Part shown: positions 1 to 64,000 of the stretch, one piece after another
Layout: every line of letters starts with the position of its first letter
Position numbering within the stretch: the first letter of the stretch is position 1
DNA from: Stropharia rugosoannulata
Taxonomy: Eukaryota; Basidiomycota; Agaricomycetes; Agaricales; Strophariaceae
NCBI GenBank assembly: GCA_028532985.1
Contig: JANCIK010000007.1
Span: 2,418,001-2,482,000 of the forward strand
Direction of reading: 5' to 3'
Length of the DNA stretch: 64,000 nucleotides
The notes under the pieces: model-generated
Told to the model about the DNA's origin: nothing
The model's database searches: none
What the model saw: the letters and a program-made list of their open reading frames with translations, nothing else
Made by a program: the position numbers and the translations under genes

Positions 1-282
1 TTTCAAATACAGGGTCATGACACATGTACCAAGGAATAGATGCTAGCTATAACTATAGATAGTTATCAATGGAAAGACAGCAAAATGTCAGTTCGGGAAT
101 TAGACATCCTAAGAAGTGATTGTCAGGGTCAGCGCAGCGCACGAGGAGAAAGACCCACAGGAAAGAATTCCTCCTGGTAAAAGACCTGGGCGGCATAGTG
201 GAGTTGTTGGAAGTGTTCAGAGTGAGGGAGGGTGCCGTAGCGCTCAGCATCTGTAGTACCACACAAGCGCAGGATGAGCTCG

Positions 283-1198
283 CTATAGTGAAGCTGAGCG
301 CACAAGTGCGATAGGCGAGGCGAGTGACAGGTAGCTTCGGTCAGCGCCAGAGCCCGCTACAAGGATGTCAGAGTCGCGGACGAAAAGGGTGGAGAAGGGA
401 CATGCGCGCACTGCATGGTCTTGAACGTGGCGCATCATGTCTAGGCAGATGGTCATGGGAAGCAGCGGTTCAGTCGCGGCCTCAAGAATAAAATGAAGGG
501 CGCCTATGTAGATGCGGCAGACGCGCTCATGATCATCGAGCGGAATATCAGCTAGCGCCCGCTTGGGTAGAGCAGCTAAGCGCAAGAAGGAAGGATCGGA
601 CCTTGCGCGTTGAAGGAGATTACTTTCGGTATCGAAGGAGGGCATGATGATAAGAGACATGTTCATTTGAGGGATCATATATATCACTAAATGATCCATC
701 AGAGCCGTGCACGGGCTCAATCGTAGCTAATATCATCTACTACAAGGGCAGCATCGGGATCTACGTCTAGAATGGCGGTCCCTGTTGGTTCCGAGGGTGG
801 GAGATTGTGAAAAGGCATGCCAAGATGGCTGTACCGATCGAGAATGTGAAGAGCAGCGTTGCTGAGCATGCATGCATCGAAATGATCATCGCTAAATCTG
901 CGCTGAGCGCGGCCTTCGTAAAACACGATCGTCATGACTAAAGGCAGGAATTGGCGGTTGAAGTCGATAAAACGCAAAGGCAGTGTAATCCGATCCTGGA
1001 GGAAAGCGTTAGCATAAAGAAGTGCCTGCATGAACCTAAGGAGGTTACCAGTGCGCGCACGAGGGACTGAGCAGACTGTAGAGGAAAGTGAAAAGGGCCG
1101 TTGTGGCAGTCCTCTGCGAGCTCCGCATGAATGGCGAGTTGTCTCAGTAAAACAGTGAATTGGCGAGCGACAGCGGTGCGCTGATATCGGAGAGCCAT
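283..1198 (-). pseudogene. Broken hypothetical gene in three successive frames
   Basis: Three minus-strand open frames follow one another: about 1198 to 938 (from ATG 1198, MALRYQRTAVARQ), 1031 to 717, and 720 to 283. They overlap by a few bases and change frame without a convincing GT-AG intron; the only GT...AG between the first two would remove 13-24 bases. The amino acid composition (leucine- and aspartate-rich, few stops) looks like real coding sequence. I read it as one gene carrying two frameshifts, or as adjacent exons whose introns I cannot place. No domain is recognised. It has the same orientation as the intact gene at 1700-3862, and a motif just upstream of it recurs upstream of that gene. 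Confidence 0.35.
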
Positions 1199-1699
1199 AG
1201 AAGGCAGTAAAGAAACTGTCAACTGGGGACAGTTGAATTTATAGTAGGGGGGAGAGATGGCCTAGCCAAGCAGAGATAAATCCAGGAGCCTAAGGAGATA
1301 AGGAGATAATACAAAAAGGGCAGAAGTAGCAGTTGGTTAGCGTATACGCATAGGCACATCTTTCATATGCGCGCATCGCACCTACACTTGCCCACAGTAG
1401 AAAGACAGGAGCAAAAGTTGGTGGATACATATAAGCAGGTGGACACTGGTCATATGCGCGCATGGCACTTGTAACAGCTTAAGAGGAACCAGGCTATTAG
1501 ATATCTTAAAAGACAGAAAGAACTTAGGTTCACACAAGGAAGAGAAAAGAAAAGCATATATAGAAGCATATCTTAATACATAGTACAGGCCTATTTTACA
1601 TATGCTAGGTAAAATAGGGTCAAGACAAGGAAGAAAAGAGAGGGCAAGAAAAGAAAAGAAGTCCAAAAGGGGGCATTCAATGCACGCATCGTGAAACAC
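1199..1699. other. Intergenic, with purine tract and ATATGCGCGCAT words
   Basis: No credible gene. A block at 1209-1260 contains a GGACAGT word, a T-rich stretch and a run AGTAGGGGGGAGAGATGG. A similar block occurs at 4429-4475, so the two are probably copies. The word CATATGCGCGCAT occurs near 1363 and 1450 and again near 4790, with the related TGCGCGCAT near 23995. This suggests dispersed copies of one repeat family. Confidence 0.4.
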
Positions 1700-3862
1700 C
1701 TAGGCCTCCGTTGCGTGCCCGTCCTCATCACAGGAAGCCTCAGGGCTCGACTCGGGAACAACGGACGCGGACTTATGGGGACGAGAGGGAGCTTTCCCCT
1801 TGCCCTTCGAAGAACTCGCCCCCTTGCCCTTCGAAGAACTCGCCCCCTTGCCCTTCGAAGAACTCGCCCCCTTGCCTTTTGAAGAACTCGCTTTGGAGGC
1901 GGCAGGGCTGGAGGTGCGCTGCGCACGCGGGACGATTTTAGTAGCAGCAGAGGGTTGTTCTGCGGACCCAGAGGTGGAAGGTTCGAAACGGGGATGTGCA
2001 GGATCATAGAAAGAAGTAAGGGGAACGAAGTCAACGGGGCGCTCGGGATCCAGGGGTTGGCAAAGCGCATCATACGAGGCGCAGAGGGCAGTAAGATCCA
2101 TGGACCTGAGAGCGTCGAAGGTCTCACAATCGGCAAAACGGGACCCAATGATAACATTAGTAGGCATGGTCGCTGCCATTGCCTGAGCCAATTGCACGAG
2201 CTGGATGAGCTCTGCAAAGTGTAGACGCTCGAGGCCTCGACGGGCCTCCTCTGCAGCGCGCGCTTGTTGACGGTAGGCCTCGAGACGAGCGAACGATGCG
2301 CGCAGCTCTAAAAGAACGAGTCAGTAATGGATAAAGTAAGAAAGAAGAAGGCGCGCACCGGCGGGGGATGTGCGGTGCCAACCAGCAGACCCCTCCAAGG
2401 CGCGGTCGAGTTCTGGACCAGTCATTGCCTGAAAGCAAGGCCCCCGACTATCGAGGCGGCATTTGGCGCACTTTTTACCAGGGCCGCGCAGCAAACAGAA
2501 TATGCGATGTGGCGCCAACTTGCCAGAACTATTGGAAGAGCGGTCACATAGAGAGCAGGAAAGACCAGGCTAGATAAAACACAAGTTAAAACAACAGGAA
2601 GTAACCCAAAAGAAAAAGAGAAGCTTACCACAACTGCAGCCTCTAACTGGTTTTGAGAAGGGAGCTGAGCCATGGAGATGGCGTCAGGAAGGGGTTTGCC
2701 AGCTAAGGCCAGAGAAGCTGAGTAAACTCCAGGGAGCAGATTATACACGGGATATGTGGATTCATAGGTGACCTTAGAGGAATCGACTCCCTCGAGACGG
2801 GAGAGTTCGGACACGCCGCTTGAAGAAGGGACCAGGGGGACGACCTTGGTGCGCACACCAGAAGAAGAAGCGGGGGCCGATGCGCGCTTCTTAGAAGGCC
2901 CAGCCACAGCCTGTGGGGTAGCTAGAGAGGTATTAAGTACGAGGCAAAAGTTGGGGAAAAAGATCACATACCGGTTTGGGCAGCATCTTTGCGCGCGCGC
3001 TTGGCCTTGGGAACTGGAGGCACGGGCAAAGACGAGATGGGGACAAGTGCGGTGCGCTTACGCTTGACGGAAGCGGCGATAGGGGCATCGACCACTTCTG
3101 GTGAGGCGCGCGCAGAAAGAGGTGGAGGGGTGGCAGGAGAAGAGCGCCTCCGTTTGGTAAGCGCAGCAGGGGTCAGATCGACAACTATGGGGGAAAGGGG
3201 TCTAGAAGGGGGATCAGGGGAAGGGGGCGGGGGCGTAGACGAGGCGCGCCTCTGCTCGGGTGGAGGCATGCCCATGGCTCCGGCAGGGCCGCTCATCTCT
3301 GCCTCTGGCCCCAGCATCTCCACGTCGCGTTCGGGCGGCTCGAGGGGCAGGTACTGAAGTCGGGGCTCGGGCTGAGCCCCAGGCGACCAAGATAGAGGAA
3401 AGGCGCTAGCGAAAGCGACCTTGTAAGAAGTCAGCTGCAGAGGAGCCGTTAGCGCACATTATAAAGAAAAGGGAAAAGGGGACTTACGGGTTTTAGCCCG
3501 GGCTCGGGCTCGACGAACCATAATGCGCGCTGAGTTATGTCCTCGGAGCTCCATCCGAAAACGGGGTCGTCATCACCAATGGCCAGGAGGGACAACAAAA
3601 GGGCCAATTCGCGCGTCCCCGCATGGTGAGTGGCGTTGATAGGAAATGCGCGCACATGGCTTTCCACTGCGAGGCCGAACTGTTCGCGGAGGGACACGAA
3701 CTGGTTAACGTCCTCGGGACTCAGCTTGTCACGGCAGCCCAAGTCCTCGAAGGTGTCGTATTGGGCTAGCACAGGGCGGAGCCTATGGAAATGGTCTGCG
3801 CGGTCCAAAGAGCGCTCGGCCTTTTGCGTCTTGAGAAATTTGTCGACACTGCGGAAAGCCAT
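1700..3862 (-). CDS. Hypothetical 649-aa protein with Cys cluster and SSSKGKGA repeats
   Basis: Five exons splice in frame: 3862-3488, 3434-2972, 2921-2629, 2569-2359 and 2307-1700. All introns are GT-AG, and the sum is 650 codons with the stop. The start is the first ATG of the open frame (MAFRSVDKFLK). Domains in order: a globular N-terminus of about 150 residues; a proline-, serine- and lysine-rich linker with basic patches such as KRKR and KAKRARK; a cysteine cluster in exon 4 with CSLC, then KKCAKC, then a further Cys (zinc-binding-like); a helical region rich in Ala, Arg and Glu; and a C-terminus with four SSSKGKGA repeats. I do not recognise the family. A nucleic-acid-binding role is inferred only from the Cys pairs and basic patches. 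It lies antisense to and upstream of a purine tract and LTR-like sequence, so it may belong to a retroelement. Confidence 0.7.
1797..1891 (-). repeat. Four tandem 24-bp units inside the 649-aa gene
   Basis: The 24-bp unit containing CTTGCCCTTCGAAGAACTCG is repeated four times with one variant copy. It encodes SSSKGKGA on the minus strand. The multiple of three keeps the frame, so copy number can change without breaking the protein. Confidence 0.9.
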
Positions 3863-4456
3863 GAAGCTTGTGTGATTCAGAGTGGAAGAAGATAAGAAAG
3901 GGAAGCAGTTAGGACTAGAGGAAAGCGAAAGAAAGGAAGAACAGGAGGGGCGTTGGAACTAGTTATATACAGCAGGGGAGAGTAGAGAAAGAAAATTCTG
4001 GAGCATGAGAGAAGCGGGGCGGCAATGAGCGCATGTCGAATAAACTTACCGGCAACATACTAGAATAGCGTGCAGTAAAAAGGAAGAACTAGCAGGGCCC
4101 AGAACAGGAAAGGGCAAGGCCTGATCAGGAAGGTGACTCGAGAAGGGATGTAGGCTGGCCCGAAATAGTAATAATGAGACCATTAGGAGTAAGAAATTAG
4201 AAAAAGACGATAGGCGCAGTGCGCGCGGAAGAGGGGGTTTGTCTAAAACAAGTCTAGTTCGGTGGAGGCCCAGTAAGGAATGCCCGAAGATGAAAATCAG
4301 GGTGCCGAATAGAGATAGGATGTAGGAAGAAGGGAGCTCTGGGTAGCCACGGACGGCAGTAACTAAGCCAGGACACAGTAGGATGGGGAAGATAGTGGCC
4401 TGCTACTATGGAAGCGATGCACGTATTTGAAGTTGACTGAGGACAGTCAAGATTTT
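3863..4456. other. Intergenic, upstream of the 649-aa gene
   Basis: Purine-rich sequence without a credible gene. It should contain the promoter of the minus-strand gene starting at 3862. I see no clear TATA box. The block from 4429 resembles 1209-1260. Confidence 0.4.
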
Positions 4457-4903
4457 AGTGGGGGGGAGATGACAGGGCTGCTTTTTGGCTACGGGTGTAA
4501 ACAGTCAGAAGGTCCGTTAGTGGGATAGCTGCGCGCGGGAAAACACAGAGAGACTAGAGTGGAGCCTGCCTCGTAGTCTATAGCTATCAGCGCGCTTTAT
4601 GACTATAAGCACCTGCGTGCACTGTATTGCGAGAGAGATCGGTCAGCAAGCTGCACAGCCTAAAGTGCATAGTCTGGTCATCCGTGCGAGCGATCGAAGA
4701 GGCATAGAATGGTTAAGCACCAGCGAAGTGCGGTGTGAGTACAGCTGAGCAGATACCAAAGGCGGTGTGAAGGGCTGGTGCGTGTATCTCATATGCGCGC
4801 ATTGCAAAGGCAGAATTTGTCTAAGTCCACACATCATGTGACCGTGGCGGCGCGCATCAAAAGACGCGCAAAAGCCCGAGGGAATGAACGACATGCGCGC
4901 AGC
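4457..4903 (+). other. Putative polypurine tract and first part of an LTR
   Basis: AGTGGGGGGGAGA (about 4458-4470) looks like the polypurine tract of an LTR retrotransposon, followed at once by TGACAGGG, a possible LTR start. The KDZ element then interrupts the sequence at 4904. The continuation would be 23381 onward, where ATATAAACC near 23485 could be a TATA box. I found no second LTR copy in the window, so this is an inference from the purine tract and TG start only. Confidence 0.35.
4897..4903. repeat. Target site duplication of the KDZ element (left)
   Basis: GCGCAGC directly precedes the inverted repeat terminus CACATAG. The same seven bases follow the opposite terminus at 23374-23380. 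I tested neighbouring cut points: no 8-bp duplication is possible, and 7 bp is the longest perfect match. Confidence 0.85.
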
Positions 4904-5186
4904 CACATAGAACAGTCCCCTGGTACCGTACACTATAGTGTATTCGGGGACTATATATATACTATATGACATAACATCATTCCTGCCAATTCTTTATTTA
5001 GATCTCTGCCATGTGTCATAGACGGATCCGGCGACTAAACGTCTACCGTAGGCTATAGCATCATTCCGGCAGAATGCGGGTTCCCAGCCACCGTTCCAGC
5101 TCGGCATCGGGCTGACACACCTCCCCTCGGAGGGTCGGTCGGTGCCCCGAGGTGTTGGTCGGTGGCAAGCTACCCAGACTCAGCTT
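4904..5186 (+). repeat. Left terminal inverted repeat of the KDZ element
   Basis: It matches the reverse complement of 23111-23373. The outer ~93 bases are identical, and about 10 mismatches fall in the first 230 bp. The left copy has an extra ~20-bp block (CCCCGAGGTGTTGGTCGGTG) near 5155, flanked by GTCGGTG words, consistent with a short tandem duplication. The inner part is rich in CGG triplets. Confidence 0.92.
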
Positions 5187-5583
5187 GGTAATTAGCATCC
5201 TCAAAGCATCCCGATTGTTGTATAAGTAGGGGTTTTTAGTGCTCTTATATATATGATAGAGTAAAGTTACGACTGATATACCAGCTCCAACATCCTACAC
5301 CTGTCCTCAGCGCCGGCCACCGGATCCAGACGGACACCGATATCGACCTTTTAGATATAAGCATTCTATGTTAGTTATTGTCTTTGCTCATTGAATGCAT
5401 GTTGCTGTGATAGTAAGGTCGGCTAAATACTGGTGTTAATCGGACCTCTCCGACTACGCATCGGTATCCGATGAGTTCCATTTCGGCCCATCGGCACGTG
5501 ACATTCGCGTTGAAGTTAAATTTTCTTACTACCCTACTACTTAGTATACTACTACGACCGTCCATTGCACTACATCAGGTACC
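5187..5583 (+). promoter_or_regulatory. Presumed promoter region of the TET/JBP gene
   Basis: About 400 bases between the inverted repeat and the TET/JBP start. TATAAGTAG occurs near 5220 and TATATATGATAG near 5250. CGG-type words (ATCGGTATCCGATG near 5460, CATCGGCACGTG near 5490) are frequent. No ORF of its own is supported. Confidence 0.4.
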
Positions 5584-6886
5584 ATGTCGCATTTACTCGC
5601 ACTAGACTTGACAGAAACTGTTGCAAAATATATGAAAGCACGTTTCCACACAATTGTCACGGGCAAGGTGGTCAATATCCATTGGCCATACAATGCTTGT
5701 CTTCAATGTGATTGCGACGATATGGTTGATGAGGTCGTAACAGCATTTCGTAACCGCAGTAAGATAAGGACTGCTATTTGGTGGATGACTTGCTTACCAT
5801 TTCTAATAGAAGAGACATCTTGGAATGTTGAAGATTATGTTTCTTGTTTAACTCAAAAACAGAATAGTCAAAATGAAGAACTGGAGACAGCTATGTCCAA
5901 AAAATTTGGAGCATTACAAAGTAGCAAAGGCCTTATCACTGAGGCATGTCTGATCACAGACTTATCTGGAAATACGCTGTTGTGGTATCTCCCAAATACT
6001 CTAACAAAATCAAGAGCGGTTGAGTGTTCCACATTGTCCTTATAACAATAACTAAAAATAGTGGCAGAGTATGATATGGGAAGGTGTAGCATCCCTGGGG
6101 TCATTCATAAAAGTTGCAAACAAATCTAACGATTCAAGTGGACCAACATACTATGCCACAAGATCAGCATCGGAGTCCGGTCGGGAATTGAACACGGCGT
6201 CCGGTCGGGAATTGAGCTCGGCGTCCGGTCGGGAATTGGCATTGCATGACATTCCAGAGATCGCGTCAGGAACTGTAACAATTGCACCTTCCTGGTATGA
6301 GGTTGGTCATGAGGTGGGTGCCGTGACATGAGCACAGTGTCTGTATAACAACGAGAGTAACTAGAAGACCAATCTGGAAATGTCGTCTTTGTTAAATGCA
6401 AAGAACAGGAATTGGCTTGAGAGCCAGAAGGAGCTTTCGGCCTTGATTGGAGGCTTACTATCCATTATTCATCCAGAGCAGTACGAGCAAGGAATTGCTT
6501 GCTTGAAGTACATCCAGGCTCATCCCGATGTGCTTGCCAACTCAGCGGAATTGACCGAGGTGATGAATTTTTGGAGTGCCCCTTTTACAGCAATCACCAT
6601 TATCAGCAACCGCACTCCGTTTCACCGAGACACGGGAGCCGATACGAGTGCCTTTGATGTCTTGATCAACATTGGTACTACTCCCAATGTGTACTTTGAA
6701 TTACCCGGCCTGGGGATTAGACTGGCATACAGAGGTGGAACAGTCATCGGAATGTCATCAAGGTTACTTGTCCATGGGGTGGCTAACAACATTGACAGAA
6801 TTTGTATTATCTATCATTCTAAGCACACCATTACTGAAGGATTGCATGGAAAAGTACTCCCATGGATGAATATTTCTCAATTTTAG
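5584..6886 (+). CDS. TET/JBP-family 2-oxoglutarate/Fe(II) dioxygenase (5-methylcytosine oxidase)
   Basis: Three exons: 5584-6018, 6062-6313 and 6365-6886, with introns of 43 and 51 bases, encode 402 aa. The C-terminal ~110 residues carry the Tet_JBP signature: SNRTPFHRDTGAD gives the iron ligands His316 and Asp318 (HxD), followed by LPGLGIRLAYRGGTVIGMS, then the distal iron ligand His366 in LLVHGV and the 2-oxoglutarate Arg374 in NNIDRICI. In this family the enzyme oxidises 5-methylcytosine in DNA in the nucleus. All catalytic residues seen are intact. The middle has three near-repeats of SGREL(N/S/A). The length suits compact fungal forms. It is the outermost left gene and converges on the 690-aa gene with 69 bases between the stops. 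The demethylation role is established for the family; use against silencing of this element is inference. Confidence 0.88.
6168..6238 (+). repeat. Short tandem repeat in the TET/JBP gene
   Basis: Three copies of a unit containing GTCCGGTCGGGAATTG, spaced 27 bases apart, encode SGREL motifs. The unit holds a CCGG and a CGG triplet like many other words in the element. Confidence 0.75.
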
Positions 6887-6955
6887 TTAACTTTGCTCCT
6901 GTACTGTGTTCAAGTTTATTAATCATTTGTGCAAAAAAAGTCTGTACTATTACAT

Positions 6956-9130
6956 TCAGTCAATGTCAATGGTGCCCTGCTCAAAACCAAAGTTATCATC
7001 ATCATCTTCGTCATCATCAGCACTATCCTCAGATGCATCGGAGTCGTCATCGGAGTCCGAGTTTTCACTCGGAAGAGAGGAGAGAGCCGATGGAGGCCGG
7101 ACAGAATCAAGAATATTCGTGTCCGTGTCGCCATCGGCGTCATCGTCAGCATCGGCGTCATTGTAAGTAGACGAGGGAAAGCCTGGCAGGATATCTTCTT
7201 CATAAGCCGCAACACCAGTTAAATCGAGACTCTGCTCAGGAGAAGGTTCGGCACCACGCCGATCAAGAGTTGCGGGCAAAGCAAGATAACTGGTGTTTAC
7301 AATTCCATCGTCACCACGGCCAGAACTCTCGGAACCTTCATCTGATTGTTCAATGTTTGGAGGAATATCGTCTTCGACTTCCACGTCGGCAGTGAAGGCG
7401 GGAAAAGTTGCTGACCGATCGGGCTCCGACTCAAAGACCACTATGTTTGTCGGCATTGTGGGTGGCGGATCCTCACCATAGAAGTCATCTTCCTGCTGCA
7501 TACGATCGTCTTCACTCTGCCTCGCCTTCATGTCCGTATCGGAGACCTCCGACTCCACCGAGTGATTTCCGTTATCCTCCATAGCTTCACTTGTCGGGGG
7601 GAGCTCCTCGTCAATGGATTCGTCCGTGCTGTCAGTGATTTCAGAAAGGACTTCAATGGTCGGCGGGATGTCCTCGTCAAACTGTTTGTTGGGCATTTGG
7701 GGCCCGTTGGCGTCAGAAACGGAGTGCGACAGAAGAACGGGAGCCGGCAAGCCAATGTGTCCTCCGGGATGAACTGGATATTTAGAATTTGGTGAGAGAA
7801 TTCGAACGGACTTCGATTTCTCTGCTTGTCGCGGAGCCCGAGTCGGCACCGACTCGGATTGATCTGTTCAAAATTATTATTGTTTGTGGTGATTGATTTT
7901 TTCAGGGTACTTACTGGATGTTGACTTTATTGGCTTATCCTGCCCGTCTTCCCTTTCTGGCCGGAATTGACGCTTGAATTCTTCTGGTGGATTTGCACCG
8001 TACTTGTGAGGGATGACGCCGGTATCTGACACATGCTTTGCGATTGCTTCATATTGATTAATCACATAATTTGACCGCTGCATTGCCATGCCTACACTGC
8101 GTGTGGTAGATGCAAATTGGGTCCCAAGATTCTGCAATTCTTTAATTGCGGTGTCTGCCAAATCTTTCCATTGGGAGCACTTTTCGCAGACAACCCTCAA
8201 GGCTTCAGCATTAGGCAAGTTCAAGGTTGATGCCTGTGGTTGCGATGAGACATTCTTCACCCCAGACGTGCGTGATAGAGTCGCCGGTGACCATAATCGG
8301 GCGCCGGTCGATCGTTCCGATGACTTGTTCGGCGGTCCTGATCGACCCATTGGAGGTGGTTCCCTGCGATGGGATGGAGACGGTTCCCGTCGGTGGAATG
8401 GCCTCGGTGCTTGAGTCACCGGCAACACAATTTTGGATCTGTCGTACGCGGCTTGCCACTTTGGCAAGGCTAAGCAGTCATCTGGAATCGGTCGGGGGTT
8501 CAACGGCCACCGATCCTGATGCGTGTCGCGTTCCTCTGTCGTGCTTCTTTCTTCATCGTCCGCTTTCCTCCAGCCCCTGAATATGGTGCTCCCCAAGACG
8601 GCTTCCTCATACGCGGCCATGTGCTCGATGATGTCGACATAAGCTGGAATTGAATCAATGACATTTTGGCCTGATTGATTCCACCAATAATGGTTGTCTG
8701 CCGTCATGGCCAAGATAGCCGCGTCGTCATCTTCACTGTATTCTCGGTCCACCAATCCTGGTATGTTTGAGGAATCCGTTTCGTCCGATGGTTCGTACAT
8801 AGCGCGGACCATGAAGTCGAAAAAGTATGGAATTTCAATGACAAATCCCTGTACATGGCAAAATCCAATGTATGAAAGGGCAGCTTCCTAGTTCGCGCTG
8901 TATTAGTATGTCTATTTGAATAATAGCATTGTACTCACTACTTCTGCGGAGACATTGTACCAGTAAGGAAGGCCATCCCAAATATCTTTGAACACAGCCC
9001 TCGCAGCCATGCGCACCCGAGCCATGAGGAGGTGTACCTTGATGTTGGCGCGTTCCTGGCGATCACGGAAGTTAGATGCGTGAATGGGAAAGGGCATTTT
9101 GCCGACTAGATCAGGGGTATCGGGATCCAT
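6956..9130 (-). CDS. 690-aa protein with acidic tail, KDZ-element cargo
   Basis: Three exons: 9130-8939, 8887-7915 and 7863-6956 splice in phase to 691 codons with the stop. The start is ATG 9130 (MDPDTPDLVGKM). The N-terminal ~130 residues (aromatic and hydrophobic, for example DIWDGLPYWYNV and FVIEIPYFFDFMVRAMY) look folded. The middle is proline- and arginine-rich, then a helical stretch has a CEKC pair. The last ~300 residues are very acidic and hold four loose copies of (D/E)(D/E)xPPTxE, spaced through the tail, ending in runs of Asp. No family is recognised. It lies between TET/JBP and transposase on the transposase strand, 343 bases downstream of the transposase stop, so joint expression is plausible. 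An acidic tail could be a chromatin or activation surface; that is inference. Confidence 0.75.
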
Positions 9131-9473
9131 TCTATGACGCGAGGGTAAGGATAACAAAAGCGACTTTTACTGTTCCGTTGATGGTTGGATATAATCACAT
9201 GACATTTGTCGGTGTGTTCCGTTGATTACACAATCATATCACGTGTGTAGCATAGATCTCTACAGAAATACTTAATTGTCTATCTGTAAATGAGACGTTG
9301 AAATAAATGGCTCTTCAGTTACATTGCCCTACTAATTCCACATTTGAAGTTCCTTCAGTATATACACATGGAATGAACAAACAATATTGAACGAATATCG
9401 GCTTGTTAGCAAGTGTCGGATGCATCAGTCGCCGTGTCAGTCATGTGTGCTGTACAAAAGTGCAATTCTCTAA
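9131..9473. other. Spacer between transposase stop and 690-aa gene start
   Basis: This AT-rich sequence holds no gene I can support. It probably contains the promoter of the minus-strand gene starting at 9130 and the transposase 3' end. Confidence 0.4.
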
Positions 9474-12400
9474 TTAAACATATATCAGCCCAACATCTTC
9501 CCAAGCACGACTATGGTTAGGATGTGTTGAAATAAAAAGGTCTTCAGTTACACGGCCCAATTCATTCCACATTGAAAGTTGCTTTTGTGCATAAGCTTTG
9601 AATCCACGAAGAATACGATTTTGCATGTCAAAGGTGTTATGTGCTTCGCTTGCCATATCGGACGGGGGCCGACCGGCATCCGAACAGGCAGGGATATTTT
9701 CTCGATACGACCTCCAAGACTTGGCCTTGAATACAAAAAATCTGACGGTCCAGTTCATTTTGTTTTTGGTTAATTCAAGTTCTTCTGACCAACGAAGGTG
9801 CTGAGCACGAGCCCTAAGCCAATTTACACGGAGAACTATAGATCTTGTTAACTAAAAAATCAAGTATACAAATACATACTTACAATCCTCTAAGCGCTCA
9901 CTGGTTTCAAGTGCATCCGTTGTTTGTCCGACGGGAACTGACTCGGCCTCCGGGGCATCAGACCTGGTGCTTGTATCAGGGTCAGTTTCAACATTGAGAG
10001 TGCTCCATATCCATGACAATCGTAATCGACTTCCTCCTCGAACATTTGGATTGAAAACTGCTTCACTTGCTTGAGTATCCTCACGAGTAAGTTTCGGAAA
10101 TCTTCTTTGTACTTCTTCCTCTGATGATAGAGAGACCATTACGGCTCTGTTGGCCTGGAAAGCTTGTCAGTTTAGAGATATTGATGCTGATAACATTCCA
10201 ACACGTGTCGTGGCCCTTGTTAAGTGTGACCCGGTGGACCCCCGAACGTTGTTTTTGTACACCCAGGACAATTGAACAATCGCCGATTGAATAGATTCCA
10301 GGATATCTTCGGCATGACCTTTCCGAATTGCAAGTTCATGTTCTTGTAATCTACTCACAGTCTGCTTCTCATCGCGGTGAAGATGTCGAATCATACTTTC
10401 CGTGAAAGCTGATGGGAAAGGTAGTCTCTGCTGCTCGGGATCGGCCCGACTTTCTTCATAATGCTCGGTGCTGTCGGCGTCTTCATATTCACCTTCGATC
10501 AAGGAATTGTCGGTGTCCGCCCGATCGGTGAAAATTGCAACGGCTTCTTGCCCAATGTACTCGCAAGCCTGCTTTGAGAATTTATCCACTCGGGTCCGAA
10601 GATTTCTGCGCCGACGGACCAGATCCTGTCGTTGAGTTACAGTTGGATGTTTGGATAATTTTCGAACATGCGATCTTATTTCAGCTCTGTAGTGAATAAT
10701 TAGTATATTAAGAATCATTGTTTCTTGTTACTAACTGTGTTTGCTCAATCTTGAGGCCCTGAGATATCCACGTTGCCTGTCCAGTTGATCCATCTTCCTT
10801 CATTTCCTGTTCGGATAACATTAGTTCAACCTCCTGTCTGGATGCTGCTTTCTTGATCTTCGGAGCATAAATGTCCATTCCATCGGGTTTCTCTTCCCTT
10901 GTACTTTCAGCAGCCAATATTTCTGTCTCCCATCTGTCTTTCAGCTGTGGCCCAATCTTGTTGGTGAACTGCCTGAAATGTTCAGAGGCCTCCGAAGCCT
11001 CTTTGACTGCCCTTGTATATTTCTTCACAATTGTTGTTCCTATGTTTTCATTAGGTCATTTCCATTACATATTGATAGCAATCTACATCACCTATATGAA
11101 TCATTTTTTTCCAATCTGAGTCTCCCATATGGTCATCCAAAATTTCAGTCTGATGTGCCGTTGTCGCCCCCCGAGCTCCTCTTGAAACTTTATTCAAGAG
11201 ACTCCAAAGAGTCTCCAATATCTCTCCATCAACAATGCCCGCACCAGGAATATACGTGGATGCCCATCGGTACAAACATTCATCCTTGTGTCCATGGACA
11301 TGCCATAACCCAATAGCCCGGATTAGTCTTAATCGGCGTGGAAGCGAAATACCTTTCATTTTAGCAAATCGCGCACGTTGGTGAATTCCATATATGCACA
11401 TGATGTCGTAAATCATCATTGCCTGCTTTATCCCATCCATGTTTGTGTTCTTCACTGCTTCTGAGAAGCTATAATCCATGCAGATTTGCTGTTCCCCTAG
11501 TTGAAAGTCAACAACACTGCTTGGGCAGAAACAACCATGTCTTGCACAGGCCTGGGCGCCGATCCCCCTTGCCCTTCTGCCAGCAACAACCTTTTCGCTG
11601 TCTAGTTGCGCACGGTGAGAATGGCAATCAATTTTCTTCAATATTAATTAATAAATTTGAAGTGTATTCCGGAAGCACTAAGTACATACCTGCTTAAACA
11701 GCTTGGAATATTTGGCTGCATCAGCCAGATGCTGCTTGTATGGCTGTGCTGCGGTCATGAATGCATCTCCATAGGTGAGGTGAACGTCGTCCGCTTCATT
11801 CCGCTGATTAAGATGATCCGCCTTGAAATTGCCATCCGCACAAAATTTGCGAATGTAAAGGTATTGATGAGGATTGCTTTCCCAATTCTCAGGTAAATTG
11901 ATTCCTGGTTGAGGACAGGTTGGACAGAAAAGAGCCAGATGTTTGTTGATCGGCGCCGTCCCGGGCTCCGAAGGAGAGTCATCGGAGTCGATTCCCATGA
12001 GTATTGCATCATTGTTGGCATCTGTGCGAGGTTCCGAGTTACGAGCTGGAGCGGTTTCAGCGTCGGGACCCGCATTGGGAAATAGCCCGGTGCCCGATTC
12101 TGTGGTTGCGTCCTTGTCGGCCTCCGCCCGGGTGGTCTCCGATAATGCGTCCATAAACTCATACAGCTGTCTATCATATGCCCGCCCGTGTATTTTCCAT
12201 AACTTCATGTTTCTATAGCATCGGCTGAGGCGCCGAAGTTCTCGGTATCGATCTACCACTGCTGCAGGATAAGATGGACAGGTAAGGCGTCGAAGTTTGG
12301 CGTAATATTGGTACGCTGAAGTCTTGCATTCCAGGTTTGAGACACGAAAGTCCTTGAGGACTGTAAAGGTGAATACGGTCTCAATTTTATCGTAGCTTGT

Positions 12401-13425
12401 CGGTAACATTGACAATTCAATCCAGGGTAAATCAGGTTCTTGTAGTGAGCCAGGGCATAAACACCGAACGAAAGGTAAGTGATGAACACCTGTCACGTCA
12501 ACGATAGTAATGAACTTGTTGTCCTGGTTGTCATATGGTCTAGGTCGGGGAAGTATGTTTGGGTAGCCAAGTCGCATGTCAAATTCTTCCGCCAAGATTT
12601 CGTCTTCCCAATCTTCAGGCTCCGGGACGGCGCCGACCCGAGCCTCGCGCTCAAGGTCAGCTTCATGGAATTCTTCTGTTGCGATGTCAGCTGTAGGTAG
12701 CTCCCAGTTCGGATCTCGAAGGAAAGATTAACTTTTGATATTAAAGACAGATTTAACTTCTACCTGCATCTTCAACATAAGGCCTAGATGGACATCTTTG
12801 CCCTTGGTGGCCTAGGTGTAGTTTTATTCCCAGTTGCCACAGAGCGCCAGTCTTAAAGCAACTCTCTTGCCATCTCTCGACCCGGTGTAGAATTTGGAAT
12901 TGATGTTCGCGACGGCAGCACACGGTACACAGAAATCGGCCACCGAAGCAATCCCGGCACCGCCATTTCCCTTGATTTAAGTTACAACCTTGACATTTTA
13001 GATTTTCGGGAGCAGGCGCTTCGTTTGCAATCCAGATTTGCAAGTGCCGCTTTCGTCGGTGCACCCATTCACGAAGAAATGTATTCTGGGACTAGGAAAT
13101 GTAAGCTGACATCTTTATTTGACTATTCTTGACTTACCTTTCCCCTATGCACAAATGCAGGCAGAGCTTCAAGATTTCTTATTGCGTCTTCCTGAGTAAC
13201 ATCTCCTGGATAATGTGCCATGGTGAATATCTCCTCTACACTCTGCTGTGCGCAAGATACTGATGCCTTCGTTGCTGCAGGAACAGTGTACACTCCGGCC
13301 ATTTTTCTTGGACGTCAAGCGTGCGCCCTACGTTGTTTCACTGGTCTCCCTTTGTCGTTCAATTGGATAGGCTTGTCATCGTCGCTCCCGACGGACATCA
13401 TATGTATGTGGCTGCGAGAACTCAT
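9474..13425 (-). CDS. KDZ transposase with CxC2 cysteine cluster (one in-frame TGA)
   Basis: Eight exons splice in phase: 13425-13138, 13085-12764 (or from 13091), 12714-11690, 11635-11092, 11039-10736, 10686-10203, 10154-9884 and about 9836-9474, giving ~1200 codons. A CxC2-type cluster (C127xxC130, C139xxC142, C149xxC152, then His) is followed by LHRVERW. The catalytic KDZ block in exon 4 shows ARHGCFCPSSVVDF, MDYSF (Asp ~599), YDIMC, WHVHGHKDEC, then GAGIVDGEILETLWSLLN and TEILDDHM. The C-terminus has the usual VNWLRARAQHLRW helix. KDZ enzymes are RNase H-fold transposases that cut at the element ends. Odd: TGA at 13315-13317 (codon 37) separates an N-terminal leader (MSSRSHIHMM) from the rest in the same frame. 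Translation could start at ATG 13302 (MAGVYTVPA), or this copy is inactivated. Divergent from the gene at 14141. Confidence 0.88.
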
Positions 13426-14140
13426 TATCAGAGGACAGAGATCAGCAAAGCAGAAGTGAAGTTCTATGATACCTTTCGTACTCCTTTTATATGTTCGGTA
13501 CAAACAATTGACTTGGATCCGTGAGCCAATGAAGTAACAAGTAAAAATTAAATATGTTCAATGAATGTAGAATACTATGACAAAATTGTATTCATTATCT
13601 TATTGTTTTTTTCACTCTTGTTCTTGTTTATTGTTCAGAACTTCAGTGCACAATGTATTACAGGTCAGTAAAGAACAACAACCCGTCTAAGCGGGTTGGG
13701 CATGGATGCCAACACAACAGGATAATATAATATCTTTTGTATAATGTACATGAACACACTTCATATGCAACTGGTATTGCCTAGTTGCATTATCCGCATT
13801 GAACACGACCAATATTTATTTACAGCAGTAGAAACGGTGTAAATTAATCAAACTCTAAGAAGGATGAGGAGAATAACGTCATCCCACTCTTCATCAGGTG
13901 TTCACTGCAATTACACTCTCTATCATAGAATCTGTATGTATTCTTCGAAAAATCTCGTGAATATCTACCTCATTACCTCATATCAGCTGTATAGATCGGC
14001 ATCGGTCGGCGACATGTCGGAATCACCGATCAGATCAGATCCTTTAATTTATCGGTGGCGTGCAAATTGCGACATAGCATGCGCCTTGCCAAAAGGGGTC
14101 AAATTCTAATTACTAACTTAACATTACCCATTCATGATCC
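13426..14140. promoter_or_regulatory. Divergent intergenic region between transposase and the 14141 gene
   Basis: About 715 bases separate the two divergent starts, so both promoters should lie here. AT-rich with CGG words clustered near 13990-14040 (ATCGGCATCGGTCGGCGAC, CACCGATC). No gene is supported. Confidence 0.5.
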
Positions 14141-16648
14141 ATGCCTCCGTCTACCGAAGAGACAGTGATTGCAGCGGCGAAGGATGCATCAGTTCCAGAG
14201 CCATGGACAGCCAAAGAAAAAGAGATCTTGAAAACCCATCTGGATGCATATAAGGCCCAGAAGAGAGGGCAAAAAAACACATGGTTACGAGATGTTGTTT
14301 TACTGTTGATAAGGGAGTGCTATAAGGAAAGGTATAGCCGGAATGCCATAGAGAAGGATCCAGAGGCAAAGAAGCAATGGAAGAATAGGAAATTGGTGAG
14401 CGAAACACTGATTGACTCTCCGGTCGGTGTCCGAATCAGCTCAAAAACTGGCATAATTATTTAGCGGGTGTACAACTGGTTTCGCAATCATGGAAGAAAA
14501 GAACGTACCCTCCATATTCCAGGGCTCAACTACAAAATGACTTTTGATACCGTTGTCACTGCCAAAAAAAAAAAGGAAATTGAGGTTTTGGCACGGAGTC
14601 GGGCCAGCGCCAACATCGATGCCAGCAGTCGGGAATGGATAGGTCACTACCAAGGAGCAAAAAAAATAATCAAGGAAGAACTGACAGATGAAGAACAGGA
14701 AGAGTACTTGAAGGAGTTGGAGCAATGGCAACTAAACGGTGTGCCAAAGGACATACAGATTGAGTGAGCACCAAGATCTTCGTTACTTTGATCTTTAATC
14801 ACGTCAACATTAGGAATGCCATGAAATATTCCACTAAAGTGGCCAAAGCGGCGGATAAGATCAAATGGGAAAGTATGGGCATCCGAACAACATCATTCTC
14901 CTGCTTCCAAGGCGAAGACGGGAAAGGGGTGTATACTGTGTGAGCATGTCAATTGTGTTTAACCAGTAGTGCGTTCCTAAAAACTAAACAAATATAGCTT
15001 TGACACGCAGAATATGCAGGGCAGCACCCCTACATATGTTCCTAGCTTCCAGAGATGGGCTCCAAAGGAATTCAATATGTTCCTGAAGAAATACATCGAG
15101 TATACCAAATTTGCCATCAAGCTTAGCGCCGTCGGGCGAGCGGGATGCTAATTCCACTGCTAGTCCAGTATTGGTCAACAAGGGTGGTTTGCCACGTGTA
15201 CCGCCAGTAATTACGAGCAGCACAGGTGTCGAATACCTTGAAACGCAGGAAAGGGCAATACGCCAATACATTGGTCAACACTACAAGTTGGCGTATGGCA
15301 GAAAAGCTGCCACACCTTACAAATTTATGACTGACGGGGATTACCATTGGAGCATTTTTGTTGACGAAATCTACATGCCCGAGGGAATTGAATTCAGCGA
15401 TCCTCACAGTTACAAAGTTCATCAGACCAGCCAGATTCTGAGATTATGGAGATATAGGGAAAGCCAGGGCGAACTGCCATTCCGGTTTTCAAATGTGAAG
15501 CAGGATGACATACCGGGGTCTGCCCGATACCCTGAGGGAATGTTGACAGAGTTTAAAGCCCCCAGCTCACGGTCAGTCCCTATGGAAGAGAGAACTGCTG
15601 CACCGAGGGCCGAAGTGGCAGATGTCGGCGCCGATACGGGTTCCGACATGGCAGAAGAGGGCGCCGAGGCGGGCCCCGAACACGCAAATGTCGGCGCCGA
15701 GACGGGCACCGATACCTATTCAAGTACGGAAGGTGCAGATTCAGCTGAATTTTCAGATTCCACAACGAAGCTGGATGTGGGTACGAACCAAGCTCCCAAG
15801 GTTTGTTGAATCATTGTTTTTGTTGCTTAAAATAATATGTGACTATAAATCAGCACCGAGGAGTTTCAGTGCAATTTTCGTTGAGAAAGGGGAAGGAGAA
15901 GCAGGGCGGCGCCGACCGGGGGCCGACAACAAGATTTCCAACGCCAGCGGAGTCCACCGACAACTTTTTACAGGACACAGATTCAGATCATTCGCTCACC
16001 GATGGTTCCCGTGTTCAAAAGGAGAGACCTAGGCCAAGACCGAGAGGTTTGGCTTCAACACAAAGGTCATCGATGAACATTCAAGCATTAACACCAGATG
16101 TGTCAGTGGCATCCAGTCAGACACCTGAAAGTAATGTACAATCCGAGGATGATGCCGGCAACCAAAAGCAGGTGAAGATCAGAAGGGGGAAATCGACCAT
16201 CATGAAAATAAGGATCGAATCTTCTGAAAGCGAAGTGGCTGCGGATCAACCCGATCAGCCCCCGAGCACACCAGTCCAAAATCCAATTCCTGAAATTCCC
16301 ATGCTCCGGCCATGCAAAGCAAACTTTAAGAAGCAACAAGAGGATGCTAGCATTGGAAATGAAACGCCCGATCGGCTCCCGAGCACGCCAGTCCAAAATC
16401 CAATGCCTGAAACTCCCATACTCCGGCCATGCAAAGCAAACTTTAAGAAGAATCAACAGGATGCTAACTCTGAAAATGAAACGCATTCTCGGCAGCCGAC
16501 CGAGAATATATATACTCGTCAAATGACTAGAAGATCTCGTAAACGTACAGAAAAAGGTGCTGCATATGATCAGATGATTGGGTCTAGTCCCACAGTTGTT
16601 GGTTCTTCACCATCCATGACCATGTATAAGAAGAGAGGGGACAATTGA
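14141..16648 (+). CDS. Putative DNA-binding cargo protein with homeodomain-like WFRNH motif
   Basis: Predicted exons: 14141-14395, 14465-14763, 14814-14939, 14998 to ~15800, and 15854-16648. The first splice joins KNRKL to RVYNWFRNHGRK, which resembles the recognition helix of homeodomains (WFxN followed by basic residues). The first 85 residues are helical and lysine-rich. The tail is low complexity with an imperfect duplication of ~38 residues (PSTPVQNP...RPCKANFKK, about 16255-16480). Between ~15085 and 15115 the frame shifts by one with no intron long enough, so there is either an indel in an AAATTT stretch or a sequencing error; downstream the frame is open again (232 codons). Family not recognised; the DNA-binding role is inferred from one motif. 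Transcribed away from the transposase. Confidence 0.6.
16255..16485 (+). repeat. Direct duplication of ~117 bp in the 14141 gene
   Basis: Two copies in tandem share the segments encoding STPVQNP, LRPCKANFKK and NET, with several substitutions. The frame is kept across the repeat. Confidence 0.7.
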
Positions 16649-18129
16649 ATACTCAGATCCCTTGATGTATACAGTCATCACCCGGTCAATGTTACATAAT
16701 CAGTCAATGATACAAACCGTTGATATCTCACTAAGTTCCCAATGAAACTCTTCGATTTTTTTTGCTATACAATCAGTAGTATGTGAAGATACAAAGTCTG
16801 CCAGTATTTTTCTCTTTTCTTTGCGAGAAAGTGGGTTATTCGAATTTTTCTGTCAATTTTTCTGTCACAATCAGACTGCATGAATAATTTTGCCAATTGT
16901 AACATGCTATAATGATCGAATAATGCAAAATAAACAGCATAGATAGAAGGTATATACACTAAGGAATGACTGGAGACAGGCTTTGAAGCTCTGGCATATG
17001 GGAGCTGTGATATTTCGGTACAGTTTGTCGTGACTAGACTCTCATGGACCAGTAAAAATATACCAAACCAGATCTAGCTTGATAACACAATTTTTGCAGC
17101 AAACACACATTTCTACTGCTCTATCTCAGATTCGAGGTCTGTACTTTGCATCAATATGGTTGGAAGAGCAAGATCTGAAGCAACAAAGTCGCAAGAATAC
17201 GGTGCTGCCCACAATGTCCTCATGTCACGTGCAGTGGAAGCTTATCATCACGAGCTTGACAAGGTCGAGGAATGCACACAATCTGCCGAGACTACGAGAA
17301 AATGAATTTTGAGGCTACTACAGGCAATTTAATTAAACTTAGCCATATAACTTTATCACACTTGGTCAATGGGGGAATGATAATTCAGGAGTCAAATGCA
17401 GCTTAAAGTTGGCTCACCAATGCCAAGACCAAGGTTGTAATCAGCTATATTATTGAGTGCAGCAACAGAGGATTTCCATTGAGCCACAGATTGGCCACAG
17501 ACGGCTCCGGGACCAAGTTAACCAAATCTTTACATGCTTGGTTGAAGGATAAACTTCCTCCTAATGGAGTCAGACATAACTGGACACACCATGGAACAAA
17601 TGCCGTGAGTATGCCAAAGCACATGGGAAACTCCAGCTCTTCAAGGAATTAAAGCCAAAAAGTAGTGCAAAATTGAAGCCCAAGCAAGGATTCCTCCAGC
17701 AGTGATGAAGACAATGAAGACGACGGTTGATTGCAATCCTTATCAGCAACTCTGGTTGCTCGGCAATTGTGCAGCCGCCTGTGCCGCACCACCGCCGTGC
17801 ATGTGTATCAGTGTTTGGGATTTCGCCAAAACGGGCACATGTCATCAAATTGTTCACACCGCATGTAAAAATACATCGTTTGCTATAAAAAGTGAGAGAC
17901 AAGTGAATACGAAGCCTGTCTAGTGGTTAAATGAATCCATAAAGATATCCCGCCCAAAAATTATGAGAAAAATCATATTTATTGATTTCCTGTCACAAGG
18001 ACCGGGTGATAACTGTATCAGAATACCAATGAATTTATAATGATAACAAGATATGACATTACAAAAAAGAATAAAGAGGTAGAGATTAAGTACATTCACA
18101 AAAAGTATCTACAAAATACATGCTTGAAC
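16649..18129 (+). other. Non-genic region with a possible decayed gag fragment
   Basis: No intact gene. A 50-codon ORF (ATG 17156 to stop 17308) reads as plausible protein but matches nothing I know. Near 17810-17855 one plus frame gives C-L-G-F-R-Q-N-G-H-M-S-S-N-C, which is a CCHC zinc knuckle with the second Cys replaced by Phe. Lysine-rich stretches lie just before it. This may be a relic of a retroelement gag inserted in the KDZ element, but stops break all frames. Confidence 0.3.
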
Positions 18130-21100
18130 TCATGTCTTCTTTTTCTTCCCATGTCCCGTTGTCATCACGCGGCGGGGCGGCTTGTCATTGATTTTCCTCT
18201 TCTTGCTGACTCTCCCGGCTATGGTATCCGTGTCGTCTTGAAGCTCTGGAGGTATTTGGGGACGTGCTTCCACCCACGGTTCCGTACCTGCCGCCCGTTT
18301 ACGCAACCGAGAGGGACCGGGACCCGAATCGGGCGCCGCGGAATCGTCGTCCTCGATGTTTGTCAGTGGGGAGAGGCCGTCTTGATCCATCATCGCGTTG
18401 ATGCCCTGAGACATTAACCGCTGCTCTGTTGCGGCGTCGTGTGATTTCTCCAGAAGCTGGTCGATTACGTTGACGAGGGTTGGGTTGGCCCCCATCTGAA
18501 CAGCTATGTCGCCTGAAAAAGAAAGAAATTATTACAAAACTAACAGAATGCAATAAGTACTCACTTGACTCCTCCAGTGGACAGTCTTGACGTCCATCCG
18601 CGACACCAGGGGAATCTTTCTGATTTGGGATGCTCGTATCTGTGGGAATGAACGCAGAAACATTTGGATCTTCGACTTCATTAGAAGCCTCGGCAGATTC
18701 CTCTGATCTGCATTGAGCGACGTCCTCGGACTCTTGCACCGGATCCGGAGTTGCAACGGCGGGTGTCACCTCGGCACTCTTCTCGGAGTCCGGCTCGTTC
18801 TCTTGCTGACGCTCAGAGTCCTCTGGCGTTAGAACCGTTGATTTCGCGTCGGCAGCATCGTCGGAGTCCGAGTTGTTCCCCGGCTGGTTCTCACCAGAGG
18901 CGTCATGCGAGACCCGGGGGCCTTCGTCAGCCACAGAGTTCTGCGCAGATGCCTCGGCATTCCCGGTCGGTTCCGATTCTTGTCCCGGTTGCTGATATTT
19001 GGACGCCGATTGCTCGGGCTCCGTGTCCTGTACCTCGGTCGCTTCCGTTTGTTGTCCGGCCCATTCATCGCCGGCCATCGATTGCTCAGGCCCCTGCGCA
19101 GTCTGTTCTGGACCCAATGACAGGGCTGTGACCAACTGCTCCGTTGTCGACTGTTGGTGCGCCTCCTGACCGTCGTCCATCGCATGTTCGGCCTCCGGAG
19201 GCTCCTGCGCAGTAGCTTCCGCTGGTGGCCGGCCCGTGCTCACCACTTCCGCCACCTCTTGTGCATCACCAATCACGTACTCGGCGGCCGGCCGGGAATC
19301 ATGCGCAGAAGGCATCTGCGCCTGTTCGCCTTGTATGATGGCCTCGGTGCCCGACGAGCTATCCGACAAGACAAACCGTCGCTTCCGGGAGGATACCTGT
19401 CGGTAACTCACTTCTGTCGAGGTGTTCAGAAGCCCATCGCCTTGGACCTGTTCTGACCATTGTATTGGTCCTCGATCGAGTGCGATTGCCATTCGAGAGA
19501 CTTGTTCCCCGACTCGATGTAGCCTTTTCCCCTGTGCCACCTGCTCGGTCATAACCTGCTGGACGTTGTCCATCACGACTCGCATGTCTTGCAATGTCTT
19601 CACTAGAAGCTCGCCCAGGTTTGTTGGAATGAAGTCATCGGCGCCGCCCCGATCGGTCTCCATGGCCTGAAGAGGCTGTGCAAATTGACCCAAGGGGGTC
19701 TCATAATGCAATGTCGACTGCAATCTGTATCGGTTGCGTGCCGACCGGGAACGCCTCCTTGCCATATTCTTGACTTCCTTTTCGCCCCACCCGTCGTCTT
19801 CGTCAGAGCTGGTTGCCTTATCCTCGGAGTCGGAACTTCGACTGTCGTAGCCATCATCTGTCACATACCTCCTCCTGTTATCCTCGCCGCGGCTAAGTTC
19901 ACATTTGACCTTCATCGTCTTGCATCGGAGACATGCAATCCGCTTCTCATCGGGATCCCTTTCCCATTTCAAGCGGTCCCGCAACGTGTACTTATCGCGA
20001 TATTGGCAGGCGTGGCCGCCCAAGAGACACCGCTTGCAAGGACGAGGCGACTCGACGACCGCTGACGCCTTCCTCTTTTTTGCCTCTTCCAACGGTTTGA
20101 ACGTCGGATCCAAACGGCTGGTCTGGTCGGCGTCTTCACTTAGTTCCATGTATTTCTTGCGCATGGACCTACGTGTCGGGCCCCGAGTCAGCGGCCGAGG
20201 AGCGATGTCATCCTTTCCTGGACGCTTCGTCCTTGTTGGAAGAACCACCACCGGCCGTGTGGACTTGTTAGGTGGACGGCGCACTTGCTTTGATGTACTG
20301 GTCCTATTCTCCTGTGTATTCGTATTGTTATCCTCTCCGTTGCTCTGCTCAAGCTTGTCTACCTCCATCTCCTGGTTCTCCATTGTGTCCATGGTGTCCG
20401 AACCCGTGGGAGCCGCTGTTTCAATCCGGCGATCCAGACGCGAAGGACCTGCTTCGGCCATTTCATGCTGCATCGGGGTATCTCCGAGGTCCGTCGGCGT
20501 CGTTCCGACCTTCTTTGGGGGTGCTAGGTCTGTTTCGAAGGGAGCCATGATCTGCCCTTTGTGAACTACGACTGAGGTTGCAACGCCGTCATCCTTCAGA
20601 ACGACACCGACTTTCTTCTGGGATCTCGGTGGTGATATTCGGCCTGGGCTCGGAGCATGTCCGAGGTCTATCAATGACCCAATCTGCCCTGTTGTCACCG
20701 TATCGACTCTTGATCCCTGGGCTGCTGACTCTAGCGGCTCTTCTTCCGAGGACACATATACGTTTGACGTTATCTTTTTGCGAGTCTGTATATATATTTG
20801 TTACCATTATTTTGTAAATATCTTACTGCTTACCTTACGAGGCTGCTTCTTTGCCGTATCAGTGGGCAATTTGGCCCGGGTGACAGAGTCTAAAGAGCGC
20901 GTAATGATGTCAGCATGGAGCGACCAGCATGTCTTGTTGGGCTCACCTTCGTCCCTCACTTTTCCTTTGCCTTTCTCTTCCTTCTTTGCCCTTCCCCTCC
21001 CTTTATCCGCACTCTGTTCCATCTCCTTCGCGTCGGTTCCAACCTTTGCCTTGTTTTCCTTTGTATTTGATCTCATTTTGAACCAGCTGGGGATTGCTTG

Positions 21101-21550
21101 ACCTATATCAAATGTGATTACTGTACAAAGTAATGTAGAACATGGAAATAACGTACCACCAAATAACACATTTTTCGGTATCCCACCTGCACTCTCCTCT
21201 ATACCAACTAGTGCGGTCATCCCTCCAGTCATCCGGCTATGCAGACCATCAAAAGTGAAATGTTGCTTAGATTTTTCGAGATCGACACTGTAGTGGTAGA
21301 CATAGTCTACTAGCGTCCATGGCGTGGTTTCACGGTTTAACTGGTGTCGACGCAGCTGAAGCGGCACCACAAGAATGTATTGTCAAAGAAAATCAGTTGA
21401 TGATGTGAAAAAACAACTCACCTCTTTAGCACGCGCCCACAAACTAGGCCACCATTCTGGAAACCCCGTCTCATCCTTGCGCGCCCATATTTCAACTAAC
21501 TGCTTATGCAACTCGGCGCATGACGAAAGGAAGGCGCTTTGGGACGACAT
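18130..21550 (-). CDS. 1066-aa protein with Zn2Cys6-like cluster, KDZ-element cargo
   Basis: Five exons: 21550-21422, 21355-21157, 21102-20834, 20785-18565 and 18512-18130 splice in phase to 1067 codons with the stop. The start is ATG 21550 (MSSQSAFLSSC). The N-terminus is globular with tryptophans (FPEWWPSLWARAKE). Residues ~449-494 form a six-cysteine cluster CX2CX6C-X24-CX2CX6C with Arg and Lys after the second pair (CLRCKTMKVKC). Fungal Zn2Cys6 regulators use the same half-sites but normally have a 5-12 residue linker, so this is a long-loop variant or a convergent zinc module. Basic tracts (KRPGKDD, RRSMRKK) flank it, and a C-terminal ~450-residue Gln/Glu/Ser-rich low-complexity region follows. 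The end is KKRKINDK and GHGKKKKT, likely nuclear signals. Divergent from the small gene at 22004. A role in binding the element's DNA is inference. Confidence 0.78.
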
Positions 21551-22003
21551 TTTGAAGGAGGGATACCGGGGAGTCGCGTAGCGGGATGCGGTCGAGGTAC
21601 GACAGGATGCTAGGCGGATGCAGGCGCGACGGGGTGGGAACCGAACGTGAAGAAGAGGGTAGAAGAGTGCGACGAGACGCGAGTGATAGCGCAATGGCGC
21701 GGCGGCTGATGGGCGAGACGCGATGAGAGGCGCGACGCGACGCGTGGAGGAGTGCTTGGAAGAAAATGACAAGTCCAAATCGGACGCAAGCTGATGTTCT
21801 TCAACTTGGGCCAAATATGATCAAAGTCGGTCATATGACCTGTGCCGCCGGTCTTTTATTCGGCCACTGGTGACAGCCGGTGACCGTTATAGATGGCCGG
21901 CGACAACCGATGACTGTTAATGGTGGGTGGATGTCTGTAAAGGCCAGATCTGATAAAAGATTGCTTACCTTCTGCCAGTCCTACTAAGTATATAATAGTT
22001 ACT
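21551..22003. promoter_or_regulatory. Divergent intergenic region
   Basis: About 450 bases between the 1066-aa gene and the small SIM-motif gene. The part near 21600-21760 is GC-rich with many CGACGCG-type words. The part from 21850 has CCGGTGAC and GCCGGC words. Both promoters are expected here. Confidence 0.45.
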
Positions 22004-22404
22004 ATGCGCCCTTGTAAGTAAGAAATTTGTACTATGTAAAGTCATAATGAATAAGCAATATAGCCTACTTGAAGAGAAAGGCTGCTCACCTGGAAAGCAG
22101 TGATGAAGATATCGAAGTCTCCAGCCCCATCCCTATCCCGAGATATTTTGATGGTGGTCCTATGGATGCAGATAGCGATTCTTCAATGGAAGTGACCAGC
22201 CCAATACCAATACCTATACAGAGCGACTACTCAATGGAGATATCAAGCCAGATTTCAACGTTCAGTGATAACAGCATTGAGGTTTCAAGTCCAATTACAG
22301 TGAAGACAATTATCGAAATCTCGGACTCCGACAACGGATCGGAGGCGGTCGGAGACGGGCTTGGCTGTATAACTAGTGCTGATAGTGAGCATGAATCCTC
22401 TTGA
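22004..22404 (+). CDS. Small acidic protein with SUMO-interaction-like motif
   Basis: A 10-base first exon (22004-22013, ATG CGC CCT T) splices to 22064 in phase, giving MRPSYLKRKAAHLESS and about 115 residues. It contains four loose repeats of (I/M)EVSSPIPIP type and the stretch TIIEISDSDNGSE, a hydrophobic core followed by acidic and serine residues as in SUMO-interacting motifs. The very short first exon is the weak point; the alternative is that the ORF is a fragment. No family recognised. Confidence 0.5.
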
Positions 22405-22439
22405 ACGCTTGCTCATTTAATTACACATATAAAAGCTAG

Positions 22440-22816
22440 GGAAATTAGAACAAAACTATTGAACTCGGCCACCGACCGACCTTTGTCGGACATTGTAGAC
22501 ATCAATTTAGATCGTGTAATGGATATTACATGGAATGTCCCCAATAATTATGTGCGGCGTCTTGACGTCCTTCTAAACTCTTTACCTAACCCTTACATAG
22601 ACTATGTTTTCTCTCGAAGATGTATATGAAACCTCAAAACTGATTGACGATATGAAACTGGGACCAGACTTTCAAACCAAACTGTCAAGCCTAATCAATG
22701 CTCGGAAACAACAATATTATATGGAGAGGGCATACTGGGAGCTGTGTAATGATGGTCTCCAGGGTTTAACCACCATTCAGCAAAACCTCGCACACTGGAG
22801 GGACCGGTTGGCATAG
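22440..22816 (+). CDS. Small hypothetical ORF(s) near the right end of the KDZ element
   Basis: An open frame runs from ~22441 (EIRTKLLNSATDRPLSDIVDI) and could splice at 22554/22602 (49 bases, with a CTAAC branch site) into the frame starting MFSLEDVYETSKLIDDMK, ending at 22816. I cannot link it to the preceding gene without a frame conflict. Function unknown. Confidence 0.35.
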
Positions 22817-23110
22817 AAAAACATTCATATATAAGCATTACTGGAAATTGAATAATATATCGGCAAGTGTGTCGGCCCCCGACCTGTGCTACATCATTTG
22901 TCTGTTGTCCTGCACATTTTTAAAGGTTTGAGGCCTTATAACGGAGCCTCGGTTACCGATAATGAATGCTCATGCCCCAAGACGGTTGATTGTTAATTTA
23001 TCGGACGGCTCCGAGGGGGTGATACAAAAGACACTAGTATATACGCAATGTCCTCCTTGAGAGCTTGGGGCACTATTTTTGGTCCTTAAACTGATCCGAC
23101 TGCAAGCGCC
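22817..23110. other. Subterminal region before the right inverted repeat
   Basis: Nothing coding is supported. CGG words continue (ATCGGCAAGTGTGTCGG near 22860, TATCGGACGG near 22998). Confidence 0.4.
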
Positions 23111-23373
23111 ACACCGAGTCCTGGTAGCTTGCCACCGACCGACCCTCCGAGAGGAGGTGTGTCGGCCCGACGCCGAGCTGGAATGGTGGCTGGGAACCCG
23201 CATTCTGCTGGAATGACGCTATTGCCTACGGTAGACGTTTAGTAGCCGGATCCGTCTGTGACACATGGCAGAGATATAAATAAAGAATTGGCAGGAATGA
23301 TGTTATGTCATATAGTATATATATAGTCCCCGAATACACTATAGTGTACGGTACCAGGGGACTGTTCTATGTG
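23111..23373 (-). repeat. Right terminal inverted repeat of the KDZ element
   Basis: Inverted copy of 4904-5186, about 96% identical over the outer 230 bp and ending CTATGTG. It lacks the ~20-bp extra block of the left copy. Confidence 0.92.
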
Positions 23374-23380
23374 GCGCAGC
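23374..23380. repeat. Target site duplication of the KDZ element (right)
   Basis: GCGCAGC, identical to 4897-4903. Confidence 0.85.
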
Positions 23381-24786
23381 GAATGCCAAGGGATCAGGAC
23401 ACTCGAAGGGAAGCCCGGATGCGATGCGCGGACCTTTGGCCACGCGTTGCTAGTATTTACTTTACCTTATTATTAGTACACATGCGTGCATCGCATATAA
23501 ACCTGTATCCTTGTCTATAGTAATTTAAGCAATTGTCTACCCACTAGATCTGTGTGCTGGGTTCTGTCCCAGGCCGTCAGCGGGCTGTGTTTAGCTTTTG
23601 TTAGGGTTTTAACTGTGAAGTGTTTGTGAATCATAGGAGTTTTGGATAGCTTCTGACCGCCGGGTCATTTGGAGAGCTCAGTGAGGAGTCAGTACAACTG
23701 TGTACGGAAACTCGCACTGTAGTGTTTAGACTGTGAGACTGCACTGCCGGGTGAAAGACTTTGGAGAGTCTTGGATTATTGGACTTTGGAGAGTCCGCGC
23801 ATCATACGAGGTCACCGGACCCGGAAGTGCGCGCAGCGAAACCGTTCGCTAAAAACAACTTATTTCATTTATCATTTTGCTTTGCGCACGCCACTAGCAA
23901 CCGGGCTCTATCCGAGATTTACTAGAATTAAACCCCTCCTTACAAACGAACTTGCAGGCACTACTTGCTATTACAAAGACTAGAGGACACGAGGTGCGCG
24001 CATCGCATGCCCAGAACGGGAACCAGAGCAGAGCATAGATTATACTACCATTTAGTTGAGGGCGTTTGCTCGATCTAAGGGATAGGATCTCGCTCCGCTG
24101 GGTGTGTGTGTGTGTTGTGTTTCGCGATTTCGAGTCTAGCTACGCAGTAGACCTCTCACCGGCACCGGTACAGCTCTGCATGGGGGAGAGGCATTGGTGT
24201 CGGGAACGGACGGTGCGGGGTGTTAAGCTTGGACAGAGGCAGGGGCCTCGAACATAATATGTGGTGCTTGAATGTAATGCATGGGATCTTGATCCTAAGC
24301 GTGGGGCTTGAAAGTGGGACTGGGCGCGTGCGCATTAGCCTGTACATTTGTATTGGGGACGCGGGACGTAGATCGGCCGGGGGCGGACCGTGGACCCCCG
24401 AGTACGAGGAGCGGACATGAATTGTTGTACACTGAAGGCAGGGAGTGGAATGCACGGGAGACCATTGGCCATGGCTGGGTTCATGTACACTCATAGGCGG
24501 GTGGTATTATTAAACAACTCGATGCACGGGAGCCTGGGCTTGGGCACTGTAGGCATGGAGGTAATAGGACCGAGATGCAGGACAGTTTGTAGGTACCCCA
24601 TGTAGTCCGCGCATACACGATCCAATATGTAACGTGCGTCTATGCCGGCCAGCTAGGTGAGCAGTAAGCCAAGCTATTGCATGAAGTCCAGACTATCACG
24701 GGTACACACTGGGGCTGCAGTGTGCAAACAAATGCTGTATGCGCTGTGGACGATGGTTTCTGAGCTGAGGAAGTCAGTGCCGTAGC
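23381..24786 (+). other. Continuation of LTR-like sequence, then unassigned repeats
   Basis: If the KDZ element is removed, this joins 4903. ATATAAACC near 23485 could be a TATA box of the interrupted LTR; its end is not identified (a CA end near 23975 is possible). From 24220 the sequence holds short words shared with 40220-40510, for example GCACGGGAGCCTGG/GCGCGGGAGCCTGG and GCCGGCCAGCTA, so a decayed repeat family is present. No gene is supported. Confidence 0.35.
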
Positions 24787-25004
24787 TGTTGTGCGCAGTG
24801 TGTTGTAGATAATAATGAATTATATTATATAGCCCTCGTTGGACTTGTATTTATACATAAAATCTAAACTACTAGAACTATCCACGAAGTACTACAATTA
24901 GTATATGTGAGTCATTCCCACGGGTCATAGATTAAGCGCCCATCTAGTACATTCGAGATGTGGCGGGAATATTAGTGCTCGAATGTGCGAGCATTATTCC
25001 AACA
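24787..25004 (-). repeat. Copia LTR, 3' copy
   Basis: 218 bp, TG...CA ends. The purine tract GCAAGGGGGAG (minus strand, 25005-25015) abuts it, as expected for second-strand priming. The pol stop codon lies inside the LTR at 24994. Confidence 0.93.
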
Positions 25005-28000
25005 CTCCCCCTTGCTCGGACATTACTCCAATTTCATGTGTGAAGTTTTGGTGAGATCCTCGAGGTAAGCCTTTAGTGAATAAGTCGGCCAAGTTCTCAT
25101 CAGTCCGTATATAGACAAGATTAAGTGTGTTGTTCTCGACGAGGTCCCGTAGGAAATGGTATGCTAAATCAATGTGTTTTGTGCGGGCATGAAATTCTGG
25201 GTGATGTGCAATTGACACAGCAGCTTGGTTATCACAGAATATGGTTGAAGTTAGCGAAAACTTGAAGTTTAATTCCGTGAGCAAGGATCTGTGCCACATG
25301 ACTTGTTTTGCTGCATGTGTGGCAGCAATGTATTCGGCTTCGGCTGTTGAGAGTGAGACTGAGGCCTGTTTCTTTGAGCTCCATGCAACGGTGCCTCCGG
25401 CAAGTGTAAGAACATATCCACTAACAGATTTCCTGTCAATATCATTTGCCCAGTCGGCATCACAATATATATTCAGCCTGGTATTGTTGACATTGTTATG
25501 TCCACCATATGTGAGTGTGTGAGTTTTCGTGCCTTTCAAATATCGAAATATTCGTTTGACGGCGGTCCAATGAATGCTGTGTGGCCGTGAGGTGTATTGT
25601 GCAAGTTTATTGACCGCATAGGAAATATCAGGACGAGTTCCTATGGCCAGATACATAAGACATCCAATCATTGTTGCATATCCGGCAGATAGGCGAGTAT
25701 CTGACTCCTCCTCTTCTGGAGTATCGTCCCCTTTGATAAACTGGTCCAGTTTTATATTTGGATCGATTGGAGTTGCTACGGGGTTCGCATCTTCCAGTTT
25801 AAATCGTTTCAGAAGGCTGTCAATATAGTGACTTTGTGACAGAGTAATTTTGCCGTTTTCTTGGTGTAGTTTAATGCCTAGAATTATCGAAGGTTGCCCT
25901 AGGGACTTGGTGTCAAAATAATTACCAAGTTCTTTCTCTATTTGATCGTTCAATGAGTTGGCTGTTGATACTGAAATGAAGTCGTCGACCCAGACTAATA
26001 AAATAGTAAAGTCTTGTCCGTTCTGCCGAAGATAACAGCAGTAATCCGATCTGAGTTGTTTAAAATTAAGTTCTTGAAGTGCACGGTTTAATTCATGGTT
26101 CCAAACGTTCCCAGCTTGTTTGAGACCATACAGTGAGCGTTTAAGTACGCACACATAACTTGTTCCGTCATTATATCCAGGGGGTTGAAGCATATAAATT
26201 GTTTCCTTCAATTTTCCGTGTAAGTATGCTCCTTTGACATCAAACTGGCGTAGTTTCCAGTTGTTTATTGCTGCAAATGCAAGAACAGTGCGTAATGTCT
26301 CAAAGCGCATTACTGGAGCGAATGTTCCATCGTTGGAGTAGTCTGTGCCGGGTTTTTGTGAGAAACCTTGAGCTACAAGTCGAGCTTTAAATTTAATAAT
26401 GTCTCCGTGCTCATTTCTCTTCTTTGCATAGACCCAACGACATCCAACAGTTTTTCTATCGCTTGGTAGCTCCCCCATTTCCCATGTGCCCATTTTGCGA
26501 AGGGTATTCATCTCTTCATCCATTGCACACTTCCATTGGTCGCATTCTGGCCCAGAAATTGCTTCGTCATAATTATGAGGTACATCACTCTCGTTTTGGG
26601 AAGATATAAAGGTGGTGTCATTGAAGAAATGTTCCCAAATATTTTCCATGGCCATATGTGCGCGATCAGGTGTTTGGGACTTTGCCTTTGACGATTCAGT
26701 TGGTCTTGTAACGTCTGGTGGTCCAGGGGATGCAGAAGGTGATGGTGTATAGCGCAAACTTGGTTTTCTTGCTTGAGGATTATTTATCAGCTTGTAATCC
26801 ACAGGTTCTGTTCTGGGGCGAAGTTGTCGTTCTTCTGGCATGTCTGTATGTTTTGCCAGTACTTGGGGCGGTTTGGGGGCTGTAACATGTAATTCTGGAG
26901 TAATTATATCGACTGGAAGTGGTGTGTACGAGTTTTTCGGAGTTTGTGTGTCTGAATCATTTGTGTACTCCCCCTCAGACCGCAAATTCGGAAGTTCTGT
27001 AATTTCCAGCTGTTGAGGTTCGTTATTTGGGTTGAATACATAGTTTCTGGATACTTTAATTGATCTCCGGGCTGCGTCATAATAACGCACAGACTTAGAG
27101 CCATCTATGAATCCAACAAAAATCATCTTCTTTGACTTCGGGTCCAGCTTGGACCTATTTTTGGATTCATCAAGTATCCAGACGTCGCACCCAAATTCTC
27201 GTAGGTGTGACACATTTGGCTTTGCATTGTGCCATGCTTCGTGTGGTGTCCTTCCTTCCAGTGCTCGTGTTGGCGCTCTGTTGCGTAAATACGCTGCATG
27301 TGCAACTGCTTCATCCCAGAGAAAAGCAGGCAAGTTACTTCCGATTAACATTGCTCTTGCCATCTCTATTAAAGTCCTATTGAATCGTTCTGCCACGCCG
27401 TTTTGTGATGGGGAATAAGGTGCAGATGATTCAATAATGATTCCTTCTTCTGCAACAAAATCCTTTAGCTGTTGATTAATTAATTCTGTCCCGTTGTCAA
27501 AACGCATCCACCGTGGGGGCCTTCCAAATTGCCGTTTAACTATAGCCACATGTGCCTTGATGCGTGTGAATGCCTCAGACTTTTGCCGTAGGAATAATAC
27601 ATGTACTTGTCGTGTACAGTCATCTGTGAATGAAATATAATATTTCCATCCTCCGATTGATATGACTTTTGCTGGTCCCCAGACATCTGACATAATTCGT
27701 TCACCAGGAGTAAGTGAGCGATGCTGTGCTTCTTGTGGGAATGGACGGTGAGCTTGTTTTGCCTGTATGCATGCTTCACATAATTGTGACGGTATAGAAG
27801 ATTCATCAATTCCCATGCCATCAACCATGTGTTCCCGATTTAGTCGTTGAAGTGCTGACATTGACAGATGTCCATAACGTCGGTGCCACTCATCCCAAGT
27901 GACATTTTTCGATGCTGCGTAATTTGTTCTTTCTTGTCCCAGCAATTGTGCTCGTGCATTGAGCTTGTAAAGCCTGTTGAATTTCTTTCCAACTCCAATA

Positions 28001-29201
28001 ACTTTGTCATTTCTGTCTTTGAGTATACATTGTCCCTTTTAAATTCTACATATCCATCAGCTTCGTCAAGGCGGCTAATAGATAATAGACAATTGGGTGC
28101 ATCAGGGACATGTAGTACGTCACGTAAATTATGACGTAATATCCTTCCGTTGACAGAGAAATTGACAATAACTGTTCCTCGACCGTGTGCAGCAGCTGGG
28201 TTAGGTCCTATGCCTTGGATAGTCGAGTTCTTGAGTGTGTGATACTCTGTAAATGCATCACGAGCTGTGCAGATGTGCGAAGTGGTTCCAGAGTCGAGAA
28301 TCCAGTCATACTTTGAGATGTCTGTGTGTAATCCAGTTGCCATATATGACGTTTCATTGAGGTTATTATTTATAGATTCTTGTACTTGGTTACTCCGGTT
28401 CTTCCTGTTAGGTCCTCGCCATCCTTTAGGGCCTTGTCCTTCTCGGCCTCCTCCTTTGGACCAACACTCTTGCTTAGTGTGTCCACGCTTGTGGCAGTTG
28501 TAGCATTCAATTGCGCTGTCCGATGTTTTCTTTCCCACGGAATGTGGCATGCTTTGATTGTAAGGATGTGCTTGTTGTTTCGCCTGTACGGCCTTTACGG
28601 CGTCGATCTTCTTCTAATAAAATAGCCACGAGTTCATGTGAGGATAAATTGGGCTTGTTTCCGCTTGCACCGAGGTATGATGAGGTATAATTGTCCCATG
28701 ATTCCGGTAGAGATGTAATTAGTACCATAATAAAATCTTCATCTGGTACTACATTGCCCATGATATGTAATTCCTCCTGAAGTTGCCGTAGTTGAGATAT
28801 GTGTTCTGCCATATCAAATCCTTCTTCAGCCATTGCCCGGTATAGTGCACGTCGTGTGGCCAGAATTCCAAGTCTTCCCTTGATTCTTTAACCGTGGTAA
28901 GTTGCTTCCACATCTGGCTTGCCGTCTCGGCGCCACTGATGTGTATCATTTCGCTATCACCTATAGATAGCTCAATCCGTGTGCGCGCCTTTGCGTCACC
29001 GGCTCTCCATTCCTCCCGTGCCTTTAATTCTTCTGCAGTTGGCTTCTGCGGGTCTGCTGATCCTGGCAAGGTTGCGTCATCCGTGATGTACTTGTCCAGT
29101 CCGAGGTCACGAAGTATTGCGAGCATTCGTCGCTTCCATGGCATCCAATTTGTGGCCTTCAGAAGTTCGATCCGGTATCCAGTGGAGTATTCTTCCGGCA
29201 T
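24994..29201 (-). pseudogene. Copia Gag-Pol polyprotein with three frameshifts
   Basis: Gag starts at ATG 29201 (MPEEYSTGYRIELLK). The frame is lost near 28875-28880, where one A is missing in CAAGGG compared with the related gag at 47019 (KESKGRLGLLA). It is lost again near 28530 in GGGAAAGAAAAC, just before the zinc knuckle CYNCHKRGHTKQEC, and a third time near 28010 in ACAGAAATGAC, before the pre-integrase block. From about 27990 to 24994 one frame is intact: pre-integrase WHRRYGHLS, integrase core, reverse transcriptase with LVWVDDF (about 25980), and RNase H with CDADWAND and STAEAEYIA. All three indels fall in purine runs, so sequencing errors are possible; otherwise this copy cannot make Gag-Pol. 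Confidence 0.88.
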
Positions 29202-29285
29202 CGTTTCGGCTTGATCGATTCTATATCAAGTAAACGGTGAGGATATGGGTAGATAGTAGTATGTCGAGCTGTAGTTTAGTTATGG

Positions 29286-29300
29286 CCAGGGCTCATAACC
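29286..29300 (-). promoter_or_regulatory. Copia primer binding site
   Basis: Directly after the 5' LTR (minus strand) stands GGTTATGAGCCCTGG. Its GGTTATGAGCCC is complementary to the anticodon stem-loop GGGCTCATAACC typical of initiator methionine tRNA, not to its 3' CCA end. Priming by an initiator-tRNA half molecule is known for Copia-type elements. Confidence 0.7.
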
Positions 29301-29518
29301 TGTTGTGCGCAGTGTGTTGTAGATAATAATGAATTATATTATATAGCCCTCGTTGGACTTGTATTTATACATAAAATCTAAACTACTAGAACTATCCACG
29401 AAGTACTACAATTAGTATATGTGAGACATTCCCACGGGTCATAGATTAAGCGCCCATCTAGTACATTCGAGATGTGGCGGGAATATTAGTGCTCGAATGT
29501 GCGAGCATTATTCCAACA
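29301..29518 (-). repeat. Copia LTR, 5' copy
   Basis: 218 bp, one mismatch to 24787-25004. Holds the promoter for the minus-strand element. Confidence 0.93.
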
Positions 29519-30462
29519 GTAGCCAGCATAGCCCAGACAATGGAACAGCATGAGGGCGGGAGCTGGGTTATGTGTCAAAGACGCATACACTACTAGGATT
29601 AGTTGTGTGTTTGGAGAGAAGCTGCCTGGACAACTCATCGCATCTTGCCGGCTGCCTACTTGCGCCTGGCTTGTGCAGATCATTGGGACCCTCTGCCATT
29701 GCATCATGCACCAAGTGACAAAAGTAAGGATATTGACCACTGGCATTGCACGTCGGATCGTAAACAAGCGGTGAAGAAGTGACATCACTGAGCAGGCTTA
29801 TCAGTGAGGCACATACTGTGAATGGCTGATATACTGACTCTGAAAAGAACTGACAATGCAATTTATCACAAAGACTCGACATCCTGAAAGCATTGAGATT
29901 TTTGTCTACTCTACTACTGTCCTGTATACCTACAGAATCCAAGCTATGAATCTGCATGTATGAAAACTACCCGTCTTGACTCTTTCAAGTTTCATTTTCT
30001 CGAGCTTGTAACCCACCTTGAACTCATACTGCACAGGTTGGTACACATGTTTGTGAATGTGCGACTCTATGGCATGTCTAGGTCCAGATTCTACAGCTCG
30101 GGCTTCTTGAACTTACTGAAGTCATGCATTGTATCTGCGAATCTTGTAAATACATTCCAGCAGTCCCTTGTATTGAATCCCCACTGATATATAATTCCTG
30201 CATTTCGGGAGCGCTTCATGACAAGCGACATGTTTTGCATGGTAATGCAGACATGGGCATCAGAAGCAAGACTCTTAGATCAACCTAGCAGGAGAGCAGG
30301 AGAGCGGAGAGCTGAGACGGATTGAGGGGTATGCTGCCCTGGCCCCTTCTTGACACCACATCTGGTCCCCGCCCACCCGCAACTTCCAGTGCTTATGAGC
30401 CGCTGTACATGTCTGGAAGTCATATATTACATTACAAGTATCCACACATTGACCATACACTG
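29519..30462. other. Intergenic between Copia and the HET gene
   Basis: No gene supported on either strand; short ORFs lack start context and composition. Includes the 3' flank of the HET gene. Confidence 0.4.
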
Positions 30463-32754
30463 CTAAGGGAAATATGCTGAAAGTAATCTAAAGCCCAGCT
30501 GCTTTGCATCTGCTCCAGTAAGTGTAGATAGATCTTTCCTTGATACACCGAGTCCGCTATATTGGAGATGTATCTGTTGTGGACCAAATTTCACGAGATA
30601 TTTATATACAGTGAGGGGTTTTATATCTGTGAACCGTGTTGTGAGAGGGTCATGACTAGGATTTGACAGGTCTGGAAGCACAGCTACACCAAGATTGTTG
30701 CCAACAGGTATGGAAATCTTGTCATGATCTTGATCAATTTCTGCCATAAGAATAGCAAGAAAAAGGAGGGGTGGGTTTGGAGGTGTGTAGATGGTTGACA
30801 GTGCAGGATGGGTAATGTTTAGGTTTGAAATCCACTCTGATGTGTCTGTGCTATCATCCAGTGCAATATATGTTGATGGCGAGTGTGTACCAATGTATTC
30901 CCAGATTATACTGCTCATAGATGTATTGGGTGGGAAGTCATCTTTGTATTCATCTTCTTTGAACAGGGGAATTGCCAAGAATGTTGCGTGCACTCCTAAA
31001 TGTGATAGTAGTATTGGCTCCTGTGCAGTGATTTGGTATTTTTCGACCATATTTGTATGTCCAATGTAGTCAGTAATTGTCTTTGGCAGGATGGAATATT
31101 TGTTAGTGTGATTGAAGAGATCCCGAAATTCGTGCCTGGAGATCATTATCTGCTGAATCATTCGTCGCAGTGCATTCTCGGACCCCTCACCATACACAAT
31201 AGGGATGCTAGCATGGAGAAGACCCATTAGGGAGTAGACTTGATCTTCTGTACGGGTAACCTTGCGCTTCGCTGCAAGCTCCATGATCCTGCAGATCGGG
31301 ACTGCGGTGGCAAGCCGGTTCATAAATTCAAGCTCTTTCCCTGTAATTGACGTTGCCTTGAAAATTTGGTAACACACTTCCACTTCCATCTGTTGTTGGA
31401 CGCGAGCGTACACCTCGTTTTCCTGAGAAAGAAACTCAGGGTCGCTCAGGTGTGCGTCAAAATTGGCTGGGACTCGAAGCTGTGTCCAATCGCGGTTGTA
31501 GAAATGAATGTCCCGGTTTGCCAACAACTCTTGCAGTGTCCAACCCCGTGTAAACCACACATCGTTTGGAATCTGCGCAAATTCCAGTGTGTCGGCCAAG
31601 TACGCGATACAGACGTGCGCCACTTTATACCATTTGTACATTGAGCGAATGGACTCGTCCAGCTCCGTGCTGCTCTCCTTGTTTATACACACTGTATCCA
31701 TCCAACCAAGTAGCACGCCGTGATTGCGTGCAGCAATGGTGCAGAAATTGTCAATCTTGGCATTGCCACGGGTATTCTGAGGGAGTCCGCGATTGGCCCA
31801 GTCATGGAAGAGGACGTCCCCGGGGATGTCACGCAGCCAAGTGTGCAAAAGGATTGCATACTTGCAGAATTCAAGTACAAGAACGAACAGATTACCGGGA
31901 TCCTTTATTTTACGTCTGAGCTCGTGTCGTTCTGGATAGGCAGTGCGTATGCGGGTGAAAATTATGTCGACCAATGTGCTGCGGTTGACTAGAGTACAGC
32001 TGCCCCCACTTGAGTCAAAGCTTATCATGCGGATTGGCATCCAGTTGAACACTCTATCATTAATTTCTTCAACTAACTTGCTAGGAAATGCTAAAGAGAA
32101 TTTTAATTAGGTGAAAACATGCAAGTGAAACGACACACCATATTCATTTGGATACAAATTTACTAAATTGGATAAAAGCAAAAATTCCTCCTCGGAGTTC
32201 GGAATTGACTCTTTTTGGAGTGCCTCATCCGCATAGTCCGACATTGATTCTTTTGGGGGTGTCTCATTTGCTAGTGATATCCATGTCAGCAGCGGATATC
32301 ATCCACATAATATCTATACTACCTTCTTGTGCGTCAGTTGTACCCTTCCCTTCGGAATCGACCACTAAGTTTATAAAGCTGCCCAGCGTCTTCAAGAGCT
32401 GTTGCCCCTCGGCAGACGCGCACAGGCGGGTAATATCTGCGTCTGAATGCCATTATTTAATCAACATCTAAGAACGCAGCAGCCAAATTGTACTCACTTG
32501 GTGCGGTAGGTCTGACGACCCCAATCAGACTTGCCAAAAGAGCTGACCCGCGTGCATTGACATCTACTCGTCGCTCTTAGCTTTCAAGGTATATTGCGAT
32601 CTTCCATCAAATGTGTGTCATTTTACCTGCTGATTCCAGGTGCGAGGGACCCGGTGACTCTATACACCGTGGAGGTTGAGATCTCACCATAGAGGTGTTG
32701 TAACGCAGTCTACTCACCTTGATCTGGAGTTACGGAGTGCGTACTAGAAGTCAT
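30463..32754 (-). CDS. HET-domain (heterokaryon incompatibility) protein
   Basis: The main exon 32090-30463 plus upstream exons 32270-32139, 32442-32323 and 32575-32498 splice in phase. The 5' end is unresolved: an exon 32682-32627 and an ATG at 32754 (MTSSTHSVTPDQ) are candidates, but the phase does not close. The HET domain is clear: YAILLHTWLRDIPGDVLF, WMDTVCINKESSTELDESI, MYKWYKVAHVCIAYL and FTRGWTLQELLA, then EDQVYSLMGLL and IPIVYGEGSENALRRM. HET proteins act in allorecognition and regulated cell death after fusion of unlike hyphae. The C-terminal ~200 residues are not recognised. Exon 32270-32139 contains an imperfect direct repeat (KESM... and KESI...). The long C-terminus and intron pattern suit basidiomycete HET genes. 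It is the clearest host gene in the window. Confidence 0.85.
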
Positions 32755-35289
32755 TGAGTTACACTGCAGCGATTTCAAAGTGTCTGAGAATGGGGATGCA
32801 ACGTGTGACCGTCATGGACGGGGTTCCTTTATACACATTTCAGAATACTCTATTCATAGTACATCAGTGTCAGATAAATTTGGATACATCGAGGTTTTGA
32901 TCACCCATGCGGCGCCGGTGCTGTGCTTATCTCAACAGTTAAATAGACATTTTTATTTGAATGCAAGAGCTGCTTTTCCTTTGAGTAGAAATAAATGAAC
33001 CACAGAATGAGCTAGTAGCATCAGCAACTTGACCATTTAGTATCCGGGTTTTGCCAGTTTTGTTCCGTTTTTCAGTTTCAGGAAACCATACTTACATTTC
33101 AGGTTAAGATTAAGCTTCAGAAGCATGGCAACTTGAATTGAAATGGTAATTATTAGGCTTGATTCCTTCCTAGGTTTCCAGAAGAACATACATACGTTTC
33201 CAGATATATCAGTTTGCTGGTTTTTTGCAGTTTAATTGCTGTTTCCGGGGTGGGAAACCACAAAAAACTAAATGGTAAAGATGCTGATGTACAAAGCTAC
33301 TACATATACTGATACAGCAAATACCAAGTAGTATATGTCGGGGATAGCATGTCAAGAGGGCTGGCGTACCCAAATAGCACAACATGCGTGGGCTTGGGCT
33401 TGGGTGTAGGGTATGTGGTGTCCATCAACACCTGCCAGCCAGCTATTATGGGAGGTGGGCAGCTGCGGTGTCCTGGGGCACGTCAGATGGTCCAGGCAGT
33501 GCATACATCTATAGCAATTTAATCTGGCATGTGTGGCAGATATCTTCCTGGAATGCTTTTGCATGTTTTATGTAGCCGCGGTGGTCGAATACGTGCCTGC
33601 ATGGCACTATTGGCTCAGCCACGATGACTTGGCTGGTTTACTTTGCAGGTCATCATTGCTGTTGCGCTGCGGTCTGCGCACGAGATCAGGCTCACCACAC
33701 AGAATGCTCGACCCATGAACGCTGCGTGCACTTACAGCCGTCTATGAGAACACGTCTGGGGCTCCGCTGCATTGCGCGTGCCGAGTCTGGAATAGTGCCT
33801 GAACAATAAGTGAGCACTAATTATGGTATAACAGGATCTGACCTGCGTCGTCTGCAGGTATTCAGTTAAGCTTGTGCCGGACCATGCCGAGGCGCAAGTC
33901 AACTGCACAGTGATCATTGGTGTTCGAAATTCAGTAAGTATACTATGTAATCTGCGATGAACCGTGTTAGTGACGCGTAGTATCTGATTTGTGTAGCAGT
34001 CGTTTCCGCGCTGCAGCGCGAACACTTGGTGGATGAGTGCGGAGCATGTAAGAAGGATTCACTATACTCACCAATGTCTTGTTGACGTGCTCTGTGGTGG
34101 AGTAAGGCTTCTGAAGTTAATGGTAAGTATATTGAATTTGTTGTAAACGTCGGGGAATCATCACCAGTGGCTGAGTGCGGCGAGTCCCTTCTCAATCAAA
34201 TCAAATAAACACATTTTGATCCGGTATTTACTATACTCACTGATGTGTTCCCGGCGAGGTACGCCATCGTGCATGCGCCAGTGCCCAAGGACGGGTATCA
34301 GAGGTAGGCATTTGAATTTTATGAAAATATTCAGAAATAAAGTAGTGACGGCTTTCGCTTGACAAGTGCTCGTTGTCATATATGGCGAGGTCGCTCAGGT
34401 GCCTGCATTGCGGCTGCCTGTATGTCATCAGTATGTCCGTTCATTGGATTAGACTAGGTGCTGTACCTACGGGATCCGGCGGTTTTCTCTCTGCCGTGTA
34501 TGGTGTCGGTGGTGTCGGTGAGTGTTTCCACTGACCTTTTTGTTGGCATTTCTGCGAGAGTACACTGTACTGCGTGGTCTTTTACGACAAAGTCCACGCA
34601 GGCGTATGGGTAATTGTGGGTACGGCGGCGTGTGCGCGACCTGCGCAGGAGAGCGCCCGCACCGATCGCACTCATCATGTACGCGGTCCGAGCAATGTGC
34701 ATCTAACGGAGGGAGAAATCTGTACCCAGTCTTTACCGCCAACGAGGGCGGAGCGCGTGATCGGGGGTGCCAGTGCTAATTGTAATACGCTCCAGTTTCC
34801 GCTGAGACAAAGAAGAGGTTGATCAGGGGCACGAACAGGAAGCCGAGCAGAATGCGGTCCTGGAATGTGTTCGCTGCGCCGGGGTGCACTACGGAGGCAG
34901 ATAATATTGACCTCTATTAAGCGGCGCTCCAGGGCGTTGTCAGTCAAGCTGTTGGTGGGCTTGGAGATTTCTGTCGAGCGACTTTAAGTCCATGTTACTT
35001 TGTAGAATATCAGGATACACGCACAGTACAGCAAGAAGACAGAGTCCGGGATGAAGTCCTCGAAGGTCTTGAATAGGATTGGAACCTAACTACAGAGCAC
35101 ATTTTAACATCTCGGTTATAGAGAGACCTTGATTCCAGCGTACTAGGATAATTCTAACATTAGCCTTGAGCCTGCGTTATCTGGAAAGTACCGAGGTACT
35201 GCTGGGGAGGGAGGAGTCCGTGGACGGTCCTGATGACTGTGACGACCGCGCACTTTTAGCGGAGGTCCATGGGACTGGAAAGGGAAGGG
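32755..35289. other. Decayed non-coding region
   Basis: No gene I can support. Around 33840-34470 short plus-strand segments repeat the pattern ACTATACTCAC followed by TGATGTG or AATGTCTTG (near 34060 and 34230), which read on the minus strand as exon-GTGAGTATAGT boundaries. This suggests relics of a multi-exon minus-strand gene or of duplicated exons. Confidence 0.3.
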
Positions 35290-35990
35290 AAGGTGGGTAT
35301 TAGGGCCCCCAGACGAGGTCTTGCGCACTGTGCACTGCACAGGCAGACACGTTCTTAGCCTCGTGGCTCTGCTGATACGTGATGCACGGACCGAGTCATA
35401 GATCCCCGCGGCCATCGGAGCCCGTCCCATTGGCTTGCATGTCGCGAGTACAAACTCCACCCCCTACATATATGGTGCTGGTACATTTGATGTAAATACT
35501 GAAGCTGAAGTGTCTCGTGTTAGGTATGTATGCGCAGCTGTCTAGCTCCTCTGCGCCTGACCTCGGTTTCGCACGCTCAGCCCCGCGCCGCCCACCGTCC
35601 GCTCCTGCGAGTGGATCTATCCGGCCCAGGTCTGGCCCTATCGGCCCGCCGGCCCCTGCCTCGTGGCTATGCTTCCTCTGTCTCTCCTCCCAACCATTTA
35701 CTGCGTCCTCGCTCTCACCCGAGGCATCCCACACGCCTCCGGGCGCCCCCATTCCTCCTTGCCCGATTCCGAGAATTCAATCCTCACCCGCCTCTGCACG
35801 TCCCTGCCCCATCTTCGCCCAGCCCGTCTCATCTTCGCCTGGCCCGCTTCCTCTTCTCCTGCCCCGCTCCATCTTTGCCGGCCCCGCTCCGCATTCTGCA
35901 TCCGTCAGCTCGTCAGCCCATCACCCATCATATTCATGAATTACGGATCCGGCTCGCACTCGCACTGGTTTCCTATCCCAAGCACAACTC
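35290..35990. repeat. Copy A of a diverged GC-rich repeat
   Basis: Shares ordered blocks with 37060-37880 and 40630-40870: a GCTCTGCTGAT(A/T)CGTGA word, a CCCGCGGCC(A/C)TCGG block with CCCATTGGC(T/C)TGC, GTCCGCTCCTGCG, and CCCAGGTCTG followed by GCCCCTGCCT. The three copies are strongly diverged. Long ORFs through them are due to high GC content and are not credible. Confidence 0.55.
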
Positions 35991-37059
35991 TTTCCCAAGC
36001 CTGACAAGCCGCCCTCCCACTGGCTCCCGTTTGCGGGCATGTAGTCGCAAGAATATCAGGACTTCACGACGTTGCTGTAAAAGACTACGGCGTGCCGTGC
36101 ATCATATGCAGGATCCGGACGCGCCAAATCAGGTCAGTACGGATTTGGTTAGGATATACGACGTACCTGGTAAAACCAAGCCCAAACCACGGTAATCGCA
36201 AACAAGGCCTGCTGCTGCAGCATGAGAAAGATCATGTCAATGCCATGCATGACATTTGGCGGGGCCGTTAGTGCGTTCGCGAGGCTTACTGAGGAACAAA
36301 ACTCGTGAGCCCGAGCTCACGATGCGCCGATATAATGGCATGCAAGGTGAGTAAACCAAGTAAATACAGAATTTTACTATGCTTACATTATTGACTGACT
36401 CTGTTTCCAGAGAACGAGTGCGCACAGTGTGTAGCAGTACTTTCACCTCGGGAGTCGACCTGGACTGTCGAAACAGCGCGAAGTTCGGGGGCTGACGCAT
36501 CCGTGGACCTAGCTTAAGCCTGAACTCACGAAGAGTCGAAGCGCCTCAATAAAGACCTGCCAAGTAAGCAAGACGATGTCTGATGTTCTTACACTAACCT
36601 ACCCTGTTTTAGTGGATGGGTACGCGCCTCACCGTTGCTCAATGACGCATAGCAGCCTCCCAGCTCGGCCGCCTCGACTGTGGATACAGCGCAACGTCAT
36701 GGCTGCATCCGTGCACCCAAGCAGAGGATCCGGGTGCTCCAGTTCAGGTCAATCGTTAGTGAGGAGTCTTATTAAGATTTTTGGCTAGTACTCACCATGA
36801 AATGAATATTTAGTCGCCTGGAACACGCGAACCGTGGGTGAGCATACGACCTTTCAACATTCAAAGTGCAAAGTCCACTGCAAAATAATGCGGGAACAGC
36901 GAACTTCTAGCGGCCCCGAAATTAAGGGACGGAATGTACTTGCACTCCGGGCTGCGAGGCAGGAGAGCAAACGCCGAGTGAGTAGAACTTCAATGCAATG
37001 AACTCGTCACTTACATGCCGTTCAACACTTCTTCCCTCAACCTGAGCCCGCTGCCAGTT
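35991..37059. other. Unassigned region between repeat copies A and B
   Basis: Nothing coding is supported. GTAAG and GTGAG words near 36350, 36560 and 36985 suggest splice-site relics. Confidence 0.3.
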
Positions 37060-37880
37060 GATGGGGGTGCAAAACCCGACGCATGGTCCACCTATGGTGC
37101 GTCTTCGACTTTGTCGTTCTTGGGTTGCTTGAGCCTCACGGTTCTGCTGATTCGTGAATATGGAACGAGTACGGCCCGCCGTGCCTGCTTCCGTGCATTC
37201 CCGCGGCCCTCGGGGCCCATCCCATTGGCCTGCCTAAGTATGCTCCTCTCCCCTCAGCCCGTGCATCCATTCGCCCATCTCCTCTACATCTGTGCGTTGG
37301 GGCGCTGGCTCGGCGGCTACAGGGGCTGCTCAGTGCCTCCCCCGCTGGTAGATTTGTCAGCCCGCGCCGTCCGCCGTCCGCTCCTGCGGGTCGGTCTTGC
37401 ACGGTGGTCTCGGCCCAGGTCTGTCCTTATCCACCCGTCGACCCCTGCCTCCCCTCCATACCGCGTCCTTATCCCCGTCCCCTCTCACTCTCACTATCAC
37501 TCTCACTTGCCCCAGGCATTCCACCCGCCCGCCCCCGACTCCGCATACCCCCATTTCCATTTCTCCGCTTCAAAGAATGCGATTCCCACCCGCCCCTGCT
37601 TATCCTGCACCTGATTCCTCGCTCGGCCGCCCTCATCTTCTCCTTCCCCGCCCCCTCTTTGCCCGACTGCGGTCCGCATCCTCAACAGTTCACGCCTGTC
37701 CACTCACACTAGCAACCGCTCGCACTGCTCACACTCGCTCGGGCACAAGCCGGAACAGCTATGGTATGTCTATCTCTATGTCTAGAGCCCTACCATCAGC
37801 ACCAGAACCGGCACCCCTCCCGCAGCCTGCGTTCGCGGTACATCTTGGGTCCAGATCATATTAACACCATTGGACCCAAT
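37060..37880. repeat. Copy B of the GC-rich repeat
   Basis: Aligns in order with copy A about 1.77 kb upstream, including GGTTCTGCTGATTCGTGA near 37140, the CCCGCGGCCCTCGGGGCCC block near 37200, and GTCCGCTCCTGCGGG near 37375. Confidence 0.5.
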
Positions 37881-40559
37881 CAAGACCGCTCGAGTATGAC
37901 TTACCGTATGCACACGTCAGTTTGACCTGTTGCATGCACCGCCGTCTGACGTCGTGTCCCAGCCTACTGCAGACGCCGCCCACTCCCCCTAGCTGTCCGC
38001 CATTGCCTCGCAGCGCATATCCCACAAACTTGAGCTTTCCGTGGACGCGTGTGCGCGAACTACCATGCGCACCGCACACCCCTAATACCTTGCATGTATG
38101 CGCGAACTATTTGTACCTCCCCCACGCTGGTCTACAACTGTGCCAACGCTTATGCGGCGCCCATGCCCACAACGAGCTCCCGATCATCAGCGTGCCTGTA
38201 CCACCCGCCTGCGCGCGTACATGGACCAAGTCATGGTCACTAGTCCCCCACGCACCCCGCACCCCGCCTTCAGCCCTCAGCAGTCCACTTCCACCTCTGT
38301 TCGCTTGTCCCGCTTGTCCGCTCCTCCACCCGCATCCGGCAGTCCCGGGTCCGCAAGTCCCTCACGGTCGGCTCGTTCCCTCGTCCCTCTCGCTTTTCCC
38401 GCTCGCTCCCAACTCGCCCTTCTTTCTCGCTCGTCCAATCCAAGTCCAAGTTCCAACCTTCGCTAGCCCTCTCGCACGGCACTCTCTCTAGATGCAGGAG
38501 ATGAGGCGGGCAGGCCAGGGTAGGGACAGGTGGGCAGTGCGTACTTTTGTCTTAATGCGCATTGCGGGTGGACAATGCATTGCAATGCAGTCAATACCGA
38601 CTCACTGTGGGGTACTGGTGAGTCGTGCAGGTGAGCCTTTGGCCTGAGCAGTGAGGCTTGCCACTCTCGATCGGCCCTCGCGCTAGATGCACTAGATGAG
38701 GAGGACTTGAGGCGGGCGGGGTAGGGCAGGAACGGGCGGGCTGTATGTAGGAACAGATTTGTTTCTCTTGGTCGTTTAGTAGCCTGTTACGGCCACTATC
38801 GGCGCTGGAAATTACTCGATTGATTCACAACTATACTCGGCAAATATTCCTTGTCAAAACCAGTCCTTTCACGCGTGTATCCGGGTATGATTTTATTCAA
38901 CTTTTCAAGCCTTAGTTCCTACGGAAGCGCACACACTCCAGATTCACGGACCTTGTGGGGACAGTAGCATTAAATATTAATAATCCGTTCATTATATGGG
39001 GATTGCAATCTCATAGAAGCTAGATAGTTTAGGTCGCAATGCAAGGCCGAAGACCCTGCACTCGAGGGAACCAATACACGATTCTGACTTTGGGTAGGTA
39101 AATCAAGTAATGCTTATACTCACTTGACACTTGCTCAAATGGACGTCGTCTCTTGTGTACCTGAGCAACAATGAAGCAGGATTTGGAGGACATAAGAGAA
39201 ATACACGCGGGTAGGTTGAGAGATAAGTACTGAAGTTTTGTATTTTTCTACTGATCATTTTGTATGTCCTTCTTTCTTCTTTTCTTCCCGTGTTCACTGG
39301 TGAGAAAGTGAGGGAATATGCTATGCATTTAAATCCACCGGACCGCTCCATTACCCAGGATGGACTCCCCAGTGCTCCTGCACTGACCCCTACTCCTCCC
39401 GCAGTGATATTGACCCCGTGCTACTCCCGCCCCTGTCCCTGGACTGTGGACGCGAGCAGGAGGACTCAGATGGAAGGCTGAAGCGGTGGAAATACGACGG
39501 ACCCGACATCAACCTGACACAGTGCCCGACGCGCGTGCGAGGAGGTTTGCGACGGGCTACGGGCCTAGGGGTAGGGACTCAATAGGCGCAGGTTCCGAGG
39601 CAGGTACATGGCTATAATGTAAGTAGGTGCCTGTGAGCCATCGGACGGAGGATGCAAGACGTATGGAACGTGCACAGTGCATCATTTTCAAGTCCCTCCG
39701 GAACCCGGCCCCTCGCTCTGCAACCTCGCGCCTTACTACGGAGGCGCAGTTCCTCCTGCCTCACCGGGGCGCAAAGGTGAAAATACGGGGCGCAAAGGAA
39801 GGGCGCGAAGACGGGGAAGGCGGGGCACATGCGGTGAGGCCACGCAGGGGCGCACGGCGGGTAATATGCATGAGTGCGAGTTCGGGCTCGGGCTCGGGAT
39901 GACTCGGAAGGGGTCAAGAGATGCGGGACGAGAAGGGCAGACGGATGAGGAAGAGCAGAGGGATGAGTGATGAGGCCTTGAGGGGCCTGAGAAGGAAGAA
40001 CTTGAACCCAAGACAAGACCGCCAAGCCAGTGGCAGTGGGACGTAGTGTGGGCATGGTTCGGTTCTGAGAGGGGTAGGAGTAGGGGGTGAGCGGGTGAGC
40101 GACGTAAGGGTGCGTGCAGGGTGCGGTGGGCTGGGAGTGCCGTGCCATGACTCGCTCACCGTGGGTGAGGGTTCCGGACACGGGGCGGCTGGACGAGGAA
40201 CCCGAGTGCGGGATGCGTGAATGAGTATGGATGTGGCATGCTTGAAGGCGGGGAGTGGGGTCCCGGGTGCAATGGGGACCAGTGAGCATGTATGTGCCCA
40301 TGCGGGTGGCATAAGCACATCAATGCGCGGGAGCCTGGTGTGGGCGGGCGTGCGTGGTCAGGAGTTGCTTTGGGCGGGCGTGAACGTGGGGGAGGTAGCG
40401 CGCTGTGGTGGGCTGGGACGCATGCAACAAGTCAAGCTGGCGCGCATGGGGTAGTTCGCGCACACCCGGTCAGGCTCAAGTTAGGGAGAATGTGGCACGA
40501 GGCAATGCCGGCCAGCTACAGTGCCTCCCCTCTTGGTGTATTTTGATATCAATATTGAA
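37881..40559. other. GC-rich non-coding region
   Basis: Open frames are common on both strands because of the base composition, but none has a coherent protein. 40220-40510 shares words with 24417-24660 in the same order. No gene is supported. Confidence 0.35.
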
Positions 40560-40629
40560 GTCATACGGTAGCACGAGCTATGCACACCGACCGCCCTTGC
40601 TTCACGACGGCCCCTCGTGAGTCATATGT

Positions 40630-40870
40630 ATGGCTCCTCTGCGTGCCAGACCTCAGTGCTCCATACGACGCAGAATTTTTCGCGCTGTTCGCTCCCGCGA
40701 GTAGATCTATGGCGCACCTCGTGCGTCAGAAGTCTTATCAACCCAGGTCTGTCTCCATCCGGCCGCCAGCCCCTGCCTCTCCTCCCTACCGCGTCACCCA
40801 TCACATCCGCAGATCCTGCATAACGGCTCTTGCTCGAGATTGGTCCTTGTCCCGGAACATAAAGCTGTCC
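40630..40870. repeat. Copy C of the GC-rich repeat
   Basis: Third, shorter copy: GCTCCTCTGCGTGCC near 40632, GTTCGCTCCCGCGAGTAGATC near 40686, CCCAGGTCTGTC near 40742 and GCCCCTGCCTCTCC near 40768. Confidence 0.5.
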
Positions 40871-40879
40871 TAAGTACTC

Positions 40880-42700
40880 GGTTCGGCAATGAAAAGGATT
40901 TGTTTGTCGGACGTCCATACATCGTGTATAAACGTCTGAAAATGGTCCCAAGGAAGAAAGCAAAGACGGGCGAGAAATGTCACGTAACAGCAGCGTTCTC
41001 TGATGACCCGTCCGCAGTCAATATTGACCCCAGGACAGTCAGACAATATCTGAATGTTTAAGTTTTGGTGTCATTCGCAGGAAGCCAATACGTCGTCTTC
41101 AGGCATTCGAGGATTCTGCTCAGTGTCTGTCCGATGAGATGGAGATAAAACAGATGAATAAGACTAGTAAATATTAAGGATAGATGGTGAGTAACCAACC
41201 TGGATCATCCCAACGCATGCGCGTTGCTCCTCAACGGTCCGTGGTATTCTACCTTGTGCGCCGCTCGCTGCTGGGCCTCGACACCGGCAAAGGAATCAAG
41301 GTAATTCATTGTGAGTGGTATGTCTTGGGACATAGCTCGGCCATGAGAAGTGTCACGCGAGGGCGCTTGTGGAACGTCCATACCTCGTCTTGCGACCTTT
41401 GTGCGGCGTTTTCTGTGTATACTTTGCGCGGTTGAGCTATGGGGATAGATGTGAGTAGTAAATAGGAAAGATAGTGTCTATGCAACTCGCCTGTATCGTC
41501 TTTGCCCTTCCACCCAGTATACCACCCGCCGTGGGGCCTCGACATCAACAGAAAATTCTCGAGAGTGGGCGTTAGCTTGAACATGAGATGAGGGCGTTTG
41601 CGGGACGTCGATACGTCGTGTTGAGCCATGCAGTCGTCATTACCAGTTATGATTTGAGTGATTGAGCTAAGCAAAATGAAGGTGAGTTGTAATTTAGTTG
41701 GATGGCGGCTATATGACATACCTGTGTCATCTCAGCGCGTGCGCGCTGCTCCCCAACATCGTTTACCCCACCACCCTGTGCACCACTCGCCACGGAGCCT
41801 CAACCTTGACCCCAGAGCCGCATAAAATCGCTTTGAATGTCATGTATTCGATGATAAGAAGGCCATGATATGTGTTGGGTGAGAGCGTTTGCGAGACGGC
41901 GATACATCGTCTCGAGGCGCCAGCACGACGCTCACGCAGTGTTCTACATGTAATTGAACTAGAATAAGTGAAAATAGAGAGTAGACAGGGTTGGAGACGT
42001 ACCTGATTCCTGGACTGTGCGACTCCACCTGAGGATAGAAGTTATGCGACTTACCTGTGTCGTCGCAGTGCGTGCACGCTGCTCCTGCCTTGCCACGACA
42101 TTTGCCCCTCAAGCTGGTGTACCACTCGCTGCGGGGCTTGAGCTTGAACATTGATCCAAGGGCAATGTATAATTGTCGTGAATGGCCTGCCTGTGAGAGG
42201 TGTAGTGCGAGGGTCGCGTTGTCGGGAGGTCAATGCGTCGTATTGATGCGTGAGTACAATGTTTTTAGTGTATCTTGAATGTAATGTAACTGGACGTCTA
42301 CAGAGTAAGTGAAAATAGAAAAGTAATTGGGTGTGCAACATACCTGTGTCGCAGAATCACAGCTCTCCGCGGGACCTCGTCCTCTCTTCCCAGGCACCAT
42401 GAATTGCTGTAGATAGAGTGATTGACGGTATGGCGTTCACTGGGCGTCAATTTGTCGTCTCGCGACCTGAAAACGCTGCGTCCAAGGCACGTTCGGAGTG
42501 CACAAGCACGGCTGCAGGCAGACAGGCAGATACGGTGGTGTAGTGACGTCGTAACGCTAGGGCGCTCCTTATTGCCCACCTGAATCCGTTTTCTGTTTGT
42601 TACTCCAGTAAGACGTGGCGCTTTCTGTGTTGTATACCTGTACCATTCCTCCGGTCTGCACATAGAGAGGTAAGTAAGCCATAGAAAACTAAGTAAGTGT
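40880..42700 (-). repeat. Tandem array of exon-like units (decayed duplicated exons)
   Basis: On the minus strand at least five units spaced roughly 230-330 bp apart encode related peptides: RDDKLTPSERHTV (~42470-42430), QYDALTSRQRDP (~42240), PRDDVSPSRKRSH (~41915), QHDVSTSRKRPH (~41620) and QDEVWTFHKRPR (~41400), with a possible sixth CMDVRQTNPF (~40910). Three are followed by related stretches with WYT and GK and end in DDTG just before a GTAxGT donor. The plus strand shows matching TGTGTCRTC words. I read this as repeated duplication of one exon with its introns in a gene that is now broken. Family unknown. Confidence 0.5.
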
Positions 42701-43300
42701 TATAGTGTATATGGGTATCATGGACTTACTGTTACCTCAGCCACGGTAGTCCCTCCGCTGGCATGGCCGTGCGCTGGGCGCAGGGCGTTGAACTAGTATT
42801 AGAGAGCCGTTTCAGACGTGTTCCATGGCCCAGTCACTATGTCTTGCATTGTGTCGGGTCTCAGCGTTTTCAGGATGTCGAAAAAACATAGTTGCATGCT
42901 GCAAGTCGTCCAAGCATGTCGAGGAGCGGCGCATATACGTCTAAGGAGGGACAGAGAGTCAGTACCAGACGTTAGGGTAAGAAAATACACGACGTACCAC
43001 GAGTGTATACGTCCAGGAGGGTATGTATCGGGGCAGCATGAGGTGGCAGTAATAGAGGTGAAAGGGCAGTGCCGGTTAGTAAGTACGTAAAGTACCAGCC
43101 CCGGCATACTGGGCCCTCACTCCGCACACGGCCAGGGACGCACTCCCGAGCACCGGACAACTCCTCCATCCCCTAGGTGTTCCGCAGAAATTACAGCCAG
43201 TCTACCAGCTCACAGCATCACCGCTGGCCATTATAGTACGGCTGGTACTCCGATTGCGTGTACATCTCGAAACTACACCCAAACGTAGATTCCCGGCGGT
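42701..43300. other. Intergenic, unassigned
   Basis: No gene supported. The ORFs of about 100 codons on both strands at 42800-43107 overlap and neither has convincing composition. Confidence 0.35.
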
Positions 43301-43311
43301 AAAATTCCGGT

Positions 43312-43322
43312 AGTATATAAAG
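43312..43322 (+). promoter_or_regulatory. TATA box candidate of the Gypsy element
   Basis: TATATAAAGG lies about 225 bases upstream of the gag ATG at 43539, with a leader of plausible length. The element's 5' LTR limits cannot be set because no matching 3' LTR remains. Confidence 0.45.
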
Positions 43323-43538
43323 GCTCACTGTAACGGGGACATCACCTCGATGTACCATTATTTACTTATATTTAATAGTATGTAGTATCGCCTTCCAATA
43401 TAGAGATTTGGCAGGTTACTTCGTGTGACTAAGGGACTACGAGTGGATACAACCGCTTCACTTTTTTTAACCGAAATCATATTGACAAGTTACCAAAACA
43501 CGCATAAGCGCATAGCGCTAAAAAAAAGCTACAAACAT

Positions 43539-46500
43539 ATGTCAAAAAACAATCACCCAGTAGGCAGTAGACGAGGAAGCCAGGCAGGGGAAGAAGGCCC
43601 CGCTGGAGGAATCGGACTTACTGCTCAATTTTCAGACCCACAGAATAATTTTGATCCGGATGAGTCATTCGCCGGACACGTGCCCGGATCAATGCTAAAC
43701 ACGCCGACCCCAACCAGGGGGAACGTGAATAGACCTGTGGACTTGTCGTTGCGGTATACACCCCGTAACGAGGAAGCTGTCATTGCCAACGAGGAAGAGA
43801 ACGAGGAGCAAGACAGCGACGACTCATATGAGCTAATGATTGTAAACGGGCTTGGAGATGAAAGACCCATATTAGAACTAGACAGTACATTAGCTCAAGA
43901 AATAATAATGTTCTGGGACGACTTCGCGGAAGAAGAAGTCCCTGTGAGAAGGCGATTACAGCTGGTTACCGAGGCAATCAATATAACAAACCTTGCGCGG
44001 GACGCAAAGGGTCTGCCGGCGGGCGAACCGGAGGACGAAAGTTATACTAAATCAGTATTGAAGAGGCTCGGTTTGGCTGTTAAAATGTATAGAAAAATAA
44101 CCAGAAGGGATGATCTGGACAATCAGCGCCCACTATTACTCACACCTGTCAACTGTGTCAGCAGCATACATCAATCTATGATGCGAGCAGGAGCAGCGAA
44201 CACACCAATGCCGGAAGTACCAACAACACCAGAAATCCATGAGACAAGACGAGACGGCCGAAGATGGTCAGCCTCGACAGATACTTCAAGAGTAATAGAG
44301 GAAGCTACGGCGTACATTAACAAAGAAAGACGTAAAAAGGTTCAGCATAACTCACAAGATAATAATAAACCGGTGACACCTATAGACCGGGAAGTGCGCA
44401 TACTTGAAAAGAAATATACATTACCAACTGAGCTTAATGGACGAGTACTGGCTACAGACTGGAAGACGCGTATAATATTACAGAGAATGCGGAATGAAGA
44501 CCTGCAAAAGAAAGGCGTATCCCAGTACGCAGACCAGGGTATTAAATGGAACAGTGATGGGGAACCCATCGACTGCATGCGTGAAATGTATATCGCAAGC
44601 ATAACACCAGGAGATAAACGAGACCCGATCGAAATCACGGAAAGGGAATCTCAACCGATGGGATATGATAAGCGCACGAGCAATACACCGGAATGGTCTA
44701 GCTCGCCGGAAAGGATCAAACGTGAAAGTGACGAGGCCCTGGGCATTGTCCGAGGCCAATCCATAATCCACAACCCAGTACCTCAAACAAATATATTTGA
44801 TGCTAGGCAAACGGTCGCAGACGCCAATGAGATGTTCCGTCACCAAATGCACGAACGCTTGGTAAGCATAGTGCGCAACCATTGTGGAAGGCGAATAGAA
44901 ATGCCATCAGATAAGGGTAAGCCCAGGGTACCTGGTATAGAAACAATAGAGAAGTACAAAGGTGAACCAAAGATGCGTATCCTGGAACAATGGGTATTGA
45001 ATGTATCGGTATATTTTGCACTGGCTAACCTGAGTGGACCTGACTATGACGAAATGAGGGTCCGGTACAGCTTGATGATGCTAGATAAAGAGGCACAGAC
45101 CTTTATGCATAGACACGTCCTGGGCCTCAATCGAGAAAAGCTACATTGGACTTTCGAAGATGTGGTTACACATCTATATGATAGATTTATAGTTCCCTCC
45201 ATGCAACAAGATGCCCGAGAAGAACTAGAAAAATTTAAATTCGATCATGATAAGGGTGTACAGTCCCTTTACGATGATATGAAGGAGTCTATAAAAGAGA
45301 TGATCTGCCCCCCCGACAGATATACGTTGTCCTGCTGCTTCATGCTAGCATTGCCATCATCGTGGCGAGAAAAGATATTAGATCGCGGGTACTCTGCGCA
45401 AATAAATACAGTGGAGCAACTGCTAGTGGAAGCGAAGGCGGTGGAGGCCACGGCAAAAGAATCGCGGCGTTTTAATGAACGCGCGCGTGCTTTATTGAGA
45501 CAGGACAGTAAACTGCATGAACCAGAGGAGAAGCGGTCCGATCGCGAACGAACCCACAGGGCCAAGCGCCGGGCAAGGCATCATGTATCGATTGATGCCA
45601 AGGATACGGGGTGGGCGGCTAAGGACCCACAACCAACCTTTGCCAAGCCACGCACTGATAGACTGAAGGATGGTAAGACTGATGAACGCGAGCGGCCAAA
45701 TCGAGGCGACAGACCTACCGACCAGATAGTATGCTTCAAATGTGGCAAGGTTGGGCACTATTCTAACGGTTGCCCCAATGACAGTGGTAAAAGGAACGCG
45801 GAAGCAAATAGGACCTTTATACGAGCCGCTCACACTGCAAGGTCGCAGAGGAGCTGTGAGTCATTGACAGGCTCTGAGTCCGGAGACGATTCAGTGTCGT
45901 CAGATGGCGAATCAGCGAGCGAGAACAGCAATGAGGCAGACAGCGCTCACCACTCAGCCTCGCAGGCAGACGGCCCCGATCTAGAAGAGGTACCATATAC
46001 AGCATTTTCTAATGATTACTACTCACGCACCTCGGATACTGAACACTTAAACGCCATGTCGGAGACCCACGAGGACGAACTAGTTCTGGTACCGCGTAGG
46101 CGAGGAGCATTCAAATCATCCAAGGAAGCACGGGACCGACCTACGGTGCCTATGGAGCATAAGAGATGTCTTGTTACATACTGCAAGGTGAACGGGCAGG
46201 AAGCCTGGACCCTATGGGATTCAGGCAGCACAAGCTCCTCAATATCACCAGCGTTCGTAGACGTCAACAACATCATAGCATTTCCGTTAAAGACGCCCCT
46301 TACCATCCAGCTGGGCACAGTGGGCAGCCGTGCGAAGGTTACACATGGCGCTAACGTGGAACTGGACGTGGCCAGTGAAGTCAGCAGTGAATACGTCGAT
46401 GTGTGTAACATCGACCATTACGACCTGCTGATTGGAACACCATACTTACATAAGCATGGGGTAATCCTCGACTTCGAAAATGTCGTGGTGCGCATACACG

Positions 46501-46586
46501 GACGAGAATTGCCAGCTCTGCTGTACGAGAAGGATGCGGATGGGAAACTGCATCGTGCTCGTGTGACAGAGCAGAAGCACCACTGA
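43539..46586 (+). CDS. Ty3/Gypsy Gag with CCHC knuckle and retropepsin domain
   Basis: An intact ORF of 1015 codons starts at ATG 43539 (MSKNNHPVGSRRGSQ); the frame is open 38 codons further upstream but without ATG. After a long acidic N-terminus, a retrotransposon Gag core (about residues 470-660, YFALANLSGPDYDEMRVRY and VTHLYDRFIVPSMQQD) precedes the zinc knuckle CFKCGKVGHYSNGC (C732, C735, H740, C745). The C-terminal ~130 residues are a retropepsin: WTLWDSGSTSSSISP with catalytic Asp894, and YDLLIGTPYLHKHG. Gag forms the particle and packages RNA; the protease matures it. Reverse transcriptase and integrase, expected downstream, are missing because a Copia LTR begins 53 bases after the stop. 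The frame is undamaged over 3 kb, so loss of pol is probably recent. Confidence 0.88.
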   Translation: MSKNNHPVGSRRGSQAGEEGPAGGIGLTAQFSDPQNNFDPDESFAGHVPGSMLNTPTPTRGNVNRPVDLSLRYTPRNEEAVIANEEENEEQDSDDSYELMIVNGLGDERPILELDSTLAQEIIMFWDDFAEEEVPVRRRLQLVTEAINITNLARDAKGLPAGEPEDESYTKSVLKRLGLAVKMYRKITRRDDLDNQRPLLLTPVNCVSSIHQSMMRAGAANTPMPEVPTTPEIHETRRDGRRWSASTDTSRVIEEATAYINKERRKKVQHNSQDNNKPVTPIDREVRILEKKYTLPTELNGRVLATDWKTRIILQRMRNEDLQKKGVSQYADQGIKWNSDGEPIDCMREMYIASITPGDKRDPIEITERESQPMGYDKRTSNTPEWSSSPERIKRESDEALGIVRGQSIIHNPVPQTNIFDARQTVADANEMFRHQMHERLVSIVRNHCGRRIEMPSDKGKPRVPGIETIEKYKGEPKMRILEQWVLNVSVYFALANLSGPDYDEMRVRYSLMMLDKEAQTFMHRHVLGLNREKLHWTFEDVVTHLYDRFIVPSMQQDAREELEKFKFDHDKGVQSLYDDMKESIKEMICPPDRYTLSCCFMLALPSSWREKILDRGYSAQINTVEQLLVEAKAVEATAKESRRFNERARALLRQDSKLHEPEEKRSDRERTHRAKRRARHHVSIDAKDTGWAAKDPQPTFAKPRTDRLKDGKTDERERPNRGDRPTDQIVCFKCGKVGHYSNGCPNDSGKRNAEANRTFIRAAHTARSQRSCESLTGSESGDDSVSSDGESASENSNEADSAHHSASQADGPDLEEVPYTAFSNDYYSRTSDTEHLNAMSETHEDELVLVPRRRGAFKSSKEARDRPTVPMEHKRCLVTYCKVNGQEAWTLWDSGSTSSSISPAFVDVNNIIAFPLKTPLTIQLGTVGSRAKVTHGANVELDVASEVSSEYVDVCNIDHYDLLIGTPYLHKHGVILDFENVVVRIHGRELPALLYEKDADGKLHRARVTEQKHH

Positions 46587-46638
46587 CTAACCGGCCCGCG
46601 GCAGCGTGTCCGTGTAGAGGAGGCTGACGATGACATAG

Positions 46639-46881
46639 TGTTGACAACATGTGAATGAATACCACATATGGTAGTCGGACACAACAACGTCAAGACTCTT
46701 CTAGAGTCTTCGGATAATTTCCAATACTTACTAATAATTTTCTTGGATTAAATCATAGCATTGATAATTATCTACGTACAGAATTTTCTAGTAAATATCT
46801 TGTACAGTATTTAAGCGCCCGTTGGGCGACCTCAATAAAGGTTGTCTTTAATTCGCCTTACCACTGCGCCAGATTACAACA
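46639..46881 (+). repeat. LTR of the second Copia element
   Basis: 243 bp from TGTTGACAACATG to CCAGATTACAACA. It contains TATTTAAGCGCCCG (TATA-like) and AATAAAGG (polyadenylation signal). Sequence differs from the first Copia's LTR, so this is a different family with the same layout. Confidence 0.75.
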
Positions 46882-46895
46882 GGTTATGAGCCCTG
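46882..46895 (+). promoter_or_regulatory. Primer binding site of the second Copia element
   Basis: GGTTATGAGCCCTG immediately after the LTR, identical to the site of the first Copia. It pairs with the anticodon stem-loop of initiator methionine tRNA. Confidence 0.7.
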
Positions 46896-47018
46896 AGAGG
46901 CACTAACCATCTATCACTTCTATCCTCGACTTCTATCTCGTTACTACGTCAGCTCCTTACTCGCTTACATCGTTACATCACCTCGCGCGCCTATTAGTTA
47001 TCATTTTCCCATGTCACT

Positions 47019-47594
47019 ATGTCTGAAGACCAGACTTTGCTCGGCAGCTATCGGATGGAATTGTTGAAGGCCCACAACTGGATGCCATGGAAGCGTCGCA
47101 TGCTCGCAGTTTTGGTGGACCTCGGACTGGACAAGTATGTCGAAGAAGGCGCAAGACGTCCAGGATCAATGGTGCCGGGACTACCTACCTCGGAGGAATT
47201 GGCTGTGCAAGCCGCGTGGGACAAGGGTGATGCCAAGGCTCGGTGTCGGATCGAGCTTGCCATCAGTGATGCGGAAATGGTGCACATTATGGGTGCTACC
47301 ACTGCTCGCGAAATGTGGGAACAGCTCTGCGTTGTGAAGGAATCAAAGGGTCGTTTGGGTTTGCTTGCCACGCAACGTGCACTATTTCGGGCCACTGCAG
47401 ACGAAGGTTGCGACATGGCGGAACACATTGCAAAGTTACAGCAACTCCAGGAGGAGTTACACATTCTCGGCAGCAAGGTCTCGGATGAGGATTTCGTCAT
47501 GATTCTCCTTACATCACTTCCAGAGTCATGGGAGAATTATGCCTCATCCTTTCTCGGCTCCAGTGGGAACAAGCCTACCATCAGTAAAAAGTGA
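47019..47594 (+). CDS. Copia Gag, 3'-truncated
   Basis: 191 codons from MSEDQTLLGSYRMELLK. The residues MPWKRRMLAVLVDLGLDKYV, AEMVHIMGA, LQEELHILGSKVSDEDFVM and LPESWENY match the gag of the Copia at 24787-29518 through its N-terminal two thirds (UBN2/gag-polypeptide type). It ends artificially at SKK-stop, where element sequence stops; the zinc knuckle and pol are absent. It supplies the intact reading frame that reveals the first frameshift in the other copy. Confidence 0.8.
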   Translation: MSEDQTLLGSYRMELLKAHNWMPWKRRMLAVLVDLGLDKYVEEGARRPGSMVPGLPTSEELAVQAAWDKGDAKARCRIELAISDAEMVHIMGATTAREMWEQLCVVKESKGRLGLLATQRALFRATADEGCDMAEHIAKLQQLQEELHILGSKVSDEDFVMILLTSLPESWENYASSFLGSSGNKPTISKK

Positions 47595-48540
47595 GAACGT
47601 TGATTTCACGTTCTAACTCCGATACGACGTTGGTCATGTTTTTCTAAAGTATATGTCTTTATGGGGCTTTGTCCTGGAATATTCATGGATTTCTTGGCAT
47701 ATATTCGTCATACTATTATTATTGTAGTCTGTAAATACATGTAATATGAATGTAATCTGGTTTTTATAGGACATGTCCTGATGTAAGATGATATACCATA
47801 TGTCAGGATTTCAGCATTCTGATAATGTATATGTTATATTACTCATAAAAACACTACATTAGAATCATTACATTAGGGGTTGCCATGTAGAGTACTTAGT
47901 TTGTGAAAGAATAAGAACTTAAGACTATTAAGTCAGTTGCAATTTTGGTAGAATATTGGATAGTTATTGTGTTTCAAGAGGCTCTGAATACAAATTTTAC
48001 AGACATGCATTCAGATATGCTACAAGAAACCTTATGAGCCTCAGAGAATGTTCAGCAATCTGTGAGACTTAATGGTTACAACATGCAAAGAAAGAAGGAA
48101 CTTTAACCCACTAATTCTGCCTGCCACCATGATTTACCACTGCTACTCCTTTGAAATCTTCAAGCTTCATGCTCTGCCTTTGATTGAAAGCCCAAAACTT
48201 GATTGCTGAAGTGGTCCTATGAAGGGAAGATCAACAGGCTATGACATCCAGATCATCAGCAGACTGACAAAAATAAGAAAATCTGCCATTAAAAGTGTGA
48301 AGTTGATTAATATGAAAGGTATAACATCCCAGAATATCTCTTGACTCACAATGAGACGTCCAAGAGCCATGTTTTGCAGAGGATATGATGGTGGATTGTG
48401 GTACTGATGAGAGTGGTTGAGGATGAGAGGTGATGTGGAAAATTTGGGACCAAAATAATGCAAGAAAGTACTTGAATTTCACCAGTAACTGATTAAACAA
48501 GCAGGTACATACGTGAATAGAGCAGATAGCAAAGGCATAG
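47595..48540. other. AT-rich region without genes
   Basis: No coherent ORF. It starts with GTGAGAACGTTGATTTCACG, which may mark the junction with whatever truncated the Copia. Confidence 0.4.
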
Positions 48541-49190
48541 CGTCCCCAGCACTCAGGAAGCGAGTACTGGGGTAATTCTGCGCGTCCTGGGACCAGGTGA
48601 ACGGTCCCGGGGTGTGCTAAGCCCGCTTGGTATGCCCACCCCATTTCGTCCCCCTGCTCCCGTGGCGCCTTCGAACGGGGCGCGTTGCGGTCGCAGGGGC
48701 ACCCCAGCACACGTATACTGCGTGCTGGGGTGATATTACACGCCCTGCAGCCGTTCAAACGGCCGCAGGGCGCGTTGTTGTTGTGCGCGGCCCCCCCACC
48801 GCCTCCTACCCCGCTCCTGCGGCATGCGCGATTGACGCGTCTTACGGGAGCAGGGGCCGCCCAGCACGTGCATACTGCGTGCTGGGGGGCTGCTATGCGC
48901 CCTGTGGCCGGTCGCACGGCCGCGGGGCGCGTCGTTGTTGCGCGCGGCCCCCCCACCGCCTCCTACCCCGCTCCCGCGGCGCGCGCGATTGACGCGTCAT
49001 ACGGGAGCGGGGGTACCCCAGCACGCGCATACTGCGTGCTGGGGGGCTACTACGCGTCCTGCGGCCGCTGGAACGGTCGCGAGGCGCGTCGTTCTTGCGC
49101 GGCAGGCCATCCCCGGTCCTACCACGCTCCCAATTGGCGCGCAAAATGGGGTCACAGCATGCGGTCTACCCGTTCTGGAGTAATTTCAAG
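48541..49190. repeat. Tandem array of ~157-bp GC-rich units with two hairpins
   Basis: Four units are marked by the inverted repeat CCCAGCAC...GTGCTGGG near 48547 (degenerate), 48702, 48862 and 49017, a period of about 155-160 bp. Between them lies a second palindrome, CGCCCTGC...GCAGGGCG. Open frames run through the array on both strands because of GC content and are not taken as genes. The same two-hairpin plan occurs at 62100-63060. Confidence 0.8.
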
Positions 49191-49650
49191 CACCCCGCTG
49201 TAGTGTAGTGGCTTCATTCCTTCCTCTTTGTATTCAGTATCATGTCCTTCAATTATGGAGTGATCACTTTCTCAAGATGAGTTGAACAATTGTTGATTAA
49301 GGACGTACATTAAGATATTGGTCCAGTTCTACGCATTCACGCGTGGACATTTGCACGAGACGATGTCTAGGCCCTTTTTTCTTCTTGTTCCTCCAACAGT
49401 CGGTTGTGTATCGACTCGCGCTCCCTTCCTCGGTCATAATGAACATGTAGGCCAGTGTTGGGCCCTTACACCGCGGTCGTGCTCTTCCGTTCGCAACAAC
49501 CTAGAATTGGTTTCCTCCCTCAAATACTCGCACTAGAAACTCTATCCCTTCTTGCGTTGCTTGTACTTTCATACATAACATAGGGACATGTGAGAAGTCT
49601 CCTGTACATCATCAAAACTATGCTACTACAACATTTGTACTACTGCTAGA
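49191..49650. other. Intergenic
   Basis: No supported gene. Confidence 0.4.
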
Positions 49651-49884
49651 TTTTTGCGCACTACCATGTGTGTACATGGGTAGTGTGCAAAAGAGAACCA
49701 CAAACCGGTTTGACGCGGGAAGTCGTGAACTTTAGGGTGGCCTCATGATTGATCCCACGCTCTCTTGTGATCGAGCGTGGGATCAATCATGAGGCCACCC
49801 TAAAGTTCATGACTTCCCGCGTCAAACCGGTTTGTGGTTCTCTTTTGCACACTACCCATGTACACACATGGTAGTGCGCAAAAA
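49651..49884. mobile_element. 234-bp near-perfect palindrome (foldback/MITE-like)
   Basis: Two arms of ~112 bases starting TTTTTGCGCACTACC are inverted copies around a ~10-base loop (TCTTGTGATC). One mismatch was found (GTCGTGAAC versus GTCATGAAC). No coding capacity. Consistent with a foldback or MITE element; the target duplication is unclear because T and A runs surround it. Confidence 0.75.
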
Positions 49885-50973
49885 TTTTGCAGTAGACAAG
49901 GGTTTATGATAATATCTTCAAAATTTCCGACTTTAGCTTAATGCAATGTTATCTTCTTGAAGGTAGCTTTCTTGCTTGCAGGTCGCGGCCCACCGTATCT
50001 CGCAGTCATGGTTGATGTTGGTTAAGCTTGAAGTTATCCTGCCCACACAAATGATTCAGTTCTGTGCCCCCTCTCGGCTGCGACCCCAAATTAAGGAGCA
50101 ACCGATGCATGTCATCAACCAGAAGATAGGTTAGGTGGACCACCCCATGGAAGGCATAGGTTGTCTCGGTGGTTGAATGTCCTATGCCATACAGCAGACC
50201 ACAGCAAAACCGTACCATCACCTCCCTGACCGTGGACCAGCCCATCATAAACAAGGGTTAGTCTTTTTCTTCCCGTCCCTTCTGATGTTCACAATGTTAT
50301 CAGACGCTCGCCTCGGCCCGCAATCAGCACAGTCGCAACTGGATAACGGGACTTATACGGAGCCTACCATCCTTGCACGTTGCTTTGCACTCACGACTCG
50401 CTCTTGTAGGCAATCGCGGTTCCTCCTAAACCAACCCCCATATTCTATGTTCAACGTCTCCGCTGACCAAGTAAAGACATGGGGCTGGATCTCTGCTCAG
50501 ACTGCAGCGCACTGTCCTTTGATTCAACCTCACTATATTGCTTCTTGAAATATATGTTGTCTCTGCATGTATCACATAATAGGAATTTGTCCTTCAGTAA
50601 CCTGTTCGTGAGCAATAAATACAATGATGTCGGTACCTACGCTTCGCTGTAGAATAGAATGTAAAGTACGGGTTGCTTGGTGCGCGCATTGAGTCTGTCA
50701 AAGCCCAAGTAGCACTCGGGACCACGGCCCGTGCGGAAGTCCTGCCGACACCCTGCCGCTGCCGACGTTTTGCTTAGTCAAACCCCCCCTTTTGACCCCT
50801 GCTGACACATCATTATTTCACGTGACTTACATTTGTTTTTATTTACTGGTAACTCAGCTCTTGCTTCAACTTCTTGGGAACTGGGCTCGTTTTTCTGGTA
50901 CAAAAAATCGCATATCTCCATTATTCTTTAATCAGTCGACTCTGCCTGGCCCGTTACTCCCTCTTTCGTAATA
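49885..50973. other. Intergenic, probable promoter side of the 50974 gene
   Basis: No supported gene; the 123-codon frame at 50177-50548 lacks features. The last ~300 bases should contain the promoter of the plus-strand gene. Confidence 0.35.
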
Positions 50974-53900
50974 ATGGGAACTGATAACAGTATGTACAAG
51001 TTGTCTGCCTTTTATTTTGCTGTCCGTTAATTATCTTGCATGATATGGTTTACTAGTGGATCTCGTCAGCGAAAAACTGTCATCTTCATCGAAGGCAGCC
51101 CAATGCGACGATACTATGCAGTTAAAGCACGTGTTACTGTCTTCTGCTTTCCAGAAATTGCCTTGGGATACAAATATTATGGAAGTTTTACAATCCCTGG
51201 ACCATACCCACAAGCATGGGGTTAGCATACGGTACCTCTGTCAAAACAAACATAACTCACCAAAGATCTACTGCAGGAAATAATCACAAACATCCTTTTG
51301 TATGAAAAGGAGTATCTTCTTAATGGAGGCACCTCGAAAGAGTCCTTGGAAATGCAATCCCTGCTTGGGATCCAGTTCAGCCTTGAAGGTTCTTGGTACC
51401 GTCTTTCTTCCACTGAGCCTCCAGAATGGAGCGACATTCAGGCTTTAAAGGTATGCACCCTAGTCTGCAATTACAAACTCGCAGAAGTTCTCTCGGTTGT
51501 AAACGAGTTGCTCTCCTTCTCCTCGACGCTGCATTCAGCATCTCCGGGGCTTGGTCAACTCTCACTCTCGAACAATGGCAGGGACATTATGAACCGTCTG
51601 GCTGATTGGCCAATGCTCATTAATAAATTCACCCAAAACTTTTCGAGCAGCTCTAGTACCCTCGCTTCATCTGACAACTCCAACGCACAAATGCTGCCAG
51701 CATTGCTCCAGCTCTTACAAGGTCTCTTCCGCGTCAAAACCGCAAAAACCAAAGCAAAAATTCAACACAACTTTCTGATTGCCGCTGCTCATGTAGCGTT
51801 CATTAAAGAATATGGTATCAATACACGTCGAGGCATTTCATCTGACGTGACTTATAATGTGCCCGATTTTCCTGATATGAATTCCTCGTGAGTATGGTTC
51901 GACTCCTTTGTATACCAACTAAGCGTATCTATGTAGTGAATTTCTGAAGAATCTTAAGGGAAAACTTACTGAGAAAGAGTTTCAATATGTTAACATGTTG
52001 AAGTCGCTCGACAATGGACTGAGGTTTGTCTTGCACCTTGCTCTTCTTGTGTCCCCTCTGTGCCTCTGCATTCCTGTTGGTGTCCACAAAAGAGTGTTTC
52101 GTCGGAAGAGCTTGATGCAATTGTCAAGCATTCTGGGGTCAAACAAGCCAGAGATCTTGCGTCGAATAGAAATCGTAATCTGGAAAGCACTCTTTAACAT
52201 TGTAGAGGATCCCATTAACGCTGAATCCATCCTAAACGCTGCCGGGGACTTCATTTCCGCGATTGATACGACCGCGGCGGATGACGAGCAATGTAGTTCA
52301 TGGTTTAACGTCTTCAAGGAGCATTTAGCAATGCCTACAATACCTGCTGTCCTTCAAAACCACGCTGAGCCAGCACCCCACAACACAATCTCCGCGATTG
52401 ATAGGACTGCAGTGAATGACGAGCAATGCAGTGCATGGTGTAACATCTTCGAAGAACGTTCACCAATGCCTACAATACCTGCTGCCCTTCAAAACCACGC
52501 CGAGCCAGCGCCCCAGATCACTCTGCCTCCCAAAACCATGCCTGACAGTCCAGATATATCCGTTTTCGCTTCAAATGGTCAACGTTCGAGGAATTATCTT
52601 GTGGTTCAGCGTCCCTTTGAAGATGATGAAGAGCAACTGTGTTGGGGTGACAGCGACAATGGGGGGGTTGATCTCTATAACGGGGAAATGTCGCCCCAAG
52701 CTTCAACGTCTGTGGGAGGGATTACCTTTGATGACAGTGCCATCAGCTTTGAACATCACGGAGATATTATAAATCAAGAACCAACTGAAACAGACGGTGC
52801 AGACCGTTTCGCAAAGGATTCTACTGGCAAAGGAGAACAAACACAGCCTGTCATCGGCAATGTTAGCGGAGCAGGCGCAACCTTGGCGCAAACCATAAAC
52901 ATGGACGCAGAATGTGACGGCAGAGACGGAGAGTTTGAGGCGGTTGAAGGTGATCAAGGGAAAGGCAGTATGCTAATCAAGAATTTGGCGGAAACCGTGA
53001 CTATCGACACTGAAGGCAAATGCGGAGACGGTGAGAGCCAGGGCATGGGTATGGACGATATCCGAAGTACTGCCAGAAATTCTGAAGACACGATACCCGA
53101 GGGGCCCCAGGAAGCATTGGACGAGGCAGATCGACATGAGGACGACCTATGCAATCATTCAGGGAATAACATGAGTGCTGATCCAGAAAGGGAAGTTGAA
53201 GAAGACAAAGTGCAGGGCATGGATGGCAGGGAAAGTCTTGTGCAAGATGATGAAGACATGCCCAGCTCCAGTGAATTGAGCGAAACAGAAAGCGATGACT
53301 CAGGGGGCTCAATGAGCATTGATGCAGAAGGGGAAGTTAAACAAGACCAAGCGGAGAGCGTGGATTGCAGGGACAGCCTCGTTGGAGACGATGAAGACAC
53401 GTCCAGCTCCAGCGAAGAGAGTGAAACAAAAAGCCAGAACTCAGGAGGCCCAACGAGCATTAACGCAGAAGGGAACGGCGATGAAGACAAAGCGGAGGGC
53501 ATAGATTATAGGGACAGCCTTGTTGGAGATGATGAAAGTACATCCAGCACAAAGCGTGAGCAATGTGAGGACAGAATGGACAATTGCATACCCAAAATAG
53601 AAACGCTTGATATGCAATCAGTGACCGACGTTCGTCGGTCAGTTCGCATAAGGGACAATTGCCAGTTGTCCAAATCGCAGACTTCATCAAGTGGACCCAC
53701 GACAAAACAGGGTGGAACCCAAGAGCGGCCTGCTGCTAATATTCTTCACTCGTCGCAACAGCCCTTGTCACTCACGTCAACACTATTAGCAATCAAGGTA
53801 TGCTCCTTGCAGTGCTGTTTAACTTTTGATAACTGACTGAACAAGGACAAGAGTACCACTCTTGACGACAAAAAGCACTGTGAAGTTTTCAAAACCCAGG

Positions 53901-54293
53901 ACCCAATAAAGGTTCATGATATCATTGGACGTGAACACATATTTCACATCCGTCAGAACGTAAGATCCAACTTATCAACGATATGGCACTGACATTATTG
54001 ATATCTTAGCTTCGGGCTGATGTTGGGTTACTGTCCAACTTCTATGATGATGCTAAGCACATTTATGTGCTATCACATGGCAAACAGTGCATTCCTATAC
54101 ATGTTTGCTGTCTCAATCTGCCCGACAACAATTCATCTATCTTCCACAGACTTACTAAGTCCCAATTTGATCATATTGAGCCTCCAAACTTGCAAGCCCT
54201 GTTTCGCTCTCATCATTTCGTTATTACCAATGAAAACACTCCTTTGTCCTTCGATGAACAAGGCTTGAAGACCTTGGAAAAAACACTGACCTC
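50974..54293 (+). CDS. Large hypothetical host gene, 3' end cut by a Gypsy LTR
   Basis: Predicted exons: 50974-50989, 51057-51220, 51277-51887, 51937-53797 (with a possible 69-base intron at ~52024-52092), 53846-53959 and 54010 to the LTR at 54294. The start reads MGTDNMDLVSEKLSS. The N-terminal ~270 residues are helical. Then a ~45-residue unit ending MPTIPA(V/A)LQNHAEPAP occurs twice. A very acidic region follows with three ~45-residue repeats (xDAEGEV...RDSLVGDDEDTSSSSE). The C-terminal part (HIYVLSHGKQCIPIHVCCLNLPD is in it) looks folded again. The natural 3' end is missing: the frame enters the LTR and stops at 54375. No family recognised. The interruption suggests a damaged allele or that a truncated protein is made. 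Confidence 0.65.
53165..53560 (+). repeat. Three internal repeats of ~135 bp in the 50974 gene
   Basis: Three in-frame copies encode DGRESLVQDDED, DCRDSLVGDDED and DYRDSLVGDDES with the same preceding EGEV/EREV blocks. A separate pair of repeats encoding SAID(T/R)TA...HAEPAP lies at about 52255-52515. Confidence 0.75.
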
Positions 54294-54756
54294 TGTAAGG
54301 GCGACTCTGCGCAGTGTCGAGCTCACACGAGACCTAGCAGAGGGATTCCGAAGTTTATTAAGCTGTAAACTATAAATACAATAGAAGCGCACCTAGCAGA
54401 GGGATTCCGAAGACAAAAGCCTAAGGAAACCCGCTGCTGGGCGCCACAGTACATAATAGAAGCGTTGATTGATGCATGAGAATAAACTATACAGTTGATC
54501 CGCCACAAGAAGCCACCACATCACGTCCTCATGTGATGTGCATCATACATCATATGCACAACACATGATGGACGTGTCCCATCAGTACGTCACATGATGT
54601 AAACCACGCGCGCCTGTGCACAGTACACACTGCAGAGCATAGTGTACACTGCACGGGCTGCGCGCGGCGTAAGAAATAAAAATAAAATAAAATAAAAGAA
54701 AGTAAAGGAAGACGAAATGAAATAAAATAAAGGGTGACGCACAGCGTCCCCTTACA
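54294..54756 (-). repeat. Gypsy LTR
   Basis: 463 bp with 8-bp inverted ends TGTAAGGG and CCCTTACA. An internal direct repeat CCTAGCAGAGGGATTCCGAAG occurs at about 54340 and 54391. The 5-bp flank on the left is ACCTC; the partner copy is lost. Confidence 0.7.
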
Positions 54757-54767
54757 TCACCCCCCCT

Positions 54768-55196
54768 TCAAGACACGGCGTCCCGGCGTGGCAAGGTGAT
54801 CCACTCGCCACCATTGACTGTTCTATACCGTCCAGGCTCAATTGCCAGGGAGCCAATAACCCGCGGAGCATCAGGATGTTCCCGGTAGAACTTGGCCACC
54901 AGCTGAGGTGAGAAGACGTCTTCCGCATGCTCCCAGGAGTTCTCCTCATACCCATACCCCTTCCATTTGATGAGGAACTGAAGCCTGTTTCGATGGATGC
55001 AGCTGTTGAGGATGGCCTCAACCTCGTACTCCAGCTCGTTATCCACCAGCTCAGGTTCTGGAGGAGGCGCTGCAATGCAGCCCGGAATAGGGTCAGGGAG
55101 ACAGGGCGTGAGCTTGACAACAGGGAAGACAGGGTGGAGACGCTTGAGAGAAACCGGGAGTTTGAGACGGTAGGCATGAGACATCAGGAAAAACAC
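54768..55196 (-). pseudogene. C-terminal fragment of Gypsy integrase with chromodomain
   Basis: The frame opens after low-complexity sequence at MSHAYRLKLPVSLKRLHPVF, the usual integrase C-terminal strand before the chromodomain. It continues with YEVEAILNS, LQFLIKWKGYGYEENSWEH (the chromodomain aromatic residues and SWE are present), and ends at 54768. In chromoviruses this domain directs integration to modified histones. Everything upstream (reverse transcriptase, RNase H, integrase core) is absent. It is a truncated relic. Confidence 0.85.
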
Positions 55197-55907
55197 TTTT
55201 TTGAAAAAAGTCTTTTAATTTTTCAAAAAGACTTAAAAAGACTTAAAAAGACCCCAGGAGACCTGGGTCTCTAGGAGACTTAAAAAGCAAAGTCTCCAGG
55301 TATAAAAGTTAAAAAGACTTTAAAAAGACTTTATGAAGCAATAAAAGACAATAAAAAGTGTACTTTAAGACATCACAGTTCTTAAAAAAAAAGCAAAAAA
55401 AGTAATTTAAAGCGCTCTTGAAGCAATCAAAAGACATCAAGTGCTTCAAATAAAGTATAATAAAAGACCTTGCTAAACATTTAAAAGATATAAAAAAACC
55501 ACATTAATACATTATCAGGCATATTTAAAGATCCTAAAAGATTCAAACAAGGTCTTTATATAGCATATTAATAGCTTTTGTAGACACTAAGAGAAACAAA
55601 TAAACCCACTTAAAGATATAAAGGCACAACATAATGTCTTTTTTTAAAAAATATAAACATTTTTAGAGCTTTAGAAAGACCTAAAAGAGTACAAAAGAAG
55701 ACTCTTGTGATATCTCGTAGTATCTTTAAAACCCTTCTCTATAGCACATTAGCAACCTTAGAAAGCTATTTAGAGATCTTATGAGACTTTGCAATTGCTC
55801 AAAATAGTGTATTAATTGTAGCCTTTTATCTAAAATAAGTATACGAGGAATCAAAAGAACGATTATAAAAGAAGGCATTATAAAAGAAGGCTAGATAACA
55901 GTATAAA
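55197..55907. repeat. Very AT-rich block with AAAAAGACTT words
   Basis: About 700 bases with very low GC. Words such as AAAAGACTT and TAAAAGA recur dozens of times, most regularly at 55225-55340. No gene. It lies between the truncated Gypsy end and the Plavaka module and abuts the point where the Gypsy is cut. Confidence 0.6.
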
Positions 55908-57846
55908 CTACAAATCCAGTGGTAATGCTGGCTCTGCCTCTGGTAGTACTGGTATAGTCGCATTCAAAGTTCCGAAATCAAAATCTGCTAAATCATCTGT
56001 TTCGTCATACCCAATAAACATATCTGACGAGCTATAAACATAATTAGTAAGGGAAAAAACTAGCGAACAAATTAAACCTACCATAGCTGTTGGAAAGCAT
56101 CTTGCCTCCACTTTAAAGCCCATCCACTAGACTTCTGCTCGAGAACAATCCAGTTACCCATATGGCGACTATATCTATAGCAATATGATTAGTAGTGCAA
56201 GGTAATAAGTAATAGCAGAAGCACTGTACAAAACTCTAATAGTCGTTTCGTCAAAATTCTTCCGACTCTTTGTACCATGGCCTTCCTTGAGCTCTTGTAA
56301 CGAATGCTCCATCTAAACCAATTGTGAGTAAGGATAGACTAGCGATAAAGTAACATTAATAGAAACATACAGCTGCTAAAGTAATCGCAAACATCGATGG
56401 TGGTAATGCCTTGTCTATTGCTAATTGCCAAGTAACCAGAGTCGTCGAACTATTTGCTCGTGTTGCAGTCTTGAACCACAACTCTTCAATTATATGAAGC
56501 ATCTTCTCTGACTTGAATGGCTGTCCTCCAGTCGTCTTGGCCTAATACTCCTATTAGTATGTTAAATTATGAAAAAATATTACTTACAGTTGTATCGACT
56601 TGATTGTACATGAACTTCGCCTTTTCCAGGAGCCAGGTGATAATTTCTTGATCTTTCTTCTTATTAATACCAAGCCCATATGCATTCTGGGTCGCACTTC
56701 GGGCAGCAGTAATTACCGAGCTCATGAATTGTGAATGAGCATAGGAGATCTAGTACTAGTCAAAATACTTAACCAAACGAAATAATATAACTTGTACTCA
56801 CATAGTGAATGACGAGTGGCTTTGTAGCTCTTTCCTTTGAAACCTGGATAACAAGGGGGGTATTATCGCCTTGCTTAGCAGCTTCACAGAAAGCTGTCCA
56901 GCAAGCATCGATTCGGTCTGGACCTACCCCAGCAGTCCAGAAGCTTGGGCTATACACCATGTTAAAGCGAAGATACTTCTTCGCCTCTATAGCTGTATCC
57001 ATAACATATGGTGGCAAACTACGCTTCGTCACCTTCTTTGAGTGCAAGGAAAACCCACTGTTCTGACTTTCCAAAAACGAAGCAGAAGTCTTAGAGGAGG
57101 TTGTTGACGATGGTGCAGAGCTCTTGAAAGAGGTTGCAACAGACTCCTGGGATCGCCGAGTCCCAAGCCTCTTCAATGACTATAGAATATTATTCAAGGT
57201 TAGTTCTATATTGAATAGCTACAAAGTGCTTACTTTATGCTCGGAATCCGATAAAATAATAATCTATATACGATAAGAAGAATAAGTATAGCATATACCG
57301 ATAGTACTAGTAGAGAACATACCTCATTTCTGGCCATAGGAATATCATTAACCCCATCGTCATGATCCTCTTCATTGCCTTCATTTTCCCCATCTTCCAA
57401 ACTATCGTCAGTAGTATCCCCATCGTGCCTGTTAGTATTTGTCGCTTTGCCAAAAACCTGATTGCCTATGTCGAGTTCTTCCCTGTCGAGATTGTCAACT
57501 CTTGGTCGTTTAGCTGCTCTATTGCTGTCTTCTTCATTACCATCAGAGTCTTTTTCATTCTCGTTTTCCTCGCCCATATGTCTTTTGTTGCGAGCAGTAA
57601 TCTCTAGCCAAACCCATTAGTATCGTTTCAGCAAGGAGACAAATACATACCTTCTTCTTTCTCAGCCTCAGCTTGCTTTGAAGTACTTGCATGCTGCTTG
57701 AGTATTTGTTGTATCATGTCCTGAGGTATATCATTTATAGTTAAATTCTTTCCCTTGTTAGAAGCTCTTGGCTTCCTTTTCGATGCTGCCAACTTGCTGG
57801 AACCAGACTCCTTTGCTTGGGAGGTAGTGCTTCTGGTGTTGGCCAT
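55908..57846 (-). CDS. Plavaka companion protein, possibly DUF6532-like
   Basis: About nine short exons can be joined: 57846-57651, 57603-57323, 57263-57234, then from 57179 on, with further introns near 56745-56805, 56540-56590, 56310-56370, 56175-56235 and 56040-56085, ending at 55908. It starts MANTRSTTSQAKESGSS. The N-terminus is basic and then acidic. The 30-base third exon encodes IIILSDSEHK, a SUMO-interaction-like motif. The C-terminal half has RFNMVYSPSFW, FMSSVITAARSATQNAYGLG and HIIEELWFKTATRANSS. This pattern (alanine-rich helix, YGL, then II.ELWF) recalls the basidiomycete domain DUF6532, but I cannot confirm it by search. It follows the transposase closely on the same strand, so it probably belongs to the same element. 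Confidence 0.6.
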
Positions 57847-58030
57847 AGGGATAGAAAACAAATAGAAAGCAGTATGAGTAAGCTTGAAAAAATGAATGCT
57901 TATAAGCAGGAAGTAATTGCCAGGTGTATATTTTACGAAGGGAAAGACACGATACGAGCAACTATTTCCGGTCTGACTAAGCTGGAATGGCTTATATAAT
58001 ATAAAAAGATAGCGACTACCGAGTACAGCT

Positions 58031-61000
58031 CTACCATATAGTTTGGTATGCATATTTACTAGACCAGTTATTAATTAAAAAGGATGTGCATCTATCAAGT
58101 ATATTATCAGATGTCCATTCATTAGGCATTGGGGCAAGCTTGGGAAATACTGGAAATAGCATGCAACTTTGCCGAATATTTGAGACTGGAATAATTGAGC
58201 ACCAGGCTTGAGTACCTGTCGGATTGGCACCTGCTAAAGGTTCCATCTTTTTGATTAGATACATGTTACCATTAGAAACAGATGGCTGGGATGGTATTGG
58301 TGAGTACCACTCAATATATGCTAATGGCGAAGTTGGCCAATTGTGAGGGGCATCTTGTTGCCCTAAGCGAGTATCCAAAACCTTCGGAAGAGTAAAAATA
58401 ACCTTTACTCTTCCTATTCTTGTGCCTTGATTAAAAGTATTAGAAGTGCTATAGCAACATATAATCTACATACCTATAAGCCCAGTTGACTCTGCTTTAT
58501 CATTAACCATAGCTATAACAGTATCAAATTTTCCTAAACTGTTCTGTTGTGATATTGGAATAGCTTTCACTGAGTCTTTTTCTCCTGTATTATTGTCATC
58601 AAGACTGGTAGGACTAAAGCGAAGTATGTTGTAGACATCAACTCGTGTAAAGGGTAAAGTAGCCTCAGCTAAAGCTTGTTGCGATAAAGGCTGGGACCAG
58701 AGACCATTAATAAAGACCTTCAGTGAGTGAATAAAGCCACGAGCATTATGCTTCTCCTGGATTAGAGAAAGCATTCTTTTAGGATAATTGGGATATTTTG
58801 CAAGGGATTTGACTGATTTTGGTGGTTTATTTAATGGTGTATTCATTTGTAGATTTGCTTCAAAGCCAGTAACTTTTTCCTGTCGTGAAAGCCAAGTAAC
58901 CATTTGAGGAAACTCATCCCGTTGATTACTTGCTCTCCAACCATCCTTTGCAAAGTCGATGTGTAGCCGTTCAAACATCTCAGTGTTATAGTTGTCTGTT
59001 GTCCCAAAGAGCTTGATAGAATCAACATAATGCAGCAAAGAGTGAAACTTGGGGATATTGAAGTTGTCTCGTACACCAACATTGAGAAAGTATGCTTTGT
59101 GTTGGTGAAACCGCTTCAGAGCATCAGTCAAATACTCTAAAGTAGTTGTATCATGGGTGGCATATTGGGCAATATAGATAAAGTCTAGAAGTGCTGTAAT
59201 TGCCTGGGCAGCTTGAGTTGGAATACTTCCGACTAAGCAGCCTAGAAGAATTTTAGCCATGTTTTTCCGTTCAGGCCCAGTTACTTGAGAGAGAGATGTA
59301 AATCCATTTTTGAAGTGGCGAACTCCAAAGGAAGGTGGAAGACTTTGAATTCTCCGATCTAGCTCTCCTTTCTGTAAAAGCTTTCCACACCATGAGATTA
59401 GATGCTTTAGGACCCCTTGATAAAGCTGGTGTAATACATCAGGTGTTAATGACTGGTGAATGTTGGTCAGAGGAAAGTCTTCCCAAAAAGGCTTGAATAC
59501 ACTGCCTGCAACATCATGGGACATGCAATATTTATGAAACTGGTTCTGGTTGTCTCCCGAATAAAGTTTGGCCTCTTCAATGGTGGATTTTGTCCATCAC
59601 TGAGTTCTGAGCTCCGATAGTGCTTCATCTCCAAGATTATTGGCCTTTGCTTTGCATTTGACACAAGTCCCATATTTCGTACAAGAAACAAGACATTGTT
59701 CAGGATAGTCGGCAACATAGCAAGTAAGGATAGGAAAAACAAGACGAGTAGCACCATCAGAGCTTGCCATTTCTATGCCCTCATTTCCAGCTTTAATGAG
59801 AGGTTCTAAAACGATTTTCATCGATTCATGGAAAAGCCTTTGAACTCTAGATCGGTGTTCATTTTCACTCATTTGTGATCGGTTGATTTTGTCAACTGAA
59901 AGGTAGGCTATAAGGATGGTAGCATGGGAAGAGGGCTTTCTTCTTGTTGCTTTAGGGATGTTTCCAATCGTAAGATAAACAGGATAGGCTGATTTTCCCC
60001 CTGAAAACTGGGTTAACTGGGTTTTGTCTGTAGCAATTATGACAGGAGCTAAAGTAGCTCCAACTGGAAGTTGGCTCTAAAGTGAAGTAAATACAACTTG
60101 CTATATCAAGAATTGTGATTTGAATATAACATACCTGAAGAACACTCCACCATTGACCTGTCCACATTTCATTGAATATTCGCCCATCTTTACGAGGACT
60201 AGTATACACCTTCTTAGGCTTAAATTTCATCATAGGCGACAGATGGGGGTCCTTCCAAAGAGACTCAATGGCTTGTATAGGATTACGATGCCGAATAGTA
60301 TATACTTCATTAGGTTTATCGGCAAATCTTAGTTTGCAAGTCTTCCATTCACCTGCTTTCTCGGGCATAGAGTCAAGTTTCTTGTGCAAACCCCGAATAT
60401 TATGGTATGAGAGACCAAGCTTTTCGACAACCTTGATAGTTTGAGTTAGTAAATACAATTGTATTAGTAGTATTGAACTTACCCCAGGAATTTTAAGTAA
60501 TCGGTCAAATGCATTATGGCCTGGCCCATCGTTAACTGCCCATTGAGCTATTTTCCAATCTAGCTCTGAATGAAAGGGATGAAACTTGGGATCCACTCCC
60601 TCTTGAAGCATATGAACATCACCATCGCCATCCAAAGTGTGGATATGTGGGTTACTGGTTGCTTGATATCGAAGAATTCTACCAGCAGTAGGATGCTCTT
60701 CTTCAATCCTTTCATCGTCATCATCATCATCTAGTAATCGCTTCATTGACAGCACTCTACTGCAATAAGCAGCAGTTTGAGGACCTGGGCCTGCCTCACC
60801 CTCCAAGTAGTCATCAGGACCTGGAATAAGAGCAAACTCATCTACAATATTGTCGAATTCCTCATGAAAAAAGTCCTCAAGATCTTCGCCATCTAATTCT
60901 TCGGGTGTTTGGTTACTAGCTTGCTGTCCAGTATTCAGGGCACTGCTAGCAATGTTGTCGTTGGATCCAAGGTCGTACTGTATTGGGGCATTTTCTTGTA

Positions 61001-61145
61001 TCTCGTAGGTGTTTTCAGCATTCAAATCCTCTAGTTTTTCCTCCATATACCAGGAGCAAGATCGTGATGAGGTTAAATGGGCATTTACCCCACCCCAGGT
61101 TTTGAAAAATCTTTCGCATCCAGCAGGGCATTCAAAGTTGGGCAT
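58031..61145 (-). CDS. Plavaka transposase (one in-frame TGA)
   Basis: Four exons: 61145-60483, 60431-60135, 60076-58474 and 58425-58031 (986 codons). The N-terminus has a C2H2-like motif (MPNFECPAGCERFFKTW, then NAHL). Family marks follow: ELDWKIAQWAVNDGPGHNAFDRLL, KLGLSYHNIRGLHKKLDSMP, NEMWTGQWWSVLQ, then after intron 2 LPVGATLAPVIIATDKTQLT and YPVYLTIGNIPK, CLVSCTKYGTC, and TPDVLHQLYQGVLKHLISWC. The C-terminal exon has VIFTLPKVLDTR and LAYIEWYSP. Plavaka is a CACTA-related fungal group; the enzyme cuts and inserts the element. Odd: TGA at 59597-59599 splits the frame (ELRTQ stop WTKSTIEEA) with both sides otherwise intact, so it is a single nonsense mutation or an error. Confidence 0.88.
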
Positions 61146-61149
61146 TGCT

Positions 61150-61864
61150 TATCAGACTCCAAGAGAGATAGTGGGGGTTTTGGTACAACTTTCGGTTGCA
61201 TTCTCACACATATATCTAAAGTACCAATTACAATTGTGCTATTAAAAGCTGTAAGCTCACGATTGCCAACCATATACACCAAATCGATTTAACATACCTA
61301 TTTATATAGTATATTTCCGTGAGTAAGCTAAGGTCTTCTTTGCATATCTGATCGTTTTTGCTAATAGAAGCTGCTTTTGTTGAAGCAATGCAAGAAGCTT
61401 GTCTTTTGTTGGCAGCTGGTCTGGGCCAATATGGCAATGTAAGCTAAATAGTATGAATAGTATATTAGCAATAGCAGTTTGGAGGCAGTTTGTATAAGTG
61501 CGAATCTGAAATAGTACATACCTGTTCATCCGAAAATTGGGGCCATCTATTATATTTCAAAGTATAAGCATTGTAATATTCACTACGATCTGAGAAGTCT
61601 TCAGGATGGAGTATTGCATAATCCAAGGACAGACAATGCTGGTAGGACTTAGTAGATTCGGAATAGACATAGAGAAATACATACTTGGGAAGAGTCGGAA
61701 AAGTCAACGTTCTCAGGAGCTGCATCATCGGAAGTAGCAGGAGCAAGCAAATACTATAAGTACTAGTAATTAGCAAGCTGTTTCGGGAATGGCAAGGTTA
61801 TAGTAATTACTCTTTCTTGCTCATAGTAAACTGAGCTTTCAACCTCATCACTATTGGGAAGCAT
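61150..61864 (-). CDS. Possible small third gene of the Plavaka element
   Basis: From ATG 61864 (MLPNSDEVESSVYYEQER) short exons can be joined across GT-AG introns: YLLAPATSDDAAPENVDFSD, then SYQHCLSLDYAILHPEDFSD to FSDEQ, then LTLPYWPRPAANKRQA. The 3' end near 61150-61280 does not resolve in phase. Coherent acidic and aromatic composition over several exons argues for a real gene, but no family is recognised. Confidence 0.4.
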
Positions 61865-62099
61865 GAAAATTGGGGTTTCAAAAGCGAAGTAAAGTGAAAG
61901 GTCTCAAGCTGGTAAATAAATCATGTGATTATTGTTAACCATTCCGGGACTACAACATGAGAATTGGGCAAAGTTGCATATGTAATATTGATTGATTTGG
62001 TATGGAAAATACATGGAATGCATTGTAAAGATAAAATTTAATTATGGGAAGGCATAGGTAAACATCAGTGGTGGAAGAGGTTGTCGAGTAGGGGGTGGG
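61865..62099. other. Short intergenic region
   Basis: AT-rich. Could hold the right end of the Plavaka element; no inverted repeat partner was found. Confidence 0.35.
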
Positions 62100-63060
62100 G
62101 CAAGGACGATGTGGCGGACAGAACACCCTGTGGTTGTGTCGAACAACAGGAGTGCGATTGGAAGCAGCCCATAGTGCTAACAAGGCTTCCCGGGTGCGTG
62201 CCCTGGCCGTGGGGAGGCGGGTCGAGGGCGGAGGAAAGGGCAGGGGCAGCAAGTCCAGGCACAACGCCCTGCGGCCGTGTTGAACGACTGCAGGGTGTTG
62301 CACAGCAACCCAGGACGCTGTGCTAGCGTCCTGGGTGCTTGCCCAGGCCGTGGAAACGGGGGCACAGGGGCAGGGGCGGGTCGAGGGCGGAAGAGAGGGC
62401 GGGGGCGGAACGTGCGGGCACAACGCCCTGTGGCAGTGTTGAACGACTGCAGGGCGTTGCACAGCAACCCAGGACGCTGTGCTAGCGTCCTGGGTGCTTG
62501 CCCAGGCCGTGGAAACGGGGGCACAGGGGCAGGGGCGGGTCGAGGGCGGAAGAGAGGGCGGGGGCGGAACGTGCGGGCACAACGCCCTGTGGCAGTGTTG
62601 AACGACTGCAGGGCGTTGCACAGCAACCCAGGACGCTGTGCTAGCGTCCTGGGTGCTTGCCCAGGCCGTGGAAACGGGGGCACAGGGGCAGGGGCGGGTC
62701 AGGCAGAGGGGCGGGTCGAGGGCGCAGGATATGGCGGCGGGGGCGGGGCAACCGAGCAGAACGCCCTGCGGTCGATCGACACGGCCGCGGGGAGATTCAA
62801 AGCAGCCCAGGACGCTGCCATTGCGTCCTGGCTGCTTGTGGTGGCCGTGGCAAGTGCACATCGGACCAGAGGGCGGGTAATGTGGGCAGGAGGGGGCAGC
62901 AGCAGATCGTGGTTACAAGAGGGCGGGGATGCGGATCAGGTAGGCACGGCATCCTGCAGCCATTCTACATGACGACAGGGTGATGAAAAGCAACCCAGGA
63001 CGCTTATTAAGCGTCCTGGGTGCTTGTGTTGACCGCGGAAGGGTGCTCGAGTCAGGTTGA
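62100..63060. repeat. Tandem array of ~159-bp GC-rich units with two hairpins
   Basis: Hairpin 1 (CGCCCTG...CAGGGCG) recurs near 62262, 62422, 62582, 62760 and 62950. Hairpin 2 (CCCAGGACGC...GCGTCCTGGG) recurs near 62310, 62468, 62627, 62806 and 62996. The three central units are almost identical with a period of 159 bp; the outer ones are diverged. A degenerate first unit lies at 62120-62200. Long frames across the array on both strands are artefacts of the repeat. Confidence 0.85.
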
Positions 63061-63526
63061 GGGTGGGTGTTCAAGAAGGGCTACTGCAGCTCAAATTAAT
63101 GTCTTCGACCTAATAATGGATTGGGCAGCCCTAACTCACTTATCTGCTGTATAATCCATGTAGAACAGCAATGTTCATTTGTTTATTCGTGGCCAAAGTA
63201 TCTTCCAGGTGGCCTGTACTATATCCCCAGCCTATACCTTTCGCACTATGGTTATCTCCCAGACACTAGCAATCCACATCTTACTATGACTTAAGCAAGA
63301 TTAAAACCCCACTATAGCCTGTAAGAAGTGTATTACCAATGTCTTTAGATCCACTAGCAGGAAAGGGTTGAGTGGGCCCAAAGCCAGTAAAAAGACAGAA
63401 ACAGGACAGAAAGAGTAAGGGCAGTGGTGGTATTTGGCTGGTGTCGCTTACCTGATCGATGTTCAAGCTTGATCGCCAAATTTAATTCTTTATCTAATCT
63501 TCATCAGCAACCACCACATCGCCAGA
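63061..63526. other. Intergenic before the last gene
   Basis: No gene supported. The 60-codon minus-strand frame at 63284-63466 has no features. Confidence 0.35.
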
Positions 63527-64000
63527 ATGGCTCGCTCAAGCCAGCCAAAGCTCGCATTGCCCAATCTACTGTTTCTACTATTTCCAAGAAAGACCTGGAA
63601 TCCTTACTTCAGTTTCTAGAATCTGACACTACTGCTCTTCGCTATCTCAAATCTAATAATAGAGCTGCCTTTGCAGCTTCTGCCAAAGCCTCTGAACTCG
63701 GTGCAGTCTATTTCTCTGGCAGCTCCTTTCCTAGCATATATGAAACAATCACATCTGCTCTTCCACCTCGCCATACATGCTTCCCTACTTTGTTTGCTGC
63801 CTATAAAGCTGGAAAAACTGCAGTAAAGTCGTATAAAAAGAGAAAATCCAACTTTACCAAAGCAACTAGACTTAACTGGACTAACAAGGATTGGGACGAG
63901 TTTCTTAAAGGCATCAAGAGGGTAAAGGTTCAGAAACTGGCTGAAAGCGACTACTACCCCCCCCCCCCTATGCATATCATCACCGAGAATCAGGAAATCA
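63527..64000 (+). CDS. Partial hypothetical gene running off the window
   Basis: ATG 63527 gives MARSSQPK, then the frame moves by one: the continuation KARIAQSTVSTISKKDLE is open from ~63546 to the window edge. One missing A in GCCAAAGC would explain it. The protein (SLLQFLESDTTALRYL, GSSFPSIYETITSALPP, and a lysine-rich part KSYKKRKSNFTKATR) is coherent but not recognised. A run of about ten C near 63958 makes the frame beyond uncertain. Confidence 0.45.

Follow-up and report, generated by a model that had tools for sequence, protein, structure and literature searches.

A TET-bearing Kyakuja-type KDZ transposon of Stropharia rugosoannulata and its partner genes

The locus described here bears on the question of why some fungal transposons come with a TET gene. 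It lies in a window of 64,000 nucleotides of Stropharia rugosoannulata DNA (bases 2418001-2482000 of contig C7), which we analysed against the whole genome of 47.97 Mb in 20 contigs. The original prediction for this window was a KDZ transposon with a TET/JBP gene and further cargo, together forming a self-contained system for transposition and removal of methylation. Our analysis indicates that the element, called copy A below, is very probably (about 0.8) an autonomous-looking, recently active TET+ cut-and-paste transposon of the Kyakuja type of KDZ elements with a conserved multi-gene core, and it leads to a different view of the part played by TET.

Structure and classification of the window element

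Copy A is a complete KDZ (Kyakuja-type) transposon spanning positions 4904-23373 of the window, with the termini CACATAG..CTATGTG (Table 1). Its arms align over 253 nt at 94% identity (counted from 4892, thus including 12 flanking bases) and over another 35 nt at 83%; in an ungapped comparison, 240 of 277 bases match. The intact ends, inverted repeats and 7-bp duplication that had been predicted are thus confirmed, as is the identity of the outermost arms, although the identical stretch measures 97 bases and not 93. The suggested search for an empty site was also successful: when the flanks of copy A are fused, keeping one duplication, they align through the point of fusion at 4 of 4 tested loci (B, C, G and F, those tested that carry the flanking repeat), and over the 36 bases displayed there no difference is found in B or G, against 3 in C and 5 in F. 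Copy A sits inside this repeat of ~1.2 kb (window 4470-4903 and 23374-24161), which we infer to be LTR-like; copy B is located in another copy of it, and a further one is inserted within copy C.

Table 1. Features of copy A, in window coordinates.
Feature	Position	Strand	Remarks
Left target-site duplication	4897..4903	.	GCGCAGC (7 bp), read from sequence
Left terminal inverted repeat	4904..5180	+	first bases CACATAGAACAGTCCCC; outer 97 bases equal to right arm
TET/JBP dioxygenase gene	5584..6886	+	blocks 5584-~6031, probably part of ~6071-6313, and 6365-6886; PF12851
ACID, 690-aa predicted protein	6956..9130	-	conserved N-terminal region, C-x2-C, acidic tail
KDZ transposase gene (1163-aa model, no interruptions)	9406..13401	-	CxC2 and KDZ domains
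HD, 729-aa predicted protein	14141..16648	+	WFRNHGRK motif; homeodomain-like protein of the original prediction
Secondary insertion, 1.34 kb	16672..18015	.	16-bp ends CAGTYATCACCCGGTC, TA duplication
ZN, 1032-aa model	18130..21550	-	two C-x2-C-x6-C half-clusters, then coiled-coil-like region
SIM, small predicted protein	22063..22404	+	repeated IEVSSPIPIP motifs, IIEISDSD
Right terminal inverted repeat	23097..23373	-	terminus is the reverse complement of CACATAGAACAGTCCCC; arm comparison
Right target-site duplication	23374..23380	.	GCGCAGC, read from sequence

The six or so genes that had been predicted in one piece proved to be six. The transposase gene matches PF18758 (E 1.2e-33) and PF18803 (E 1.6e-14), each on single exons, and the TET gene matches PF12851 (E 2.8e-14) when its two outer coding blocks are joined, the limits of the middle block being uncertain; together with the ends, these domains support the proposed link of an intact KDZ element with a TET/JBP gene. 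The TET protein is also similar to the CcTET structures 8jkk and 7vpn (E ~1e-19) and has retained the H-x-D motif as well as the later Asp and distal His residues. Among the CcTET residues whose roles are given in PMC12730594 (e.g. Gly331 and Asp337), the equivalent of Asp337 is present in copy A and the 331 position, where Gly or Ser would be expected of the AG type, is occupied by Ala; it is Gly in the TET of family 4 and Ser in that of family 3 (see below for these families). The tail of ACID (window 6956-7863) contains repeated EDDIPPTIEV-like motifs, and the motifs of SIM, judged by eye, look SUMO-interaction-like. The segment at 16672-18015 was inserted later, in the space between two genes, and lies outside the element proper, which therefore measures ~17.1 kb: copy A alone has it, none of B, C, D, E and G does, and a query of 16663-18010 found no second copy in the genome.

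Copy A has a KDZ domain, a 7-bp TSD and 5'-CA..TG-3' termini, as expected of the Kyakuja type, and was assigned to Kyakuja over Zisupton and Dileera by its TSD and ends rather than by a transposase tree. The TET+ Kyakuja transposons of Agaricomycetes, as defined by Kojima 2025 (PMC12730594), likewise combine a KDZ protein with CxC2, a TET/JBP gene (AG-like, as that of copy A probably is), a 7-bp TSD and 5'-CA..TG-3' ends; such elements are already published and copy A is one more of them. Zisupton and Dileera, other branches of KDZ, also have the KDZ catalytic domain but 8-bp TSDs (PMC12730594), against 7 bp here. The Laccaria families Kyakuja-1_LB and Kyakuja-2_LB are described without TIRs (PMC12730594), whereas those found here are ~250-870 bp long; as this absence is reported for two Laccaria families only, we do not take it as defining Kyakuja. 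The IS3EU TET+ elements (PMC12730594) also have TET beside the transposase and another conserved gene in a fixed order, but they belong to another superfamily, have a 6-bp TSD and carry an alpha-kinase as the extra gene. KDZ1 of Cryptococcus (PMC12810828), whose movement was shown, is a KDZ element with TIRs of 241 bp; it differs from copy A in its size (~11 kb), 8-bp TSD and CxC1, and in that the consulted part of its description mentions no TET. Intact KDZ genes of Pleurotus have a CxC2 region ahead, as in copy A (PMC7641404), and KDZ and Plavaka TIR motifs have been catalogued in Marasmius (PMC8290104); unlike for copy A, the consulted parts of these two papers describe no further gene set. 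Nor do those of PMC12730594 describe further Kyakuja genes, and in the literature looked at, as far as its text was available to us, we found no mention of a fixed five-gene order, a TET-less family or an exchange of transposase genes.

Conservation of the gene set across the genome

With the left arm as query, the genome yielded 40 matches, 12 of them long (241-277 bp) and at 96-100% identity, that of copy A included. Over aligned bases, the identity to copy A is 99.2% for B, 98.9% for E, 93.3% for C, 92.9% for D and 92.6% for G, and all of these copies of the main family (family 1) have the same gene set, except that in G the right end is missing, and with it SIM and the start of ZN. A, B, C and E each have a perfect TSD, D is without the outer 31 bases of one arm, and E contains two inserts of ~2.9 and ~26.7 kb. 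Of the 17,004 sites compared, 10 carry non-CpG changes private to copy A, which marks it as recent. The expectation that copies would keep their gene content thus held for the main family, with two kinds of exception: locus F (C7:2916906) is a remnant of one arm and a ~690-bp TET piece, and five arm pairs at 75-82% identity lie 1.7-4.4 kb apart, too short for the genes of copy A, which suggests that they are short non-autonomous relatives. At C8:3362784-3365474, the one short arm pair read, there is no matching TSD.

The positions of the six genes were then grouped genome-wide at a gap limit of 12 kb, part of the secondary exon and fragmentary KDZ rows being set aside. The order TET> <ACID <KDZ HD> <ZN SIM>, in either direction, is found in 39 of the 46 clusters holding at least two of the six genes; another five depart from it only in that a KDZ hit adjoins or a second element faces the first, and two (C4:2045909 and C5:1641680) break it. 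TET, ACID, KDZ, HD and ZN occur together in 23 clusters (20 of them clean), so that within this genome the cargo genes are indeed co-conserved with KDZ, and in this fixed order. TET is present in 30 clusters overall, and six clusters consist of ACID, KDZ, HD and ZN with no Pfam TET match, one of these being element H, which has TET-like pieces. KDZ genes also occur without this core: KDZ-only clusters number 44-50, depending on the grouping version, although partners may have been missed in them. The genome-wide search for SIM found it at family 1 and 2 loci only.

One element was read from each of families 2, 3 and 4, in addition to element H (contig C9). All start with CACATAGRACAGT, and these ends are common to family 5 too; the TSDs are CTGCCCC (family 2), GCGCATA/GCACATA (family 3, 6 of 7 bases), TCTGTCC (family 4) and AACAGGA (H). 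Identity between families outside the transposase is ~24-62%, and between copy A and family 4 it is 42% for TET, 32-37% for HD, 24% for ACID and 53-69% for KDZ. What persists in the diverged families is the WF.N motif of HD with the block after it, the two C-x2-C-x6-C half-clusters of ZN (the second longer by one residue in family 3) and the C-x2-C and N-terminal region of ACID. Short acidic repeats also occur in the ACID tails of copy A and families 3-5 (e.g. DEDEPPMEV), in the forms EDDIPPTIEV in copy A, EEAPLDV in family 4 and DEPPMEV in family 3, and are possibly a conserved docking motif. The gene order common to these related families is partly common ancestry. At C8:121368-147733, two family 3-type elements face each other with their TET genes ~7.5 kb apart. 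In element H, the KDZ gene is broken in its 5' part by an insert of ~6 kb. Both ends of this insert match window positions 54293-55181 at 97% identity; the repeat in question, which may be an LTR element, thus also lies elsewhere in the window.

All genes were shown to be under purifying selection in the copies compared (A against C, D and G, or C and D only for SIM, with 300 randomisations per comparison). The dN/dS values are 0.22-0.25 for TET, 0.30-0.34 for ACID, 0.28-0.31 for KDZ, 0.48-0.53 for HD and 0.39-0.44 for ZN; for SIM the value is 0.27, from 7 synonymous and 7 amino-acid changes in each comparison. The observed share of amino-acid changes was reached by 0-2 of the 300 randomisations for the five larger genes and by 4-6 for SIM. 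Relative to the models of copy A, the only in-frame stops affect ACID, with one each in C and G, and HD, with a single one in G.

These data bear on whether the extra genes came in as passengers, by capture from the host, or through separate insertions. The 1.34-kb segment of copy A is a genuine separate insertion, the extra genes belong to no named family, and a few ACID, ZN and HD matches stand alone (6, 2 and 2 clusters, respectively), as such an origin would predict. However, diverged families have the gene order in common, selection acts on every gene, and no convincing inverted pair of at least 30 nt brackets any single gene of the element (ends shorter than 30 nt being outside the scope of this search), making passengers a highly improbable explanation. 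Apart from locus F and the short arm pairs, we saw in the main family neither copies devoid of most genes nor cargo genes that are secondary insertions, the two outcomes named beforehand as contrary to the original prediction.

The identities of the partner proteins are less clear. Such TET elements reportedly encode additional proteins as a rule, including one with a divergent HMG domain (Iyer et al. 2014). For HD, a Pfam scan of four members brought up neither a Homeobox nor an HMG model at E<=5, and a profile search of the PDB found no homeodomain match, leaving its earlier description as homeodomain-like unsupported; a structural model of exon 2 only, an intron splitting the motif region, had a pLDDT of 69.6 and no convincing structural match. 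What speaks for the Zn2Cys6-like character proposed for ZN is that two half-clusters are present and PF00172 is matched weakly (E 0.0013, with 4 of 5 family members matching at E<=5), but the first member scores 19.2 bits against a cut-off of 21 and the loop between the halves looks long. Sequence and structure searches recognised no relatives of known function for ACID, HD or ZN, and the helper roles considered below are therefore conjectural.

The transposase itself appears to have a separate history. Between families 3 and 4, compared like family 5 by a single element each, KDZ is 95% identical in amino acids over 723 codons (dS 0.22), and identity is 66% for TET (dS 1.95), 53% for HD (dS 1.95), 47% for ZN (dS 1.5) and 36% for ACID (saturated). 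In bins of 200 bases, the DNA identity is ~87-98% over family-3 positions 4118 to ~7800 and ~68-74% at positions 8000-9000, across the start of HD; it drops at a sharp edge between the 5' end of KDZ and the HD gene. The KDZ of family 5 is of the same type as those of families 3 and 4 (98%, dS 0.24 over 142 codons). The simplest reading is that the transposase segment would have moved by gene conversion or recombination, as a swapped or converted cassette.

Loss of TET and CpG decay

The family 5 element at C1:2399915-2413053 has 871-bp arms at 98.5% identity and a perfect TSD, ATTGAGT, on both sides. It carries ZN, HD, KDZ and ACID, and what is left of TET is ~45 C-terminal codons, in a space of ~450 bases that separates the arm from the end of the ACID frame. 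Two more copies, C1:2193k (99.2%) and C8:1153k (93.6%), align through this space without a large gap, and the loss of TET is therefore common to all three family 5 copies sampled (the ends were checked in C1:2399915-2413053, and a fourth copy, on C13, lies outside the sample). TET was dispensable for the past spread of family 5, making it look optional and the other genes look like the core. However, other elements could supply TET in trans, so family 5 does not prove that TET is without a role.

A second view of TET comes from private changes, i.e. those present in one copy only, which we classified by type and CpG context in six family 1 copies. In copy A, C-to-T at CpG makes up 46 of 56 and C-to-T elsewhere is absent, although only 1856 of its 8705 C/G sites are CpG; the same class accounts for 36 of 45 in B, 52 of 73 in E, 77 of 124 in D and 103 of 134 in G. 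Copy C (C1:2697633-2715893) has 14 of 61, and its 47 other changes equal those of D (47), so that C-to-T at CpG is ~5x rarer in C than in D, as if C had escaped methylation. All NCG contexts are affected, whereas in rusts the reported pattern is TCG (PMC12730594). Among the family 5 copies, the counts are 1/3, 6/7 (C1:2193k) and 5/43, from few changes. This pattern is what deamination of 5mC leaves and suggests that the elements were methylated in the past; cytosine methyltransferase family matches are found on contigs C3, C4 and C6.

According to the cis-acting scheme, TET demethylates its own element and is integral to a self-contained mobile system. The methyltransferase matches in the genome would fit this, as would the low dN/dS of TET with its metal-binding residues present, its occurrence in 30 clusters (including, by definition, all 23 with five genes) and the low CpG decay of copy C, which is that of a copy kept clean. 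Yet family 5 spread with a scrap of TET, and the TET-bearing copies A, B, D, E and G decay mainly at CpG, with an excess over non-CpG C>T changes of 18- to 44-fold, against a weaker 4.5-fold (pooled) in five copies of the LTR-like repeat, all from small numbers of changes. Carriage of TET therefore did not keep these copies CpG-clean, C being the exception, and we consider demethylation in cis doubtful. Family 5 and the CpG decay in five of six copies likewise leave unsupported the earlier suggestion that removal of methylation is integral to the system.

Another possibility is that TET rewrites 5mC to stable oxidised regulatory marks, which may in turn raise CpG mutation. The surroundings of Kyakuja in Coprinopsis are reported to be rich in oxidised 5mC (PMC12730594), and the very high CpG C>T excess of the family 1 copies would agree with this. 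However, plain deamination of 5mC predicts the same excess, and the TET-less C1:2193k has it too (6 of its 7 changes), so such rewriting seems to us unlikely.

Model and significance

In the mechanism that we propose for copy A as a TET+ Kyakuja-type transposon, the KDZ/CxC2 protein would bind the long CACATAG ends, cut, and insert with a 7-bp stagger. HD and ZN may be helpers that bind DNA or chromatin in the nucleus, and ACID, with its repeated putative docking motifs, may be an acidic adaptor, each serving the transposase or its expression. TET would be a semi-dispensable accessory, able to act in trans on 5mC, that could loosen silencing briefly and would not hold its own copy free of methylation. 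Tentatively, we extend this to the whole element population: ACID, HD and ZN, and not TET, would be the obligate partners of KDZ; the transposase gene would be a cassette swapped between families that keep their other genes and ends distinct; and TET would be an optional, trans-acting resource of all elements, whose carriers remain methylated and continue to decay, occasional copies of low methylation, such as C, being escapees.

One genome holds families with TET, a family whose ends are perfect but which lacks TET, and copies that are equally old by their non-CpG changes yet differ strongly in CpG decay, which makes the anti-silencing idea directly testable. Our finding also points to an exchange of transposases between element families, and it adds three conserved proteins, ACID, HD and ZN, for any account of Kyakuja transposition to explain.
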